DNA from: Echinicola sp. 20G
Lineage (GTDB): Bacteria > Bacteroidota > Bacteroidia > Cytophagales > Cyclobacteriaceae
Direction of reading: 5' to 3'
NCBI RefSeq assembly: GCF_015533855.1
Contig: NZ_AP024154.1
Location: forward strand, 4,160,501 to 4,224,500
Length of the DNA stretch: 64,000 bases
Numbering within the stretch: position 1 is the stretch's first letter; every line of letters starts with the position of its first letter. The translations under genes and the position numbers were made by a program. Of the stretch, positions 1-64,000 are shown one piece after another. The notes beneath the pieces are model-generated. The model ran no database searches and was not told the origin of the DNA. It saw nothing but the letters and a program-made list of their open reading frames with translations.

Positions 1-30
1 CCACAATTTAGTTTAAGGAAACAATTGATG

Positions 31-54
31 AAATACCCCTTTTGGGGTATTTTA
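31..54. terminator. Short AT-flanked hairpin downstream of the SRAP gene
   Basis: A 9-bp perfect stem (AAATACCCC with GGGGTATTT) closes on a TTTT loop and is followed by T-rich sequence. It lies about 100 bp beyond the stop codon of the leftward SRAP gene, so it could end that transcript. Hairpins of the same design recur at 32387-32412 and 45854-45879. Confidence 0.45.
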
Positions 55-155
55 ATATGTAAAGAATAAATATTCGCTGTTACATCCTGTCTTTTTCTTA
101 ACGGTTGATATAGGTTGATAAAATGTGTAGGGCTAAAATCAATGGAAAAAACCCT

Positions 156-908
156 TTATACATATAGCTCTTCACTTAGTTCAGGGTATTCCACAGGTTC
201 CATCACCTCTTCTACATTGGGATTTTCATTTCTGGAAGTGATCAGCTTACTGATGGTATGGAAGGCCATTTTTTTCTGGTCATAGGGACTCATCAATGCG
301 GCGATATCCTCTTCCTTGAGTTCGGGAGAAATCCAGTCCAGCGCGATGTCATCCTGAAGGATCAGGGGCATGCGTTTTTTGCTGTTGTGGATCTTGGCCA
401 TGATGGGATTGGCCGCAGTGGTAATGATCGAGGCGGTATTCCTGATCTCTCCGGTCTCCTTGTCAGTCCATTCTTCCCAAATGCCTCCCAACGAAAAGAA
501 GGGCCTGACCTTTGGATAAATATAATGGGGGTATTTCTTGCCCTTATGGTCCATCCATTCATAAAAACCGGCAACAGGGATCAGGCACCGCTTTTTCTTG
601 ATCGGGCTCCTGAAAGAAGGCAGTTTGAAGATGGTTTCGGATTTGGCATTGAGGGTTTTCTTGGCTATGTCATCGGCCTGTTCGGAGGTTTTGGTCCAGA
701 ATGGGATCAGCCCCCAGTTGAATTCCTGCAACTTTGATGGCTCGCTATCTGCCAGCACAATGAGCTTGGGGTGGGCAAAGCCCTTGAGCAGGTACCGATG
801 GACATGTGGGGAACTCCCTCTACTGATGTATTTGGCATCCACTCCATATTCCTCTTCCAGAGCTTTGGCCTCTTCCTCACTGAATTCCTGGTTGACATTG
901 TAACACAT
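156..908 (-). CDS. SOS response-associated peptidase (SRAP/YedK/HMCES family)
   Basis: This 250-residue protein belongs to the SRAP family, whose members form a stable thiazolidine crosslink to abasic sites in single-stranded DNA through Cys2. The sequence starts Met-Cys-Tyr, so Cys2 is exposed once the initiator Met is removed, which also fixes this start. The other family active-site residues are visible: Asn87 in the LNAKSE segment, Glu117 in GFYEW and His174 in IHNSKKRMP. Length is normal for bacterial YedK. The gene lies 96 bp downstream of the LexA-like regulator gene on the same strand and near dinB and dnaE, the usual damage-response company of this family in Bacteroidota. The family assignment is secure; regulation by the neighbouring repressor is inferred. 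Confidence 0.93.
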   Translation of the reverse strand: MCYNVNQEFSEEEAKALEEEYGVDAKYISRGSSPHVHRYLLKGFAHPKLIVLADSEPSKLQEFNWGLIPFWTKTSEQADDIAKKTLNAKSETIFKLPSFRSPIKKKRCLIPVAGFYEWMDHKGKKYPHYIYPKVRPFFSLGGIWEEWTDKETGEIRNTASIITTAANPIMAKIHNSKKRMPLILQDDIALDWISPELKEEDIAALMSPYDQKKMAFHTISKLITSRNENPNVEEVMEPVEYPELSEELYV

Positions 909-1004
909 GGCAAGAACATTTGTTTTGACCTATTTAATTTAATAAATTAAGTCATCACTTAAAGTCTTTGAAGCCAATTATTTAAGGAACTTAAGCGATG
1001 CCCA

Positions 1005-1820
1005 TCAATTTTTGACGTTGTTCAACGCATGGAGCGTTGCTTTGATTTCCCTGACATCCCTGCCCACCTGTTCCAAAGAACTCATTGGGCCGGGGATGTC
1101 CTCTGTAAAATAGCTGTGGAATTTCCATACCTCCAGCACTTCCATCACATCCACTTCATAGGGTTCATATAGGGTGTTGAGCGATTCCAACAACAGGCTT
1201 TTGCTTTCCTTGATCCTGTAGCTGGCCAGCTTGAAGCTGATGCCTTCCTCCTTGGTCACCACAATGCATGGTGTCCTTTCCTTGATATGGGTCCAGTCCT
1301 GTAAAAACTCCCCGATCACCAGTGCCCCTTCCGGTACAGGCAACATGGAATCGCCCTCGGTGGGAAACATCCTGTATTTTCGGTTGGGGTCCAGCTGGGG
1401 AAGGTGGAACACGGGCAGCCTGCTGATAAAGCCCGGATCACTGTATCCTGCCAAATATCCTGCCTTCGCCTTTACGGGTACCAGTTCCACATTCTCCCTG
1501 TTGTCGGAATCCACCGTGGTGGCAAGGATACGGATACTGCCCCCTTTAAGGTACACGTCATTGCCTGCCTCCAGGTCCCTTATTTTTAACTCGGAAAGCT
1601 TGGAGAGGTCCACCTTGACCAAGCTGTCTATGCTCATCCTGAAGAAGTCTGCAAACAGGACCATGTCGGCCATGGGAGGGTTCTTGACATGCCCATTTTC
1701 ATGGGTGTTTACTTTCGGCCGGGAAATGTTTAACTTTTCGGCCAGTTCCATCTGGCTCATTTTCTTTCGCTTACGCAGGAATTTTATATTGGAAGACCAA
1801 AAAAGGATTGGGTTGCTCAT
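1005..1820 (-). CDS. LexA-like repressor: XRE helix-turn-helix plus S24 peptidase domain
   Basis: A 271-residue transcription factor. Residues about 8-65 form an XRE-type helix-turn-helix (MSQMELAEKLNISRPKVNTHE). The C-terminal part is an S24/LexA-type autoprotease domain: Ala120-Gly121 is a plausible self-cleavage site, Ser158 sits in the GDSM motif and Lys197 in SFKLA is the likely general base, so the catalytic dyad is retained. Such proteins usually repress error-prone polymerase genes until RecA-stimulated cleavage. The gene is co-oriented with the SRAP gene and would normally be expected divergent from dinB. Here a 3.1-kb PAS gene separates them, and a broken copy of this gene's start remains beside dinB (5343-5410). 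Target genes are inferred from context. Confidence 0.88.
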   Translation of the reverse strand: MSNPILFWSSNIKFLRKRKKMSQMELAEKLNISRPKVNTHENGHVKNPPMADMVLFADFFRMSIDSLVKVDLSKLSELKIRDLEAGNDVYLKGGSIRILATTVDSDNRENVELVPVKAKAGYLAGYSDPGFISRLPVFHLPQLDPNRKYRMFPTEGDSMLPVPEGALVIGEFLQDWTHIKERTPCIVVTKEEGISFKLASYRIKESKSLLLESLNTLYEPYEVDVMEVLEVWKFHSYFTEDIPGPMSSLEQVGRDVREIKATLHALNNVKN

Positions 1821-1938
1821 AATTAATTAACTTAACTGCAATTATTGTCAGCGCTTACGCTAAACATAGTGCCAAATTTTGATTAGTAATTGGGTTAATG
1901 AATTTTATTGTTTTAATCAGGCTTTATCAAATGATTTT

Positions 1939-4900
1939 TTAAATTTCCTTATAATGATTATTGTCAAAATTATCTTCATCAATTACGGCGTTGGCCTTGT
2001 CTGTAATCTCATGTACCACATGGTCCATTTCTTTGCATGAGGTTTCTATCCATTCGTATAATTGATCTGTGGAAATATCCATTTTCTTGGATTCTTTTAA
2101 CAACAAAACCAAGGACATGATGCGTGAAAGTGGAGCCCTTATGACATGTGACTGGAGCCAGGCAATTTCCCGTAATTTATTGTTTTGATTTCTGATAAGT
2201 TCCAATTGTTTCCTTGATTCGGTGACATTCAGGACAGATCCAACAGAACGTATTGGGATACCTGCATTATCCCTCAGTATATGGCACCTGTCAATAAAAT
2301 AAGCTATGGCGCCCTCTGGGGAAACAGCTCTGTACTCGGCTTTCCAAGAATGGGTTGATTTGTCGTTCAAGGAAGAAATAAATGAATTCCAAACGTTCTC
2401 ACGGTCTTCGGGATGAATATAGTTGAACCAGGAGTTCTCTTTTGAAAAAGCCTCAAGTTCTTTATACCCAAACTTTTTTCCATCTTCCTTGCTTCTGATA
2501 ATGGTTCTAGCAACATGATCCACTTCCCAAATAGTTTCACTGCTGACTTTCATAGCGAGTTTAAACCTGTTGTTGCTTATGAATAATTGTTGTTCATATT
2601 CCTTTTGTTCTGTGATATCTCTTATGGTTCCCTCTACTCTTACAGGCTTATTTTGGCTGTCAACAACAAGCCTTATTTCCTGCTTGACCCATTTTACTTT
2701 CTTGGAAGAATCTATAATCCTGTGCTCAAAACTATTTACCTTTCCCGGCTCAAGGTTTTTCATTGGGTCGCTTTCAATGAGGGCCCTGTCCTCAGGGTGG
2801 AAAGCATCTTGGATATTTTGCAGACTGGGAGTAAATTGGTCCGGCTCATAACCATATATCTTATAGGTTTCCTCACTCCATTCTGAAATGTCAGTGTCAA
2901 GGTTACGACTCCAGTAACCTAATTTTGCAATCTTTTGGGCAGTTTTAAGTTTTAAAAAAGCATCACGTAATGCTCTTTCAGCATGTTGTTGGACAGTTAC
3001 ATCTTTTGCAGCAGCCAAATAAATTTTAGAGGAGACTATGGGTTGTACTTTCCAGACAAGCGTTTTGACCGTCCCCTTTTTTGTGACAAATTTAGCTTCA
3101 AAGCTTTTTCTCTCCTTTCCTTTTATGAAATCCTTTACACGTCTTAAGGAAATATCATCATCATCATTTGACACATAGCGTAATATAGAGTTGTTTAACA
3201 AAGAGCCTTTTTTAAAACCAAGTAATTTGCCCAAAGCTTTATTGTGCTTTTTTATGTTGCCATCGAAGCCTACTACACACAATGGTTCCGGGGAAAGCTC
3301 AAAGAAGTTCCGGTACTCCTCCTCAATTAACTTTTGCTTTATGGCTCCCCCAAGCTGAGGGCTTACTTCTTCCAATAAATTTATTTGATCCCTTAGGATT
3401 TTGGACTCCTTGCTGGAAAAACAAACTAAACATCCGAGAAATTCTTCGAAATATAAAATGGGGATACCAAAAGCTGTGGATAAGGAAGTATTGCTAAGGA
3501 TACTGTTTTGCTCATTGTTGCCATTATCCGATAGGCCATCAAAAATCCTAGTATGCTTACTCTCCCATATTTTCCCAGGGATTCCTTCGCCTTTTCTATA
3601 AACATCTATATTGCCACGACCACTGGTTTTGATGAATATGGTTTGATAACTGTCTTTTTTGAAGGATTTAGCGATAAGGTCTAATCGAGATTTATCCTTG
3701 GAAACCAACCATAATTCGCAGATGTTGATATTGTCTAAAAGTGTTAAGTTATCCAAAGCATGCTCAGCACAAAATGATAAAGACCCAGGTTGTCCAATGT
3801 TTTTTGTCATGGAAGAGACAATTCGCTCCCTCATTCTTTTTTCAACCTCTTCTGTCACTACACGGGTATTGGCAACTATCCCATTGATAGCTGGGTCATC
3901 TAAATGGTTGGTCAACTCTGTTTGGATCCAAATCCATTTACCGTTTGCATCAGCAAAGCGGTAAGCATCAATGGTTATGTGTTTTTCAGTAAAAATCTTT
4001 TCCAATTCCTTACCAACCCTTTCAATATCATCAGGGCATATGTATTCAAAAGCATTTTTTCCCATAAATACTTCCGGTGGAATTCCCAAAACCCTTTCTG
4101 ATGTGGGTGCTACATATTTATAATTGCCCGTTTGGTCAATAATGGCTATTAAATCGTTCCCCTTTTGTACCAAGGATTTGAACCTCGCCTCACTTTCAAA
4201 AAGTTTTCTGTGTGATTCATTTTCTTTTATGGCGTAGGTAAGCTTACCTATGAGATTGTTGAATAATTGAAATTCTTCTTTGCGCCATATTCTCTCTTTT
4301 TTATAATCTTCAATGCCAATAAAACCAATGGCAGTTTTATCCACCATAATGGGCATAAGAAAAGTGGCTTTGATGTTTTGGCCTTTTAAATATGATCTAA
4401 TTGTTGAAGGTGGCAGCTGTGATAGATTGGCCGTATAGCTCTTTCCTTGTTTCAAAGATTCCAAAATTATCCCAAATTGGGCCAAAGTGGTTTCTATTGA
4501 CTTGGTTTCTCCCACATTGCCTCCATTTACAGTGTTGTCCCAAACTATATTAACAATATCCTCGTGTTGGGCCTTTAGGGATACATAAAAAACATGGTCT
4601 ACTTTTAAGGTTTCCCCTAAGATTTTTAAACACTTTCTCAATGATTTAGGCCAATAATTTGTCTGAAGAAGTATTTCCTGAAAATCACTAATTGCAGCTA
4701 AATAGTTTTTTTGCTCTTCAATAAGTTTTTGCTGCTCATACCTTGAAGTCAAATCTATGGCAGATACGATTTCAGCTCTTTTGCCCTTATAGGTGATTAC
4801 ATTGCTCTTTATTTGTACCCATATGATAGTGCCATTCTTTTTTTTGTGCCTATATAAATTATTGGTAGACCACTTTTTCCCACTCCTGACTATGGCCACC

Positions 4901-5088
4901 GCATTTTCTACAATTGATATATCCTCCTCAGGTCTGATATCCCTCAGCGTCATATTGAGAAATTCCTCTTTAGAATACCCATAGTGGTTAATTGCCTCTT
5001 GATTGATTGTTAGAAATTGTAGAGTTTCTATGTCATAAACCCACATAGGGAATGGAGATAGATCAAAGATGTATTGGTCTGGGTTCAT
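1939..5088 (-). CDS. Multi-PAS/GAF sensor protein with phosphoacceptor-like C-terminus and no ATPase domain
   Basis: A 1049-residue, apparently cytoplasmic sensory protein without a signal peptide or membrane helix. Approximate order: PAS 1-120, GAF-like 125-295, PAS 300-415, GAF-like 425-590, then three PAS/PAC units from 595 to 970. The tail (about 970-1049) contains QSHVIRAPLSRI, which resembles the histidine-containing dimerisation helix of sensor kinases (HELRTPL type), but the protein stops about 65 residues later with no HATPase domain. Either it signals through another kinase or the PAS modules work by themselves. No response regulator is adjacent. It interrupts the expected repressor-dinB pairing. 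The domain calls are clear; ligand and partner are unknown. Confidence 0.8.
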   Translation of the reverse strand: MNPDQYIFDLSPFPMWVYDIETLQFLTINQEAINHYGYSKEEFLNMTLRDIRPEEDISIVENAVAIVRSGKKWSTNNLYRHKKKNGTIIWVQIKSNVITYKGKRAEIVSAIDLTSRYEQQKLIEEQKNYLAAISDFQEILLQTNYWPKSLRKCLKILGETLKVDHVFYVSLKAQHEDIVNIVWDNTVNGGNVGETKSIETTLAQFGIILESLKQGKSYTANLSQLPPSTIRSYLKGQNIKATFLMPIMVDKTAIGFIGIEDYKKERIWRKEEFQLFNNLIGKLTYAIKENESHRKLFESEARFKSLVQKGNDLIAIIDQTGNYKYVAPTSERVLGIPPEVFMGKNAFEYICPDDIERVGKELEKIFTEKHITIDAYRFADANGKWIWIQTELTNHLDDPAINGIVANTRVVTEEVEKRMRERIVSSMTKNIGQPGSLSFCAEHALDNLTLLDNINICELWLVSKDKSRLDLIAKSFKKDSYQTIFIKTSGRGNIDVYRKGEGIPGKIWESKHTRIFDGLSDNGNNEQNSILSNTSLSTAFGIPILYFEEFLGCLVCFSSKESKILRDQINLLEEVSPQLGGAIKQKLIEEEYRNFFELSPEPLCVVGFDGNIKKHNKALGKLLGFKKGSLLNNSILRYVSNDDDDISLRRVKDFIKGKERKSFEAKFVTKKGTVKTLVWKVQPIVSSKIYLAAAKDVTVQQHAERALRDAFLKLKTAQKIAKLGYWSRNLDTDISEWSEETYKIYGYEPDQFTPSLQNIQDAFHPEDRALIESDPMKNLEPGKVNSFEHRIIDSSKKVKWVKQEIRLVVDSQNKPVRVEGTIRDITEQKEYEQQLFISNNRFKLAMKVSSETIWEVDHVARTIIRSKEDGKKFGYKELEAFSKENSWFNYIHPEDRENVWNSFISSLNDKSTHSWKAEYRAVSPEGAIAYFIDRCHILRDNAGIPIRSVGSVLNVTESRKQLELIRNQNNKLREIAWLQSHVIRAPLSRIMSLVLLLKESKKMDISTDQLYEWIETSCKEMDHVVHEITDKANAVIDEDNFDNNHYKEI

Positions 5089-5342
5089 TTTTATTGACTT
5101 TTATTAGGGCTTGGATAATGTTCTGCAAATATTGCAGGATAAAATAAATTAATCCATTAATAATGTGCAAACCAAAAGAATATAGGTGACTGATTAAAAT
5201 TAATGGCAGCTTTATTGTTTTGCATAAAATACCAATGGATTATTTGTGCAGTTAGGACGGCATAAAGAGTATTTTATCTTAAGCCCATGTAGGAACAGTT
5301 GCCTTGGGAAGGTAAATGTCACACTTTTCTATCAATTCCATT

Positions 5343-5410
5343 TATCTCACTTTCTTATACTTATGTATTGATTTAATATTGGAAGACCAAAAAAGACTTG
5401 GATTGCTCAT
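5343..5410 (-). pseudogene. Remnant of the LexA-like repressor start
   Basis: Read leftward from 5410, this encodes MSNPSLFWSSNIK followed by a few diverged residues and a stop. It matches the first roughly 20 codons of the repressor gene that starts at 1820 (MSNPILFWSSNIK). Similarity stops at the start codon on the upstream side. This is a broken duplicate of the repressor, placed divergently from dinB where the intact gene would normally sit. Confidence 0.75.
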
Positions 5411-5416
5411 GATATT

Positions 5417-5458
5417 TTGGTAATATTTTAAACACAATAATGTCGTAATTATTACCAA
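5417..5458. promoter_or_regulatory. Dyad TTGGTAAT ... ATTACCAA upstream of dinB
   Basis: An 8-bp inverted repeat with a 26-base spacer ends 22 bp before the dinB start codon. Its position between the repressor remnant and dinB makes it a candidate operator for the LexA-like repressor. The same dyad is not evident upstream of the intact repressor gene, so this is a suggestion only. Confidence 0.35.
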
Positions 5459-5480
5459 TTATACCAAATCGTTCGGACAA

Positions 5481-6632
5481 ATGAAAAGGAATGTGGTGCA
5501 TTTTGATCTGGACACCTTCTTTGTCAGTGTCGCCCGGCTGACAAACAGTGCCCTCAACAACAAGCCAGTGATCATTGGCGGCAACTCCGACCGTGGAGTG
5601 GTGGCCTCCTGTAGCTATGAGGCCCGGAAGTTCGGGGTCCACAGCGCCATGCCCATGAAGCTCGCCCGCAGGCTCTGCCCATCTGCGGTATACCTGCAGG
5701 GTGACATGGACAGTTACAGTTACCATAGCCGGGTGGTGACCGACATCATCCGCGACCAGGTGCCGGTGGTGGAAAAGGCATCCATCGATGAGTTTTACCT
5801 CGACCTGACAGGAATGGACCGGTTTTTTGGATGTAGCCAGTTCACCGCTGAACTCAAGTCCAGGATACTCCGTGAATCCGGCCTGCCCATCAGTTATGCC
5901 CTGGCCTCCAACAAACTGGTCAGCAAGGTGGCCACTGAAGATGCCAAGCCCAATGGACAGATGGAAATCCCCTTTGGACATGAAAAGGGATACCTAGCCC
6001 CACTGGCCATTGAAAGGATGCCGGGCATAGGCTTAAAGACCTCTTCACTTTTAAGAAGGATGGGGGTGGAGACCATCAAACTGCTTTCCGAAATCCCCGA
6101 GCCCATGATGCAGAACCTCTTGGGGAAAAGTGGGATCACCCTTTCCCGAAAGGCCAACGGAAAGGACGATTCCCCGGTCATCCCCTATACCGAACAGAAG
6201 AGTATCGGAAAGGAGGAAACCTTTGACAGTGACACCATCAACATGGGGTTTCTTAACGGTGAACTGGTCCGGCTTACCGAAAGGGTGGCATTCCTGTTGA
6301 GAAAGCAGAGAAGGCTCTGTGGCTGTATTACCGTAAAGCTGCGCTACGCCAACTTTGATACGGTCAGCAAGCAGGCCATGCTTCCTTACACGGCCAATGA
6401 TGATGTGCTGCTCTCCAAGGCCAAGGAGCTCTTTGCCAAGCTCTATGACAGAAGGATGCTCGTGCGCCTGATCGGGGTCAAGGTCAGCCACCTGGTGGGT
6501 GGTTTCCAGCAGATCAACCTCTTTGAGGATACCGAGGAAAACGTCAGGCTGTACCAGGCCATGGACAGGATCAGGGGAAAGTATGGTTCCCATGCGGTAC
6601 ACCGTGCCGTGGGCATCCAAAACAGGAGGTGA
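5481..6632 (+). CDS. dinB: Y-family DNA polymerase (DNA polymerase IV type)
   Basis: A 383-residue translesion polymerase. Metal-binding residues are intact: Asp9 in HFDLDTFF and Asp103-Glu104 in SIDEFYLDL, which distinguishes it from catalytically dead ImuB proteins. The palm (1-170), the helix-hairpin-helix thumb around PGIGLKTSSLLRRMGV and the little-finger domain (about 240-350) are all present. It synthesises across DNA lesions with low fidelity. Its stop codon lies 2 bp before the dnaE ATG, so the two polymerases are almost certainly one operon. The block is GC-richer than the flanking genes. The start ATG is preceded by the candidate operator dyad and the repressor remnant. Confidence 0.92.
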   Translation: MKRNVVHFDLDTFFVSVARLTNSALNNKPVIIGGNSDRGVVASCSYEARKFGVHSAMPMKLARRLCPSAVYLQGDMDSYSYHSRVVTDIIRDQVPVVEKASIDEFYLDLTGMDRFFGCSQFTAELKSRILRESGLPISYALASNKLVSKVATEDAKPNGQMEIPFGHEKGYLAPLAIERMPGIGLKTSSLLRRMGVETIKLLSEIPEPMMQNLLGKSGITLSRKANGKDDSPVIPYTEQKSIGKEETFDSDTINMGFLNGELVRLTERVAFLLRKQRRLCGCITVKLRYANFDTVSKQAMLPYTANDDVLLSKAKELFAKLYDRRMLVRLIGVKVSHLVGGFQQINLFEDTEENVRLYQAMDRIRGKYGSHAVHRAVGIQNRR

Positions 6633-6634
6633 GC

Positions 6635-9562
6635 ATGTACCTGAACTGCAAGACCTATTTCAGCTACCGCTATGGGACCATCGGCACCCAGGAACTGGTG
6701 GACATGGCAAAGGCCAAAAAGGTAAAGGCATTGGCCTTGACCAATATCAACAGCACTGCAGATGCCTGGGACTTTGTGGACTTCTGCAGGAATGCGGGGA
6801 TCAAGCCCATCCTGGGGGCCGAGATACGCAATGGGCAACAGCTCCTGTATATCCTGCTGGCAAAAAATGACAGGGGCCTGATGGAGATCAATACCTTTAT
6901 CTCACATCACTTGATGGAGAAGTCGGACTTTCCGGAAACCCCATCCCTCAGCGAGGTTTGGGCAATCTACCCTTTTGGCAGCCGGAAGCCGGAAAGCTTG
7001 GGAGCCGATGAGCTGATCGGTATCAAACAGGAACAGCTTATCAAACTCTACAATGGGCAGTCGGAAAAACATCCCGACAAATGGGTGGTCTGGCAACCGG
7101 TGACCTATCAGGACAAGACCCGCTACAACCTGCACAGGATTTTGCGGGCCATAGACGGAAACACCTTGCTTTCCAAACTGGGAGCTGGGGACATGGCATC
7201 GGATACCGAATACTTCCGGGACAAGCTGGAGATCTGGAACCGTTTTGCCGAACACCCCTATATCCTCAAGCAGACCCTGAAGGTAATGGACAGCTGTGGG
7301 GTCGGCATGGAGCTGCATTCCGACAAGAACAAGAAGCATTTTACCTCCTCGAAGGAGGATGACAGGATCCTTTTGGAGAAACTGGCTCTGGAAGGGTTGG
7401 CCGTCCGCTATGGCAGGGGAAATACAGTGGCATTGGAAAGGGTGAAAAAGGAGCTGCGCATTATCAATGAGCTGAACTTCAATGCCTATTTCCTGATCGT
7501 CCTGGACGTGGTAAGGTACGCCCAGCAAAGGGGCTTCTTTTACGTGGGAAGGGGATCGGGGGCCAACTCTATCGTGGCCTATTGCCTGAAGATCACCGAT
7601 GTGGACCCCATCAAGCTGGATCTGTATTTTGAGCGTTTCCTGAACCCCCACCGTACCTCACCACCGGACTTTGACATGGACTTCAGCTGGAAGGACAGGG
7701 ACGAGGTGATCGATTATATCTTCAAGCGCTATGGCAGGAACCATGTGGCGCTGTTGGGCATGTTCTCCACTTTCCAGGGCAGGGCCATCATCCGGGAACT
7801 GGGGAAGGTGTTCGGCCTGCCCAAGCCGGAGATCGACCAACTGGTACGCAGAAGGAAGGATGCATGTCCACCTGAGGATAAGATCCAAAGGGCCATCCTC
7901 AAATACGGGGCATTGATGCAGGACTTCCCCAACTACCAGAGCATCCACCCGGGGGGCATGCTGATCAGTGAGGATCCTATATTTCAATACACGGCCATGG
8001 AGAGGCCACCCAAGGGGTTCAATACTGCACAGGTGGACATGTTCCTTGCAGAGAAGATCGGGCTTTTCAAACTGGATATCCTGAGCCAAAGGGGACTGGC
8101 GCACATCAAGGAAGCCATCGGGCTGATCAAGGCCAACCGCGGGGTGGAAGTGGACATCCGGCAAGTGGAACGCTTTTTCAATGACCCCAAGGTGGCCGAC
8201 CAGATCAGAAGGGCGGATACCATAGGCTGCTTTTACATCGAGAGCCCCGCAATGAGGCAGCTGCTGACAAAGCTTCGATGTGACGATTACCTGACCCTGG
8301 TAGCGGCAAGCTCCATTATCCGCCCCGGAGTATCCCAGTCGGGCATGATGAAGCAGTACATCGAACGCTTCCACAACCCCCACCATATCCCATACCTGCA
8401 TCCCAAGATGAAGGAACTGTTGGAAGAAACCTATGGGGTGATGGTCTACCAGGAGGATGTGATCAAGGTGGCCCACCACTTTGCAGGACTGGATATGGGA
8501 GAGGCCGATATCCTGCGCAGGGCCATGTCGGGCAAGTACCGTTCGCATAACCGGTTCAAACTGATCGAGGAGAAATTCTTTGCCAATTGTAAGGAAAAGG
8601 GCTATCCCGATGAGATCAGTAAGGAGGTTTGGCGTCAGATGGAGTCCTTCGGGGGCTATTCCTTTTCCAAGGCCCACTCGGCCTCCTTTGCCGTGGAAAG
8701 CTACCAGAGCCTTTTTTTAAAGACCTACTATCCCATTGAGTTTATGGTGGCGGTGATCAACAACTTCGGGGGATTCTATGGTACGCAGTTTTATTTCCAG
8801 GAACTTAAAAAGGCAGGGGGAAAGGTGGTTCCCCCCTGTGTCAATACGGGAGCATACCTTACTTCTCTCCACGGGGACAGGGTGACCGTGGGATTTGTGC
8901 ATGTGCAGAACCTGGAGCGGAAGACCATTGATAGGTTTCTGGCAGAAAGGGAAAGGCATGGTGCTTACCTCAGCTTGGAGGACCTGATGGAGCGTACCCA
9001 GGTGGATGCCGAACAGCTCAATATCCTGATCAGGGTAGGGGCACTCCGGTTTACGGGGCTGGAAAAAAAAGAACTGCTGTGGCACGCCAACTTCAGGGGC
9101 AAGCGCATGGAAAAGGTGCCTGCCAGTGCTGCCATCTTTGCGGAAGAACCACTGGATTTTATATTGCCGAAATTTCCCAGAAAGCCCCTCGAAGATGCCT
9201 ATGATGAAATAGAACTGATCGGCTTTACCTTGGGAGATCCGTTTGAATTGGCCGATGATGATAGAAATGGCTTGACCTATGTGCGGGAACTCCCCAAGCT
9301 GGTAGGCAGGCAGGTATGCCTGATGGGACATTTGGTGACCACCAAACCGGTAAGGACGGTGCGGGGCGACTATATGGCATTCGGTACCTTTCTGGACGAG
9401 AAAGGGGATTGGCTGGATACAGTGCATTTCCCACCGGTACTCAAACAGTACCCCATCCACTCAGGAGGGTTCTACAGGATATTTGGCAAAGTAGTGGAAG
9501 AGTTTGGGGTGTATGCAGTGGAAGTAAAAGAGTTGGGCAAAGTGGGGGTAAGGAAGTTGTAG
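6635..9562 (+). CDS. dnaE: Second DNA polymerase III alpha subunit, error-prone type with degenerate PHP domain
   Basis: A 975-residue C-family replicative-type polymerase, shorter than the roughly 1160 residues of a housekeeping DnaE. The polymerase acidic triad is present: PDFDMDF near residues 347-351, and Asp about 483 in FKLDIL (numbering from an upstream GTG at 6629). The N-terminal PHP domain has lost its metal-binding His motif: it reads LNCKTYFSYRYG where HxHSxYSxxDG is expected, so no proofreading by PHP is likely. A helix-hairpin-helix and an OB fold follow at the C-terminus. AGGAGG at 6624-6629 is well spaced for ATG 6635 rather than for the GTG. Coupling to dinB and the LexA-like repressor suggests damage-induced mutagenic synthesis. 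A decayed copy of the 3' end lies at 31063-31255. Confidence 0.9.
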   Translation: MYLNCKTYFSYRYGTIGTQELVDMAKAKKVKALALTNINSTADAWDFVDFCRNAGIKPILGAEIRNGQQLLYILLAKNDRGLMEINTFISHHLMEKSDFPETPSLSEVWAIYPFGSRKPESLGADELIGIKQEQLIKLYNGQSEKHPDKWVVWQPVTYQDKTRYNLHRILRAIDGNTLLSKLGAGDMASDTEYFRDKLEIWNRFAEHPYILKQTLKVMDSCGVGMELHSDKNKKHFTSSKEDDRILLEKLALEGLAVRYGRGNTVALERVKKELRIINELNFNAYFLIVLDVVRYAQQRGFFYVGRGSGANSIVAYCLKITDVDPIKLDLYFERFLNPHRTSPPDFDMDFSWKDRDEVIDYIFKRYGRNHVALLGMFSTFQGRAIIRELGKVFGLPKPEIDQLVRRRKDACPPEDKIQRAILKYGALMQDFPNYQSIHPGGMLISEDPIFQYTAMERPPKGFNTAQVDMFLAEKIGLFKLDILSQRGLAHIKEAIGLIKANRGVEVDIRQVERFFNDPKVADQIRRADTIGCFYIESPAMRQLLTKLRCDDYLTLVAASSIIRPGVSQSGMMKQYIERFHNPHHIPYLHPKMKELLEETYGVMVYQEDVIKVAHHFAGLDMGEADILRRAMSGKYRSHNRFKLIEEKFFANCKEKGYPDEISKEVWRQMESFGGYSFSKAHSASFAVESYQSLFLKTYYPIEFMVAVINNFGGFYGTQFYFQELKKAGGKVVPPCVNTGAYLTSLHGDRVTVGFVHVQNLERKTIDRFLAERERHGAYLSLEDLMERTQVDAEQLNILIRVGALRFTGLEKKELLWHANFRGKRMEKVPASAAIFAEEPLDFILPKFPRKPLEDAYDEIELIGFTLGDPFELADDDRNGLTYVRELPKLVGRQVCLMGHLVTTKPVRTVRGDYMAFGTFLDEKGDWLDTVHFPPVLKQYPIHSGGFYRIFGKVVEEFGVYAVEVKELGKVGVRKL

Positions 9563-9617
9563 CGTTTAGGACAAATGTTACGTAAAGGTGAAAACCGAAA
9601 CTTTTATCAAAAAGGCC

Positions 9618-10106
9618 ATGAAACATTTATTTTCTATCATGATTTTCGCAGTAGTAATGACCTCATGTAAGGATGATGAAATGAGGCCTTCTTTGGATAA
9701 CCTAAGTGGTATGTACGAAAGGGCTATTCGTTCAGAAGATCAAGAATATTGGTATATATACGGGTTGGTATTCAACAAGGATGGGAATTTTGAGCAACGA
9801 ATAACAATCAGGGAAACTGAACATGGGGAAGATTTGGGCTATGCTTCTCTGGTGTTGGGCAATTTCAGTGTCAAAGGTGAAAACCTAACTTGGGAGCTAC
9901 AGGAATTTTATCATTGGCCCTATCAAGAACAGGCTCAACCATATGGGCAAAGGAATGACCTGATTCCTCAGGATGAAACGAATTCTTTTAGTCAATCAGG
10001 TACCATCAAATTGTTGGATCAAGGCCATGTACTATCCATAAGTTTTCCCTGTAATGATGTGCTTTCTTCTTGCATAGGTGAAATGATTTATAAGAGAGTG
10101 AAATGA
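9618..10106 (+). CDS. Small lipoprotein of unknown function
   Basis: About 162 residues. ATG 9618 is preferred over an upstream GTG at 9588 because it gives a compact lipoprotein signal peptide, MKHLFSIMIFAVVMTSC, with lipobox cysteine at position 17. The mature part is acidic and aromatic-rich (EYWYIYGLVFNKDGNFEQRI) and looks like a small beta-rich lipocalin-like or META-like fold of the kind found in many Bacteroidota lipoproteins. That fold is a guess from appearance. It starts 55 bp after dnaE, but its composition is more AT-rich, so it is probably a separate unit. Confidence 0.65.
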   Translation: MKHLFSIMIFAVVMTSCKDDEMRPSLDNLSGMYERAIRSEDQEYWYIYGLVFNKDGNFEQRITIRETEHGEDLGYASLVLGNFSVKGENLTWELQEFYHWPYQEQAQPYGQRNDLIPQDETNSFSQSGTIKLLDQGHVLSISFPCNDVLSSCIGEMIYKRVK

Positions 10107-10206
10107 CAAAGGAATATTTTTTTATTGGTTTTTGGTAAAATATCAGCTTTTGGGATATTTTAACCTTAAATCACTTGGGTAAATCCCAATACCGAAAACA
10201 TATAGA

Positions 10207-10242
10207 AAAACCCCCAAGTGATTTTATGGACTTGGGGGTTTT
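10207..10242. terminator. Bidirectional terminator between convergent genes
   Basis: A 13-bp perfect stem (AAAACCCCCAAGT with ACTTGGGGGTTTT) encloses a 10-base loop. It lies between the rightward lipoprotein gene and the leftward Rnk-like gene. Both arms end in A or T runs, so it can act in either direction. Confidence 0.85.
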
Positions 10243-10244
10243 AA

Positions 10245-10631
10245 TTATTTGTTCTGTTCTACTTTTATGATCCTGAGTTGTCGCTCTCCTGCTGGCAAGG
10301 TCCAACTGAATTGATGGCCTTCCCGATATCCAATCAGTGCTACAGCCAATGGTGCCAAAATGGACACTTGGCCAGTCTTGATATTGGCATCTTGGGGAAG
10401 GACCAATGTAAGCTTGATGGTGTTTTTAAAGGTCAGGCCCAGTACCTCGACAGTAGAATATAAACGAACTATCCGTTCATCAAGCAGGGGATCCTCCAAA
10501 ACCTCACAGTTTTTCAGTTCATTTTCCAATGGCAACAGATCGTGGTGCTGACCATTGGATCTCGATGATAGGAGTATATTTCTAATGGTTTGATAATCTG
10601 ATTTTCTTATCAATGGTTTCATAAATTTCAT
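10245..10631 (-). CDS. GreA/GreB-family factor (Rnk-like)
   Basis: A 128-residue protein with the C-terminal FKBP-like domain of GreA/GreB, most like Rnk, the regulator of nucleoside diphosphate kinase. The signature run includes LVLPQDANIKTGQVSILAPL and ALIGYREGHQFSWTLPAGE. The N-terminus is short and lacks the long coiled coil needed to reach the RNA polymerase active site by the Gre mechanism, so transcript cleavage is unlikely. Rnk-like proteins bind RNA polymerase; the role of this one is not clear from the sequence. It is a single gene ending directly at a bidirectional terminator. Confidence 0.85.
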   Translation of the reverse strand: MKFMKPLIRKSDYQTIRNILLSSRSNGQHHDLLPLENELKNCEVLEDPLLDERIVRLYSTVEVLGLTFKNTIKLTLVLPQDANIKTGQVSILAPLAVALIGYREGHQFSWTLPAGERQLRIIKVEQNK

Positions 10632-11292
10632 GTTTAAATATGGTTCAAAAATTAGTTGACCAACTGGGGACTTTTGTCAACCACTGCCTCGATATGAATA
10701 TCAGTTATAGGACATCACAAGATTTTAAAAAGATAATCGCTCTCCAACAAAGCCCTGCCGGAGAGTTAATGAATAAAGGCTTTACTGCAGGAGAACCACA
10801 AGACCACTTTTCTTACAAATGAAAATGCAGGTTTGCATATTAAAGGGTATAATCCAGGAATAATCATAAATTTAAATGTTAATGCTTGTTATGATTATCC
10901 TTAGATTGCTGTTGGTTGGTAGGGCCTAAAGGATTATTGTTATCGACACGGGGCTCTTCCAATAGATAAATATCTTGCACTTCAGGACTTGAAAGGAAAC
11001 ATACAGAAGAAGCCATCGACTTCCTGTTATTTGGGTAATAATAATATTTACTGCTTTTACGCCTCAAGTGTTGTCAGAAGTTTTGTCATTACATGTTTAC
11101 GTATTTTGATACAAATAGTTGATACCAAAAAACAATCAAATTGATATTTTTTGGCTTTAAAGCCTATTTTAATAAATTGATAATACCAAATCATGGATTG
11201 ATTGCAAGAGTGTTGCTTCCTTTGTCAAAAGGATAGCTTGTTGCGTGTATTGTTGCTGGATCAGTATAACGAATAATTGATTGATAATTGAA
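10632..11292. other. Intergenic stretch without a convincing gene
   Basis: About 660 bp of mostly AT-rich sequence between the Rnk-like gene and the first ECF sigma gene. A 62-codon leftward frame at 10879-11067 (rich in Tyr, Ser and Asn, no recognised domain) and a 60-codon rightward frame at 10640-10822 are open, but neither has a clear ribosome binding site or family likeness. The sigma promoter probably lies in the last 100 bp. Confidence 0.4.
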
Positions 11293-11871
11293 ATGGGTAT
11301 AGATAAAAAAGATAAAATATTTCCAGAGGGGATTAGGTCAAACTATTCTTCGTTGAAGGATTTATTCTATACCTACCATAAAAAGTTGGTCTACTATGCC
11401 ATGCAAATTGTTGGGGACCAATCATTGGCTGATGACCTTGTTCAAGAGGTTTTTATTCATGTATCACAATGGCCGGAATCACATTTTTTCAGAGAAGAGG
11501 ACCACATAAGGAATTATTTGTACAAGGCCGTAAAAAACCAGAGTATCAATGCTTTAAAGGATCTTAAAAAAAATGCTTCCAAAATGGAAGAGCTTGATCC
11601 CGAAGCTGTACAGGGGCCCACGGCTTTGCACCGTCTTATTCAGTCGGAAATTGTCAGTATGGTTTATGAAGCAATGAAAAGCCTTCCAGAGGGATGCAGG
11701 ACTGTGGCTGAACTGTCCTACCTTGAAGGCAAAAGCAATAAAGAAGTGGCCGATATTTTAGGTGTTACCGTTAATACTGTTAAAACTCAAAAGCAAAGGA
11801 GTCTGAAACTTCTTAAGCTACGGATTGATCCTGAGGTTTTTACCCTGTTTTTAATATTAATAAACTGTTAA
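11293..11871 (+). CDS. ECF RNA polymerase sigma factor (FecI-like), locus 1
   Basis: About 192 residues with sigma region 2 (LKDLFYTYHKKLVYYAMQ ... SLADDLVQEVF) and region 4 (LPEGCRTVAELSYLEG ... VNTVKTQKQRSLKLL). ATG 11293 (MGIDKKDK) is preferred to a TTG at 11281. It heads the order sigma, FecR, SusC, SusD, the standard Bacteroidota arrangement in which the receptor senses its ligand, FecR relays the signal across the inner membrane, and the freed sigma factor transcribes the susCD genes. Its direct targets are inferred from position. Confidence 0.92.
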   Translation: MGIDKKDKIFPEGIRSNYSSLKDLFYTYHKKLVYYAMQIVGDQSLADDLVQEVFIHVSQWPESHFFREEDHIRNYLYKAVKNQSINALKDLKKNASKMEELDPEAVQGPTALHRLIQSEIVSMVYEAMKSLPEGCRTVAELSYLEGKSNKEVADILGVTVNTVKTQKQRSLKLLKLRIDPEVFTLFLILINC

Positions 11872-11971
11872 CAATGTAACGTCAGTGTTATTATAAGCGG
11901 TTTCTTAAAAAAAGTTTACTTTTCTTTCACCCAATTTTAAGCTTCCAATGTAATAAGGTAAAGACATTGGA

Positions 11972-13162
11972 ATGCAGAAGGACAATTTATATCACTTTTA
12001 TGCCAAATTGATTCATAAAGAATTAAGGAATCAACTGGATCCCCAAGAAAGGAAACTATTGGAGGAATGGTTATCGAAAGATGTTGAAAATAAGGCATTC
12101 TACGATAAGATTACCTCAAGGGGCTTTATTGATCAACAAATTTTTAAGCTGGAGAACATTGATTCGGACAAGTCTTTTAAAAACTTGGAATCAAAGATCT
12201 TATCCAGAAGAAATGAAGCATTGACCAGACAACTTTGGGTTAGAAAAACAGCTTCTGTGGCTGCAGTTCTGGCCTTGATGCTTCTGGGATGGTCTCTGGT
12301 CCATTTCACTGGCCTTCTTAACTCCCCTGGAAATAATATCAATACAAACCATGTTGTGGATGTGGCTCCGGGCAAAGATAAGGCAATGTTGGTTTTACCC
12401 GATGGAAACATAATAGATCTGGAGGATATGATCGAGGGACATAAACATACTCATGGCGGTATGCAAGTCTCCAAGAAGAAGGATTTTGTGGCCATTAGCC
12501 TTGATAAAAAAGCAATTTTAGCGTCAGAAAAACACTCTAAAATTATTGTTCCAATAGGAGGTAGATATACTGTAGAATTGCAGGATGGAACAAAGGTATG
12601 GCTCAATAGTGCTTCAACTCTAAGCTTTCCGTCAGATTTTAAGCAGAGCAAGAGAGAGATTGTGCTTGATGGAGAGGCTTATTTTGAGGTAGCTCATAAT
12701 CCAAAATCCCCCTTCACTGTTGAAGCAAATGGAACGCAGGTCACGGTTTTGGGAACGCACTTTAATATAAAAGCTTATCAAAATGAAAATGTCACCAAGA
12801 CAACCTTACTGGAAGGAAAGGTTGAAGTGGCTTACAAGGGGCAAAAGAAAGTGTTGGTGCCCGGATCGCAAGCCCTGAGTAAAGAGGATTTGGAAGTATC
12901 CACGGGATCTGTAAAAGAGGCTATAGCTTGGAAAGAGGGATACTTCCTTTTCCAAAGTACCAAATTGGATGAAGTTCTTCGACAGTTGGAGCGCTGGTAC
13001 AACATTAAGGTGGATACCAAAGGACAAATTCCTACCAGGCATTTTAACGCGTCTATAGATATGGATACGAAATTGTCCAGGGTAATTGAAGTCTTGGAAC
13101 TATCAGGCGAAATAGATTTTGAATTTAAAAATGGAATACTCTATGTAACAGAAAAGGACTAA
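11972..13162 (+). CDS. FecR-family anti-sigma factor, locus 1
   Basis: A 396-residue inner-membrane protein. The N-terminal about 85 residues are cytoplasmic and should bind the sigma factor. One transmembrane helix follows at about 90-112 (SVAAVLALMLLGWSLVHFTGLL). The periplasmic FecR domain contains IGGRYTVELQDGTKVWLN and GEAYFEVAHNPKSPFTVEANG, with a DUF4974-type C-terminal domain (LDEVLRQLERWYNIKV) that meets the STN domain of the receptor. It lies 100 bp after the sigma gene and 99 bp before the susC start, with a hairpin in that gap. Confidence 0.93.
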   Translation: MQKDNLYHFYAKLIHKELRNQLDPQERKLLEEWLSKDVENKAFYDKITSRGFIDQQIFKLENIDSDKSFKNLESKILSRRNEALTRQLWVRKTASVAAVLALMLLGWSLVHFTGLLNSPGNNINTNHVVDVAPGKDKAMLVLPDGNIIDLEDMIEGHKHTHGGMQVSKKKDFVAISLDKKAILASEKHSKIIVPIGGRYTVELQDGTKVWLNSASTLSFPSDFKQSKREIVLDGEAYFEVAHNPKSPFTVEANGTQVTVLGTHFNIKAYQNENVTKTTLLEGKVEVAYKGQKKVLVPGSQALSKEDLEVSTGSVKEAIAWKEGYFLFQSTKLDEVLRQLERWYNIKVDTKGQIPTRHFNASIDMDTKLSRVIEVLELSGEIDFEFKNGILYVTEKD

Positions 13163-13168
13163 AAAAAA

Positions 13169-13193
13169 CCAGTGGTCCTCGGAAAACCACTGG
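13169..13193 (+). promoter_or_regulatory. Hairpin between fecR and susC, locus 1
   Basis: An 8-bp stem (CCAGTGGT with ACCACTGG) and a 9-base loop begin 7 bp after the fecR stop codon. There is no T run after it, so a strong terminator is unlikely. It may attenuate read-through or stabilise the susC message. A hairpin of different sequence occupies the same position in locus 2 (23204-23227). Confidence 0.5.
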
Positions 13194-13261
13194 CCCGGCT
13201 GATCGATGCCATTCAATCTTCACAATTAAAATTTATCAATCAACTTCTAAACTGTAAAGTT

Positions 13262-16200
13262 ATGAAATTTACCTACTTGGGACAAGGAGGGAAAGCGCTT
13301 TCCTTTGCCCCGCCAAATTACCTTTTGGTTATGAAATGGACTTTTATTTTATGCTTGGCCCTATGTTTTCAGGTCAGTGCCAAGGTGCATTCCCAAGAAT
13401 TGAATGTAAATGTCTATGAAAAACATTTTACTGAGGTTTTGGACATTATTGAAGCCCAAACCAATGTTAGCTTTGTCTACTCAGATGAAATTATAGATGA
13501 AGCCTTTCCAGTAAGCATCAGTCTGCGCAATGCAAGCCTGGAAGATGCTCTGGAAATTCTGTTCGATAAACAGCCTTTTACCTATAAAATCGTTGACAAT
13601 TTTGTCGTGATTCAGAGCAAAGGGTTATCGAAAGAGGAGATCAGGGATATTTCCGGCACCGTTAAAAGTGTCGATGGAGAGGCGCTTCCTGGAGCTACAG
13701 TCAGGCTGAAAGGAGCATCAAAAGGCACCGTAACAGATCTGGATGGAAATTTTAAACTTTCCAATATCCCTGATGATGCCATTTTGGTAATTAGCTATAT
13801 TGGTTATGAACCAAAAGAGGTAGCTGTCAACAACCAATCCGTTATCCATATAGTACTTGCTCCTTCAGAAACCTCTCTTTCAGAAGTTGTAATCATTGGT
13901 TATGGACAGCAAGAAAGAAAAAAAGTGACCAGTGCCATTGCTGATTTTAAACCTACTGAAGAAAATTTCAGACAGGTTCAGGGCCCTGACCAACTCATGC
14001 AGGGCCGCATGCCAGGCGTTTATGTGGGAGCTGGGGGAGGAACTCCTGGCAGTAACCTACGGGTCAGTATCAGGGGAATTGGGTCCCTTAGCGGTGAAAA
14101 CGAACCTTTATATGTAGTAGATGGAATCCCTTTGGTAAATACCAATGCTGCTCTGTTCAACTTGGGGGAAGGAATGAATCCCCTATCTCAACTTAATCCT
14201 GACGATATTGAATCAATAGAGGTGCTTAAGGATGCGGCTTCTGCAGCGATATATGGTTCCAGAGCTACCAACGGAGTGGTTATTATCACTACAAAATCAG
14301 GCAAGGAAGGACAGTCCAGTTTTTCCATTAATTCCAACATCGGTGTCCAGTACCTTCCCAATGTAGATAAGCTGAAAATGGCAGAAACTGATCTCTATTT
14401 AGAAGTACAAAATGAAGCTAAATACAACTTCAACCAACAATATGGCTATCAACCGGGAGATGGCAACTTTGTGGAATACCTGGAAAATCCATATCCCGGC
14501 ATGCCTTCAACGGATTGGTTGGATTGGGTGACCAGAAATGCCTTGGTGTCCAATGTAAACATGTCATTTAGCACTGGAACCAAAAAGACCAAATTATTTA
14601 TATCCGGAGGATTTTTGGATCAGCAAGGGGTAATCGAAACCAATGAGTACAAAAAGTATAACGGTAAGGTAAATGTAAGCCACCAAGCGACAGATTGGTT
14701 AAAAGTAGGAGTAAACACAAATTTGAGTTTCTCCAGGAATCATAGAATTCCCAACGGCGATTATGGATCTTCCATTTTCCTCAGAAGTATGGGGCAGCGT
14801 CCATACGATCGTCCATTTAAGCCCAACGGAGATTATTATGTGGGCGGAACTGAAGAGTTGGTATACCATAACAATGTCCAAATCCTTAATGAACAAAAAA
14901 CAAAACTCGACAATTATAGGTTGCTGGGCAATGCTTTTGCAGACATAAAGTTCAGTCCATCGTTCCACTTGAAGAATACCTTTGGAATGGACGCAAGCTA
15001 TACAGAAGATTATCTACATTATACTGATCTACATCCCTATGGAGCCGGTCAAGGCAGGGTTCTCGATGAAAGAAGGATGATGACCAATGGCCTTATCGAA
15101 AATACACTGTACTATGATCACGATTTTGGAAAACTGAGCATTAATGCTTTAATGGGGCACTCGTATCAAAAAATTACGACCAGCACCAACTACATAGATG
15201 GCAGGGGCTTTCCTTCCGCTTCTTTCGATGTGATATCAGTGGCCAGTGAAATAGCCAATGCCACTTCAGGGTTTGGCGAAAGTGCGCTGGAGTCCTATTA
15301 CAGTAGGGCAAATTTGAGCTATGCAGATAAATACATGCTTTCACTTTCTCTAAGGGCAGATGGTTCCTCAAGGTTTTCACCAGAAAAAAGATATGGTTCT
15401 TTTCCTTCTATTTCAGCAGGTTGGAACATGTCAGATGAACCATTTTGGAACTTAAACAAAACGGATATTAAACTCCGTGCCAGCTATGGTGCCACAGGAA
15501 ATCAGGATGGTATCGGAAGTTATGCCTATCAGGCATTGATGAGTGGTGGTGCCAATTATAACGGAAATAGTGGTTTGTCCATTTCTACATTTGGTAACGG
15601 TAATTTGACCTGGGAAACAGCAAAACAATTTGATATTGGGGTAGATGCCGGGTTGTTGGAAGGCAAGCTCAACCTCACAGTCGATTATTTCATCAAGAAC
15701 ACCGAGAACCTTTTGTACAGTATGCCTATCCATGCTACTTCAGGGTTTAGCAGTATTACCAGCAATATTGGAAGCATGCAAAACAGAGGATTGGAATTGA
15801 TGTTGGGCTATTCTGATCAGTTTGGCGGACTCCAGTGGCAATCCGATTTTAATATATCCTTTATTGAAAATGAATTGACTTCCTTGCTGGGGGATGAAGC
15901 CTTGTTGATCGGCGCTAACAGGACACTCCAAGTCGGACAGGAGGTGGGCAGTTTTTATATGTATAAAATGTTGGGCATCTACCAATATGATGAAGATGTG
16001 CCGCAAACTTTATACGACCAGGGAGTCCGTGCCGGAGATGTGATCTATGAGGACCTTAATGATGATGGTATTATAAATGTAGAAGACCGCCAAATTATTG
16101 GTAGTTCCAATCCTGATTTTTATGGGGGCTGGTCAAACACCTTCAAATATAAAAACTTTGATCTTTCGGCCTTTTTAACCTATTCCAAAGGATCGGAAGT

Positions 16201-16612
16201 ATATGCTACATGGAGGATTACCACGGACCGCTTGGGATATGGAAAACAAGGCTTCAGGGAAGAGATTGCCCAGAACAGATGGGCAGGACCAGGTACCAGC
16301 AATGAGGTGCCACGAGCCGTACATGGAAGTAGTTATAACCTGTACAATTCCTCCAGGTTTTTGGAGGATGGGTCTTTTATCAGACTTCGCACCTTAAGCT
16401 TGGGATACACTTTGCCAAAGCGCTTATCGGATAGGCTTGATATGACGCATTGTAGGTTTTATGTCCAAGGAGAAAACCTGTTTATACTTACCAAATACTC
16501 TGGTTTGGACCCTGAAGTATCAAAGAATTATGATGCCAGGTTTATGGGAGATGATAATATGAACCTCCCTCAACCAAGGACTTTACGGGTGGGCCTAAAT
16601 CTTACTTTCTAA
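13262..16612 (+). CDS. SusC/RagA TonB-dependent outer-membrane receptor with STN domain, locus 1
   Basis: About 1116 residues from ATG 13262 (MKFTYLG), which sets a plausible secretory signal near MKWTFILCLALCFQVSAKVHSQ; an upstream in-frame GTG at 13172 is less likely. Order: signal peptide, STN signalling domain (LNVNVYEKHFTEVLDIIEAQ ... VQIL-type end at FVVIQ), carboxypeptidase-like domain (ISGTVKSVDGEALPGATVRL), plug with PLYVVDGIPL and the SusC signature VLKDAASAAIYGSRATNGVV, then the 22-strand barrel ending GLNLTF. It imports a ligand captured with SusD and, through the STN domain, signals to the adjacent FecR. The substrate cannot be read from the protein itself; neighbours point to phosphodiester glycans. 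Confidence 0.95.
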   Translation: MKFTYLGQGGKALSFAPPNYLLVMKWTFILCLALCFQVSAKVHSQELNVNVYEKHFTEVLDIIEAQTNVSFVYSDEIIDEAFPVSISLRNASLEDALEILFDKQPFTYKIVDNFVVIQSKGLSKEEIRDISGTVKSVDGEALPGATVRLKGASKGTVTDLDGNFKLSNIPDDAILVISYIGYEPKEVAVNNQSVIHIVLAPSETSLSEVVIIGYGQQERKKVTSAIADFKPTEENFRQVQGPDQLMQGRMPGVYVGAGGGTPGSNLRVSIRGIGSLSGENEPLYVVDGIPLVNTNAALFNLGEGMNPLSQLNPDDIESIEVLKDAASAAIYGSRATNGVVIITTKSGKEGQSSFSINSNIGVQYLPNVDKLKMAETDLYLEVQNEAKYNFNQQYGYQPGDGNFVEYLENPYPGMPSTDWLDWVTRNALVSNVNMSFSTGTKKTKLFISGGFLDQQGVIETNEYKKYNGKVNVSHQATDWLKVGVNTNLSFSRNHRIPNGDYGSSIFLRSMGQRPYDRPFKPNGDYYVGGTEELVYHNNVQILNEQKTKLDNYRLLGNAFADIKFSPSFHLKNTFGMDASYTEDYLHYTDLHPYGAGQGRVLDERRMMTNGLIENTLYYDHDFGKLSINALMGHSYQKITTSTNYIDGRGFPSASFDVISVASEIANATSGFGESALESYYSRANLSYADKYMLSLSLRADGSSRFSPEKRYGSFPSISAGWNMSDEPFWNLNKTDIKLRASYGATGNQDGIGSYAYQALMSGGANYNGNSGLSISTFGNGNLTWETAKQFDIGVDAGLLEGKLNLTVDYFIKNTENLLYSMPIHATSGFSSITSNIGSMQNRGLELMLGYSDQFGGLQWQSDFNISFIENELTSLLGDEALLIGANRTLQVGQEVGSFYMYKMLGIYQYDEDVPQTLYDQGVRAGDVIYEDLNDDGIINVEDRQIIGSSNPDFYGGWSNTFKYKNFDLSAFLTYSKGSEVYATWRITTDRLGYGKQGFREEIAQNRWAGPGTSNEVPRAVHGSSYNLYNSSRFLEDGSFIRLRTLSLGYTLPKRLSDRLDMTHCRFYVQGENLFILTKYSGLDPEVSKNYDARFMGDDNMNLPQPRTLRVGLNLTF

Positions 16613-16618
16613 CTTTTA

Positions 16619-17926
16619 ATGAAAGAAACCATGAAATTTAATTTATCCATATTCTTGCTGGCCCTATTATTGGCCACATCTTGCAGCAATCAGTTGGATT
16701 TATATCCAAGATCTGCAGTTTCTTCCGAGTCTGAACTCACAGAGGAGGATGCCCAGTCATTCCTTATGGGGATTTATCAATCCGTGCAAAATGACCCTGG
16801 CCGCGAATCCTTTATCATGGGAGATCTTTTAGGAGGGGACCTTAACTCGGCAAGCTCTGTAAACGGAGGGGGAACCAATGCATTCATCAGTAATATTTTA
16901 AGGCCTGAGCATAGCTATCCCAAAAATATCTGGATTGGATATTATGAGGCTTTGTACCAAGTTAATACCCTGATTGAAAGTTTGAAGAACCTATCAGAAT
17001 CTCCAGAATTGAATCAAATACGTGGAGTGTCTCATTACTTCAGGGCGTACATATACTATAATTTGGTAAGTAAATATGGGGGAGTGCCTATCCAAAGGGA
17101 AAATACCATGGAAAAACTGGCCAGAAATACAGCAGAGGAAGTGTACGCCTTTATTGAGGAAGACCTAGAGTACGCCATTCAACATGCTCCTGACTTCTCG
17201 GCCGATTTGGGTGGTGATTACCATTATGTTTCCAAAGATGCCGCCATGGCCATGATGGCAAGAACTAAATTGATGCAGGGTAAAAAGGCAGAGGCTGCCG
17301 CCTTGGCAGAGGAACTGATCGCAAAGCCTTATTTTGAGTTGGATAGTTTTGAGAAGATATTCCGGAGACAGGCTAATTCCGAGTTGATATTTGCTTTTGT
17401 CAACCTAACGATAGAGTCCAGTATCAACTTAAGCACTTGGTTCTACACTTATGCCCATCCCCAAAGTGGTTCCTACGTGTTCAAACCAAATCCTTGGGCG
17501 ATGGAGATGTTTACTGCCTCAGACAAGAGATCTTCCATTTCGGTGGATACCTATGAGGGGCTTGATGTAGTCAACAAGTACCCCAGCGGTCAAACTGGGA
17601 CAGACCCTTTAAATGTAAGCAGAATTGCTGAAATGTATCTGATAAGTGCCGAGGGGCAAGGATTGGCCGGTTTGAATAGGCTAAATGAATTACGAACCGC
17701 ACGTGGGCTGGCACCTGTGTTCACTTCTTCTGAACAACAATATCTTGATTTGATATTGGAAGAGCGACGTCGGGAACTGTTTGCGGAAGGTTTTAGGTGG
17801 GTGGACCTGGTAAGAACCGGAAAGGCAGTACAGGATATTGGCATTCAGGAGAGGGAAACATTATTGCCTATTCCTGAAACAGAACTCATGTTGAATGAGA
17901 AGCTTGTTCAAAATCCTGGCTATTAA
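16619..17926 (+). CDS. SusD/RagB surface lipoprotein, locus 1
   Basis: A 435-residue surface-exposed ligand-binding lipoprotein with signal and lipobox in IFLLALLLATSC. It contains SusD-type TPR helices (YYEALYQVNTLIESL, VSHYFRAYIYYNLVSKYGGVP) and the conserved end RRRELFAEGFRWVDLVRTG ... LLPIPETELMLNEKLVQNPGY. It starts 6 bp after susC, so the two are co-translated and form the lid and channel of one transporter. A second ATG at 16631 is an equally good start. It is shorter than many SusD proteins (about 550), suggesting a compact binding face. Confidence 0.94.
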   Translation: MKETMKFNLSIFLLALLLATSCSNQLDLYPRSAVSSESELTEEDAQSFLMGIYQSVQNDPGRESFIMGDLLGGDLNSASSVNGGGTNAFISNILRPEHSYPKNIWIGYYEALYQVNTLIESLKNLSESPELNQIRGVSHYFRAYIYYNLVSKYGGVPIQRENTMEKLARNTAEEVYAFIEEDLEYAIQHAPDFSADLGGDYHYVSKDAAMAMMARTKLMQGKKAEAAALAEELIAKPYFELDSFEKIFRRQANSELIFAFVNLTIESSINLSTWFYTYAHPQSGSYVFKPNPWAMEMFTASDKRSSISVDTYEGLDVVNKYPSGQTGTDPLNVSRIAEMYLISAEGQGLAGLNRLNELRTARGLAPVFTSSEQQYLDLILEERRRELFAEGFRWVDLVRTGKAVQDIGIQERETLLPIPETELMLNEKLVQNPGY

Positions 17927-17945
17927 CTATAAATTCAAGAAAAGG

Positions 17946-18860
17946 ATGACTATTAATATTAAATATTTTCCGTTTTATGTATTTGCGGTTTTGATAATGT
18001 TATCGATCAGCTGTACAAATGAAGATGAGGAGCTTTCAATTATAGAGGACGAGCTTTCCCCAATAACACAAAGGCTGATCGACAGTACAGACTTGGTAAG
18101 CAATGTCTTTTGGGATACCACCTTTACAGTGGCTCCTGGGGTGGAAGAAACAGATATTCATTATTTGTCCATGAAAGGGCTGAGCATGAAAATGTTTGTT
18201 TTTAAAGTAGACCTTAAAGAAGAAGGCGTAGAGCTAAAGGCGGTTATGCCCTATGGAAGTAATGGTTTTGGTATGCAGCCTATCCCAGAAATGGTTAGCT
18301 ACGTGGATGTGCCTGGCAAGAAAGTGGTGGGGGCAGTGAATTCAGACTTTTTTAACATGAACACCGGGGAGCCCAGGGGAATAGTGGTTCTTGATGGAGA
18401 AGTGGTTAAAAATTCTGCCATGCTGGATTCATTTTTCGGCATTGACAAAAATGGAAAGCCCCTTATAGAACAAGCGGATGATTTTGGTTTATATGAGGAG
18501 GAGCTACTCTTTGGACTAGGAGCCGGAGACATTCTGGTGAAAGACTATGGTTTAGCCCCGATCAGCAATGCCGATATCCACCCACGAACAGGTGTAGGCT
18601 TTACCGATTTACAAGAAGTCTATTTTATTGTGGTCGATGGACGTGATTTTGACTATTCCAATGGCTTTGGCTTATCGGAATTTGCGGAAGTATTTAAAGC
18701 CCTGGATGTAAAAGATGCTACCAATTTGGATGGAGGGGGATCATCCACCTTTGTGACCTTGCATAGTTTGTCTGATGTATTTCATGTTAGAAATAAACCT
18801 TCAGATGGCAGCCCAAGACCGGTTGCAAACGGATGGGCTATTTTGGTAAACGAAAATTAA
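17946..18860 (+). CDS. Phosphodiester glycosidase (NAGPA/DUF2233 family) lipoprotein
   Basis: About 304 residues from ATG 17946, preceded by AAAAGG; an upstream ATG at 17895 overlaps susD and adds no sensible signal. Signal and lipobox: FAVLIMLSISC. The catalytic domain belongs to the family of the mammalian uncovering enzyme N-acetylglucosamine-1-phosphodiester alpha-N-acetylglucosaminidase, which removes a sugar from a sugar-phosphate diester. Conserved blocks are visible: GAVNSDFFNMNTGEPRG, HPRTGVGFTD and NLDGGGSSTF. It follows susD by 19 bp. The lipid anchor suggests the outer membrane surface or periplasm. A second family member is at 20327. Exact sugar specificity is unknown. Confidence 0.88.
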   Translation: MTINIKYFPFYVFAVLIMLSISCTNEDEELSIIEDELSPITQRLIDSTDLVSNVFWDTTFTVAPGVEETDIHYLSMKGLSMKMFVFKVDLKEEGVELKAVMPYGSNGFGMQPIPEMVSYVDVPGKKVVGAVNSDFFNMNTGEPRGIVVLDGEVVKNSAMLDSFFGIDKNGKPLIEQADDFGLYEEELLFGLGAGDILVKDYGLAPISNADIHPRTGVGFTDLQEVYFIVVDGRDFDYSNGFGLSEFAEVFKALDVKDATNLDGGGSSTFVTLHSLSDVFHVRNKPSDGSPRPVANGWAILVNEN

Positions 18861-18882
18861 CACACCTTAAGAAGCTAAAATC

Positions 18883-20202
18883 ATGAAATATATCAATTTT
18901 CTATTATTGACCTTTGTGGTACTTTCCGTTTGGTCATGTACTCAGGAGGACAACAGTCCTGTAGCATATAAACAGGCCTTTGTGTATACAATGAGCCCTC
19001 AAGAAGGATACATAAACGATGTGGTGATCATTTCGGGAAGGGGCTTTTCCCCAGTTCGGGAAAATAACGAAGTGATGTTCAATGGTAATTCAGCTACCGT
19101 ATTGGAGGCAAACAATGGCCAGTTACAAGTGGTAGTTCCTGAGGGAGAAGGGGTGGCCAATCTAACGGTGTCCATCAATGGGGAAACTGCCGCTGGAGCA
19201 GACCTTTCATTCAGTTTCATTCAAGCCCCTGAAGAATATATGGTTTCTTCTTTAGCAGGAAATAGTGAATATGGTTTGACTGATGGTCAAGGTACCAATG
19301 CCTTTTTTAGAAACCCTGAGGGAGTTGCCAAACATCCCGAAGGATACCTTATCATTACTGACCGTACCAATAATGCGATTAGAAAAGTGGATATGGAAGG
19401 AAATGTTTCTACTATTCTTGGTACTGGTAGCAAAGGTTTCCAAAATGGCCCGGTAGCCTCTGCCACTTTGGACTATCCATGGAAGTCCTGTGTGGACAAG
19501 GTTGGAAATATTTATGTGGCTGACCGAAACAATCATGCCATCAGAAAGATCGATCCGGAAGGGAACGTAAGTACAATTGCTGGAACAGGAACCGCTGGGT
19601 ATAAAGATGGTCCGGCGAATACTGCGCAATTTAACCAACCAATAGATATTACGGTCGATGATAATGGTGTTTTATATGTCGCAGACAACATTAACCATGT
19701 GATCCGAATGATCAATAATGATGGGGTCGTCAGCACAATAGCCGGAAATGGTGAAAAGGGGTACCAGGATGGAAGCCTATCAGAAGCCAGTTTCAGCAAT
19801 CCTTCTGGTTTGGATGTGGATAATGATGGAAACATCGTTGTTGCCGACCGCATCAACCATTTGATAAGAAAAATCGATTTGAGGACTCAGGAAGTGAGCA
19901 CTGTTGCAGGTAGCAGTCAGGGAACACGTGATGGATTGGCCCAAGAGGCACAGTTCAACAATCCTTATGGGGTAGCAGTAGGTGATGCTGGAGAAATTAT
20001 CATAGCTGATTTGTCAAATCATAAAATAAGGATGATCAGGTCTGGAGAGGTTTCTACCATTGGAGGTACTGTTCGTGGCTTCTTGGATGGTCCAAGTGCA
20101 GTGGCGCAGTTTTATAACCCTACCGACGTGGAAGTTTTAAATGGGGCAATCTACATTGCAGACTTGGGGAACCACAGGGTTAGGAAAATAGTAAAAAAAT
20201 AA
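18883..20202 (+). CDS. IPT/TIG plus NHL-repeat lipoprotein
   Basis: A 439-residue lipoprotein (signal MKYINFLLLTFVVLSVWSC). Residues about 30-112 form an IPT/TIG immunoglobulin-like domain (VYTMSPQEGYINDVVIISGRGFSP). From about 120 to the end there are about six NHL repeats, each with a phrase such as STIAGTGTAGYKDGPANTAQFNQP and ADRNNHAIRKI, forming a beta-propeller. Proteins of this architecture sit in SusCD loci and may be surface glycan-binding proteins or lyase-like propellers; there is no recognisable catalytic motif. It is 22 bp after the phosphodiester glycosidase in the same operon. Confidence 0.88.
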   Translation: MKYINFLLLTFVVLSVWSCTQEDNSPVAYKQAFVYTMSPQEGYINDVVIISGRGFSPVRENNEVMFNGNSATVLEANNGQLQVVVPEGEGVANLTVSINGETAAGADLSFSFIQAPEEYMVSSLAGNSEYGLTDGQGTNAFFRNPEGVAKHPEGYLIITDRTNNAIRKVDMEGNVSTILGTGSKGFQNGPVASATLDYPWKSCVDKVGNIYVADRNNHAIRKIDPEGNVSTIAGTGTAGYKDGPANTAQFNQPIDITVDDNGVLYVADNINHVIRMINNDGVVSTIAGNGEKGYQDGSLSEASFSNPSGLDVDNDGNIVVADRINHLIRKIDLRTQEVSTVAGSSQGTRDGLAQEAQFNNPYGVAVGDAGEIIIADLSNHKIRMIRSGEVSTIGGTVRGFLDGPSAVAQFYNPTDVEVLNGAIYIADLGNHRVRKIVKK

Positions 20203-20262
20203 ATTTGCCATCACCAGCCTATTTGTATTAGCCTATTTTGACATATTTCACTCAAGTTGAAA

Positions 20263-20294
20263 GGAGGGAAGCGCATGAACCTTGGCTTCCCTCC
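20263..20294 (+). terminator. GC-rich hairpin between the NHL gene and the second phosphodiester glycosidase
   Basis: A 10-bp stem (GGAGGGAAGC with GCTTCCCTCC) and a 12-base loop lie 60 bp after the NHL stop codon. No T run follows, so it may be a partial terminator or processing site before the next gene at 20327. Confidence 0.55.
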
Positions 20295-20326
20295 TCAGAA
20301 TTAAGACAGTTTAATCAGTATGGATT

Positions 20327-21196
20327 ATGAATGATTTTAATAAATGGACAAGTGCTTTTTTGATGCTGATGTCAGTCAGTGGGAGTATTTGGGCTCAGGA
20401 AGTTTCCCTACCAAATACCGAATCGGCCGATGCAGAAATAATTCGAAAGGCACATTGGAAAGTGACAAAGGTATCAGATGGTATGCATGTAAAGACCACA
20501 AGTATCAATTTGTTTGATTCACCACAAGAGATATTTATGCTTGATATAGATACCGCTGTTGCTGATGTAAAGTATTTTGTAGGGATGGCCGATTTCATGG
20601 AAAAAACCTCTGTACAAGCAAAGAAATTAAATGCTGTAGCAGCCATTAATGGTTCTTTTTTTAGGAACCATGCAGAGCCCTTGGGGGCAAGCCGCCATAT
20701 GGTGCTGATTGATGGGGTGGTGGTGGCAAAAACGGATTCCTTGGAGTTTGAAACAAGGGGAACGGGAGTTGTTACAGTCAAGGGCAATAAAGTGGACATT
20801 GCTGATTGGTCCCGGCAACAGGAAGTGAACATTGTTGGAAAAGCCGATCATGCACTCACTTCCGGCCCACTTTTAATGGATGATGGACAAATGATTGACC
20901 TTGAAGGTACCTCCTTTGTTCTCAAAAGGCATCCCCGTTCTGTCATAGCGTTTGACCAAGGTCACCTATTGCTCATAGTTATTGGGGGAAGGTCTGAAAA
21001 GGCGGCAGGAATGACACTTGATGAAGTACAGTTTTTCTGTAAAACATTGGGCTGTAGTGATATCCTCAATCTAGATGGTGGAGGGTCCAGTACTTTGTAT
21101 GTGAAAGGATATGATGAAGATGATATTGTCAATGTTCCAACTGATGGTACTGAACGGGATGTCAAAGGTATATTTTATATCACTTCCCCAAGGTAA
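20327..21196 (+). CDS. Second phosphodiester glycosidase (NAGPA/DUF2233 family), secreted
   Basis: A 289-residue paralogue of the protein at 17946, with a type I signal peptide (WTSAFLMLMSVSGSIWAQ) in place of a lipobox, so it is probably periplasmic or secreted while the first is membrane-anchored. Family blocks are present: AAINGSFFRNHAEPLGASRHMV, HPRSVIAFDQGHLLLIVIGGR and NLDGGGSSTLYV. The two together suggest outside and inside cleavage steps on a sugar-1-phosphodiester substrate. It lies 124 bp after the NHL gene, beyond a hairpin, and ends at a strong terminator. Confidence 0.87.
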   Translation: MNDFNKWTSAFLMLMSVSGSIWAQEVSLPNTESADAEIIRKAHWKVTKVSDGMHVKTTSINLFDSPQEIFMLDIDTAVADVKYFVGMADFMEKTSVQAKKLNAVAAINGSFFRNHAEPLGASRHMVLIDGVVVAKTDSLEFETRGTGVVTVKGNKVDIADWSRQQEVNIVGKADHALTSGPLLMDDGQMIDLEGTSFVLKRHPRSVIAFDQGHLLLIVIGGRSEKAAGMTLDEVQFFCKTLGCSDILNLDGGGSSTLYVKGYDEDDIVNVPTDGTERDVKGIFYITSPR

Positions 21197-21214
21197 AATA
21201 CGATTGGTTTTTAG

Positions 21215-21251
21215 TGTAACACAGGGATGCTATGCGCATCCCTGTGTTATA
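21215..21251. terminator. Strong hairpin terminator closing locus 1
   Basis: A 14-bp perfect stem (TAACACAGGGATGC with its complement) around a 5-base loop lies 20 bp after the stop of the second phosphodiester glycosidase. It separates the first and second SusCD loci. Confidence 0.8.
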
Positions 21252-21509
21252 TTAAACTTGCCATTTGATGGCGTTTAGGTCGAACATAGTGCGGGTGTAT
21301 GTTGGGATTTTTAAATTCTTTTGATTTATGGAATTGGAAAAAGCACCTATACAGGATTGATCGGTTGGAATTGTAACCTCTCTGTTTTCAATTCTTATAG
21401 CAGAGATAATTTTTACATCAGAATCCCTACATGACCTATAATTAATATAAGGTTCAATTTTGCATAACATATTTATAGGAAATAATTGGTTGGTTTGTAA
21501 CATACTGTT

Positions 21510-22034
21510 ATGGATCAAATTCTTATAAGAAATATTAAGCGGGGCTGTTTGAAAAGCTACAAAGCCATTTTTGACAAATACTACAATGTATTATTTGCCT
21601 ACGCCAATAGAATGATAAAAGATCCGGAGAGTGCCAAGGAAATAACCAATGATACTTTTTTGAAATTATGGGAATATCGTGACAGGCTGGATACGGGTGT
21701 AGATAGCCTTAAGCCATACCTTTTCCAGATTGCCCACAACCATAGCATCAACCACCTGAAGAAAACCAGGATCAACGCTACTTTTGAATTTCTGGATTCG
21801 GAAATAGCAGAACCTTTCGAGCAGCATTTAATGGAATACAGGGAGCTGGAACAGGCCATAGACCATGCTATTGATTCCCTTCCAGAACAGAGGAGACAGA
21901 TATTTTTGTTAAGCAGAAAAGAAGGGTTGAAATATTCCGAAATAGCAGAACAACTGGGGATATCTCCGAGGACCGTGGAAACTCAAATTCGAAGATCGCT
22001 TCATGCCCTAAAATCATACCTCAACAAAATATAG
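21510..22034 (+). CDS. ECF RNA polymerase sigma factor, locus 2
   Basis: A 174-residue sigma factor. Region 2 includes YKAIFDKYYNVLFAYANRMI and SAKEITNDTFLKLWEYR. Region 4 includes LPEQRRQIFLLSRKEGLKYSEIAEQL and SPRTVETQIRRSLHAL. It is not a close copy of the locus 1 sigma, so each locus probably has private control. It heads the second sigma, FecR, SusC, SusD series. The 313 bp before it, after the terminator at 21251, hold no convincing gene; the promoter must lie there. Confidence 0.93.
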   Translation: MDQILIRNIKRGCLKSYKAIFDKYYNVLFAYANRMIKDPESAKEITNDTFLKLWEYRDRLDTGVDSLKPYLFQIAHNHSINHLKKTRINATFEFLDSEIAEPFEQHLMEYRELEQAIDHAIDSLPEQRRQIFLLSRKEGLKYSEIAEQLGISPRTVETQIRRSLHALKSYLNKI

Positions 22035-22222
22035 CTTTACCTTACAGGCCATATTTTTCATCTCACTTGGTGGAATGGATAGGTGCGGATAATTTTTTCG
22101 ATTTCAATCCAGTATATCGTTAAGCCCCTTGGGCCTTTTCTCAATTAGTCCGATCAACTTTTTTAAAAAATTATACAAGTACTGTAAGGGTAGTTCCCCA
22201 TTACATTGTATAGCTAAATAGA

Positions 22223-23188
22223 ATGAGAAACAATATCTACATACAGGAGAAGCTATTGGCATTTATCCAAAAAAAGACGGATGTAAAGGATAATGAGCTT
22301 ATCCAGCAATGGCTGGAGGAAAGTGAGGAAAATGTCAATCTATTTCTGAAATTAAAAAAACTCTATGAGGAAGAAGATCACCCTGATTACCTTCCCAAAA
22401 ATGAGATTGAAGACCAGTGGCTTAAACTGGAAGAAGGGATAGAGAAAAAAGGTGTCCGTTCCAACCGGTACAAATGGTTAATGGGTGCTGCTGCTTCCGT
22501 ATTGATATTAGTGGCATTTTCTGTTTTTTGGCGCTACGGTCTTCCACCAGAAGGGCCACAAAAGGAATCTATGTACCAGACGAATACCGGCGAAAGGAAA
22601 TCCGTAATGTTGGCAGATGGGACATTGGTTTGGCTAAATGCGGGAAGCAAATTGGTCGTTTCCAATGATTTCGGCCAAGAGGACAGAAAAGTCACCCTTG
22701 AAGGCGAGGCCTGGTTTGACGTGAAAAAGAATGCCAAGAAATCCTTTGTTGTTAAAGCAGGGGACATAAAAGTAAAGGTTTATGGAACGCAGTTCAACAT
22801 AAATGCCTATGAATGGAACCCCACGATAAGCACCAGCCTGGAAGAGGGAAGCATCAGTTATTCTGATGGAATGTCAGGTGAATTGTTTATCGCGCCAGGG
22901 GAACAGGTGATATTCCATAAAGTGGAAAGAAGTACCACCTTAAAGCGTTTCAATACCATGGACCACATTGCATGGAAAAGCAATAAGTTGGTTCTCAAAG
23001 GTGTGCCTCTATCCTTGGCTGTAAGGAAAATAGAGAATTTTTATGGCATCCAGCTTCATGCAGATAGCCAACTGGCTGATGGGGACCTGATTACCATGAC
23101 CATCGAAAATGACAGCCCACAAGAAATAGTAGATCTACTCAATACCATAACCACAAACCAATTTACCATGAAGAACTATTCTCCCTAA
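22223..23188 (+). CDS. FecR-family anti-sigma factor, locus 2
   Basis: A 321-residue anti-sigma factor. The cytoplasmic N-terminus (IYIQEKLLAFIQKKTDVKDNEL) is followed by one membrane helix at about 85-105 (WLMGAAASVLILVAFSVFWRYG), the FecR domain (GERKSVMLADGTLVWLNAGSKL, GEAWFDVKKNAKKSFVVKAG) and a C-terminal DUF4974-like domain (LSLAVRKIENFYGIQL). It is about 75 residues shorter than the locus 1 FecR. A 188-bp gap separates it from the sigma gene, longer than in locus 1. Confidence 0.93.
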   Translation: MRNNIYIQEKLLAFIQKKTDVKDNELIQQWLEESEENVNLFLKLKKLYEEEDHPDYLPKNEIEDQWLKLEEGIEKKGVRSNRYKWLMGAAASVLILVAFSVFWRYGLPPEGPQKESMYQTNTGERKSVMLADGTLVWLNAGSKLVVSNDFGQEDRKVTLEGEAWFDVKKNAKKSFVVKAGDIKVKVYGTQFNINAYEWNPTISTSLEEGSISYSDGMSGELFIAPGEQVIFHKVERSTTLKRFNTMDHIAWKSNKLVLKGVPLSLAVRKIENFYGIQLHADSQLADGDLITMTIENDSPQEIVDLLNTITTNQFTMKNYSP

Positions 23189-23203
23189 TGCACTAAAATG
23201 AAA

Positions 23204-23227
23204 AAGGAAGTGCGGTAACACTTCCTT
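23204..23227 (+). promoter_or_regulatory. Hairpin between fecR and susC, locus 2
   Basis: A 9-bp perfect stem (AAGGAAGTG with CACTTCCTT) and a 6-base loop begin 16 bp after the fecR stop and 50 bp before susC. Its position mirrors the unrelated hairpin at 13169 in locus 1. Confidence 0.55.
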
Positions 23228-23276
23228 CGGTAATTTCTAAAATCTCCTTTTTGATCATTTAAAAACATCTAAAATT

Positions 23277-26200
23277 ATGAAGAATAATAGTATTTTACAA
23301 AATACTACTTATAAGGAATTGTCATGCCCTTTCTATTGTAAAGCCGGCTCGCTTTTCCTTATCGTATCATTTCTTTTGGTCTATCCCGCATGGGCACAAA
23401 AGATCCAACTAAAAGCAGGTACACGGCCGCTTTTGGAAGTCATCCAGGAAGTTGATGGGCAGACCAATATGGATTTTGTCTACAATGCCTCGCAAATTGG
23501 CCTTCAGCAAAATGTTAGTATCAAGGTAAGTGGACTGCCTTTGGAGAATACCTTGGACAGTGTGTTTTCCGGTACCGGTATTTCCCATAAAATCCAAAAC
23601 AACCATATCGTTTTGGTCAAAACCGTAGCAAAAGATGAACTTGTCCATGGAAAAGTTACCGATGCCGAAACGGGCGAAGCCCTGGTAGGTGTTACGGTAC
23701 GTCTAAAAGGTACGTCAATTGGTACGGCCACCGATATTGAGGGAAACTTTACACTAAAGGCCCCATCTGGAGCAGTGATGTTGTTTACCTATATCGGTTA
23801 TCAAGCTCAGGAACACCCCATAGGCAGTCAGCACGAGTTTTCAATCAGCTTGGCCATGGAAACCACTGGAATGAATGAGTTTGTGGTAGTGGGATATGGT
23901 CGTCAACTAAAAGAACAGCTTACCGGATCCATATCTAAAATTGAGGACAAGCAGCTTGAAAAGAGGCCCGTGGTATCCACTTCTGCAGCCCTTCAGGGAC
24001 TGGCCCCTGGGGTTACCGTGACCCAACAAACTGGGGCTCCCGGTGCGGATGGTGGACAGATAAGGATCAGAGGCATCAATTCATTTGGTGGTTCGGACAG
24101 CTCTCCACTTATTTTGATTGACGGGGTGGCGGGGAATTTAAATATGATTGATGTCAACCAGATTGAATCCATATCCGTGCTCAAGGATGCGGCTTCAGCA
24201 GCCATATATGGTTCAAGGGCTGCCAACGGTGTTGTACTGGTAACTACCAAAAGGGCTTCTGCTGATAAATTTGCCCTTAATTACAAGACCTATGTGGGGA
24301 AAAGTGAGGCTACCTTTATCCCGAAAGTGACCGATGGACTGACATTTATGGAGGTTTTTAACGAAGCCAACAACAATGATTATGGATATCCACTCTATAG
24401 TGAAGAGGAAATAAATGACTTTCGGTCAAAATACGCAGAGAATCCTGATAATTATGACTGGCAGCAAGCGATTTTAAATGGTTCAGGATTGACGCAGAAC
24501 CACTTTTTGTCCTTGATGGCGAATTCCGATAAGATTTACGTCATGCCTTCCATTAGCTATACCGACCAACAGGGTATTATAGAAAACACGGGGTTCAAAA
24601 GGATCATTGTAAGAAACAATATGGACATCAAGCCCAGTGATATGCTGGCCATTAAATTTGACATGTCCTTCAACAATAGTGATAGGAAGCAAATCGCCCA
24701 TGAAGGGGACGTTTGGAATTATTTGGGACGTATGCCCACCAATATCCCCATCAAAAGGGCCGGGCAATGGTCGGAGGGCTGGGTAAACGTTAACCCGGTA
24801 GCCCAAATAGCAGAAGGGGGCAATGATAGAACCAATAACATTGAATTGATCGGTAACCTTACTGTGGATGTTAAACCTTTGGAATGGTTGACCCTGACCG
24901 GAAAAATGGCTCCCCGGTACCGTACCAGAAATACACATGAATTTTCCAAAAGCATCATGACCTATAATGATGATGGTTCGGAGTCCGGGGCAGCATATAC
25001 TTTTACAAGCCTTACTGAAACCGCTTACCGGTATTATTTTGAAAACTACCAATTTTTGACCCACGCGGAGAAGTATTGGGATAATCACCATTTCAAGCTG
25101 TTATTGGGTACTTCCAAGGAATCCTATGACCAAAAGTATTTGATGGGATACAGGAGGGATTATACCTATGATACTTATGAAGTGCTTGCCGCAGGAGCAG
25201 ATGATGCCACAAAGGACAATAATGGCACCCATGCACAATGGGTATTGGTATCTGGCTTTGGAAGGCTGAACTATGATTTCAAGGACCGTTACCTCTTTGA
25301 GGCCAATTTTAGATATGATGGTTCTTCCAGGTTCAGCCCTGAGAACCGATGGGCCGCTTTCCCATCCTTCTCTGCTGGATGGTTGCTGTCTGAAGAGCCC
25401 TTTATGGCCGGGACAAGGCACATTATCGACCAAATAAAAATTAGAGGTTCATGGGGCCAACTTGGAAATCAGAATATTGGCAGCTCCTACTATCCTTACA
25501 TGGAAACGTTGGCCGTAGGAAGCATATCCATGGCAGAACAAATCCACCAGTTGGTAACCTTGAATACCATGTCCAATCCTGACTTACGTTGGGAAGAGAC
25601 CACGGTAACCGATATAGGTATGGATATCAGCCTGTTTGAAGACCATTTCTCCCTGACGGCAGATTGGTATAAAAAAGTTACGGACGGCATTTTATTGACC
25701 TTGTATACCTCCCAGTTGACAGGCCTCAATGCCCCTTATCAAAATGCAGCAGTTGTGGAAAATAAGGGATGGGAATTGGGTGCCAATTATGACAATCAAT
25801 GGGGTGATTTTGATCTGAACCTTGGATTTAACCTTTCTGATGTCAAAAACAGGATCACGGACATGCGGGGCCAAACTTCGGGAACCCTGCTGCGACAGGA
25901 AGAAGGATTTGCCATTAATTCCATCTATGGTTATGTAGCTGATGGTTTATACCAGTCCCAAGAGGAGATAGATGCCGGGCCAACCCAATTTGGAACCTTA
26001 CAGCCCGGTGATATCAGGTATAGGGATATTGCAGGCGATTTTGACGAGAACAACAACCCTATTCCCGATGGTAAAATCAATGATGATGACAAAGTAATGA
26101 TCGGGAATACCATCCCTAGGTATACCTATGCGATGAACCTTAACCTCGGGTGGAAAGGCTTTAAGTTATATGCCCTGTTCCAGGGAGTAGGCAAAGTGGA

Positions 26201-26615
26201 CGGTTACCTGAACTCCCATTATGTAATACCGGCTGTCAATTCAAGTGCCGTGAAAACCTGGCAATTGGATTATTGGACTGCTGACAATACAGATGCAGCA
26301 TTTCCAAGGCTATCCACCACATCCACCAACAATACCCAGAATTCTACCTATTGGATGAAAAGTGCCTCATACCTAAGACTCAAAAACTTGCAAGTTGGCT
26401 ATGAATTGCCCAAAAAATGGTTGGAGAAACTTAAAGTGGACAATGTCTACCTCTACGCAAATGGCCAGAACCTGTTTACCAAAACTGATTTTTGGCAGGG
26501 GTATGACCCTGAAGTAAACTACAATGCCAATGCCTCCGCCGGAGTTTCATTGGGAAGCGGTGCATACTATCCCCAAGTAAAAATGTATTCCTTAGGTCTA
26601 GACATTAAATTTTAA
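23277..26615 (+). CDS. SusC/RagA TonB-dependent receptor with STN domain, locus 2
   Basis: A 1112-residue outer-membrane receptor. After a signal peptide (FLIVSFLLVYPAWAQ) come an STN domain (IQLKAGTRPLLEVIQEVDGQ), a carboxypeptidase-like domain (VHGKVTDAETGEALVGVTV), the plug with PLILIDGVAGNL and VLKDAASAAIYGSRAANGVV, and the barrel ending LGLDIKF. The STN domain pairs it with the adjacent FecR for trans-envelope signalling. It is clearly diverged from the locus 1 receptor outside the family motifs, so the ligands should differ. Its susD partner starts 5 bp downstream. Confidence 0.95.
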   Translation: MKNNSILQNTTYKELSCPFYCKAGSLFLIVSFLLVYPAWAQKIQLKAGTRPLLEVIQEVDGQTNMDFVYNASQIGLQQNVSIKVSGLPLENTLDSVFSGTGISHKIQNNHIVLVKTVAKDELVHGKVTDAETGEALVGVTVRLKGTSIGTATDIEGNFTLKAPSGAVMLFTYIGYQAQEHPIGSQHEFSISLAMETTGMNEFVVVGYGRQLKEQLTGSISKIEDKQLEKRPVVSTSAALQGLAPGVTVTQQTGAPGADGGQIRIRGINSFGGSDSSPLILIDGVAGNLNMIDVNQIESISVLKDAASAAIYGSRAANGVVLVTTKRASADKFALNYKTYVGKSEATFIPKVTDGLTFMEVFNEANNNDYGYPLYSEEEINDFRSKYAENPDNYDWQQAILNGSGLTQNHFLSLMANSDKIYVMPSISYTDQQGIIENTGFKRIIVRNNMDIKPSDMLAIKFDMSFNNSDRKQIAHEGDVWNYLGRMPTNIPIKRAGQWSEGWVNVNPVAQIAEGGNDRTNNIELIGNLTVDVKPLEWLTLTGKMAPRYRTRNTHEFSKSIMTYNDDGSESGAAYTFTSLTETAYRYYFENYQFLTHAEKYWDNHHFKLLLGTSKESYDQKYLMGYRRDYTYDTYEVLAAGADDATKDNNGTHAQWVLVSGFGRLNYDFKDRYLFEANFRYDGSSRFSPENRWAAFPSFSAGWLLSEEPFMAGTRHIIDQIKIRGSWGQLGNQNIGSSYYPYMETLAVGSISMAEQIHQLVTLNTMSNPDLRWEETTVTDIGMDISLFEDHFSLTADWYKKVTDGILLTLYTSQLTGLNAPYQNAAVVENKGWELGANYDNQWGDFDLNLGFNLSDVKNRITDMRGQTSGTLLRQEEGFAINSIYGYVADGLYQSQEEIDAGPTQFGTLQPGDIRYRDIAGDFDENNNPIPDGKINDDDKVMIGNTIPRYTYAMNLNLGWKGFKLYALFQGVGKVDGYLNSHYVIPAVNSSAVKTWQLDYWTADNTDAAFPRLSTTSTNNTQNSTYWMKSASYLRLKNLQVGYELPKKWLEKLKVDNVYLYANGQNLFTKTDFWQGYDPEVNYNANASAGVSLGSGAYYPQVKMYSLGLDIKF

Positions 26616-26620
26616 TTACC

Positions 26621-28372
26621 ATGAAACGAAATATAACTTATATCCTGTTACTGACTTTGGCCATGCTTAGTGCCTGCGACCTGGATAGATTGCCCATGAA
26701 CGGGCCAACAACCGGGACATTTCCTGCTACTGAGGAAGAAGCTACAATGGGCCTTTTGGCCGCTTACAAAGGCCTTACTCTATTGGATGCCGCCAATACC
26801 CCTTTTTTACATGTGATGGACAATATTAGCGACATAGGATATGCCCGTCCCAGTAATAACTATACTTCTCCCATTACCAGCTCATTGACCACGGACAATG
26901 CCCTGGCAACCAAGCCCTGGGAGTACCATTACAAGACCATTGCCAGGTGCCATACGGTATTGGATAACCTGGAGAATATCCGGAACTCCATATCCGAGGA
27001 AAAATTCAATCAACTAGATGCCGAGCTGCGGGTAATTAGAGCATATTGTTATTCTAAATTAATAGAACTCTATGGAGATGTCCCATTGGTTTTGAACGCC
27101 TTGGGCTTGGATGATGCCAACCTTCCAAGGACTTCAAAAGCTGAGATCCAACAATGGATCATCGATGAAATGAGCGATGTGGCTGATCATCTTCCCGTTG
27201 CACAACCTGCATATGGAAATGTCAGGGTAGGCAGTGTGGCGGCTTATATGTTGAAAGCCAGGGTGGCATTGTATGCGAAACAATTTGATATGGCAGCAGC
27301 GGCTTCGAAGAAAGCAATTGAACTGGCCAATGGGGTATATGCTTTGACACAATTTGATGGCTCCAGCCAGTTTGCCAACCAGGACCATTTGTCCGGAGAG
27401 CCTGAATGCTCCAATATATTTGGCTATGATGGATATCGTAATAGTAGTGAATGGATTTGGGTGTTTGAGTACAACCAGAATATTTCAGGGAACACCCATA
27501 ACCAAGGGTACTATTTTGGGTCCCGGTTGGGAAAAGGATGTAGCTATTGGGGGCCAACCCAAAACCTTATCGATTCCTTCCAGTGTATCGATGGACTGCC
27601 AATAGATGAATCGCCCCTTTACAATGCCAATGAACCTTTCCGGAACAGAGATCCCAGATTGGACATGTATTGTGCCAGGCCACATGCCAGATTGATGGGC
27701 TTTCAGTTTGAAACCAATACGACCTTCGACCAGGTCAATAATTACTGGCCATTGATCAACGGGGAATCCAATGCTCCCGTGGTGGTTTCCAATACGGATT
27801 CAAAAAATGCTTACCGGACTTTCAGCGGCTACCTGTGGAGGAAACATACCGATAATGCCGATTACCTGACCAACTCATCAAGAGGTGTCTCTGACCTCAA
27901 CCTAGGGGTGTTCAGATTTGCGGAATTGCTTTTGATATATGCCGAAGCCAAGATTGAATCCAATGATATAGATGCCACAGTCTACGAAGCCATTGACCAG
28001 GTCAGGCGTAGGGCGGATATGCCAGAATTGGACAAAAACCTTTCCCAATCCCAGTTGCGATCCATCTTGAGGTATGAACGTAAAATTGAACTCTGCAATG
28101 ATGGATTGAGATGGTATGATATCAGGAGATGGGGGATTGCCGACCAGGTAATGAACGGGGTAATTTATTTGAACAGGAACGGAAATGCTTGGAGCAGTAA
28201 TGTGGTGGTGGATATTGATGAGAACCATACACCTGTTTATGATCAGGCAGAAGCCATCAATTACTTTACCACCCAGGAAGTGGTTTATCAAATTAACAAA
28301 GATGAGGTATGGCCTGTTCCGCAACAGGAAATAGATATTAACCCCAACCTTACACAAAACCCTGGATACTAA
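26621..28372 (+). CDS. SusD/RagB surface lipoprotein, locus 2
   Basis: A 583-residue SusD with lipobox in TYILLLTLAMLSAC. Typical elements include YHYKTIARCHTVLDNLENI, ELRVIRAYCYSKLIELYGDVP, FAELLLIYAEAKIESND and the C-terminal WPVPQQEIDINPNLTQNPGY. It is full length and about 150 residues longer than the locus 1 SusD, which suggests a larger ligand-binding insertion. It forms the transporter complex with the SusC encoded 5 bp upstream. Confidence 0.95.
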   Translation: MKRNITYILLLTLAMLSACDLDRLPMNGPTTGTFPATEEEATMGLLAAYKGLTLLDAANTPFLHVMDNISDIGYARPSNNYTSPITSSLTTDNALATKPWEYHYKTIARCHTVLDNLENIRNSISEEKFNQLDAELRVIRAYCYSKLIELYGDVPLVLNALGLDDANLPRTSKAEIQQWIIDEMSDVADHLPVAQPAYGNVRVGSVAAYMLKARVALYAKQFDMAAAASKKAIELANGVYALTQFDGSSQFANQDHLSGEPECSNIFGYDGYRNSSEWIWVFEYNQNISGNTHNQGYYFGSRLGKGCSYWGPTQNLIDSFQCIDGLPIDESPLYNANEPFRNRDPRLDMYCARPHARLMGFQFETNTTFDQVNNYWPLINGESNAPVVVSNTDSKNAYRTFSGYLWRKHTDNADYLTNSSRGVSDLNLGVFRFAELLLIYAEAKIESNDIDATVYEAIDQVRRRADMPELDKNLSQSQLRSILRYERKIELCNDGLRWYDIRRWGIADQVMNGVIYLNRNGNAWSSNVVVDIDENHTPVYDQAEAINYFTTQEVVYQINKDEVWPVPQQEIDINPNLTQNPGY

Positions 28373-28406
28373 GGGAACTATTGATTTCACTTTGACTTTA
28401 ACAAAA

Positions 28407-29387
28407 ATGGAAAATAATTTAATGGTAAGAGATATTGTTAGAATAGTAACCTTCAAGATAATTGCCATGCTTTTTTTGATACTGGTATTTGGAGAAGTCA
28501 AGGCACAGAAGGATACTGTGTCGATTCTCCATATAACTGATCTGCATGTTATATTTAATCCAGAGGCCTATATTGAGGAAATGATGGTTTACCGCCAAAA
28601 GAAAGATTATCACTTGGGTGAGGGCAGGTTGAGGGAATTCCTTTCAACAGTACCGGCCACAACCAAAAGTGATATGGTAGTGGCCACGGGAGATCTGATT
28701 GATTTCTTTGAATCTGAAGTAGGGGATGGCTCCATCCTGGATATCCAGACAAGGCAGTTTTCAAAATTGCTGGATGAATATGATGTGCCTATCCACCTGA
28801 CCATGGGCAACCATGAAACCTTTACCTTTGAGTGGGACGATTCATTGGAGTATAAGCTGTTGCACCATCAGTACCATACTGGAAAGGCCCGTGCCCTGTG
28901 GATCAGAAATCTTGAGGATTTTAAAAATGGGACCTACTATAGCAAAAAGCTCGAGGTCGGGAAGACCCAATATAAACTGATCTTTCTGGATGATAGCTTT
29001 TATGAATTCAAAGACGACGACGATACTGATGTTCCCTATATTAGCAAACCACAGGAATATTGGTTGGAAAATGAGTTGAACGCTTCCCAGGATGATGTTG
29101 AAATCATATTTATGCATATTCCATTTGGCGCCAAGGTGAGCGAAAAAAATGCCTTTTACAAGGTCCTCCAGAAACACCCTTCTTGTAAACTGGTAGTTGC
29201 AGGCCATCACCATAAGGATATTATCAGAAGCTATCCAAACGATAAGGATGGCTTCGTTCAGGTGCAGACAGCAGCACTGGTAAATAGTGTGGAAAATTGG
29301 CGATTGATCAAGCTTACCGATGACCGGATATTGGTTACAGAAACGGGTAATAGATCGGCCAGTGAGGTGGTCATTTCTCTTGATTAG
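28407..29387 (+). CDS. Exported calcineurin-like metallophosphoesterase
   Basis: About 326 residues from ATG 28407, chosen over a TTG at 28392. A signal peptide is visible (FKIIAMLFLILVFGEVKAQ). The metallophosphoesterase motifs occur in order: ITDLHVIFN (Asp and His metal ligands), ATGDLIDF, MGNHE and VVAGHHHKD. It hydrolyses a phosphomono- or diester outside the inner membrane. It starts 34 bp after susD in the same operon. With the GDPD encoded next and the phosphodiester glycosidases of locus 1, it supports a phosphate-ester substrate for these loci. The exact substrate is unknown. Confidence 0.87.
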   Translation: MENNLMVRDIVRIVTFKIIAMLFLILVFGEVKAQKDTVSILHITDLHVIFNPEAYIEEMMVYRQKKDYHLGEGRLREFLSTVPATTKSDMVVATGDLIDFFESEVGDGSILDIQTRQFSKLLDEYDVPIHLTMGNHETFTFEWDDSLEYKLLHHQYHTGKARALWIRNLEDFKNGTYYSKKLEVGKTQYKLIFLDDSFYEFKDDDDTDVPYISKPQEYWLENELNASQDDVEIIFMHIPFGAKVSEKNAFYKVLQKHPSCKLVVAGHHHKDIIRSYPNDKDGFVQVQTAALVNSVENWRLIKLTDDRILVTETGNRSASEVVISLD

Positions 29388-29417
29388 GGAATCTAGTTAA
29401 ATCAACATATCAACCTT

Positions 29418-29462
29418 GGGTCAAAACACTTTTATAACCATTGTTTCAAAGTGTTTTGACCC
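29418..29462. terminator. Long inverted repeat between metallophosphoesterase and GDPD genes
   Basis: A 15-bp perfect inverted repeat (GGGTCAAAACACTTT and its complement) flanks a 15-base loop. It begins 31 bp after the metallophosphoesterase stop and ends 21 bp before the GDPD start. It may act as a terminator, a message-processing site or an operator for the downstream gene. Confidence 0.6.
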
Positions 29463-29483
29463 TTGTTCAAATTATTGTATATA

Positions 29484-30395
29484 ATGAAAACGATAAAAGT
29501 AATCCATGGAGTTCTTCTTTGTCTCTTTATAAACCTATTTGGTGCTTATGGTCAATCAAGTGAAGATGGTGAACGTAACTTTTTAAGGTTTGCTACGGCC
29601 CAAGAGCTTCATGAATTTTTCACCTATACGGGAAGGAATAGTCCGTTAATCAGTGGGCATAGGGGAGGAAAGGAGAGTGGTTATCCTGAAAACAGCATAG
29701 AGGCCTTTGCCAATACTTTGAAACATACCCCAGTTTTTTTTGAAATTGACCCCAGGTTAACCAAGGATAGCATTATTGTGCTGATGCATGATGCCAGTCT
29801 GGAACGGACCACCAATGGACATGGGAAATTAAGGGACATTTCATGGAAAGAGGCCCAACAGTTATGTTTGAAGGATGTTAATGGCATTCTGACTGATCTT
29901 AAGATCCCTTCACTCGAAGAAGTAATTTTATGGAGCAAGGGAAAGACCATAGTCAACCTTGATCATAAAGATGTTCCCATGGAGATGACTGTAGCTTTGG
30001 TCAAAAGACTCAATGCATTTGATCATGTGATGATCACGGTCCATGATCCAAGTGAAGCAAGTTATTATTTGAAGCAACACCCTGATTTTATGTTTTCGGC
30101 CTTTATCCGCAACCAAGCCGAATTCAATTCTTATGAGGAGGCAGGTATCCCTTGGAGCCAGATTATGGCGTATGTCGGCCCCATGAGCAAGCCAGAAAAT
30201 CAAGCCCTTTATGATCAGCTGCACGCCAAAGGTGTGCTGGTCATGATCTCTGCTGCTCCCAGCTATGATAAAATGGATAACAAAGAGGAGCAATTTGATT
30301 CCTATATTAAGGTATTTGAAGAGGGAGCTGATGTTTTGGAATCGGATTACCCCATTGAGGTGGCCAAAGCGTTAAAAAGTTTTATTATTCTATGA
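29484..30395 (+). CDS. Glycerophosphodiester phosphodiesterase, exported
   Basis: About 303 residues from ATG 29484 with a signal peptide (VIHGVLLCLFINLFGAYGQ). GDPD signatures are clear: ISGHRGGKESGYPENSIEAF with the first catalytic His and Glu, FEIDPRLTKDSIIVLMHDASLERTTNG with the metal and second-His motif, and NLDHKD. Such enzymes split glycerophosphodiesters to glycerol-3-phosphate and an alcohol; some GlpQ-type members trim glycerol-phosphate teichoic acids from the end. It is the last gene of locus 2, behind a 15-bp inverted repeat that may give it separate expression. Confidence 0.9.
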   Translation: MKTIKVIHGVLLCLFINLFGAYGQSSEDGERNFLRFATAQELHEFFTYTGRNSPLISGHRGGKESGYPENSIEAFANTLKHTPVFFEIDPRLTKDSIIVLMHDASLERTTNGHGKLRDISWKEAQQLCLKDVNGILTDLKIPSLEEVILWSKGKTIVNLDHKDVPMEMTVALVKRLNAFDHVMITVHDPSEASYYLKQHPDFMFSAFIRNQAEFNSYEEAGIPWSQIMAYVGPMSKPENQALYDQLHAKGVLVMISAAPSYDKMDNKEEQFDSYIKVFEEGADVLESDYPIEVAKALKSFIIL

Positions 30396-30475
30396 CAGGA
30401 TGGACGGAGACAGGATATTGGCTAAAATCAGTTTAGATTTTGTAGATCTAAAACATTTTAAAAAAAATGTATCAT

Positions 30476-30664
30476 TTAAACTTTAGTTTTTAGCACCAAT
30501 ACAAAATAGAAGACTGAAATCAATAAAAATATGGATATCAATAAACCTAAATAGGAAACTATTTGCATAGCGGTTAGTATATCATTTGGATTATAATATA
30601 TAATATATCCAGCATTGGTGATAATCATAGACAACACCAGGAAATAGATAAGATTCCTCTTCAT
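30476..30664 (-). CDS. Small two-helix membrane protein
   Basis: About 62 residues from MKRNLIYF; a longer start at 30697 is possible. Two hydrophobic segments are visible, LIYFLVLSMIITNAGYIIYY and MQIVSYLGLLISIFLLISVFYFVLVL, separated by a short polar loop. No family is recognised. It is an isolated leftward gene between the GDPD gene and the decayed terpene-synthase copy. Membrane residence is clear; the function is unknown. Confidence 0.5.
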   Translation of the reverse strand: MKRNLIYFLVLSMIITNAGYIIYYNPNDILTAMQIVSYLGLLISIFLLISVFYFVLVLKTKV

Positions 30665-30769
30665 GATTAGGATCAACGTGGGCTTGTTTTTAATCAAGTA
30701 AATATAGTTTTGAGTATAATAAATTTTTCGAATAAAAATAAAAATTTAAGGAGTTATTTATCGATTTAG

Positions 30770-31040
30770 CATACCATCCCAGTATGATCCCTTACCCAAA
30801 GCTCCTTTCCTTTTAATAGCTCTTCTGTTGCTTTTAACAATAATTTCTTTTCAGATAGAGTGGCATTTTGGGCTTTCAGAACCAATTGATCTTGGTTCTG
30901 AAATATCCTTTAACAAAAGGACAGCTGAAGGAGGTGTGCGCAAAAAGGATAGGCCTATTGATAGCGAACCAATTAAATGGCTGTTCCGGCACCGGAACAA
31001 TTTTTCAAGTGATGGAAATATTTTATTATGGCTGCACCTA
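30770..31040 (-). pseudogene. Decayed second copy of the terpene synthase gene
   Basis: Read leftward, 31035-30970 gives IIKYFHHLKNCSGAGTAI, then stops. This matches VIEYFSHLKHCSGAGIAI of the intact terpene synthase at 33847-34782. After an internal deletion of roughly 100 codons, about 30906-30770 gives QNQDQLVLKAQNA and ATEELLKGKELWVRDHTG, matching the intact C-terminus (INELLKGMELWAREDTG). Stop codons and the deletion make it non-functional. It shows that the terpene synthase was once duplicated in this neighbourhood. Confidence 0.8.
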
Positions 31041-31062
31041 TCCAATTAGATACAGGAAATTG

Positions 31063-31255
31063 CAAGGAACTAGGTACTTTTTTGTACAGGAAGGGGGATA
31101 GGTTGGACAGGGGGCATTTTCCACCAGTACTCAAACAGTACCCCATCCACTCAGGAGGGTTCTACAGGATACATGGCAAGGTAGTGGAAGAATTTGGGGT
31201 GTATGCCGTGGAAGTAAGAGCTTTGGGCAAAGTGGGCGTAAGGAAAAATCAATGA
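31063..31255 (+). pseudogene. Decayed 3' end of the error-prone dnaE
   Basis: The last about 50 codons read HFPPVLKQYPIHSGGFYRI and VVEEFGVYAVEVRALGKVG, nearly identical to the C-terminus of the dnaE at 6635-9562, including the DNA between them. Similarity begins near the codons for GTFLDEKGDWLD of the parent and ends at the stop codon. The rest of the gene is absent. It abuts the decayed terpene synthase, so a rearrangement joined two unrelated gene ends here. Confidence 0.9.
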
Positions 31256-31277
31256 CCTTAATACCCGGAAGAAGGTT

Positions 31278-32207
31278 TTAGTTTTCCTTTTTGTTTCTGA
31301 AATCATGTTTAATTTCAACGATTTCATCTTCTTTGATAGAAACAAATTTCTCGATTGTCTTAGTTTTGTCTGTATCCAGAGTTGTCATCGTCAATAGGTA
31401 TCTTCCCAATTTTAGGTTATCAAATGAACAAGAGTAATTGGATTCGTCTAAAGCTAAAGTCTTGGTCAAACTTGCTCCTTTAAGAGATATTGTGACTTTT
31501 GCTTTTTGTTCTTTTTCAAATTCAATGAGAAGGGCACCTCGTTGGTTTTTCTTGTTTTCTTCATCATTTTTTTGTTTGATGTTTTTCTTTATTTCTTCCT
31601 TATTGGTTTTTAGTTGCTCTCTTGATAAATTTAATTCTTCATTTACTTTACTGTTAAATGATTGTAATTGTTCAGAAAATAGGGTTTTCCATGATTCTGT
31701 TTCAGTAATGATTGTTTCCCTTATAGTTGTATCAAAGGCAAGCAATATGGTCATTAATTCATTTTTCTGTTCCAATGTTGGGTTTTGGACATCAATACTC
31801 TGTAAAAGCTGTATCCATTTGCCGTTGAACTCAGCAATTATCTTATCCAATTGCATCTTTACCGAAGTGAACCTCATCCATGCCATAGAGTGTCCAAATA
31901 ATCTATCAAGTAGTAAGGCTACACTTGCTAATGCCAAGGATAAATAACCTATTGAATAATAATTTACAATTTGATTAAAAATGCAAATCTCATCTGAAGG
32001 GCCTTTCAGAATGGGTAAGATTAGACTAAATGAAAAACCCAGAACGGCCAACAAAATGAAGGCATTTGAAAAATATCTCCTTCTTGATTTGCCCTTGGTA
32101 TAAAATATTAATTGCTCATCTGAATATTCTATTATCTTATTCAAATAATCGATGATGATTGCATTGTTAAAACCGGCAATGCCCCAATTTCTATCTGAAG
32201 CTTTCAT
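31278..32207 (-). CDS. SLATT-like two-helix membrane protein with coiled coil and beta-sandwich tail
   Basis: A 309-residue protein. Two adjacent membrane helices lie at about 48-72 (FSNAFILLAVLGFSFSLILPIL) and 88-108 (YLSLALASVALLLDRLFG). They are followed by a helix reading WMRFTSVKMQLDKIIAEFNGKW, which resembles SLATT domains (2TM effectors associated with SMODS and SLOG nucleotide systems). A charged helix rich in Lys and Glu follows (about 190-225), then a small beta-rich tail ending KIEDEIVEIKHDF-like strands. No nucleotide cyclase or SLOG partner gene is adjacent. If it is a SLATT it may be an orphan membrane effector; the family call is moderate. Confidence 0.5.
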   Translation of the reverse strand: MKASDRNWGIAGFNNAIIIDYLNKIIEYSDEQLIFYTKGKSRRRYFSNAFILLAVLGFSFSLILPILKGPSDEICIFNQIVNYYSIGYLSLALASVALLLDRLFGHSMAWMRFTSVKMQLDKIIAEFNGKWIQLLQSIDVQNPTLEQKNELMTILLAFDTTIRETIITETESWKTLFSEQLQSFNSKVNEELNLSREQLKTNKEEIKKNIKQKNDEENKKNQRGALLIEFEKEQKAKVTISLKGASLTKTLALDESNYSCSFDNLKLGRYLLTMTTLDTDKTKTIEKFVSIKEDEIVEIKHDFRNKKEN

Positions 32208-32567
32208 ATTTGTTTAAAAGGCTAATTGAAAGTAATGGAGAGTAAACTCCTTCCAAGTAATAATTTAGATCATTAACAATAGCAGCTTTTAAACAACTTA
32301 AGGCTGATTATCCCATAAAGGCATTCTGGTTTTTCAATATGTTCTATTGAAATTTTATAGTGAAGTTAAGCATATTTGAATTCAATAAAAATACCATAAA
32401 AATGGTATTTTTATGATTCATTAAATTGGGTTTCAACACTGTAATTGTATAAATCAATTACTCTAATTTATTTTTCTGAGATTCCCATAAACTATGAATA
32501 TTTGATTTTTTTCTTGGTGTTTATTTTTTTCCATTTGATGCACATTCAATAAAACAAAATTCAACAG
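32208..32567. other. AT-rich intergenic stretch with one perfect hairpin
   Basis: No gene is seen. A perfect 11-bp stem with an AAAA loop lies at 32387-32412 (AAAAATACCAT with ATGGTATTTTT), of the same design as the hairpins at 31 and 45854. It could terminate the leftward or rightward transcripts on either side. Confidence 0.5.
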
Positions 32568-33809
32568 TTAAAATCCATCTCCCTCCTGAAACAAAAACAG
32601 AAACTCTCCACTCTCATCAATCAGCCCGTCCCTGACCACTGTTTTTCCGTTTTCAAAAGTTGTTGTTCTGGCCAACATTAATCCGTTTTTATAGTCCTTC
32701 AGTGCTCCGTAACTGAAATCAAGAATAATGTCCCCATGAATAGCTATCAGGCCATAACGTCCTTCTTTTCTGAAAATGGCCTTACCGGTATCTATTAATT
32801 GCCTGAGCGTTGGAGAAAACTTTTCGGTTTCATAGTGAAGGGGAATCTCGAAATTATATTCGTCCAAATAATAATACTTGGAATCATACTTTTCCACAAT
32901 CTTACCCTTTTTATTGATCAAAAGAATGGGACTGTTGATCTCTTCTCTTACTAGTGCATGGTCTTTGTAAAAGGGGGTGGCATAGGTATAATCCGCTGGG
33001 ATCACCAGTTCATTTGATGGGTTGATGTAGCCCTGTTTGCCTTTGTTGTCCGTAACCCGTGCCATGCCACATGAAAAGCGGGTGGGTTGGGCATGGTAGT
33101 TAAATGGTATGACTGTTTTACCTTCTTTATCAATAAATCCCCATTTATGCTCTTTGTTTTGAACAGAAGCCAGCCCTTCATAAAAACTCCCTGCACTCAG
33201 GAATTGGGGAGCGATCTTCATCGCCATGGATTTGTCCATGTAGCCAAAGATTGATTTTGGACTTTTGATGGTTGCAAGTCCCTCAGAAAAGGGAAGCATT
33301 CCAGAATTCCTGCCAAGTATACTAAACCATCCAAACAAGCCCTTGTCTGCATTGGGAAAAAATCGGAAATAGTCTGTTTTGGTTAAGGTGTCGATTGGTT
33401 CGCCACGAAAGTCAAAATATAGATAGGATAAGTCTCTTTCTCCCTCATAGTTCAATTGGGCAATTCCTCCATTTTTACTCCATTCCCATAAAACCCTTAC
33501 TTTCAATACGGTATTATTGTTCGCAATATCCTTGATCAAATAATTATCCCCTGAGGTTTCCAGGCAATGTCCGCTTTGGATCTGAAAGGGTATCGTGTTG
33601 AACAATTGTGGTTCCCAATTTATCTTATGGGGACGGGAAGGGTTTTCCATATCATACAACAGAATGGAACTGTTGTTTTTGAGCGTAATGTAGGAACCAT
33701 CAAAAGGCATGTATTCCCTAAATGAACTTTCCATATTTCCTTTCAATGTTGGCTGGGCCATAAGGAACAGGGGAAATAGGCTTAAAAATAAGATGGACAT
33801 TGATTTCAT
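32568..33809 (-). CDS. WG-repeat protein, exported
   Basis: A 413-residue protein with a signal peptide (SILFLSLFPLFLMAQ). Several WG-type repeats are visible: WGFIDKEGKTVIPFNYH, KQGYINPSNELVIPADY and YGLIAIHGDIILDFSYG, a beta-hairpin repeat common in Bacteroidota periplasmic proteins and thought to mediate binding. No enzymatic motif is seen. It starts 37 bp downstream of the terpene synthase stop and could share its transcript. No functional link to terpenes is evident. Confidence 0.85.
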   Translation of the reverse strand: MKSMSILFLSLFPLFLMAQPTLKGNMESSFREYMPFDGSYITLKNNSSILLYDMENPSRPHKINWEPQLFNTIPFQIQSGHCLETSGDNYLIKDIANNNTVLKVRVLWEWSKNGGIAQLNYEGERDLSYLYFDFRGEPIDTLTKTDYFRFFPNADKGLFGWFSILGRNSGMLPFSEGLATIKSPKSIFGYMDKSMAMKIAPQFLSAGSFYEGLASVQNKEHKWGFIDKEGKTVIPFNYHAQPTRFSCGMARVTDNKGKQGYINPSNELVIPADYTYATPFYKDHALVREEINSPILLINKKGKIVEKYDSKYYYLDEYNFEIPLHYETEKFSPTLRQLIDTGKAIFRKEGRYGLIAIHGDIILDFSYGALKDYKNGLMLARTTTFENGKTVVRDGLIDESGEFLFLFQEGDGF

Positions 33810-33846
33810 TTTTAAATTATTTAGTTGGTTTGAACTGATTATAATT

Positions 33847-34782
33847 CTATTTGTACCTTCCCGTATCTTCCCTGGCCCAAAGTTCCATTCCTTTCAATAG
33901 TTCGTTGATGGCTTTTACCAATAATTCCATTTCGGATGGAGAGACATTTGGGATTTCCCGAACCAATTGAACTTGGTTCAAAAAGATCTTTTGATGAAAG
34001 GCCAGGTGCTGCTTTACCCTTTCAATGGATTGTTCCCTTGAGATTCTGTACTGTTGTTCTTTGAGCAGGATCAGGTTATGGAAATCACCTGCTGCTGCTT
34101 CCTTTACATAGGAGGACAAATCATTGGAGAGGCAGATCAAGTTTACAATGGTCTGGTACAAAGGTGCCAAATGGGGATGGTGGACAAGACGTCCAAAAGG
34201 GTAAATATTGAGGTAAGCCAGTAATTCAATGGCAATTCCAGCCCCAGAGCAGTGTTTTAAATGTGAAAAATATTCAATAACAGTAGGGGATGTATTGGTG
34301 GCCAGGTTCTTGGCTTCCCATAGCCCTGCCTTTAGGAATTTTCGAACATAATTGATAAGTCTGACTCCTAACTCTTTATCAGCTGCACATTGTCGGAACC
34401 ATCCCCAATGGACCTCTTGAAAGACCTCTATAATGGCACTTGTGCCGGTATATGCAATATTCTTTTTGATAGCACTATATTGGTGAAGCAGCTCCTTCCA
34501 GAATTGAACCCTGATATTGCCCTTTAATTGATCCGCCCTGTCGTCCAGACAAAATAGTATGAGAAAAAGCCTCATGATCTGTTCCAATTCCACTTTGCTC
34601 GCTTTGGGGAAAAGTCGTGCAGCAAATTTGTTCAGCTTTTGGGAGCGGCAGCACCTAAACTCATTTTCATCTATAAAAAGCCCTTTTCTTTTTGCCCACT
34701 CATAAACCCTTTCTGAAACAGGTTCATAACTGGGGTTCAATAAGGGAACTGCAGTCCCATGATTCAAAGTTTCGTAATTCAT
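33847..34782 (-). CDS. Class I terpene synthase (terpene cyclase)
   Basis: About 311 residues from ATG 34782 (MNYETLNHG); a longer frame to 34893 has no sensible N-terminus. It has both metal-binding signatures of bacterial class I terpene cyclases: DDRAD in LILFCLDDRAD, and NDLSSYVKE, which fits the NSE triad ND(x)2S(x)3E. It also has a C-terminal Arg-Tyr pair in the last residues. The enzyme ionises a prenyl diphosphate and cyclises it to a sesqui- or diterpene. No prenyltransferase or P450 gene is adjacent. A Crp/Fnr-like regulator gene lies upstream on the same strand. A decayed copy is at 30770-31040. The product cannot be predicted. Confidence 0.85.
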   Translation of the reverse strand: MNYETLNHGTAVPLLNPSYEPVSERVYEWAKRKGLFIDENEFRCCRSQKLNKFAARLFPKASKVELEQIMRLFLILFCLDDRADQLKGNIRVQFWKELLHQYSAIKKNIAYTGTSAIIEVFQEVHWGWFRQCAADKELGVRLINYVRKFLKAGLWEAKNLATNTSPTVIEYFSHLKHCSGAGIAIELLAYLNIYPFGRLVHHPHLAPLYQTIVNLICLSNDLSSYVKEAAAGDFHNLILLKEQQYRISREQSIERVKQHLAFHQKIFLNQVQLVREIPNVSPSEMELLVKAINELLKGMELWAREDTGRYK

Positions 34783-34968
34783 CTGTAATAAAAATTGTAG
34801 TGGTAATAAAATAATGGCCATTGAAGGCTTCATGGAGATAAAACAATCCCAACACTTTGCTTTAAAATAGGGAAGGGCAATTTTGATTAGCAAAGCTTAT
34901 AGAAAAAAAGTACTCCCTGATTACTGATGAATGTCATAGGACATTTTTGGGTAAATATCCGGCCGCTA

Positions 34969-35562
34969 CTACCCCATCAATCCCAGTTTTTTTAAAGTCC
35001 TTCTCATTTTTGAAACTGAACATTTGAATAGATGTCCTTTGTCCTTAATGCTCAATTTTCCGTTTTCATATGGGAAATCGGTGGCCAGTTTCAATAGACC
35101 TTCCTCCAAGGGCAGGTTAAAGATATTGTGCCAGGCCTCATAGTCCTGGGCAATGCCCCTGTTGATGGCTGTGGAGAGATTGGTGACACCTTGTATTTTG
35201 TCCAGTACGTGCTTTTCTGCAATGGTGCTGAGTTCCAGCACCACGGAATACTCAAGGGTTTTGATGATATATGGAGAGGGAACCTGATGGGTGAAACTTT
35301 CCAAATGGGTGGCCACCATACCCTTTTTAAATATCCTTACCCTAAAATCACGGCCACTCTCGCTAGGGTAGAGCATGGCAACTGCCCCTTTGAATACATA
35401 TCGGGCATAATGTTCGGTTTCCCCTGTACCTTTTAGTTCCGTACTTTTCGGGTAGCTTTTCAGGGGAAGATGGGGGACCAATTGCTCGTACACCGATATG
35501 TCAAGGCGGTAATAATGATCAAATTCCTTTTTAAGCTCTTCGGCAGTCAAAAATCTTTCCAT
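34969..35562 (-). CDS. Crp/Fnr-like transcriptional regulator
   Basis: About 197 residues from MERFLTAEE; a start at 35610 is possible but adds an unlikely Pro-rich head. The cyclic-nucleotide-binding-type beta barrel is recognisable (YARYVFKGAVAMLYPSES, FKKGMVATHLESF, LEYSVVLELSTI) and a short DNA-binding end follows (LSIKDKGHLFKCSVSKMRRTL). Bacteroidota proteins of this type often lack the residues that bind cAMP. It is co-oriented with the terpene synthase 187 bp downstream and may control it; this is inferred from adjacency only. Confidence 0.72.
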   Translation of the reverse strand: MERFLTAEELKKEFDHYYRLDISVYEQLVPHLPLKSYPKSTELKGTGETEHYARYVFKGAVAMLYPSESGRDFRVRIFKKGMVATHLESFTHQVPSPYIIKTLEYSVVLELSTIAEKHVLDKIQGVTNLSTAINRGIAQDYEAWHNIFNLPLEEGLLKLATDFPYENGKLSIKDKGHLFKCSVSKMRRTLKKLGLMG

Positions 35563-35799
35563 AGGCAAAAACTTCACATGCACCCCGGGGAGGGGTGAAA
35601 AACCATACATACAGCATTAGGAGTAAACATAAGAAAACCAGTTGTTTAATTCAATTTTGACTGTCGGCAATTGTTAGCAGGTTACGGAAATATGTCATAT
35701 GAAGTCCTTTAGGTAAAAAGTGCAATATTTTGTTGGAATTGTTTTAATGTAATTGTCAGGTCTGCTAACTTAAAATCAAGATCAACGGAAAAATTGCCT

Positions 35800-36261
35800 A
35801 TGTACCTGTCCAAAACACTGAAAATTATTGCCGATAACCATAGGGAAATCATGGCCCACGTACTGGCCTTCCTTTACACCTATACGGCCATCAGTAAATG
35901 GTACGATTGGGAAGCAACCCGCATCTCAATGTCCAATCAGGTATTCCCTGAGTGGCTGGGCACTATCATACTCTATTTCCTGCCCCCGGCAGAATTGGCC
36001 CTGGCCATTCTGCTGCTCGGAAGGAGGACGGTAGGCCCGGCCCTTTGGGTAAGCCTTGGACTGTTAACGGTATTTACTGGATATATTTTTCTTGTACTAA
36101 TGGGGATTTTTGATCGGGTCCCCTGCAGTTGTGGGGGAGTACTAAGTGCATTGGGCTGGGGAGAGCACTTGGTTTTTAATCTATGCTTTATGGCACTCAA
36201 CCTCATAGGGATCTATAAAAGTCAGTCGTTCAAGAAGCGCAAAGCAATTGTAGGAAATTAG
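35800..36261 (+). CDS. MauE/DoxX-like membrane protein
   Basis: About 153 residues with four hydrophobic helices: IMAHVLAFLYTYTAISKW, TIILYFLPPAELALAILLLG, LWVSLGLLTVFTGYIFLVLMG and LVFNLCFMALNLIGIY. The segment VPCSCGGVLSALGWGEHLVFN is the hallmark of Bacteroidota MauE-type proteins, with a vicinal-type CSC pair facing the periplasm and a possible role in thiol redox. It precedes a DUF6520 peptide, and the TlpA-like thioredoxin protein at 42.5 kb belongs to the same type of neighbourhood. ATG 35800 is preferred to TTG 35794. The redox role is inferred. Confidence 0.8.
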   Translation: MYLSKTLKIIADNHREIMAHVLAFLYTYTAISKWYDWEATRISMSNQVFPEWLGTIILYFLPPAELALAILLLGRRTVGPALWVSLGLLTVFTGYIFLVLMGIFDRVPCSCGGVLSALGWGEHLVFNLCFMALNLIGIYKSQSFKKRKAIVGN

Positions 36262-36607
36262 TTGGCCAAGGATTTAGCTGTTGTATTCAAGTCTGGAAAG
36301 TGGCATTGCAAATATCTATTATTTATGGACCCAGATTGCAAATCTAGGCCAGCACGGTCAACCAGTTATACAAATAAATTAACATCATCGGCATATAGCC
36401 AGCACAACGGGAAACTCCCGCGAGTAGGTTTGAATTGAGTTTTTCATAACAAAGCAAAGAAAGAAAAAATGTACGGCCAGTGAAGGTACAAGGTACTTGC
36501 CTGGCAACGGTAGGGGAGAAAACCGGACGCTCCTCTCAAAAGATTGTCAAGCGTAACACAACGATCGAAACGCCCGGATACATTTGTAATATTTAAACCA
36601 TAAAACT
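36262..36607. other. Long untranslated leader before the DUF6520 gene
   Basis: About 345 bp with no gene. It contains small GC stems, such as CGGGA with TCCCG at 36408-36420, and may be a structured 5' leader of the next gene. No known riboswitch class is recognised. Confidence 0.35.
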
Positions 36608-36877
36608 ATGAAAAATAGTGTTTTAAATTTAGTAAAGGGTGGGGTTTTTCTCCTTGCCATGGTTGCGGCATTCGCATTTACAACTCCGACCAATCTTCAG
36701 AATGGCTTCGGAGCTGAGAGGGATCAGGACGGTGATATTGTGGCATGGCATGATGTCAGCCAACTAAGCCCCTCGGAATATGAATGCAATGCGTCGGAGT
36801 ATGATTGTATTTATGCAGAGGATGATGAGAGCTCAACGGCACTTGAGCCAGGTACCTTTGAATTGACCAATCCTTAA
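36608..36877 (+). CDS. DUF6520-type small exported protein
   Basis: An 89-residue protein with an N-terminal hydrophobic segment (GGVFLLAMVAAFAFTT) typical of DUF6520 peptides in Bacteroidota. The mature part is acidic and carries two cysteines (YECNASEYDCIY). Such genes regularly follow a MauE-like gene and accompany SusCD-TlpA operons, as here, though the SusD gene is convergent. The function is unknown. It is followed by a clear terminator. Confidence 0.75.
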   Translation: MKNSVLNLVKGGVFLLAMVAAFAFTTPTNLQNGFGAERDQDGDIVAWHDVSQLSPSEYECNASEYDCIYAEDDESSTALEPGTFELTNP

Positions 36878-36889
36878 TGGATAGTAGGT

Positions 36890-36920
36890 AAGGGGCTGTC
36901 AATGTTTTTGCAGCCCCTTT
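36890..36920 (+). terminator. Terminator after the DUF6520 gene
   Basis: A 9-bp stem (AAGGGGCTG with CAGCCCCTT) and a 12-base loop begin 13 bp after the stop codon, followed by TTTGTTT. It separates this gene from the convergent susD. Confidence 0.85.
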
Positions 36921-36990
36921 GTTTAAATGAGGATATGATCCTCACTATTTTTTGACCATTATTACATTCTTTTCCAATCCCCTAAGTTCC

Positions 36991-38346
36991 TTACCTTTCA
37001 TTCTGTATTATTCCGCTGACATTGATCTCGTCAGGAGGAATGGGGAATACATACTTTTTCGACCCAGGCTCCAAGCGATAAGACTGGCCATCCACCGTCC
37101 GCTCTATGGTAAGTGCAGATTCCGCTTCCCTGTTGAGGCGCCTTAAATCTACCCACCGTGTTCCCCTGCACAACAATTCTTTTTTCCTTTCCTCCAGTAT
37201 AAGGGCCAATAGATCAGTATCTGCTGTCTGGATGCCTTCATAAGTCCCTGATAAATACCGTTTCACCAATAGCCCGTCCAGGGTTTCTCTCGCGCTGTCA
37301 AAGTCACCGGTTCTGGCCAGGCATTCGGCCTTGTTGAGGTAAAGCTCATCGGTGGCAAGCCCGCAAAAATAGGTGACCGTTCCTGTATAGGTTCCTTTGA
37401 AGTCCATCCCGAAACTGTTTTCACGGAAAAAGGACTGTTTTCTAAGATCATCTTCCCCGTAACTTCCATATATTCCCGGTAGGACAACAGTGTTGCTGTT
37501 GCGGATGAAGCCGTGGGTGACCATTTCGCTGTGGAAAATGACCTCATTGTTGAACTGTTCAAAAGGATAGGTGGCTTCAAGGTCAAGATCATTGAAATCC
37601 AATAGGTCATCCTCAATGGATAGAGCTGCTTCCGCATAATTAAGGGCATTGGGATAATCTCCCATGGACAGGTACACTCGTGAGAGCAGGGCATGGGCGG
37701 CCCATTGGCTGGGCCTGCTTTTGTAATCGGGCATCTGCGGTAATAGGGTTACAGATTCCTTTAGGTCTTCTATGACCTTTTCATAGGAATTTGCCAAACT
37801 GGCCCTAGGTGCATCCAGGTTTATATCTGGACTTAAGCGTAATGGAATGCCCAAAGCCCCATCGTTTTGGCCGGGGACATAGGCAGGGGAAAACAGGCTG
37901 AGCAGGTTGTAAAAGGCATTGGCCCGGTAAAATAATGCCCTGCCCCGAACATGGTCATACTCCATAGGATCATCATCTCGGGAAAGTTCATCCAACCCAT
38001 CCAGGACCACATTGGCATAAAATACCTGCTGGTAGAACACGGTCCATTCAAAACCGTAATTTTCAAAAATGCTTTTATTCCAAATATAGGTGTTCTGTTC
38101 CACTGTGGAATAGGATCCGAAACCGTTGTCTGTGGTGACCAGTTCGTCCCCAGCCAGAAGTCCCAAGGCGGGACCGTCGTTCATGTCCCTTCTGGAAGCG
38201 TCCAACAGCTTTTGCAGGTCTGCGAGACTTTCTGGCACGACAATGCTTTTTTCAGGCTTTTCATCCAGGAACTCCTCACAGGAGCTCAATAAATGTACGA
38301 TGCTGATGATCATAATTGTAAGTATGGGTTTGAGTTTGTATTTCAT
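36991..38346 (-). CDS. SusD/RagB surface lipoprotein, locus 3
   Basis: A 451-residue SusD with lipobox in IMIISIVHLLSSC and the usual EEFLDEKPEKSIVVPESLADLQKLLD start. The central TPR helices are visible (VRGRALFYRANAFYNLLSLFSPAY, SRVYLSMGDYPNALNYAEAAL). The end reads EERKKELLCRGTRWVDLRRLN and VFPIPPDEINVSGIIQNER. It is downstream of the susC at 39341, but 994 bp of repeat-filled DNA lies between them, which is unusual for a pair that is normally adjacent. No FecR or sigma gene is attached to this locus. Confidence 0.93.
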   Translation of the reverse strand: MKYKLKPILTIMIISIVHLLSSCEEFLDEKPEKSIVVPESLADLQKLLDASRRDMNDGPALGLLAGDELVTTDNGFGSYSTVEQNTYIWNKSIFENYGFEWTVFYQQVFYANVVLDGLDELSRDDDPMEYDHVRGRALFYRANAFYNLLSLFSPAYVPGQNDGALGIPLRLSPDINLDAPRASLANSYEKVIEDLKESVTLLPQMPDYKSRPSQWAAHALLSRVYLSMGDYPNALNYAEAALSIEDDLLDFNDLDLEATYPFEQFNNEVIFHSEMVTHGFIRNSNTVVLPGIYGSYGEDDLRKQSFFRENSFGMDFKGTYTGTVTYFCGLATDELYLNKAECLARTGDFDSARETLDGLLVKRYLSGTYEGIQTADTDLLALILEERKKELLCRGTRWVDLRRLNREAESALTIERTVDGQSYRLEPGSKKYVFPIPPDEINVSGIIQNER

Positions 38347-38429
38347 ATTTGTAGAATTTAGTCGTTAATAATGAGTCAAGAGATTTGAGATTTAAGACTG
38401 GTTTTCGGTAGCGAGGCCTTTCTGAAATC

Positions 38430-38597
38430 CGTCATTGCGAATGAAGGCCAATTGGGTTGCTGAGCCTATCTTGCCATCAGGTAGGCCTGGCCAAAGTACC
38501 AAATGGTCAGAATGAAGCAATCCCATATTAATAAATCGAGACTGCTTCGGCATTGGACACTTCGGCTGAGCTCAGTGGCCAATAACTCGCAGTGACG
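38430..38597. repeat. REP-like palindromic element, copy 1
   Basis: The element is bounded by CGTCATTGCGA and CGCAGTGACG in inverted orientation, with inner blocks AAGCAATCCC and GACTGCTTCGG. Related copies lie at 38798-38913 and 44279-44392, with a half copy at 57464-57506. It does not encode protein and looks like a non-autonomous palindromic repeat. A frame on the other strand (38466-38657) is only this repeat read through. Confidence 0.7.
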
Positions 38598-38797
38598 TAT
38601 TAATGTCTCTTCTAAAAAAGAGTCCCGGTTTCCCGTCTGGAAACTTTTCCCGCGCATACGATGATGTTGTATGATTTACATATGAAGAAAGTGGCGGTAA
38701 GGGACTCTGTTTAGATGTTAGATACAAGACCCCGATAGTCATCAGGACAGGCGCTAGATAAAAGACTGATTCACATGATAGAGGCCGTCCTACAACC

Positions 38798-38913
38798 CGT
38801 CATTGCGAAGGATCTGCCCTGTCTGACGTCAGGCAGGCCTGGCGGAGACTGTGGCAATCCCGTATATGGAAGTTGAGATTGCTTCGGATTCATTCTTCAC
38901 CCCCGCAATGACG
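38798..38913. repeat. REP-like palindromic element, copy 2
   Basis: The most regular copy: CGTCATTGCGAAGGA at the left, GGCAATCCC and GAGATTGCTTCGG inside, and CCCGCAATGACG at the right. It folds into a long imperfect hairpin. It lies in the susC-susD gap. Confidence 0.75.
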
Positions 38914-39023
38914 TTTAAAGGATTCGAGACTGCCACATCCTCCTGCGTCGGATTAGCAGTGACGTAAGCCTGCTTTCATCTTTTACCATTGTTCTATTCT
39001 TTATAATTCTTGCTACTCAAAAA

Positions 39024-39107
39024 CAAGCTCCGCCCACCGCCTTTTTAGTATCACCCTGTAAACAATTTGTTTTAAACTAAACATAAATTGAGTTGGTGGA
39101 CGAAGCC
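39024..39107. repeat. Palindromic repeat of a second type, copy 1
   Basis: The left arm AAGCTCCGCCCACC and the right arm TTGGTGGACGAAGC are complementary apart from a few mismatches, with AAACATAAAT near the right arm. A second copy is at 39248-39327. It is distinct from the REP-like element. Confidence 0.65.
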
Positions 39108-39247
39108 GTTTCTTTTAATATTCAATAGTCAGTAGGTAGGAGAGTGAGGAGAATGCCACACCCTCTTGCGTTGGTTTCGCCTGTCTGCAGCAGGCAGGCA
39201 GTGAGCCTACTTTCTTCTTTGCTCTTTTTTCTTTACTCTCCATAAAT

Positions 39248-39327
39248 AAGCCCCGCCCACCTTGGTTTTTCATACAGATAATTCGATTTTTTTATAGTTA
39301 AACATAAATAATTGGCGGACGGAGCTA
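39248..39327. repeat. Palindromic repeat of a second type, copy 2
   Basis: The arms AAGCCCCGCCCACC and TTGGCGGACGGAGCT flank an AT-rich centre that also holds AAACATAAAT. It lies immediately after the susC stop (leftward sense) and may act as the first terminator between susC and susD. Confidence 0.65.
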
Positions 39328-39340
39328 TGTCTTTAATAGA

Positions 39341-42300
39341 TTAGAAATCTATTTTTACTCCCAAGGATATACTTTTCAATGGTTTAGTGGTTCTGTAATC
39401 AGGATCCAATGGATCATCCTTGGCCGCTTTCCAGAGAATGCCCAGGTTGTTGGCATAGGTATATACCTCCATCCGACTGAAGGGCAGGCCCGGAATATTG
39501 TTTTTATCCATCATATAGGCCAAGCGGATATCCTGTAAGCGGATATGGTCGCCCCGTTCCACCAAGGCTTCCGAATGCCAGTAGAAATGATCCCTGTTAC
39601 TGTTCTTATTGGAAGGAAGCGCGGGGATATTGGTTCGGATTTCATCACCAGGTTGCTGCCATCTTTTGGTAAAATCCCCATGGCCCTGTAGGCCGGAAAG
39701 GATATCATCATACTGTACCGAGCCCCGTTTGTAATAGTAGCCCATTCGGTAGCTGATATTGAAAGAAAGGGAAAGTCCTTTATAGCCAAACGTGTTTCTA
39801 AGAGCCCCGAATACACTTGGCCGGGAAGGGCCATGATAGGTAATGCCCTCGGGAGAGGCTTCGGCAAGGATGGCTGCATAATCCGTACTGGGTTCCCCGT
39901 CCAGATAGCCCCTTGCTGCACCCGTATCCGGATCCAACCCGGCCCAGGAATAACTATAGACCCCATAGAGCGGCCTTCCCTCAAAAGGATAGGTGCCGTA
40001 ATAGGCCATATAATTCCGTGCCGTGGCCTCCTCGCTGTATTCGACCACTTCTTCCTTGACTGTACTGAACAGCCAATCGGTCCGCCATGAAAGTGCTCCG
40101 GTAAGGTTCGTTGAACTGAGCTGCAGGTCAATGCCCTGCGTTCTGGTAGCGGCAAAGTTGCCCCGGAATTCGGTAAATCCACTTGAAGAAGGCCGGGGAA
40201 TGTCACCGATCAGGTCACGGCCGTTTTTGATATAATACTCCAAGGTGCCGGAGATCCTATCTTCCTTGGTGGCAAAGTCCAGTCCTATATTCCAAACCTG
40301 TATCTTTTCCCATCGGAGGGAAGGGTTCGGAGGACTGCTGATCTGGGCATAGGGAAGACCGGAAAGTGAATTGTAGGCCCCTGAAAGCATGGTGGCTGTG
40401 GTAAAGGCGGTAAGAGCCTTGTCAATATTACCGTTATATCCCATGGTAGTCCGGAGTTTCAGATAAGGAAGGAAACCGGTATCATAGAATGCTTCATTGC
40501 TGATTGTCCAGGATCCTCCTGCAGACCATAGGGGCACGCCACGTTGATTGGTTTCCACGCCGAACAAGTTGGAGGCGTCCTTACGGGCACTGGCCGTGAA
40601 GGTATAGCGGTAACCGTAAGTATAGGAAGCATTGGCATAATAGGAGACAAAACGGTCGGTAGTGCCTGAATGTCCCTCCCCGGATGGAATGCGCAAGGTT
40701 CCACCCGTGACATAATTGGTATATCGGTTGATATAATCCACTGGCTCACTGGTGCCGAACTCATCATCATAGCCATAGTACCGGCTGCTGTGGCCATCAA
40801 ACTGCCTGTCCTTGATTTCAAATCCTCCAAGGGCCACGACATGGTGTATCCCGTTCCATTTCCGGTTGTAGTCCAGTTGGATCCTCCCATTATGGCTTTG
40901 TCCCGTACCAGAGATCCTGTCATAAATGCTGCCCATAGGAATGGGATAGGAGAGACTGCCATCCTCGGCCATCTGGGTATAGCGGTTGATATAGTTGCGG
41001 GTCACATAGGTGTCCATGGTGCTGAGGTCGGAGCTTACCGCATCATTTTTCCAGTATTGGTAGAGAAGGGAAGCCCGCAGGCCTTTTGCCAGTTCATAGC
41101 CCACTTGGGCATTGATCCGGTAATCGGAAGAAATGTTTTTTTGCTGTAACAGGCCGATTTCGTCCAATGGGATAAATCTCCAATCCAAAAGGCCTGCGTC
41201 GTGTATGCTCTCGATATAGCGATTGCTGTACCCGTGGATGACGGGTAAGGGACTTCCCGTTTCATCGGCCAAGCTTTCGTAGGCATAAGGCTCAGGAACT
41301 GCTGTGCCTGTAGACCTTTTGCTCCTGCTATAATAGACATCCAAGGCAGCGGTAAACTTATTATCAGCACCTTTCCAGGAATTTTTCATCCCCAAGGTCA
41401 TCCGCTCATTATCATTTCCCACCACATTTTCTGCATTCCTATCATAACCGGATGTAACCATATAACGGTGTCCCTTTGAGCCTCCGGATACCTGTAGGGA
41501 ATATTGCTGGTTGACCGGACTTTGGTAGTAATACTTTGCCAGGTCGTTCCTTACATCGTGTTGTCTATAGGAGGCCAGTCTTTGGTCAGCCTCTTCCCCA
41601 CTAATCAGTCCGTCCCTACTTGCAATAAGGGTTTCCACTGCCGGGGACAGTGCCGGATGGCTGCTGCGGGTTTCCGCGGATTCATAATAGCCCTGGTCGA
41701 AAAGGAGCTGCTCCATGTCCACTACTTCGGCCGGGGACATCTTGGGAAGGTAGAAGAGGTCATTCTGCTCCCTAACTGTCACATTGGAGTTAAAGGAGAC
41801 CTTGGTGCCACTTTCAAACTTTCCCTCTTTCGTGGTGATCACAATGACACCATTTCCTGCCCGAGCCCCCCAGATGGAAGCGGCCGCTGCATCCCGGAGC
41901 ACGGTGATGCTTTCCACGTCATTGGGGTTGATACTTTCGAGCGGCCCGTCATAGGGGAAATTATCAATGACGATCAGGGGATCGGTATTGGCAAAGAGGG
42001 TATTCCTTCCACGAATGCTGATGGATTCACCCGGGCCTTCGCGGTTGAAGCGTAACCCTGAGGTGACATCTTCCAGCCTGTCCAATAGGTTGGTGGATAC
42101 CCTGCGGTTCAACAGTTTTTGGTCCACTTGGGCAAAGGACCCCGTGGCCCGCTCCTTGGGGAGGGAGGCGTAGCCGGTGGAGAGCACTTCCACGCCTTCC
42201 AAATCCAATCCATTAGGAAAAAGGGATACCTGTAAAGGACTTTCAAGGGGAACGGCTACTTCCAAACTCATTTTTTCATAACCTAGGTAAGTGAAGGTAA

Positions 42301-42535
42301 TCCGGTGGGATCCTTTTTTCACAGCAAGGGTAAAGAGACCATCTGCATCGGTTACAGTTCCCTGATTGGTGCCCTCCAAAAGTACAGTGGCACCGGGGAG
42401 GCCTTTCCCGGTATCCTGGGCGATAACCGTTCCGTAAAGCGGATGGGTATCCTGTGCCATTGCTGTTCCAGAAAATTGAAGAAACAGCATGGCTGTCAGT
42501 AATATACAGCGGTAGGTGTGTAGATGTTTTATCAT
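39341..42535 (-). CDS. SusC/RagA TonB-dependent receptor without STN domain, locus 3
   Basis: A 1064-residue receptor. A signal peptide (CILLTAMLFLQFSGTAMAQ) is followed directly by the carboxypeptidase-like domain (LYGTVIAQDTGKGLPGATVLL), then the plug with SIRGRNTLFANTDPLIVIDNF and VLRDAAAASIWGARAGNGVI, then the barrel ending SISLGVKIDF. There is no STN domain, matching the absence of a sigma/FecR pair in this locus, so control must be by other means. Its start overlaps the stop of the upstream tlpA-like gene by 4 bases (ATGA), indicating translational coupling. The block is GC-richer than its flanks. Confidence 0.95.
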   Translation of the reverse strand: MIKHLHTYRCILLTAMLFLQFSGTAMAQDTHPLYGTVIAQDTGKGLPGATVLLEGTNQGTVTDADGLFTLAVKKGSHRITFTYLGYEKMSLEVAVPLESPLQVSLFPNGLDLEGVEVLSTGYASLPKERATGSFAQVDQKLLNRRVSTNLLDRLEDVTSGLRFNREGPGESISIRGRNTLFANTDPLIVIDNFPYDGPLESINPNDVESITVLRDAAAASIWGARAGNGVIVITTKEGKFESGTKVSFNSNVTVREQNDLFYLPKMSPAEVVDMEQLLFDQGYYESAETRSSHPALSPAVETLIASRDGLISGEEADQRLASYRQHDVRNDLAKYYYQSPVNQQYSLQVSGGSKGHRYMVTSGYDRNAENVVGNDNERMTLGMKNSWKGADNKFTAALDVYYSRSKRSTGTAVPEPYAYESLADETGSPLPVIHGYSNRYIESIHDAGLLDWRFIPLDEIGLLQQKNISSDYRINAQVGYELAKGLRASLLYQYWKNDAVSSDLSTMDTYVTRNYINRYTQMAEDGSLSYPIPMGSIYDRISGTGQSHNGRIQLDYNRKWNGIHHVVALGGFEIKDRQFDGHSSRYYGYDDEFGTSEPVDYINRYTNYVTGGTLRIPSGEGHSGTTDRFVSYYANASYTYGYRYTFTASARKDASNLFGVETNQRGVPLWSAGGSWTISNEAFYDTGFLPYLKLRTTMGYNGNIDKALTAFTTATMLSGAYNSLSGLPYAQISSPPNPSLRWEKIQVWNIGLDFATKEDRISGTLEYYIKNGRDLIGDIPRPSSSGFTEFRGNFAATRTQGIDLQLSSTNLTGALSWRTDWLFSTVKEEVVEYSEEATARNYMAYYGTYPFEGRPLYGVYSYSWAGLDPDTGAARGYLDGEPSTDYAAILAEASPEGITYHGPSRPSVFGALRNTFGYKGLSLSFNISYRMGYYYKRGSVQYDDILSGLQGHGDFTKRWQQPGDEIRTNIPALPSNKNSNRDHFYWHSEALVERGDHIRLQDIRLAYMMDKNNIPGLPFSRMEVYTYANNLGILWKAAKDDPLDPDYRTTKPLKSISLGVKIDF

Positions 42536-44163
42536 AATTGTAAGGTTAAAGTGTCTGAATAGTTTTTATTGGGTAGGGCGTCCTCGATCAACTTGATCAT
42601 GTCTTCCAAGGGTTGTTTGAGGCCACCTGCCTGACGGATGGTTCCGTCATCCGCGACCAGGATCAAACGTGGAAAGGCGCTGATATTCATATCATCGAGA
42701 AAGGAGTGCTGAAAACCTTTTCCACCGGTATAGAGGTTGAGTGCATTGTGGGAGGTGTACCTCCCGCTTTCAATGCTTCTGACCCATCTTGCGCGGTCTT
42801 TATCGGCAGAGATGGAGACCATCTGAAATGAAGGATTCTCCTTAAAGTGTTCCTCTATTTTGGAAATCCTACTGGAGAAGAAATTGATGCAGGCCTTGCA
42901 GCCAGTGTACCAAAAATCCAACAACAATACCTTTCCTTTCAAGGTGGAGAGGTCCATTGGTTTTCCATCCAATCCGGTAAATACCGCTCCCTGCAAAACC
43001 TGTCCCTGCCCAAGGGAGGAAAGTAATGCTTCCAATGCCTCTTTAGGTCTGGGGCTGTTGATAAAGGTTAAGGCTTCTTTTGTTTTTAGGTCACCGTTTT
43101 CCAAGTGGTCAAATTCTTCACAGATGTACCGGGCTGCCAGATGGTCCTTTACCGGGCCATTCGGCATGTCCCTGATCTGGGCAAAGATGGAAGTGCCATG
43201 CAGGTAGGCATAGGATCTGGCCCTGGTAATCAGGTACTGCTGGTAACTGGGAGAACTGATGATGGCCTGTTCCGGTAAGTCATCGATGGTATCTGCCTTG
43301 TCATGCTCCTTAAAGAATACTGCAAGTACTTTTCGGTGCTCTGGGTCACCTGAGCGGAGGGCGTAGGCGATGGCATTATTAAAGGCCTTGAGACGGGAGA
43401 AGCGTAATCTCCCAAGGTAGTTGGCCTTGATGATATGCAGCCTGTCAGCTGGCAATATTCCCTGATAGCGCGTAATAACCTCCAGAACCCTGTCTTCATA
43501 GCCGTCCCCGAACGTGTTTTCCAATATGGCGAGGTCTTGCTCCTTACGGACATAGATATGGGTATGACTGCCGAACTGCTTTTGGGATTGCACGAACTGC
43601 TCTCGCTTACCTTCCTTCGAAAGATAGGTTTCCAGGTTTGCGGGGCTGTTGAATCCCATACGGATATCGGTAGCAAAGCTGCGTTCGGCCATCAGCAGGT
43701 GAAGCTCGCGCTGGCAGCGGAAGAGTGGGGCAGAGGGCCCTGCAAATACCACTTGGTTCCGGTAAGTGTCCAGCTGTATTTTGATGCTGTCCCCAGGAAA
43801 CACCACATAGCGGTTAAGAAATGGGCTTTTCTCCGTTCCAAGGGAAAGGTAAGCAGGCTGGCTGAGGTTTTCTGTGACGATATGGGCAATGCCCTCGCTG
43901 CCAGGAAATACCCCCTCGAAGAAGTTTCCACTTCTCAATGGGATGGTACTCTCCCTGGATGCCCCGGTTTCTTGACTGCTTTCCACTGTAACCGTAAGAG
44001 AGTCCATGCGGTAGGCGTCTTTTTGCCTTACTTCAACATACACCACCAACGGAGCACCCTGTGATTCTCCCGGGATGGTGTGAGGTGAAGCAACTTGGGC
44101 ATATAGCTTACTTCCAAAAAGGCATAACAATGCCAGGAAGCATGTGAACGTTGTTTTTTTCAT
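42532..44163 (-). CDS. TlpA-like thioredoxin-fold protein with long N-terminal region
   Basis: About 543 residues from ATG 44163, which places a signal peptide (TTFTCFLALLCLFGSKLYAQ) at the N-terminus. The last about 150 residues form a TlpA/AhpC-like thioredoxin domain with the redox pair in DFWYTGCKACINFF and the cis-Pro-type segment ISAFPRLILV. The preceding about 380 residues are helical and beta-rich with no clear domain, as in many Bacteroidota SusCD-linked TlpA proteins. It is probably a periplasmic thiol oxidoreductase serving proteins of this locus. It is coupled to susC by a 4-base overlap. Confidence 0.87.
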   Translation of the reverse strand: MKKTTFTCFLALLCLFGSKLYAQVASPHTIPGESQGAPLVVYVEVRQKDAYRMDSLTVTVESSQETGASRESTIPLRSGNFFEGVFPGSEGIAHIVTENLSQPAYLSLGTEKSPFLNRYVVFPGDSIKIQLDTYRNQVVFAGPSAPLFRCQRELHLLMAERSFATDIRMGFNSPANLETYLSKEGKREQFVQSQKQFGSHTHIYVRKEQDLAILENTFGDGYEDRVLEVITRYQGILPADRLHIIKANYLGRLRFSRLKAFNNAIAYALRSGDPEHRKVLAVFFKEHDKADTIDDLPEQAIISSPSYQQYLITRARSYAYLHGTSIFAQIRDMPNGPVKDHLAARYICEEFDHLENGDLKTKEALTFINSPRPKEALEALLSSLGQGQVLQGAVFTGLDGKPMDLSTLKGKVLLLDFWYTGCKACINFFSSRISKIEEHFKENPSFQMVSISADKDRARWVRSIESGRYTSHNALNLYTGGKGFQHSFLDDMNISAFPRLILVADDGTIRQAGGLKQPLEDMIKLIEDALPNKNYSDTLTLQL

Positions 44164-44278
44164 GCTTAAAATGCGGTTTTGTAGAAAGTGTTTGGACAAG
44201 ACGCTGAGTCTTGTCAGATGCTAGTAGCAAGAGCCAAGATTAAAGATTCGTTTTCGGAGCCGAGCCCCCCCTCAAACC

Positions 44279-44392
44279 CGTCATTGCGAAGGAGGCCGAC
44301 AGGACGACTGCGGCAATCTCCTATTCCAAAGACGGGACTGCTTCAACCTCTAACATTTCGACAGGCTCAATGACCGAGGTTTCGCAGTGACG
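44279..44392. repeat. REP-like palindromic element, copy 3
   Basis: It starts CGTCATTGCGAAGGAGG and ends TTCGCAGTGACG, with GCGGCAATCTCC and GGGACTGCTTC inside. It is the same family as 38430-38597 and 38798-38913, so copies sit on both sides of the susC-tlpA block. Confidence 0.7.
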
Positions 44393-45389
44393 AAGACGAA
44401 ACTAAGTCTCACATCTAGCGTCTGATGTCTAGTGTCTTTTTCAACCCTTCTACATTTATAAGAAATTGATTAAATCCCAGTGCTTATAAAGCCCCAGGCC
44501 AGGCTGCCCTACAAGACGCGAGGGGCGTCCCCCAGGCGAATGCAACCAACGAAATTGTAGTATGGAGTATATAGTATTGAGTATTGAGCTCGTTTTGCCT
44601 ATGTACTCCGTTATGTAAAAATTTGATACCGTTTTCTGTTAGCAGTACAATTGGTAATAGCCTCAAAAGATTATTGTTTTACCAATAAACAGAACTTTAT
44701 CGCAATCCCTAACAAAGCTCATGACTCAAGACTCCTTACTCACTACTCTTTTAACAATAGGTTTAATAGCGGTTATTATTCACGGTATCGATTTATGGGA
44801 TAAGTATTAGTATCAGGACAAAAATCGAGTCTTGATACTATCTACTACCATCTTGCGACTTAAATAGGATTTTTTGGTTTGCGAGAAAATATAATATCAA
44901 ATTCGGACATGTTTGTTCACTAAATTTAAACAGTTAAAGTTTATTCAATCCTTGATTAGCTCCTCATAAGAACAAATAAGATTTTATATTTTTATCTGGA
45001 AAAAGTAAAGTGCCAAAGGGTGACAACTTACTTTAATCCGCATCATAGAGGCTCTGGTAAACCCATTTACAAATGTAAATTCCCATGCAGATTATTAAGT
45101 AAGCGCCACCCTTATAGTACAAATATAAGAGGTAGGCGCATCACTTAAGCTCAAGGGAATGAAATTTACCAGATTTCTATGCCGAGCTTAGTACGCTAAT
45201 TGAAAGCCTTCAAAAACATAAGGCCTAATCTATTTGTTTAATTTATTCAAAAGTGATAAAAATTTAACTTATAAGCAAAATAATTTAACCATTAGTTTAA
45301 TTTATAAAACCAAAGGTTAAATAATTGACTGAATGCCAGTTAGTTACAATCATTATATTTGCTTTGTATTTTTTATTCAGAAGTAATTA
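44393..45389. other. Gene-free stretch before the XRE regulator
   Basis: About 1 kb with no convincing gene. It marks the change from GC-richer DNA on the left to AT-rich accessory DNA on the right. It contains the long inverted repeat at 45095-45148. Just before the next gene is TATATTTG (45354-45361), which fits the Bacteroidota -7 promoter element TAnnTTTG, although no well-spaced -33 TTTG is seen. Confidence 0.4.
45095..45148. repeat. Imperfect inverted repeat
   Basis: The left arm TTAAGTAAGCGCCACCCTTATA and the right arm TATAAGAGGTAGGCGC plus ATCACTTAA pair over about 20 positions with single-base bulges, around a short loop. It is isolated from genes and could be a recombination site stem or a small structured RNA. 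Confidence 0.5.
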
Positions 45390-45641
45390 ATGATGGGAAA
45401 AAAGGTTTATAGGATTGCTAGTCTTCTAGCAGATCATGGTCTAGACAATAAGGATTTAGCAAAATTGGTAGGTGTTTCTGAAACCACAGTATCAAAATGG
45501 TGTAAAAACAATTCCCAACCCTCCATTGAAAACATGTATAAGATTTGCATGGCCCTTAAAGTAAGTCCAAAGGAGCTTGTAATGGACTTAAAATGGCCAG
45601 AAGGTCCGTCCGATGCAGATAATCTTTTGAAAAGCAAATAA
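45390..45641 (+). CDS. Small XRE-family DNA-binding protein
   Basis: An 83-residue protein made almost entirely of one helix-turn-helix domain: GKKVYRIASLLADHGLDNKDLAKLVGVSETTVSKWCKNNSQPS, with the recognition helix at SETTVSKWCKN, followed by the usual stabilising helices (IENMYKICMALKVSPKELV). It is probably a transcriptional regulator. The AIPR gene lies 367 bp downstream, beyond a terminator, so it is not clearly an operon partner. A second Met at 45393 is an alternative start. Confidence 0.87.
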   Translation: MMGKKVYRIASLLADHGLDNKDLAKLVGVSETTVSKWCKNNSQPSIENMYKICMALKVSPKELVMDLKWPEGPSDADNLLKSK

Positions 45642-45811
45642 TTACAATAACACTCAACCTTAGGGGACTTAAACATTTCTAATGTTATATGAAAGAGAAA
45701 AGAACCTATTCAAATTTGGATAAACAGTGGATTTAAACATTCAAAGTTCTTAAATTAAGGAAGCTAAGAAATTGCGATAAGTTGTTTAAACCCTATTCAA
45801 TAAATTAAGGA

Positions 45812-45839
45812 AGCCCTTCGATTGGAGGGCTTTTTTTTT
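45812..45839 (+). terminator. Rho-independent terminator after the XRE gene
   Basis: The stem AGCCCTTC with GGAGGGCT (one G-T pair) and a GATT loop is followed by nine T residues. It is a canonical terminator reading rightward. Confidence 0.9.
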
Positions 45840-45853
45840 GTGGGGTTTTGGTG

Positions 45854-45879
45854 AAAAATACCCCAAGTGGGGTATTTTT
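45854..45879. repeat. Perfect AT/GC hairpin of the AAATACC type
   Basis: An 11-bp stem (AAAAATACCCC with GGGGTATTTTT) closes on AAGT. The same design is at 31-54 and 32387-32412, with weaker versions inside the R1 units (near 49228 and 51904). It may be a terminator or a regulatory hairpin for the AIPR gene. Confidence 0.6.
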
Positions 45880-46008
45880 TGGAAAAAGGGAGTTTTTTAG
45901 TTTTAGTTTTTGCTAGAATAAAAGTAATCAAACCAGACTTGTCACTCTATTGTAAAAGGCAAAGTATGGGGAAATCAACTTATAATTAAATTGGAAGCAA
46001 TTTTAAGA

Positions 46009-47781
46009 ATGACAAAATATCAAACACTGATTAATATTCTGGATACAATTGTTAAGGAAGCTCCTGCTTCAATGAATAAGAAGTATCCGAGAACAGTTGA
46101 TCCTGAAAAACAGAATCAATCAAGAGCAAGAGCATTTATTCATCTTTATCTTAAAGTCAATTTTGGACTTCTCAATTTTAAAGAAAGAGAACATTTTATA
46201 ACAGACGGTTCTTATGACGGAGGAATAGATGGATACTACATTCATTCGGAAAGTAAAACCATTTTTTTTATCCAGTCCAAATTTCGAATGACCGATAAAA
46301 ACTTTGAAAGTAAACAAATTGATCTAACAGAAATCTTAGTAATGGACGTTAATAGAATATTAGATGGAGAATCCACTGATGAAGAGGGAAATGAATACAA
46401 TGGGAAAATAAAACAATTACAAAGAGAAATTTCATCAATAGATGATATAGCGAGGTATTCATACCAAGTAATAATTCTGGCAAATTTAAAAGATGTCAAA
46501 CCTAGTGATTTAAGGAAATTGACTGGAGGATTTGCTACTACTGTTTTTGATTTTCACCGTTGCTATGAAGATTTAGTTTTTCCAGTAATTTCAGGGACTT
46601 TTTACCAAGCATCTGACTTGAGAATCAATATCGATCTAAGTAATAAAAATGCTGGCAGCAAGATTAGTTATACAGTCCTTACAGATAAAGGAGAATGTGA
46701 AATAACTGTATTATTTGTTCCAACAATAGAATTGGGACGAATTATGTACAAGTATAAGAACTCTATATTAAAATATAATCCTAGAAGTTACCTTGGACAT
46801 GAGGGGAAAAAAGTAAATAATGCAATCAAAGAAACTATTATCGAAAATACTACGAATGAGTTTGCTCTATTTAACAATGGTGTAACAATGTTGTCTGATG
46901 AAACATATATTAATGAAAGAATTGGGCAAAAGAATAAGGCTCAATTGATTGTAAAGAATCCACAAATAATTAATGGCGGTCAAACTTCTTATACTTTAAG
47001 CCGAATATATGAAGAAAATATTGAAAATGACGTCGAAAAGGTGTTTCAAAGCAAGGAGGTATTAGTTAAGATAATAACGTTACTTGAAAATAGTAATCAT
47101 GAAAATAAAATAGATCTTATCAAAAATATATCGAACGCAACAAACCAACAGACGCCAGTAATAAATGCTGATAAAATATCTAATGACGAGTTACAAGTAA
47201 AAATCCAAAAGCATCTTTTCGATAATTATGGATTGCTATATGAAAGAAAAAGAGGTGAGTTTGCAGATGGAATTTTTAATGGATATATCTCTGAAAAAAG
47301 TATCTTAGAAAGAAATTTATTCTTCAGATTGTTCTATTGCTCTAATGGGAAAGTGAAAAAGGCCAGAGAGAAGAAATTATTTATTAGGCAAGATTTAGGT
47401 TTTGAAGAACTAACTGACAAAGAATCTTTAGATAATAGTTATTATGGATTTCTATGTTTCAAAAAAATGAATAAGCTTAATAACCCAAATCAAAGAGTCG
47501 ATTTAAACACTTATGCGAAAATACGAGCTATGACTATACTCTTTAAACCAGATATCATAGATAATTATGAAGTTAATATTGAACGGGATTACAAAATACT
47601 GAATAATGGATGGAAAAACTTTCTAGAATTATTTCAAAACTCCTACGTAAATACTAGAAATCGAATAAATAAGAGAACAGGAGAAATTAAAGAATACCAA
47701 AGTTTTAACTATTCAAAGTGGTTTGATAGTTCACAGTTCGAAAAAGACCTACTAGAATATTATAAAAAGAATATACTGTGA
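46009..47781 (+). CDS. AIPR-family protein with nuclease-like N-terminus
   Basis: About 590 residues from ATG 46009; a TTG at 45991 would add six. The central and C-terminal part is the AIPR (abortive infection phage resistance) domain, with NPRSYLG, FALFNNGVTML and NPQIINGGQTSYTL. The N-terminal part contains DGSYDGGIDGYYI followed by IFFIQSKF, which fits the D...QxK active site of PD-(D/E)xK nucleases. The family is linked to phage defence, often as part of restriction-like or abortive systems. No methylase or toxin partner is adjacent, so it may act alone. It is AT-rich, like other acquired genes in this region. Confidence 0.85.
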   Translation: MTKYQTLINILDTIVKEAPASMNKKYPRTVDPEKQNQSRARAFIHLYLKVNFGLLNFKEREHFITDGSYDGGIDGYYIHSESKTIFFIQSKFRMTDKNFESKQIDLTEILVMDVNRILDGESTDEEGNEYNGKIKQLQREISSIDDIARYSYQVIILANLKDVKPSDLRKLTGGFATTVFDFHRCYEDLVFPVISGTFYQASDLRINIDLSNKNAGSKISYTVLTDKGECEITVLFVPTIELGRIMYKYKNSILKYNPRSYLGHEGKKVNNAIKETIIENTTNEFALFNNGVTMLSDETYINERIGQKNKAQLIVKNPQIINGGQTSYTLSRIYEENIENDVEKVFQSKEVLVKIITLLENSNHENKIDLIKNISNATNQQTPVINADKISNDELQVKIQKHLFDNYGLLYERKRGEFADGIFNGYISEKSILERNLFFRLFYCSNGKVKKAREKKLFIRQDLGFEELTDKESLDNSYYGFLCFKKMNKLNNPNQRVDLNTYAKIRAMTILFKPDIIDNYEVNIERDYKILNNGWKNFLELFQNSYVNTRNRINKRTGEIKEYQSFNYSKWFDSSQFEKDLLEYYKKNIL

Positions 47782-47812
47782 CCAATAGAGTAGATAATCT
47801 GAGGGGTAAGCT

Positions 47813-47839
47813 CGAGGTGTGACTTCGGCTTACACTTCG
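47813..47839. terminator. Hairpin between convergent AIPR and GNAT genes
   Basis: The stem CGAGGTGT with ACACTTCG (one mismatch or wobble) and an 11-base loop lies 32 bp after the AIPR stop and just after the end of the leftward GNAT gene. It is a plausible bidirectional terminator. Confidence 0.5.
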
Positions 47840-47844
47840 AAAAT

Positions 47845-48579
47845 CTAAATTTTTAGAGATCTCAGGATAATATAACCTGCATACCAAATTTCATCTTTTC
47901 CAAAATATTTGACTTTTTGATCAATTAAGATATTCCCGTCTTTTTTCCATCGAATTCTCCAATCATAATGACCAGGTAGGATAATTGGTACAAGAAGATT
48001 GTTAGTCCCATGAATAAACTTAACTGCCCAACTCCACTTTGGAGGGGAATTATCTGCACTATAGAAATCAATATCCCAAATTTCAATAACTTCATCTAAG
48101 TCGTTATCCTGTGGATAATTTTCATTAATTGGAATCAATAACTTATAACAATCTTTATTAATTCGAGGATTATCTTCAAACTCAGTAAAACCAAGGCTTT
48201 TCCAATAAGTTTTCGAACTTACGGGGGCACATTGCAAATCTATAGCAACTATACCCCTTCTTCTAAAGTACTCTATAAGATGGTCAATGAGTATTTTTCC
48301 ATATCCCATCCCTCTATATTTATGGTGGATTTCAACAATGTCGATTGTTGCAGTGAAATCCGATGAGTCAAACCAAACTGCAAAACCTATAGGAACTCTG
48401 TCTAATAGGACGACTGCCATTTGTTGTTTTTCAAAGAGTGATTGGATAACATTCCAATTGCAGAAGAATCCATTAAAATCTTCTTCAGCAAAGAGGTGGT
48501 TTTCTTCAATCAACCATTCTTTGATTGCAGTGACTTGTTCTTTCTTTGGACTAAATGAAACTTTCAAACTGGAGCTCAT
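47845..48579 (-). CDS. GNAT-family N-acetyltransferase
   Basis: About 244 residues from MSSSLKVSF at 48579; a start at 48636 is possible. The acetyl-CoA-binding motif A is clear in IVEIHHKYRGMGYGKILIDHL, and motif B in YWKSLGFTEFED. About 90 extra residues follow the GNAT fold (IWDIDFYSADNSPPKWSWAVKF), with no recognised domain. It transfers an acetyl group from CoA to an unknown amine. It is a single gene, oriented against AIPR and lying immediately before the first R1 unit. Confidence 0.82.
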   Translation of the reverse strand: MSSSLKVSFSPKKEQVTAIKEWLIEENHLFAEEDFNGFFCNWNVIQSLFEKQQMAVVLLDRVPIGFAVWFDSSDFTATIDIVEIHHKYRGMGYGKILIDHLIEYFRRRGIVAIDLQCAPVSSKTYWKSLGFTEFEDNPRINKDCYKLLIPINENYPQDNDLDEVIEIWDIDFYSADNSPPKWSWAVKFIHGTNNLLVPIILPGHYDWRIRWKKDGNILIDQKVKYFGKDEIWYAGYIILRSLKI

Positions 48580-48688
48580 GCTTTCAATATAGATTTTACT
48601 TTTGAATTTAGTTTTTCCTTTGACTAAAAAAGCCATAAATGCCCTTGACTGGGAGAAGTATGCAATTTCAACTTAGTACACTATCCTT

Positions 48689-49400
48689 GGAATTTGTAAT
48701 TCCCTTTTCTTGATTGTTTTTGTGAAAGAATAAATATAGGATAAGGTCATTTGACTAGCTTTTTTGCTAGCCGCCATGCTGAAAACATTTTCCATTGGCA
48801 CTTTTGGTCATTCTTTTGCATCGGCTTCCTGCTTTGGTGGTACCAGAACAGCGAACAGAAGTGGCCCTTGGTTGGGGCGATGATTTTGTTGCGTTGGCTT
48901 TAGTGGGAGTTGCATTATTTGTTTCACTTGTAGCTTTAGTTGGGATGTCAGCCTTATTACTCGTCACTACGGAAGTAGGCTTGCACACGCTGCAAGAAGT
49001 ATAATCTTTCTTTTTGGCCTCTGTTAGTTGGAGGCTTATTGAGCTATACTTTAAATATTTGCAAGAGGATTTATGGTATTTGGTGCCTGTCTTGGTTACA
49101 TATACCGTCTGGCCATATGTCTGGGCAAATGCAAAAAATAATGTAAGGTAGAGTAGGAGTAGGTGTTTTTTCATTAAAAGAAGTGTATTGGGAATATTGA
49201 ACTTTTCAAGATAGTGGTTTTGGAGGAGGTAAAAAATACCGTAAAAGGGGTATTTTATTTGTTTAACCTATTTCATAGTTTTAGTGGGTATGGTCAATTG
49301 TAAATGTTTACAAGTGTTTGATAAGCGTTTGAAATTAGTGGAGTGAGCCTCAAGTAACTTGGATTAGAGGATGTATTCGCTATGCATTTCTATGCTCGTT
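48689..49400. repeat. R1 repeat unit, copy A (contains the intact DUF5763-type gene)
   Basis: The unit begins with the palindrome GGAATTTGTAATTCC, runs through a leftward gene and its 5' region, and ends at CTCGTT (GTT at 49398-49400). Related copies are B (51433-52074), C (57563-58129) and D (60144-60774). The last 140 bp, from GTTTAAC at 49261 to CGTT at 49400, has the outer bases expected of an integron attC site (RYYYAAC ... GTT). Identity between copies ends exactly at CGTT. Confidence 0.8.
48767..49174 (-). CDS. Exported Cys-rich protein with DUF5763-type C-terminus
   Basis: A 135-residue protein. After a signal peptide (LLLLYLTLFFAFAQTYGQ) comes a small metal-binding-type domain, VYVTKTGTKYHKSSCKYL ... 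YTSCSVCKP, of the kind found at the end of some nucleases and Ada-like proteins. A Thr/Ala/Pro-rich linker of about 45 residues follows, then RCSGTTKAGSRCKRMTKSANGKCFQHGG, the DUF5763-type motif with four Cys and a His that probably bind zinc. It is the only intact one of four copies in the window, all inside R1 units and all leftward. The function is unknown. Confidence 0.75.
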   Translation of the reverse strand: MKKHLLLLYLTLFFAFAQTYGQTVYVTKTGTKYHKSSCKYLKYSSISLQLTEAKKKDYTSCSVCKPTSVVTSNKADIPTKATSETNNATPTKANATKSSPQPRATSVRCSGTTKAGSRCKRMTKSANGKCFQHGG

Positions 49401-49429
49401 ATTGGTAATGCAAAAAGGCATCGTACATA

Positions 49430-49819
49430 ATGACAGAGATTGAAAGAAATATTAACAAATACGCTCAAAATAAACTGAATGATTCCGAGATATTGGATTG
49501 GTTTAGCCAGTTTGATTTGTCAGGACAAAAAGAGATTCGTGATAAACTAATAATGTTTGTTTACCATGCTCATCCAAGTGACGATTTGATTTATAAAGCG
49601 ATTCAGACCGCACCGATTAAAGAGACTATGACACCTGTTGTGCTTTTCAAGACACAATCTTTCAAGATTGCAATAAATAGAATTTTAGAGTTGCCGGATT
49701 CTGAATTGAGAAAGTCTATCATTATATTGTTAAGTATTTTCAAAATGGCTGATACATATAGACGTGAAACAGAATGTAGAAATGGTTGTGGACATGAATG
49801 GCATAATATAAAAGACTAA
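49430..49819 (+). CDS. DUF5958-family protein
   Basis: A 129-residue small helical protein matching the DUF5958 pattern: NDSEILDWFSQFDLSGQKEI, AHPSDDLIYKAIQTAPIKETMTPVVLF and the C-terminal ECRNGCGHEWHN. No signal peptide is present. The conserved Cys/His tail suggests a metal site; no function is established. It begins 29 bp after the end of R1 copy A (CGTT at 49400) and so appears as the first gene of its cassette. Confidence 0.75.
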   Translation: MTEIERNINKYAQNKLNDSEILDWFSQFDLSGQKEIRDKLIMFVYHAHPSDDLIYKAIQTAPIKETMTPVVLFKTQSFKIAINRILELPDSELRKSIIILLSIFKMADTYRRETECRNGCGHEWHNIKD

Positions 49820-49873
49820 TGAATTCTGATTTGATAATAATAAAAGCAAAATTTAACCTTTAACGAACAGATA

Positions 49874-50023
49874 ATGGGAAGTGTCCAGGAAGCCTTCACT
49901 AAATCCTTGCAAAAGATTACCCCGACAATCGATTATCTAAAATCATATAAAGGTCTGTTTATTAAATATTTAACAAAGTGTTAAAATAATATTGTGTATA
50001 CACCAATGGCGTATATACAGACG
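49874..50023 (+). repeat. R2 repeat, copy 1: orphan C-terminal coding fragment plus palindrome
   Basis: An open frame of 36 codons (MGSVQEAFTKSLQKITPTID, ending at 49984) is followed by GTGTATAC, a 9-base spacer and GTATATAC, ending at ACG 50021-50023. Copy 2 lies at 52197-52332. The shared 31 codons align without gaps and stay similar as protein (EAFTK-LQKIT--IDYLK), as if both were 3' ends of one gene family. Identity ends at AGACG in both copies. Confidence 0.65.
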
Positions 50024-50060
50024 GTATAGAGCACTAGAACCCGCATAAAATATTAAAGCC

Positions 50061-50501
50061 ATGTTCGGAATTTTTAAAAAGAAGAAGGAACTTCCTCCAT
50101 TTAATGATCTAAGTAATTCACCTCTGAAAGACAAATACTTCATTAGAACCTCAAGATGGGATTGGTTGGACGAAACAATGATCCATGTTGTTGATAACAA
50201 TGCCCCTCGAATGATTACAATGGATCTATGGCCTCAACTTATCTATTTAGAGGCGAATGGCCAATCAACTATTTATGAATTTGTCTTCGAGATGGCTGAC
50301 AAATATGGTAGAGGTCAAGAAGTACCTGATGAGCTAGATGTAACTATCTTGGATATGATTAACAGCTTATTGAATGATCAACTAATACAACTTTTTGATT
50401 CTAAAAAAGAACTGCCTTATTATCTGGATAAACCTATAGCTGAACAAGATAAGGAGAAAGCTCATCAACTAATGGTTAAGGACGGATTCATAGAAGAATA
50501 G
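50061..50501 (+). CDS. PqqD-like protein
   Basis: A 146-residue cytoplasmic protein. The middle and end (IYLEANGQSTIYEFVFEMA ... VTILDMINSLLNDQLIQLF) match PqqD-type winged-helix domains, which hold a precursor peptide for a radical-SAM maturase. The N-terminal FGIFKKKKELPPFND is polar. No radical-SAM or peptide gene is adjacent, so it is either an orphan or a relative with another job. It is the only gene between the R2 palindrome and the attC-like palindrome at 50505. Confidence 0.6.
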   Translation: MFGIFKKKKELPPFNDLSNSPLKDKYFIRTSRWDWLDETMIHVVDNNAPRMITMDLWPQLIYLEANGQSTIYEFVFEMADKYGRGQEVPDELDVTILDMINSLLNDQLIQLFDSKKELPYYLDKPIAEQDKEKAHQLMVKDGFIEE

Positions 50502-50504
50502 GCG

Positions 50505-50665
50505 CTCTACAACATATGCTATGAATGGGGTTTTATCGGTCAGGATACTTTTGTGGGGATTGGAAAGTCCGCCACAAGTTTTGAATTTAAATCAAGGCGT
50601 GGCTATGTGCGAGATGAGAGGTTAGTGCTATCTAATCCCCACTCATCATAGCTAGGCGTTAGCTT
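50505..50665. repeat. attC-like imperfect palindrome after the PqqD-like gene
   Basis: The left arm AACATATGCTATGAATGGGG (50511 on) pairs with the right arm CCCCACTCATCATAGC plus TAGGCGTT, with GTT at 50658-50660. Outer AAC and GTT, an interior of about 100 bases and a position directly after a stop codon are features of integron attC sites. The right core GCGTTAGCT is close to GTTRRRY; the left core is degenerate. Confidence 0.55.
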
Positions 50666-50672
50666 TCATTAA

Positions 50673-51341
50673 ATGAAACAGATATTAATCATATTAAGCA
50701 TCTTGACTTTCACTTCTTGTGATTTCAAATCATCAGCAGACTACAAAGCTGAGGCAGAGAAATTAGAAAGTGAAGGGAGATATGAAGAAGCAATTCCTCT
50801 CTTAGATAAAGCGATTGAAAAAGACCCAGAGAATATTTATGCCTTAATCAACAGAGGTGTTGATAAATCAATATTGGAGGATTACGAAGGAGCAATTGAA
50901 GATTACAACAGAATAATTCAAATCGACTCAGATAATGCTCTTGCTTATCTAAACAGAGGAAAGAATAAAAAAAGACTTGAAGACTATCAGGGTGCTATTG
51001 ACGACTTTGAAAAGGCAATAAAAACTAAAGGTGGAGAATCCTTTTATATGGATAAAGTGGAAAACTCATTTATTGAAACGGGATTCGAATTTGATGTTGC
51101 TATGGAAGAAATTCGATTTGAACGAGGAATCGCCCGATATAATATTGATAGTCTAAGACTTGCTTTTGACGACTTCATCTTTTGCATCGATAAGAATTTT
51201 GAAAAACCTGCGAGTTTGTATTGGCGAGGAATAATTTATGTGGCTTATGGGATGAATCAAAAAGGGTGTTCTGACCTAAAAGAAGCTAATAAATTGGGAG
51301 ATCCAGATGCACAAGAAATGATTAATGAATACTGTAAATAA
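50673..51341 (+). CDS. TPR-repeat lipoprotein
   Basis: A 222-residue protein. The signal and lipobox MKQILIILSILTFTSC place it in the membrane. Three tetratricopeptide repeats follow (SEGRYEEAIPLLDKAIEKDP, ILEDYEGAIEDYNRIIQIDS, RLEDYQGAIDDFEKAIKT), then a further helical repeat-like end (ARYNIDSLRLAFDDFIFCID). TPRs bind proteins; no specific partner is evident. It is the first gene after the attC-like palindrome and is followed by R1 copy B. Confidence 0.85.
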   Translation: MKQILIILSILTFTSCDFKSSADYKAEAEKLESEGRYEEAIPLLDKAIEKDPENIYALINRGVDKSILEDYEGAIEDYNRIIQIDSDNALAYLNRGKNKKRLEDYQGAIDDFEKAIKTKGGESFYMDKVENSFIETGFEFDVAMEEIRFERGIARYNIDSLRLAFDDFIFCIDKNFEKPASLYWRGIIYVAYGMNQKGCSDLKEANKLGDPDAQEMINEYCK

Positions 51342-51432
51342 TAAAAAACGGAAAGCTAATAACTAAGCATTCTGACGGCTGGAACAGCCAAGCCTGACAA
51401 AGAGGGTAAACCCACTTCGCCTTAATATCGAG

Positions 51433-52074
51433 GGAATTTGTAATTCCCGTTTTTGGAATATTTTAATGAAGTGGCAAATAAAGGATAAAGATATTTTCCT
51501 ATCTATTTGCTATCCTACATGTTGGAAACATTTTCCATTGGCACTTTTGGTCATTCTTTTGCATCGGGTTCCAGACTTGGTGATGCCAGAACAGCGAATA
51601 GAAGTAGTCCTTAGTTGGGATGCCGGTCTTATTACTTGTCACTACCGAACTAGGCTTACACACATTACAAGCATGTAATCTTTCTTTTTGGCCTCTGTTA
51701 GGTGAAGACTTATCGAACTATACTTTAAATACTTGCAGGAGGATTCGTGGTATTTGGTGCCTGTCTTGGTCACATAAACCGTCTGACCATAAGCCTGTGC
51801 TAATGCAAAAAATAAAGTAAGGAAGAGTAGGAGTAGGTGTTTTTTCATTAAAAGAAGAGTATCAGGAATATTAAACTTTTCAAGATAGTGGTTTTGGAGT
51901 AGGTAAAAATTACCGTAAAACGGGTATTTTATTTGTTTAACCTATTTCATAGTTTTAGTGTATATGCTCAATTGTAAATGTTTACAAGTGTTTGATAAGC
52001 GTTTGAAATTAGTGGAGTGAGCTTCAAGTAACTTGGATTAGAGGATGTATTCGCTATGCATTTATATACTCGTT
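51433..52074. repeat. R1 repeat unit, copy B
   Basis: It starts GGAATTTGTAATTCC and ends CTCGTT (GTT 52072-52074). Its final 140 bp (GTTTAAC at 51935 to CGTT) have the same length as in copy A. Beyond CGTT the sequence equals that after copy C for about 80 bases (into the DUF1835 gene start) but is unrelated to that after A or D. Confidence 0.8.
51515..51848 (-). pseudogene. Broken DUF5763-type gene in R1 copy B
   Basis: The start is intact (MKKHLLLLFLTLFFALAQAYGQTVYVTKTGTKYH in two runs), but a one-base loss after KKDY shifts the frame before CSVC. Most of the linker is deleted. The C-terminal DUF5763 codons survive only in part near 51520-51600. It is a decayed copy of 48767-49174. Confidence 0.85.
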
Positions 52075-52095
52075 TTAGCACTTAAATAAAGAATC

Positions 52096-52248
52096 ATGGC
52101 ATCAGAGAGAATCCATATCGTTTTTGGAGAGTCTGCAAAAAGTGTTCTCCTTGCTCCGACTAGACGAAGTATGTCACTTCGCCGAAGTCCCAAAGGGAAG
52201 CCTTCACTAAACCCTTGCAAAAGATTACCTCGTCAATCGATTATTTAA
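52096..52248 (+). pseudogene. Truncated DUF1835 gene fused to R2 sequence
   Basis: The first 20 codons (MASERIHIVFGESAKSVLLA) equal the start of the intact DUF1835 gene at 58150. From 52156 the sequence diverges, and the frame runs out-of-register into R2 copy 2, stopping after 50 codons. It marks a recombination joint between the 5' end of one gene and the 3' end of another. Confidence 0.8.
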
Positions 52249-52332
52249 AAGCATATAAAGTATTGTTTAACAAATATTTAAATAACGCTTAAATAATATT
52301 GTGTATACACCAATAGCGTATATATAGACGTT
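52197..52332 (+). repeat. R2 repeat, copy 2
   Basis: It holds 31 codons (EAFTKPLQKITSSIDYLKAY ...) ending at TAA 52290-52292, then GTGTATAC ... GTATATAT and ACGTT (GTT 52330-52332). It matches R2 copy 1 up to AGACG and diverges after. Most nucleotide differences leave the amino acid unchanged or similar. Confidence 0.65.
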
Positions 52333-52375
52333 GTGCGTCAGCTAAAAAAAGACATTCACGATAAAAGAATAAAAT

Positions 52376-52969
52376 ATGAAAGCAGTTTTTACCACAATTT
52401 TCTGTTTTGTGCTGACTATTACAAGTTTTGCACAAAACAACACCGACACGACCGAGCATATGACATTTAAAGGAGTGCCTATTGACGGAACACTAAATGA
52501 ATATGTTTCTAAAATGAAACAAAGTGGATTCACTTTAATTGGTACAGAAGATGGTGCCGCAATGTTGAAAGGTGATTTTGCTGCTTACAAAGATTGTATT
52601 ATTGGAGTCGCTACTTTGAAAGGGAAAGACCTCGTTAGTAAAATAACAGTAATTTTCCCAAACCGTGAAACTTGGGCGACACTCTCCTCAAACTATTTTA
52701 ATCTAAAAGAACTTCTAACTGAGAAATATGGAGCGCCTTCAGAGGTTATTGAGAAATTTGACACTTATTCAGAACCCAAAGACGACAATGCAAAAATGCA
52801 TGAAGTTGGAATGAATGGATGTAAATATTATACAACTTTCGAATTAGAAAATGGAAGCATTCAAGTTTCAATTGGAAACGATAGTTTCTCCTCAAGCTTT
52901 GTAATGCTTTCATATTATGACAAAACAAATAGTGAGAAAATAAGACAAAAAGCAATTGACGACCTTTAA
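52376..52969 (+). CDS. Exported protein of unknown function
   Basis: A 197-residue protein with a signal peptide (MKAVFTTIFCFVLTITSFAQ). The mature part has FKGVPIDGTLNEYVSKMKQSGF, a pattern frequent in small Bacteroidota periplasmic proteins, and NLKELLTEKYGAPSEVIEKF. It has one internal Cys in KDCIIG and one in NGCKYY. No family or function can be named. It stands alone between R2 copy 2 and the attC-like palindrome at 52986. Confidence 0.75.
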   Translation: MKAVFTTIFCFVLTITSFAQNNTDTTEHMTFKGVPIDGTLNEYVSKMKQSGFTLIGTEDGAAMLKGDFAAYKDCIIGVATLKGKDLVSKITVIFPNRETWATLSSNYFNLKELLTEKYGAPSEVIEKFDTYSEPKDDNAKMHEVGMNGCKYYTTFELENGSIQVSIGNDSFSSSFVMLSYYDKTNSEKIRQKAIDDL

Positions 52970-52985
52970 AAAATAAAGCCGAACC

Positions 52986-53115
52986 CACAAAAACGCATAT
53001 AGCTTATGGCGGGTGAACGGCTGCCAGCAAGGTTTTCGCTCCATAGCCAGCTTAGGTTTCGGTAGAAAAGAAAGTGCTTCGAAATCACCACAAGCCATAT
53101 GCAAAACGTTGTGTT
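52986..53115. repeat. attC-like imperfect palindrome after the 52376 gene
   Basis: The left arm AACGCATATAGCTTATGG (52992 on) pairs with the right arm CCACAAGCCATATGC plus AAAACGTT, with GTT at 53108-53110. The distance from AAC to GTT is 119 bases. It begins 17 bp after the stop codon. The right end ACGTTGTG is the same as at 52328-52334, and ACGTTGT is also at 56736. Confidence 0.6.
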
Positions 53116-53136
53116 TAATTAAGAAAAACTAACAAA

Positions 53137-53784
53137 ATGATATTTAAACTTACAGGAGTAAATCAAGGTTCTAGTGGCACACGAATCTCAACAAGATGTC
53201 CTCATTGTGGTCATAATGGGACATTTGAATCAATAGGTAATGACATTCAAAACAATAATTCTAATCGAGTCTTTGGAATTAGAAGATGTCCTAATGAAAA
53301 GTGCTTTGGACATATGTTCTTTGTTTACGATAAAGGTCAAAAAAACATTGTTGTAACCCATCCCTCTGATACAATTCCCTTCGACAAGGAAAATATACCA
53401 GAAAATGTGTTAAACGCATTTCAAGAAGCAATACTGTCTCACTCGAATAATTGTTTTATCGCATCAGCAATAATGATAAGAAAAACATTAGAAGAAATAT
53501 GTATGGACAGAAATGCTACAGGTAATAATTTATACAAAAGGCTTGAAGATTTAGGTTCTAAGATTGTTATTCCTCAAGAACTTATAGAAGGTATGCAAGA
53601 ATTAAGATTGTTAGGGAATGATGCTGCTCATATTGAATCAAATACATTTGATGAAATTGGCAAGAACGAAGTTGAGATTTCAATTGAATTCACTAAAGAA
53701 ATTTTAAAGGCGGTATATCAGTATGAATCGTTGTTAGGAAAATTAAGAAGCTTAAAAAAAACAAAAGAGGAAGAAAATAACTAA
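53137..53784 (+). CDS. DUF4145-domain protein with zinc ribbon
   Basis: A 215-residue protein. A zinc-ribbon-like N-terminus shows CPHCGHNG and RRCPNEKCFG. The DUF4145 domain follows (FQEAILSHSNNCFIASAIMIRKTLEEIC ... LRLLGNDAAHI), a helical, HEPN-like domain often seen in restriction and defence-associated proteins. The HEPN-type RxxxxH signature is not strictly present; GNDAAH is the nearest. It may be a stand-alone defence or stress protein. It is 27 bp after the attC-like palindrome. Confidence 0.8.
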   Translation: MIFKLTGVNQGSSGTRISTRCPHCGHNGTFESIGNDIQNNNSNRVFGIRRCPNEKCFGHMFFVYDKGQKNIVVTHPSDTIPFDKENIPENVLNAFQEAILSHSNNCFIASAIMIRKTLEEICMDRNATGNNLYKRLEDLGSKIVIPQELIEGMQELRLLGNDAAHIESNTFDEIGKNEVEISIEFTKEILKAVYQYESLLGKLRSLKKTKEEENN

Positions 53785-54272
53785 ATACAATAACTAACCA
53801 TAGTATTGCCGGAACGGCCGAACCCTCCAATGGCGGGCAGGCATGAGTGCAGTGTTGAACGAGTGGTGCTGGGAAACGGGTAATTATGGGGAAAGCTTTT
53901 CCCCTTTAGTGTCTTTGAAGGTTTGAGCTTAAAAAATCTGATACCTGAGCGGCGTTTTTTTCTGCTGTTTGGTGGTATTTAGGTTTTTCTTTTTAGGCTT
54001 TGGGACAGCTTACGGGCTATTTTTTGGTTCTTGGGCATAGCCTTCCCCTTACACCGTTTGGTGTACCGACTGTAGTTTTCTGATTTTGTTAACCCAAAAG
54101 ACTAGTGGCCCCCCTTTGGTCGAAATCACCTGGATACATTAAGGATATTCCAAACGTTTTTGTACATAAAAAATGTAATGGTCAATTATCTTCTTGTATA
54201 TAGTAAATGATATATCTCTAAGGTCAAAATTTCGTTATAGTAAATCATTTGTAATAATATCCATTATATAAA
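53785..54272. other. Gene-free stretch between DUF4145 and AraC genes
   Basis: It starts with AACTAACCATAGTATTGCCGG, which looks like the left arm of another attC-like site with no matching right arm. The palindrome GGGGAAAGCTTTTCCCC is at 53888-53904. The rest has no recognised gene, only short open frames. Confidence 0.4.
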
Positions 54273-55043
54273 ATGAATTTTCTAATACTCTGGAAAGACT
54301 TGCGGTTGTTCATCGGTAAGAACCCTAAACCAACCAAAGGGCATAGCCATCCGATCATCCAGCTAGTGGTAGCCACGTCTGGAAAATTTAGGACTAAAAA
54401 CAAGTACACGAACGAATGGATTTTTGAAAAAGGATTGTTGATCAAATCAAATGTAGGTCACCAGTGTGATGCCACCAATATTCCAATCCTTAGTTTGGAT
54501 ATAGAGCCTGACTCAGCATTGGGCGGATGGGTAAATTCTAAAATCTTAAAAAGTGAAGATATCATTTCTTATCCCTCGGATTTATTTGGGCAGATTGATT
54601 TTGAGTTGTTGAAAGACTATCTACATAATAAAAATTGGGTTGCCGTGCGATCCATGCTTGAAGCTATTTTCCAGTTTGGCCATAAATATGAACACCAGAA
54701 GAAGGATGAGCGAATTTCGGACGTATTAAATTATATCCACAGAAACATACATTCACTCCTCACCACAAAAGAACTTTCAGAAATTGCCTTTCTAAGTGAA
54801 AGTCGGTTGCTTCACCTGTTTAAAGTTGAAGTTGGGTTGCCGATCAGGAACTACATTTTATGGTATCGCTTAAAGGTAGCTTTTGAGCAGTATATTGGTG
54901 GCCACTCTATGACGGAGGCATCTCACACTGCAGGTTTTTCAGACCAATCCCATTTTACCCGAACTAGCCTCAAAATGATAGGCGTTACTCCTTCCACCAT
55001 ACTTAAGAATAGCAAATTCATTCAAGTTTCCTTCTTAGATTAA
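54273..55043 (+). CDS. AraC-family transcriptional regulator
   Basis: A 256-residue protein. The N-terminal half is a cupin-like sensing domain (HSHPIIQLVVATSGKFRT). The C-terminal half is a double helix-turn-helix of AraC type (TTKELSEIAFLSESRLLHLFK and MTEASHTAGFSDQSHFTR). The oxidoreductase gene starts 32 bp downstream, so it probably regulates that gene and itself. It is an ordinary AraC-plus-enzyme pair within the cassette region. Confidence 0.88.
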   Translation: MNFLILWKDLRLFIGKNPKPTKGHSHPIIQLVVATSGKFRTKNKYTNEWIFEKGLLIKSNVGHQCDATNIPILSLDIEPDSALGGWVNSKILKSEDIISYPSDLFGQIDFELLKDYLHNKNWVAVRSMLEAIFQFGHKYEHQKKDERISDVLNYIHRNIHSLLTTKELSEIAFLSESRLLHLFKVEVGLPIRNYILWYRLKVAFEQYIGGHSMTEASHTAGFSDQSHFTRTSLKMIGVTPSTILKNSKFIQVSFLD

Positions 55044-55075
55044 TTCCAGTTTTGTATCAAACATTAAATGATACA

Positions 55076-56068
55076 ATGATGAAGTACAAAAGTGTGGTTT
55101 TAACTAAGAGAGGTGGACCTGAGGTTCTCCAGGTTGAGGAGAAAACACTGAGATCTCCTCAAAATAAAGAAGTACAAATATCTATTAAAGCATGCGGTGT
55201 GGGTAGAACCGATGTTGCCATGCGATATGGATATTATCCGTTTGCCCCAAAGATTCCGTTTGTGCCTGGCTACGAAATTGTCGGGGAAATAACAGCCATA
55301 GGTTCGGAAGTTTCTCAATTCAAGACAGGAGACTTAGTTGCTGCGCTTACTGTATATGGAGGGTACTCTGAGTTCATCATCCTGAAAGAGGAAGACCTGA
55401 TCTCTGTTCCAAAAGATATAGCGCCAGAAAAGGCCGTATCCATAATTCTCAATTATTGCACAGCCTACCAGATCTTGTTTAGAACTTTGAAAGTAAAAAA
55501 GGGAGATTCTGTTTTGATAACTGGAGCAAGCGGGGGGGTGGGGTCAGCACTCATTGATATCGGTAAACATATAGAATTAAAAATGTTCGGTCTTTCATCT
55601 TTAAAAAAGCAAGATAGGCTTATCGAGCAGGGTGTAATTCCAATCGACTACAACTCCAAGACTTGGACGGATAAATTATCTGAGTTCCAGCCTGAAGGGC
55701 TTGATTTTGTAATAGACGGAATTGGTGGAAAGTATATTGACCAAGGTTTCAAAGTCTTAAAACCAAGGGGTATACTTGCTGAGTATGGATACCCTAATTT
55801 CTTGGGAATGATCACAGGAATCATAAAGATTAACATTCGCAATCTCATTCCAAACTCAAAGAAGGGAGCTTTTTATGGGATTTCTGCTAACTATAAGAAG
55901 AATAAAAAGTTAATCCATGAAGATCTGATAAGGTTGTTTGAAATGCTTCAAAGTGGAAAGATCAATCCAGTTATCAGTCATAAATTCCATGTTTTGGAGG
56001 CACAATCGGCAAACAAAAAACTTGAGGAAGGAAACGTCATTGGTAAAATTGTTCTTGTGAATGATTGA
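55076..56068 (+). CDS. Medium-chain dehydrogenase/reductase (quinone oxidoreductase-like)
   Basis: About 330 residues from ATG 55076 (MMKYKSVVLTKRGGPEVLQV); a second Met follows at once. The GroES-like N-terminal domain is followed by a Rossmann domain with VLITGASGGVGSALIDIG. The zinc ligands of alcohol dehydrogenases are absent, so it belongs to the zinc-free NADPH quinone oxidoreductase or enoyl-reductase branch. It likely reduces a quinone or an alpha,beta-unsaturated carbonyl. It lies in one operon with the AraC regulator. Confidence 0.87.
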   Translation: MMKYKSVVLTKRGGPEVLQVEEKTLRSPQNKEVQISIKACGVGRTDVAMRYGYYPFAPKIPFVPGYEIVGEITAIGSEVSQFKTGDLVAALTVYGGYSEFIILKEEDLISVPKDIAPEKAVSIILNYCTAYQILFRTLKVKKGDSVLITGASGGVGSALIDIGKHIELKMFGLSSLKKQDRLIEQGVIPIDYNSKTWTDKLSEFQPEGLDFVIDGIGGKYIDQGFKVLKPRGILAEYGYPNFLGMITGIIKINIRNLIPNSKKGAFYGISANYKKNKKLIHEDLIRLFEMLQSGKINPVISHKFHVLEAQSANKKLEEGNVIGKIVLVND

Positions 56069-57005
56069 GCTATGACCCTAACTAAAGCCAATAATGGCTT
56101 ATATTACAAAGGGTGGACAGTTTTTTCGAAAGTTTGGTGTTTCCAGCAAGCTATGTCTAAGTGGATTAGAAGGCAGCTCAGAAATGCCCCTGTATGGGTG
56201 AAGAAGTATTCTTCACCCATATATCCTGGGAATTTGCAATTCTATTTTGCCCAAAAAATAGTAATCTTTAGAACAGGCAATGCTAAAGAGGGCCGTCATG
56301 GTGGTAATGTCTAGGGAACAGCCTGTAGATATGATGGTTTTGGTGTGGAAAGGACAGGGGCTGTCCTTCAAACTGGCTACTCGCTAATTCCGATAGCTCG
56401 GAACTACCGACTGTTTTCTTTACGCTCGCCCCCCTATGGATGCTCCGAAGCCTACTAGAGGTATAGTAGAGGATACGTAGACTTTTGGCTAAAATCTTAG
56501 AAAAAATGGTATTTTTTGAAGAGGGTTTTATTGGGCAATGTCTAGGGATTGTTAGGACTTTATATTGTGGCTTTTGGAGGAGGAAAGGGGAGGGGCATGG
56601 GGCCAAGCGAGCTAAAAATATTTGGTGAGCAAAACCGCGGACTTCTATCAATGCCTGATAAATCCCGTAGGTAAAATACTAACCTTTAGTACCTGAAATG
56701 AGCGTGCTTATACTCCTTATATGCCATTTGCAAGAACGTTGTTTATATTACAACCTTTTGGAATTGTTGACGTGTTATTTAGTTAAATAGCTGTAAATAA
56801 CAAACACGGGAAAAAGGGTTATTTTTTCATCAGACGTTGATGGAGGACTTTTATTGTTTTCAGAGCGCAATAACCATGGTAAAAGGTTTTTCTAGGGAAC
56901 TTCTGTACACGATAATTTGGATTACAAAAATAGTTTTAAAACATAAATAGAGGCTAGAAAAACACTTTTGAAATAAAAATTAGATAAACCAAAATTAATA
57001 ACTGA
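56069..57005. other. Gene-poor stretch with R1 and attC-like fragments
   Basis: About 940 bp without a convincing gene. At 56192-56242 a hairpin (GGGTGAAG with CTTCACCC) precedes GGAATTTGCAATTCT, the same beginning as the R1 units, but the rest of R1 is absent. At 56715-56745 TATATGCCATTTGCAAG plus AACGTTGT matches the right end of the palindrome at 52986. A 122-codon leftward frame at 56283-56651 has no family likeness and is probably accidental. Confidence 0.45.
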
Positions 57006-57395
57006 ATGAAAAATAGAAAAGGCAATTTTGGAGAAACAGTGAATTCATCCATAAGTAAATTTATTTTTATAATATTTCTTTTGATTTCTACACTATCCTG
57101 TACACCAGTTCAGTATGGATTTGATGCAAGGGAGAATAGCAAATTTTCAACATTTGATAATTTAGGGGTTTCTAAAGAAGATTTTATAAAAGAATATGGC
57201 TTTCCAACAAATAAGGGGATGTATCAAGAAGCATCAGTCACAAAAGTTGAAAAATTATACTACACAGAAAAAGTTAAAGATTTTTTAGTTACCACAAGAT
57301 TTATTTTTGTAAACGATATTCTAGAGCAAATGGAAAGGGTGGAAACAATAAATAATTTTACTGACACCCGAGGACAAGTAGAAAGGACACGATAA
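57006..57395 (+). CDS. Small lipoprotein of unknown function
   Basis: A 129-residue protein. The N-terminus FIFIIFLLISTLSC is a lipoprotein signal, with a longer charged head than usual (MKNRKGNFGETVNSS); an internal start is not available before the signal. The mature part reads FGVSKEDFIKEYGFP-like (LGVSKEDFIKEYG) and is small and basic. No family is recognised. It lies just before a REP-like half element and R1 copy C. Confidence 0.65.
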   Translation: MKNRKGNFGETVNSSISKFIFIIFLLISTLSCTPVQYGFDARENSKFSTFDNLGVSKEDFIKEYGFPTNKGMYQEASVTKVEKLYYTEKVKDFLVTTRFIFVNDILEQMERVETINNFTDTRGQVERTR

Positions 57396-57463
57396 GGAAG
57401 GACTGCAATTGGATAACATTTGATCTCTCAACTGGGTAGGACAACAGGGGTAATTGTTTATTG

Positions 57464-57506
57464 GAGATGAGATTGCTTCTCCCGGCCCACCGGGATCGCA
57501 ATGACG
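57464..57506. repeat. Half copy of the REP-like element
   Basis: GAGATGAGATTGCTTCTCCC followed by GATCGCAATGACG matches the right half of the REP-like elements at 38798 and 44279. It shows that this family extends into the AT-rich region. Confidence 0.55.
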
Positions 57507-57562
57507 CTTATGGGTGGCTTCCCCCGACTGGGTGAAGAATGCTTTTTCACTCAAATATCCTT

Positions 57563-58129
57563 GGAATTTGCAATTCCTGTTCCCTGATTGTTTTAATAAA
57601 GGATTAGGCCATGGTATTACCTATTCGCTACCCACCATGTTTGAAACATTTTCCATTGGCACTTTTGGTCATTCTTTTACATCTACTTCCTGCCTTGGTG
57701 GTACCGGAACATCAAGCAGAAGAAGCCGCCCTGGGTTGGGGAGATGGTTTTGTGGTGTTAGCTATTTGGCGGAGTTATGTTATTAGTTTCACTTTCAGCC
57801 TTGGTTGAGGAGTCTGTCTTGGTTACATATACCGTCTGGCCATATGCCTGGGCTAATGCAATAAATAAAGTAAGAGTAGGTGTTTTAAGTAAGTATTTTT
57901 TCATTCAGATAGACTTATTGGGGCTATAAACTTTTAAAGATAGATGTTTTGAAGTAGGTGATAATTATTCTATGTAGGGTGTTTCATTTGTTTTTCCTAT
58001 TTATTAGTTTTAGTGGATATGTTCAATTGTCAATGTTTACAAGTGTTAGATAAGCGTTTGAAATTAGTGGAGTGAGCTTCAAGTAACTTGGATTAGAGGG
58101 TGTATTCGCTATGCATTTATATACTCGTT
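57563..58129. repeat. R1 repeat unit, copy C
   Basis: It starts GGAATTTGCAATTCC and ends CTCGTT (GTT 58127-58129). The last 140 bp (57990 on) keep the exact length seen in A and B, although the left core is degraded (GTTTTTC). It is followed by the intact DUF1835 gene. Confidence 0.75.
57628..57905 (-). pseudogene. Broken DUF5763-type gene in R1 copy C
   Basis: The signal-peptide codons and a piece of the VYVTKT segment remain, but the Cys domain between them and the linker is deleted. The C-terminal DUF5763 codons survive near 57635-57720 without an open frame through the gene. It is a decayed copy of 48767-49174. Confidence 0.8.
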
Positions 58130-58149
58130 TTAGCACTTAAATAAGAATC

Positions 58150-58965
58150 ATGGCATCAGAGAGAATCCATATCGTTTTTGGAGAATCTGCTAAAAGCATT
58201 CTCCTTGCTAGTAATGAGATGTCAGAGCTTATCGATTCTGTAGTTAGTCTAAATGATGACTTGAGGCTTGGTCCAATAACCAATTTGGAGAAATCAGACT
58301 CCAGGTTCAGAAGACAGGATTGGTTAACTAGCACTTTGCCATGCCAAGAAGATGCGGAATATTTAAGTTCCAACGTTGCCGGAGACTTTGAAAAGATTCA
58401 AAACATAAGGGAAGAATTAAAGAATAAACCAGAAATATTTATTTGGTCCGGAAGGGCAACACTTGATAGGCTAGCTACAGCTAGATTAGTCTATGAGCTA
58501 CGTGATTTTTATACTCATCTTATAATTACCGATCTCCCAAACATTAAAATAAAATCGAAATTTGGCCATAGTTATGTTCCAGATTCTTTAGTGGTTATGC
58601 ATCCTGAAGATGTTCATTTACTTAGTAAGTATTTTAGAAAAATTACCAAAGAAGAATGCGAAGAGTGGACAAGCATGTGGATACGACTTGCTAATGAAAA
58701 TGGATTAGTAAGAGCTGCACAAACAATGGGAGAGATTGAATCAAAAGAGGTGGTTTATTTTGACGAAATACTACTATCAAAATGCACTGAAAATTTTTTA
58801 AAGGCTGCAAGAGTTGTTGGTGAAACTTTAGTTGACATAGGATTTGAAGCTAGTGATAAAACGCTTAATTGGCGTCTAATCCATCTAGCAAAAATTAAAG
58901 AATTAAATTTTGAAGGAAAATTAAATTGTCTTAGAGAGTATAAAGTAAAACGTACTAAAAAATAG
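58150..58965 (+). CDS. DUF1835-domain protein
   Basis: A 271-residue protein. The N-terminal DUF1835 domain reads IHIVFGESAKSILLASNEM ... VVSLNDDLRLGPIT, and a DUF3658-like C-terminal part follows (WTSMWIRLANENGLVRA). Such proteins are widespread and unexplained. No signal peptide is seen. The first 20 codons and upstream DNA are duplicated at 52096, after R1 copy B. It begins 21 bp after the end of R1 copy C. Confidence 0.82.
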   Translation: MASERIHIVFGESAKSILLASNEMSELIDSVVSLNDDLRLGPITNLEKSDSRFRRQDWLTSTLPCQEDAEYLSSNVAGDFEKIQNIREELKNKPEIFIWSGRATLDRLATARLVYELRDFYTHLIITDLPNIKIKSKFGHSYVPDSLVVMHPEDVHLLSKYFRKITKEECEEWTSMWIRLANENGLVRAAQTMGEIESKEVVYFDEILLSKCTENFLKAARVVGETLVDIGFEASDKTLNWRLIHLAKIKELNFEGKLNCLREYKVKRTKK

Positions 58966-58978
58966 TTTAAGCTGCTTT

Positions 58979-59004
58979 CTAATGCAGTTTAGACTGAGCA
59001 TTAG
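58979..59004 (+). terminator. Hairpin after the DUF1835 gene
   Basis: CTAATGC and GCATTAG form a 7-bp stem around a 12-base loop, 14 bp after the stop codon. It is a weak terminator candidate. Confidence 0.45.
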
Positions 59005-59040
59005 CAATAATTAAGAATATTAATCAATAAATTTTATATT

Positions 59041-60087
59041 ATGTCTTTATCAAAAACTTTTCCTTTTTTATTTCTTACTCTACTATTTTACCCCCTCCAA
59101 AAATCAAATGCTTGTACAAGGTTTGTCTATTGCGGTAAAGATCATCTGGTCTTTACCGCTCGATCTATGGATTGGTTTGAAGATGTACATAGTGATTTAT
59201 GGTTCTATCCGAGAGGAATGAAAAAAGACGGTGGGGTAGGAAAAGGCTCAATACATTGGATTTCTAAATATGCAAGTGTAACGGTTTCAGGTTATGATAT
59301 AGGAACTGTTGATGGATTAAATGAAAAAGGACTAGTGGCCAATCTATTATATTTATCAGAAACTGATTTTGGAAATTCTGGAGATAAACCTGGTTTATCT
59401 GTCGGTGCTTGGGCTCAATTTGTCCTAGATAATTATGCTACTGTAGACGAGGCTATTGAAAATTTGAAGACGGAACCATTTAGGATAATTGCTAGTACAC
59501 TTCCAAGTGGCCATGCACCAGGTCTTCATCTTTCATTATCAGACAAAACAGGTAATTCTGGAATATTAGAGTATATCAATGGAAAATTGATCATTCATAA
59601 GGGAAAGGAACATGCTGTAATGACAAATTCTCCTACTTATGACCAACAAATAGCATTAAATGCTTATTGGGAAAATATAGGTGGAATGAAAATGTTACCT
59701 GGCACTAACAGAGCCAGCGATAGATATGTTCGAGCATCATTTTACAGTAAAGCTCTTCCTGAATTTGAAGATAACCGTTTAGCCGTTTCAGCTACTTTCA
59801 GTGTAATTCGAAACGTATCTGTTCCGCTAGGAATTACTGACCCCGACCAACCTAATATTGCTTCTACTATTTGGAGAAGTGTTTCTGACCATAAGAATTT
59901 AATATACTTTTATGAATCGGCCATTTCACCAAATACTTTTTGGGTTGATTTAAAAAAGTTTGATTTTTCAACAACCAAAGTGCCAAAGAAAATTGATTTG
60001 GATGGCCATCCAATTTTAACAGGTGAGGTATCTGATAAATTTGTTGAAGCCAAGCCTTTCAAATGGTTAGCACCAGGTAAAAATTAA
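59041..60087 (+). CDS. Linear amide C-N hydrolase (choloylglycine hydrolase family), exported
   Basis: A 348-residue Ntn-hydrolase. The signal peptide (FPFLFLTLLFYPLQKSNA) ends just before Cys25, which becomes the N-terminal nucleophile. The family residues Arg41 and Asp44 are in FTARSMDW, and the Asn motif is in GLNEKGLVANLLYL. The family includes penicillin V acylases, bile-salt hydrolases and N-acyl homoserine lactone acylases. An export signal points to an extracellular or periplasmic amide substrate. A quorum-quenching role is possible but not shown. It is 75 bp after the DUF1835 gene. Confidence 0.88.
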   Translation: MSLSKTFPFLFLTLLFYPLQKSNACTRFVYCGKDHLVFTARSMDWFEDVHSDLWFYPRGMKKDGGVGKGSIHWISKYASVTVSGYDIGTVDGLNEKGLVANLLYLSETDFGNSGDKPGLSVGAWAQFVLDNYATVDEAIENLKTEPFRIIASTLPSGHAPGLHLSLSDKTGNSGILEYINGKLIIHKGKEHAVMTNSPTYDQQIALNAYWENIGGMKMLPGTNRASDRYVRASFYSKALPEFEDNRLAVSATFSVIRNVSVPLGITDPDQPNIASTIWRSVSDHKNLIYFYESAISPNTFWVDLKKFDFSTTKVPKKIDLDGHPILTGEVSDKFVEAKPFKWLAPGKN

Positions 60088-60143
60088 AATTCAAAATAAC
60101 TATTGCACCCTAGGCTAAGTATGCCACATCGCCTTAGTATCAA

Positions 60144-60774
60144 GGAATTTGTAATTCTCGTTTCGTATTGTATTGCTAAAATGATGAATAACCGATATTA
60201 TCATTTTATTATATATTTTACACTCCATGCTGAAAATATCAGACGTTGACGCTTTTGGTCATTCTTTTACATCGGCATCCTGCCTTGGTGGTGCCAGAAC
60301 AGCGAATGGAAGTAACCCATGGTTGGAGAGATGATTTTGTGGTGCTGCCTTTTGACGGAGTAACTTTACTTGTTTCAATAGCGGTTTTAGCGGGTAGACT
60401 GGTCTTATTACTCGTCACTTCTGAACTAGGCTTGCGCATACTACAAGCGGTATAATCTTTCTTTTTGGCATCTGTTAGTTGGAGGCTTCTTGAACTATAC
60501 TTTAAATACTTGCAGGAGGATTTATGGTATTTGGTGCCTGACTTGGTTATATAAACCGTCTTACCATATGCCTGGGTAAATGCAATAAATTTAGTGAGGT
60601 AGAGTAGGAGTAGGTGTATTGAAGTAGGTGATAATTATCCCAAATGGGGTGTTTTATTTATTTCACCTATTTCTTAGTTTTCATGTAAATGTTTAGAAGA
60701 GTTTGAAATTAGGTAAATGAGCTTCAAGTAACTTGGATTAGAGAGTGTATACGCAATGCGTTTATATGCTCGTT
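60144..60774. repeat. R1 repeat unit, copy D
   Basis: It starts GGAATTTGTAATTCT and ends CTCGTT (GTT 60772-60774). The final attC-like part is 114 bp instead of 140 owing to an internal deletion. The left core reads ATTTCAC. Different genes follow it than follow A to C. Confidence 0.75.
60228..60617 (-). pseudogene. Broken DUF5763-type gene in R1 copy D
   Basis: It is nearly full length, with the YHKSSCKYL-like segment and DUF5763 cysteines recognisable, but the start codon region is deleted (the first codons of MKKHLL are missing) and the 3' end is altered. It is a decayed copy of 48767-49174. Confidence 0.8.
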
Positions 60775-60830
60775 TATATTATAAATACCATAACTCAGCT
60801 TCAAAGCCATTTATTATTAACTTTGCAAAA

Positions 60831-61208
60831 GTGAAAGAAAGACTGGAAATAAAAAAAATCATTTCAATTCTGTCCGTATTTGGATTGGCATTTTTGCTTT
60901 TGCTTTCACCTTGTAAGGTTCGGAATATTATTCAAGCCGAATTAGGAATTCCCCAAACAAAAGTTCTAAACAAGAGTCAATCTACAATTTCCCAATCAGA
61001 TTGCCAGAATTTTGAGGTTTCTGAAACCGTTCAGGATATTTCAAAACCAACTTTTCAGCTATCAGACTTTCTAATATCCGATGCTTTTAGTTTTGATTTT
61101 ACAATCTATTTACTCAAGCATTCTTTCAACCTTAATGCATCAAGAAGCCAACAAGCCACTGGTGTTCCACTGTATATTCTATATCAGAACCTCAAGGTTT
61201 ATTTGTAA
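60831..61208 (+). CDS. Small membrane-anchored protein of unknown function
   Basis: About 125 residues from GTG 60831 (reads VKERLEIKKIIS); a frame upstream to 60756 runs through the end of R1 copy D and is unlikely to be the start. One hydrophobic segment is visible (IISILSVFGLAFLLLLSPC) with the phrase CKVRNIIQAELGIPQT, followed by a polar tail. No function is known. It lies just before the DoxX gene and is likely in its operon. Confidence 0.6.
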   Translation: MKERLEIKKIISILSVFGLAFLLLLSPCKVRNIIQAELGIPQTKVLNKSQSTISQSDCQNFEVSETVQDISKPTFQLSDFLISDAFSFDFTIYLLKHSFNLNASRSQQATGVPLYILYQNLKVYL

Positions 61209-61277
61209 TTGATTTTCTAAACAAGAAAACTCAAAGCAGTTGCTATTACTGCTATTTATCATTTACAAATATTACTA

Positions 61278-61688
61278 ATGAAATTTCAAGAAAAAACACT
61301 TGAAGTTAGCTACAGGTCTGTAGTTATTCTTCGTATTATGCTAAGCCTGATTTTTATTGTGGCGAGCACCAGTCATTTTTTTAATACCGAAAAAACCGTG
61401 AGCAGGATAGAAAATGCCTCTCTGGGTTTTATTGGGCATATTCTTGGCACACCCGAAACAGCTGTGATTCTATCAGGTGTGGTCATGTTAATTGCTGGTG
61501 TTTCGTTACTTATAGGCTTTAAAACCCGAATCGCTGCAATAATGTTAATTGCAGTTCTAATTCCTATTACGCTAACCATACAAGTTGGACAAATGACAAC
61601 TTTAGGCCCGCTTTTTAAGAATGTTGCCATACTTGGCGGACTTCTTTTTTTCAGTATTAATTCAAATCTAAAAACTCAAAAACAATGA
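61278..61688 (+). CDS. DoxX-family membrane protein
   Basis: A 136-residue protein with four transmembrane helices typical of DoxX/MauE: ILRIMLSLIFIVASTSHF, ILSGVVMLIAGVSLLIGF, IAAIMLIAVLIPITLTI and VAILGGLLFFSI. Such proteins accompany sulfur and quinone redox enzymes. Its stop overlaps the start of the DsrE-like gene by 4 bases, so the two are translationally coupled. It is part of a four-gene unit with DoxDA. Confidence 0.87.
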   Translation: MKFQEKTLEVSYRSVVILRIMLSLIFIVASTSHFFNTEKTVSRIENASLGFIGHILGTPETAVILSGVVMLIAGVSLLIGFKTRIAAIMLIAVLIPITLTIQVGQMTTLGPLFKNVAILGGLLFFSINSNLKTQKQ

Positions 61689-62107
61689 GAAATCCAATCA
61701 TATATATAACAACAATGTTCCTTTTATTATTTGGAACAATCCAATTACATGCACAAGAGATTAATCCAAAAAAGAATAATTATCTAGTGCTTTCTAAAAA
61801 CATACAACAACTTAAATCTGTTCTGCTTACCGCAAATGCATTAGCAAAAGAAGACGCGAGAAGATATGGAGAGTTTTATGTAATCATTTGTGGTAAAACA
61901 GTTAATGAGATAGCAGATAATCCGGATTTTAATGAATTGTTGGAAAAAGCAAAAGCTCAAAATGTAAAAGTTATTGTTTGTGGAATTTCACTTTCAAAAT
62001 TTAACATAAATCCAGAATCCTTGCCAGGTAATCTTGAAATAACACCCAATGGTATTTTATACGGTTTTCAACTTCTTAAGAAAGATTTTATCACTCTTAC
62101 AATCTAA
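61685..62107 (+). CDS. DsrE-like sulfur-relay family protein, exported
   Basis: A 140-residue protein with a signal peptide (YITTMFLLLFGTIQLHAQ). The mature part is a DsrE/DsrF/TusD-like fold: NYLVLSKNIQQLKSVLLTANAL ... FYVIICGKTVNEIADNPDF ... KVIVCGISL. In the family a Cys near the VxxCG loop carries persulfide; here Cys residues lie in IICGK and IVCGI. An exported DsrE-like protein beside DoxX and DoxDA suggests periplasmic sulfane sulfur handling. Confidence 0.83.
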   Translation: MRNPIIYITTMFLLLFGTIQLHAQEINPKKNNYLVLSKNIQQLKSVLLTANALAKEDARRYGEFYVIICGKTVNEIADNPDFNELLEKAKAQNVKVIVCGISLSKFNINPESLPGNLEITPNGILYGFQLLKKDFITLTI

Positions 62108-62113
62108 TAAACT

Positions 62114-63130
62114 ATGAAGAATGTAAGTTTAAAAAATGATGCAGGGCTTCTGGCACTCGCATTAAGGTTAGTAGTAGGTTGGACCTATTTTTCGGCATTT
62201 TGGAGAAGAACTGTATTAGCAGATAAACTTGACCCTGAAGTAGCGGGTTATATTGGTGAAAAATTTAATGCCTTTTTACCTAACGCCTTGGGTATAAAAC
62301 CCATCATACAATACTTGGTGGAAAATCCAGATGTACTTTGGGTTAACATGGTGATTTTCATGGTTGTTGAGGGTATTGTAGGTTTATTTATTATGTTCGG
62401 TTTGTTCACTAGATTAATGAGCATTGGTGTTTTTGGCTTGGCTATGGGAATCCTTTTAGGCTCTGGTTGGATTGGCACAACTTGCCTTGACGAATGGCAA
62501 ATAGGAATTCTAGGAATCGCCACAGGTTTTCTTATATTCTTAACAGGCAGTGGGAAATACTCCTTGGACAATTATCTAATAAAAAACAATTTTGTAATTA
62601 CTAAAAAGAAATGGTTTGCTTGGCTGGGTTCAGGTATTTTGCCAATAAAAGAAAAGGTTTTTCCAAAAGTTGTTTTAATAGGTTCTCTATTTGTTTTAGG
62701 AGTGACTTTAATGACAAACCAAATATTTCACGGCGGCGTATGGGGACCACTCCATAATAAATCGGTAAAGCCAAAATTGGAAATTACAGATGGAAAAATC
62801 AGCGAAAAGAGATTAAGTTTTGATGTTTATAGGACTGAAGGCGTGGATGTTTATGGTTCTTGGGTGATAGGAATTGAATTGTATGACAACAAAAACAACA
62901 CAATTATTGAATATACCCAAGAAGATTTAGCTACCATGGATAAAGAGAGTATCATAAACTATTATGTTTCTAAAATTAAACCAGGTAAGCACAGTTTAAT
63001 TGTTCCATTAGGGGCAAAAGCAAAGCTAAATTTGGATAATGAAGCTTTATCAAGTTTGTCTAAAGGGACATATACGGTTAAAATCACAGACATTAGTGGC
63101 ACTTATTGGGAACATCAATTTAAAAAATAA
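62114..63130 (+). CDS. DoxDA-like protein (thiosulfate:quinone oxidoreductase subunits fused)
   Basis: A 338-residue protein. The N-terminal about 170 residues are a DoxD-type membrane domain (ALALRLVVGWTYFSAFW, MVIFMVVEGIVGLFIMFGLF, VFGLAMGILLGSGWIG, ILGIATGFLIFL). A further helix at about 193 (VVLIGSLFVLGVTLM) leads into a DoxA-like beta-rich domain (KPKLEITDGKISEKRLSFDVYR ... TYTVKITDISGTYWEHQF). In Acidianus, DoxD and DoxA form thiosulfate:quinone oxidoreductase; Bacteroidota have fused versions of unproven activity. It is 6 bp after the DsrE-like gene and ends the operon at a terminator. Confidence 0.85.
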   Translation: MKNVSLKNDAGLLALALRLVVGWTYFSAFWRRTVLADKLDPEVAGYIGEKFNAFLPNALGIKPIIQYLVENPDVLWVNMVIFMVVEGIVGLFIMFGLFTRLMSIGVFGLAMGILLGSGWIGTTCLDEWQIGILGIATGFLIFLTGSGKYSLDNYLIKNNFVITKKKWFAWLGSGILPIKEKVFPKVVLIGSLFVLGVTLMTNQIFHGGVWGPLHNKSVKPKLEITDGKISEKRLSFDVYRTEGVDVYGSWVIGIELYDNKNNTIIEYTQEDLATMDKESIINYYVSKIKPGKHSLIVPLGAKAKLNLDNEALSSLSKGTYTVKITDISGTYWEHQFKK

Positions 63131-63145
63131 TAAAAGCTAATGAGT

Positions 63146-63178
63146 AGACGACCGTGAGCCATAGGCTTACGGTCGTCT
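63146..63178 (+). terminator. Terminator after the DoxDA gene
   Basis: A 15-bp stem (AGACGACCGTGAGCC with GGCTTACGGTCGTCT, one G-T pair) and an ATA loop start 15 bp after the stop codon. It is the strongest hairpin in this part of the window. Confidence 0.85.
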
Positions 63179-63689
63179 CTCTCACCACTCCCGAAAACTT
63201 TCGGGATACGGACTTACTGATAGTCATCGGTACAGGCTGTTCTTGTCTGCTGACATGGCAGGTAGGGCGGTTGGTAAAGTATAAGGACGCCTTCCTTACT
63301 AGATGTAATTTGTGATTATGGTCCCCGGCTTGGTGAAGAATACCCCTTTACCCTAGTATCCTGAGAATTAGTAATTCCCATTTTGTGATTTTTCAATGAA
63401 ATGATAATTCAGAGACTAAGGTTAATACTTTCGGTGTCACAATGTGTATTTTTGTAGGATAATGATACTAAAAAAATCGTGTGGGTATTAAGTGAATATC
63501 TTAATATCTATCGATAGTACTTTGTATCTTTCCAAGAATTAATTTACCTGGAGGCAACGTATCCCCAAGGGAACTCCAAGGTATACCCAAGACTGGTATA
63601 GGAGAGCTACCACGTGGTTGATGGAGAATTTGAATCAATAGTTAGCTGGGAACCCCTATTAATTCTATACTTATAATGGAGCATCCATC
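63179..63689. other. Gene-free stretch with an R1-like start
   Basis: A CCCGAAA with TTTCGGG stem is at 63188-63203. At 63331-63420, GGTGAAGAAT, TATCCT and GAGAATTAGTAATTCCC, then a TGATTTTTCAATGAAATGATAA-like run, match the beginning of R1 units, but no DUF5763 gene copy follows. No other gene is seen. Confidence 0.45.
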
Positions 63690-64000
63690 ATGGCGAATAC
63701 TTACATCTACACCACAAGAAAATTAGAAAAATGGATCAAACCCCTGATCCAGACTTTACCGACCAAAGAAGGGCCAGAAAGGTTGGGGAAATGGAACGCT
63801 ACTGTGTTTTATGTGGATAGAAAGAAATGTTGGCTATTGACCAATGCCATGACCAAGTACAATTTGGTGATGACAGGTATTAAGTCTTCAGATCTGAAAG
63901 GAATTGAGGGGTTGTTTAAAAAAGCACTTTTCGAACAGTTGACCTATGATGGCATATCCCTTAGTTCGAAAAGGGTGGATGAGCTTATTGGGGGCATCAA
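63690..64000 (+). CDS. DUF6933-like protein, 5' part only
   Basis: The first 103 codons of a gene that runs past the window end, starting at ATG 63690 (MANTYIYTTRKLEKWIK). The segment LGKWNATVFYVDRKKCWLLTNAMTKYNLVMT fits DUF6933 proteins, small cytoplasmic proteins of unknown role in which WxAxxxxxDRKKCLLFTN-like text is conserved. The 3' end is missing. The family call is moderate. Confidence 0.6.
   Translation, partial: MANTYIYTTRKLEKWIKPLIQTLPTKEGPERLGKWNATVFYVDRKKCWLLTNAMTKYNLVMTGIKSSDLKGIEGLFKKALFEQLTYDGISLSSKRVDELIGGI

Follow-up and report, generated by a model that had tools for sequence, protein, structure and literature searches.

The window, i.e. the whole stretch of 64,000 nucleotides analysed here, very probably contains an outlying, decayed part of an integron-like Bacteroidota system, without an integrase of its own. 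Its array, which is clearest across 50.0-53.8 kb, appears to be made of exchangeable gene cassettes; the gene-capture system to which they belong resembles an integron and probably works like one, with a recombinase of another kind. Most of the cassettes in the window seem decayed and their present mobility may have been lost. Judging from their sequences, related arrays occur in many bacteria of the phylum Bacteroidota. A first-pass annotation had proposed the cassette array of an integron or of a system similar in mechanism, and it is the second half of this proposal that has held, through cassettes with paired cores, ends resembling attI, a site resembling attC and junctions at G^TT.

Cassettes and repeats in the window

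All array features described below lie on the + strand unless stated otherwise. R1 copy A (48682..49400) carries a small secreted-protein gene together with its upstream region (48767-49174, - strand; DUF5763-like, below cutoff) and ends in an attI-like site at about 49371-49400, with a G^TT junction after 49398; only 1 of 1000 shuffles aligned better with the attI of integrase 1 than this end did. The following piece (49399..49860) holds a DUF5958 gene (49430-49819), and no matched 3' core was found for it by eye. R2 copy 1 (49888..50023) terminates in an attI-like stretch, at the junction of which the first of four successive cassettes (W1-W4) begins. W1 (50023..50513; start GGTATAGAGC, 3' core GCTCTACAAC) encodes a protein without a Pfam match (50061-50501), and its attC-like site (50511..50660), running from AAC to GGCGTT, is weak in the covariance model (50504-50667, 13.2 bits, E 0.28). 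W2 (50658..51360; start GTTAGCTTTC, 3' core GAAAGCTAAT) contains a TPR-protein gene (50673-51341) and is followed by what may be, by eye, a disrupted attC-like site reduced to its left half (51358..51400). R1 copy B (51426..52074), with a shortened gene (51642-51848, - strand) and an attI-like end whose G^TT junction falls after 52072, runs into the start of a DUF1835 cassette that is cut short (52073..52155) and is 94% identical over 67 nt to 58143-58209.

R2 copy 2 (52196..52330) again has an attI-like stretch at its end, with a G^TT junction after 52330; none of 2000 shuffles aligned as well to the end of R1 copy D, and 16 of 2000 did so to the integrase-1 attI. There W3 begins (52330..52991; start GTTGTGCGTC, 3' core imperfect), whose gene (52376-52969) has no Pfam match and whose attC-like site (52982..53117, palindrome 52992-53110) is the best of the window and the third best match in the genome; it scores 79.4 bits (E 4.3e-16) under a covariance model built without any window sequence. 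W4 (53108..53791; start GTTGTGTTTA, 3' core TAAATACAAT) carries a DUF4145 gene (53137-53784), and a tentative, similarly disrupted attC-like site, of which the left half was seen by eye, follows at 53789..53830. Further on, a possible attC-like site at 56091..56740, with halves about 600 bp apart and ACG^TT after 56738, was tentatively recognized by eye and is unsupported by the palindrome scan and by the covariance model; a gene (57006-57395) lies downstream of it. R1 copy C (57556..58129; attI-like end, G^TT junction after 58127) precedes a DUF1835/DUF3658 piece (58128..59003) with an intact gene (58150-58965) and a short hairpin, a tentative site picked by eye; a matched 3' core was likewise sought by eye in this piece and none was found. 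R1 copy D (60137..60774; G^TT junction after 60772) has the best-preserved attI-like end, which matched the exact pattern and was equalled by 0 of 1000 shuffles in alignment with the integrase-1 attI.

In each of W1-W4 the start core is complementary to the cassette's own 3' end. This pairing ranked first among the 24 possible ones and was equalled by 0 of 20,000 random sets under each of two nulls, the four cassettes having been chosen by eye. A plain scan of the + strand for AAC...GTT palindromes in 45-64 kb gave 33, 22, 14 and 6 at scores 9, 10, 11 and 12, and shuffled sequences (ten each) gave 22-41, 10-23, 4-14 and 1-8; since these counts are near the shuffled level, palindromes by themselves prove little. 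What stands above chance in the window is the W1-W4 core pairing and the covariance-model match at 52982-53117. The attC sites expected by the first-pass annotation fared unequally under our own attC-like covariance model, with one strong match in the window (52982-53117, 79.4 bits) and one weak (50504-50667, 13.2 bits).

Several other particulars of that annotation were confirmed, namely the CTCGTT ends of the R1 units (at 49400, 52074, 58129 and 60774), the 140 bp from the core (GTTTAAC in A and B, GTTTTTC in C) to the CTCGTT end, two palindromes (50511-50660, 52992-53110), endings in ACGTT around 52330 and 56738, and the absence of an integrase from the window, in which none of the 12 TIGR02249 matches listed for the genome (E <= 1e-3) lies. 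Its claim that identity halts at CTCGTT in all four R1 units had to be corrected, as copies B and C run on into a shared gene start (67 nt, 94% identical). Its view of the R1 3' part as an attC was not upheld either: the stretch of 140 bp does not form an attC palindrome, and its end resembles attI.

Most R1 ends are similar to the attI next to an integrase in another part of the genome, which makes R1 and R2 look like scattered platforms for insertion. Ends A and D-H align with the integrase-1 attI, and ends B and C with the remaining R1 ends. Among R1 copies A-H, the sequence changes at CTCGTT in A, D and the more distant H only; E, F and G, at 5.35 Mb, have the same gene start beyond CTCGTT as B and C. 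The five R2 copies run into five different sequences. Downstream of R1-H there is a covariance-model match, but its core is mismatched, which counts against the integron-like reading. Dispersed attI copies were also sought for integrase 2 and for G028, and none was found. Three other readings were given up: R1 as a cassette with a terminal attC, the R1 end resembling attI; R2 as an attC right half, no left half being seen and the R2 end aligning with R1-D; and the CTCGTT boundary as a by-product of a duplicated gene pair, which was dropped once the integrase-1 attI turned out to be similar. Many further repeats besides R1 and R2 lie in the region.

Integrases and arrays in this genome and its relatives

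Outside the window, the same genome contains two loci composed of integrase, attI, cassette and attC. Both integrases (integrase 1, 462 aa; integrase 2, 372 aa) are intact, and the first core lies 65 or 82 bp beyond the integrase, followed by a site with a matching core, so that attI adjoins the integrase at both loci. These two candidates from the genome search for intI, each with an attI and cassettes, scored below the TIGR02249 cutoff. Both pass NF040815 (XerA_Arch / integron integrase; curated cutoff 220 bits) with 227.4 and 229.7 bits. Their motif-to-motif spacing is 64 and 69 residues, versus 106-107 in 13 IntI-type rows; the I2 insertion of about 42 residues, by which IntI is recognized, is absent. 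In the tree these integrases fall apart from IntI, and their catalytic part is nearest to XerA/XerC-like proteins and IntI4. The HARP domain (PF07443, Pfam cutoff 25 bits) was matched by integrase 1 at 13.6 bits, below the cutoff, and is N-terminal in some relatives, 3 of the 5 scanned for integrase 1 exceeding the cutoff; the HARP-like region also matched PDB 4o66 weakly. An inverted repeat is frequent within the attI-like sites.

In several named Bacteroidota, paired-core arrays lie downstream of the integrase and read in its direction; at 51 of 80 named loci no paired sites were seen, and many of these 51 come from outside the Bacteroidota or offer little sequence beyond the integrase. A total of 99 cassettes were collected from the related arrays, in which a few links connect non-adjacent sites sharing one core. 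They have a median length of 667 bp and mostly comprise one gene plus a site, with complementary ends and one direction, an arrangement that is degenerate in the window; the longest ORF is on the site strand in 90 of 99. Each cassette starts with GTTR (99/99) and a variable core, and the reverse complement of the core precedes the cassette's AAC; the canonical GTTRRRY fits 12 of 99. The bases past G^TT match within a cassette and differ between neighbouring ones. In one relative, two exact duplications (1,050 bp and 574 bp, 100% identity) are bounded at GTT, the 1,050-bp cassette being present twice with GTT on both sides. Two congeners share a conserved integrase locus followed by a variable stretch, and in one congener synteny breaks off directly after the integrase. 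The covariance model detected at least one site in 51 of 60 family genomes, with a weak link between site number and integrase presence (p 0.025), and 57 sites in Flavobacterium enshiense; Rufibacter has an array by core pairing, yet gave zero matches to the model.

Site structure, proposed mechanism and rival explanations

As in integrons, the site is a palindrome predicted to fold with a covarying stem, double changes occurring in 17 of 17 pairs and the covariation being strong (0.692 versus 0.181 shuffled). Extra-helical bases on the R''-L'' arm show no side bias (unpaired in-stem extras: 37 left, 37 right), so the IntI-type extra-helical bases are lacking, and an A/C mismatch, recurring in 125 of 130 sites, stands instead. 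The mismatch favours folding of the bottom strand, which is the more stable strand in 98 of 129 sites.

Where the system is intact, its tyrosine recombinase lacks the IntI insertion and lies just upstream of attI, co-directional with cassettes that usually consist of one gene and a hairpin-forming site. The bottom strand of the site would fold, the recombinase would connect it at G^TT with attI or a second such site, and cassettes would come free as circles. The attI-like ends of R1 and R2 in the window would serve, or have served, as landing sites for an integrase acting in trans, probably integrase 1. Cassette anatomy, site covariation, GTT-bounded duplications and the variable stretch in two congeners can be read from the sequences themselves; recombination we infer from them, and its working would be integron-like, yet by an enzyme outside IntI. 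It is possible, although we would sooner doubt than affirm it, that all of the following hold jointly: hairpin cassette recombination evolved independently of IntI in Bacteroidota, the A/C mismatch (T/G on the bottom strand) lets the HARP/XPB-like N-terminal region of the I2-less recombinase select the bottom strand, and attI was copied onto dispersed R1 and R2 as in-trans platforms.

That the palindromes are merely terminators or binding arms, and that an Xer-like recombinase acts on double-stranded DNA, seems unlikely to us, though it would accord with the XerA/XerC- and IntI4-like catalytic part, the missing I2 insertion and the inverted repeat frequent in attI-like sites. Such a mechanism would have no need of covarying hairpins or of a difference in stability between the strands, and the post-G^TT bases, which match within a cassette and differ between neighbours, would hinder a second strand exchange. 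A canonical integron remnant, that is an attC cluster whose IntI is located elsewhere, is highly improbable: GTT/AAC triplets, G^TT junctions, an attI beside the integrase and co-directional genes would all suit it, and two candidate integrases do exist elsewhere in the genome, but neither reaches the TIGR02249 cutoff or has the insertion, GTTRRRY fits only 12 of 99 cores, and three genomes that carry an IntI-type integrase gave the site model no match at E <= 1e-5. On these points the integron reading of the first-pass annotation gave way. We give as little credence to there being no cassette system at all, in which case homologous recombination would have shuffled R1/R2 duplicates together with adjacent genes and repetitive palindromes. 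Multi-copy R1 and R2, other abundant repeats and near-chance palindrome counts agree with such shuffling, which leaves unexplained the matched cores at both cassette ends, the covariation, the attI and array beside the integrases, and the GTT-to-GTT duplications.

Comparison with known systems

No description of such Bacteroidota arrays was found among the titles and opening lines of abstracts listed, preprints and most subscription papers lying outside the search. In the accessible text of the IntegronFinder 2.0 report, one complete Bacteroidetes integron is given, from Salinibacter ruber, with others in Chlorobi and Ignavibacteriae (PMC9024848), and another source, in the portion available, holds that no recombinases but integron integrases have the I2 helix and recombine single strands (PMC7790495). 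If the present arrays are active, hairpin cassette recombination would not require I2, and a sizeable cassette pool would lie beyond integron surveys, as far as these sources indicate; the origin of single-strand recombination becomes testable with natural enzymes.

With integrons and superintegrons the arrays share one-direction cassettes, GTT/AAC boxes, complementary ends, attI by the integrase, the G^TT junction and hairpin-forming sites. They differ in having no I2 insertion, a separate recombinase clade, rare GTTRRRY cores, an A/C mismatch instead of a left-biased extra base, and an integrase that reads towards the array. The last layout is that of Treponema integrons, whose integrase and cassettes are described as co-directional and whose integrase is reported as intI-type (PMC3607928, accessible text), a likeness by description. 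A CALIN comprises at least two close attC sites without an integrase; our own model matched twice in the window, once strongly and once weakly. XerA/XerC-like recombinases (NCBIfam NF040815) have the same catalytic part, to which an extra N-terminal region and cassette arrays are added here, and the HARP domain of SMARCAL1 (PF07443, PDB 4o66) is shared by 3 of 5 integrase-1 relatives, the integrases being without the helicase part. Like the delta-attI cassettes of mobile integrons, the present system has attI copies away from the integrase; those are known, from the text accessible, in resistance cassettes (PMC12901181), and here it is the R1/R2 repeats that carry them.

Repeats and paired cores in the window

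Four R1 repeats (copies A to D) end at CTCGTT in the window, at 49400, 52074, 58129 and 60774, as the first-pass annotation had stated. Its further claim that R1 identity stops at this motif held for copies A and D and for the more distant copy H, which differ after the junction, and failed for B and C, which continue with the same DUF1835 start as copies E, F and G at 5.35 Mb. R2 is present twice, with ends at 50023 and 52330, and short single-gene pieces are found between the R1 and R2 repeats and after them. The palindromes previously put forward as evidence of attC sites are present in numbers near the shuffle level. A plain search of 45-64 kb (+ strand) returned 33, 22, 14 and 6 AAC...GTT palindromes at scores 9, 10, 11 and 12, respectively; the corresponding ranges over ten shuffles each were 22-41, 10-23, 4-14 and 1-8. 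The palindromes on their own are thus weak evidence.

The first bases of an integron cassette (the core) are complementary to the bases preceding its own site. The two stretches were compared for each cassette and scored over all pairings. Four successive window pieces, chosen by eye and starting at 50023, 50658, 52330 and 53108, passed this test; their true pairing had the top score among 24 pairings, and under each of two null models none of 20,000 random sets attained that score. Inspection by eye revealed no matched core in the pieces that follow R1-A, position 56738 and R1-C. The window also contains repeats around GGAATTTGTAATTCC at 56187, 57521 and 63322 and at 48682, 51426, 57556 and 63357, some of them preceded by a GGGTGAAGAA...TTCACCC hairpin. 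A near copy of the gene block after R1-D (60756-63130), in reverse orientation, adjoins the 5.35 Mb cluster of R1 copies (locus L066, 1454-3834).

Integrases and proposed attI-like platforms

The genome (5.79 Mb, single contig) encodes two intact integrases without the IntI-type insertion, integrase 1 (C1:1421165-1422553, 462 aa) and integrase 2 (C1:4715243-4716361, 372 aa), and an integrase remnant of 90 aa at 1564545. Named relatives of the integrase come from Algoriphagus, Belliella and Aquiflexum, which makes it likely that the genome belongs to Cyclobacteriaceae. The usual catalytic residues were invariant across 11 aligned relatives. Two similar beta-alpha repeats are predicted for the N-terminal region of integrase 1, which may help the recombinase to handle a folded strand; integrase 1 scored below the Pfam cutoff of the HARP domain (PF07443), which was passed by three of five relatives. 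At loci L144, L133 and L131, Marinilabiliaceae relatives reach 675 aa, and three paired-core links lie close by, on either side of a Peregrinibacteria recombinase that lacks the insertion.

GTTGGGCAC is located 65 bp past integrase 1, with its partner GTGCCCAAC just before a short attC-like site (the hairpin-forming site ending a cassette) and more paired-core sites beyond; 82 bp past integrase 2 lies GTTACCACAC, followed by a gene, GTGTGGTAAC and an attC-like site. The attI of integrase 1, the site beside the integrase, ends at ATATAAACGCAATGCGTTTATTCACTCG^TT. The ends of R1-D, E, F, G and H aligned with this attI better than all 1000 shuffles and that of R1-A better than all but 1 of 1000, while the R1-B and R1-C ends align with the other R1 ends. 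The end at the 1.56 Mb remnant is also similar to this attI. The R2 ends resembled R1-D (matched by 0 and 4 of 2000 shuffles) and, more weakly, the integrase-1 attI (16 and 6 of 2000), and a different sequence follows each of the five R2 copies. We interpret R1 and R2 as attI-like platforms that have no integrase beside them and that would be used in trans.

Structure and distribution of the hairpin site

A site model was built from 26 sites, five from this genome and none from the window. The aligned site is a 17-pair hairpin in which every pair changed on both sides in some sequence, and 88.2% of cells pair. Its covariation score was 0.692, compared with 0.181 for shuffles and no more than 0.117 after sliding. 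At E <= 10 the model matched 21 places in the genome, of which 14 were below 1e-5, and a window site ranked third. Under stricter filters, sites at E <= 1e-5 were detected in 51 of 60 family genomes; an integrase-2 relative (E <= 1e-40) was detected in 40 of the 60, and the median number of sites per genome was 11.5 with such a relative (n=40) versus 4 without (n=20; one-sided p 0.025). The model also yielded 57 sites in Flavobacterium enshiense, 19 in Algibacter, 0 in Rufibacter and 0 in each of three genomes with an IntI-type integrase.

Of 130 oriented sites, 125 have a left A opposite a right C at some point of the stem; read on the bottom strand, this mismatch is a T/G wobble. Predicted hairpin stability favoured the bottom strand in 98 of 129 sites and the top strand in 28, with 3 ties (p 5e-12, too small a value since sites within one array are related), versus 74 to 65 in 144 random pieces. 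A single-strand mechanism, with the strand chosen through the A/C mismatch, may operate.

Cassette arrays in relatives and comparison with canonical integrons

At least two paired-core links on one strand were found in 10 of 17 loci examined, most in L083 (18) and L080 (15), where shuffles gave 0-1; shuffles of some of the other loci gave up to 4. A few links skip a site where adjacent cassettes have the same core, and some low scorers look accidental. Among 80 loci kept from a scan of named genomes, 10 had at least four links and 51 had none. Eight of these 10 carry their sites downstream of the integrase and in its direction (Rufibacter, F. enshiense, Algibacter, Seonamhaeicola, F. aciduliphilum, a Flavobacteriaceae isolate, a Sphingobacteriales MAG and the GWF2_41_31 MAG); Winogradskyella (6 links versus 4 and 1 in shuffles) and a second Flavobacteriaceae MAG (4 versus 2 and 1) were near chance. 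Among 99 cassettes from 18 array loci, the longest ORF was on the site's strand in 90. In these 18 loci, the complementarity of a cassette's start to its 3' end breaks off at position 7 or 8 (position 8 matches in 0 of 103), mostly with A against G or T, and is back at positions 9-10 (0.88, 0.82).

In the relative G028, a 1,050-bp cassette directly after the integrase is present again 11 kb further on; the two copies are 100% identical over the stretch bounded by GTT at each end and have different flanks on both sides. A 574-bp cassette recurs in like manner. A congener shares the flank and the integrase gene with our genome; past the integrase the similarity disappears, to return about 4 kb on. 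We infer that the system is active. In the congener (L069, genome G047), a second recombinase gene (269 aa, about 10950-11800) directly follows the integrase-2 relative. Copies of one insertion sequence, presumably of the IS110 family, occur in L009 (13150-14817, 15749-17392) and L069 (18191-19859, 15632-17228). Of four copies compared, three start about 10 bases beyond an attC-like site's GTT, which would fit an element that targets such sites.

The closest solved structures by sequence were XerC-like, XerA and IntI4. The residues between two catalytic motifs number 64-69 in 18 array-associated proteins versus 106-107 in 13 of IntI type, and in a 59-row tree (28 rows unlabelled) the groups labelled array-associated and IntI-type were separated by a branch with 100/100 support. 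All 99 cassettes start with GTTR, and 12 of them fit the canonical GTTRRRY. In Vibrio atypicus, the IntI control, the sites lie upstream of the integrase and face away from it, unlike the downstream, co-directional arrays of the eight loci above.
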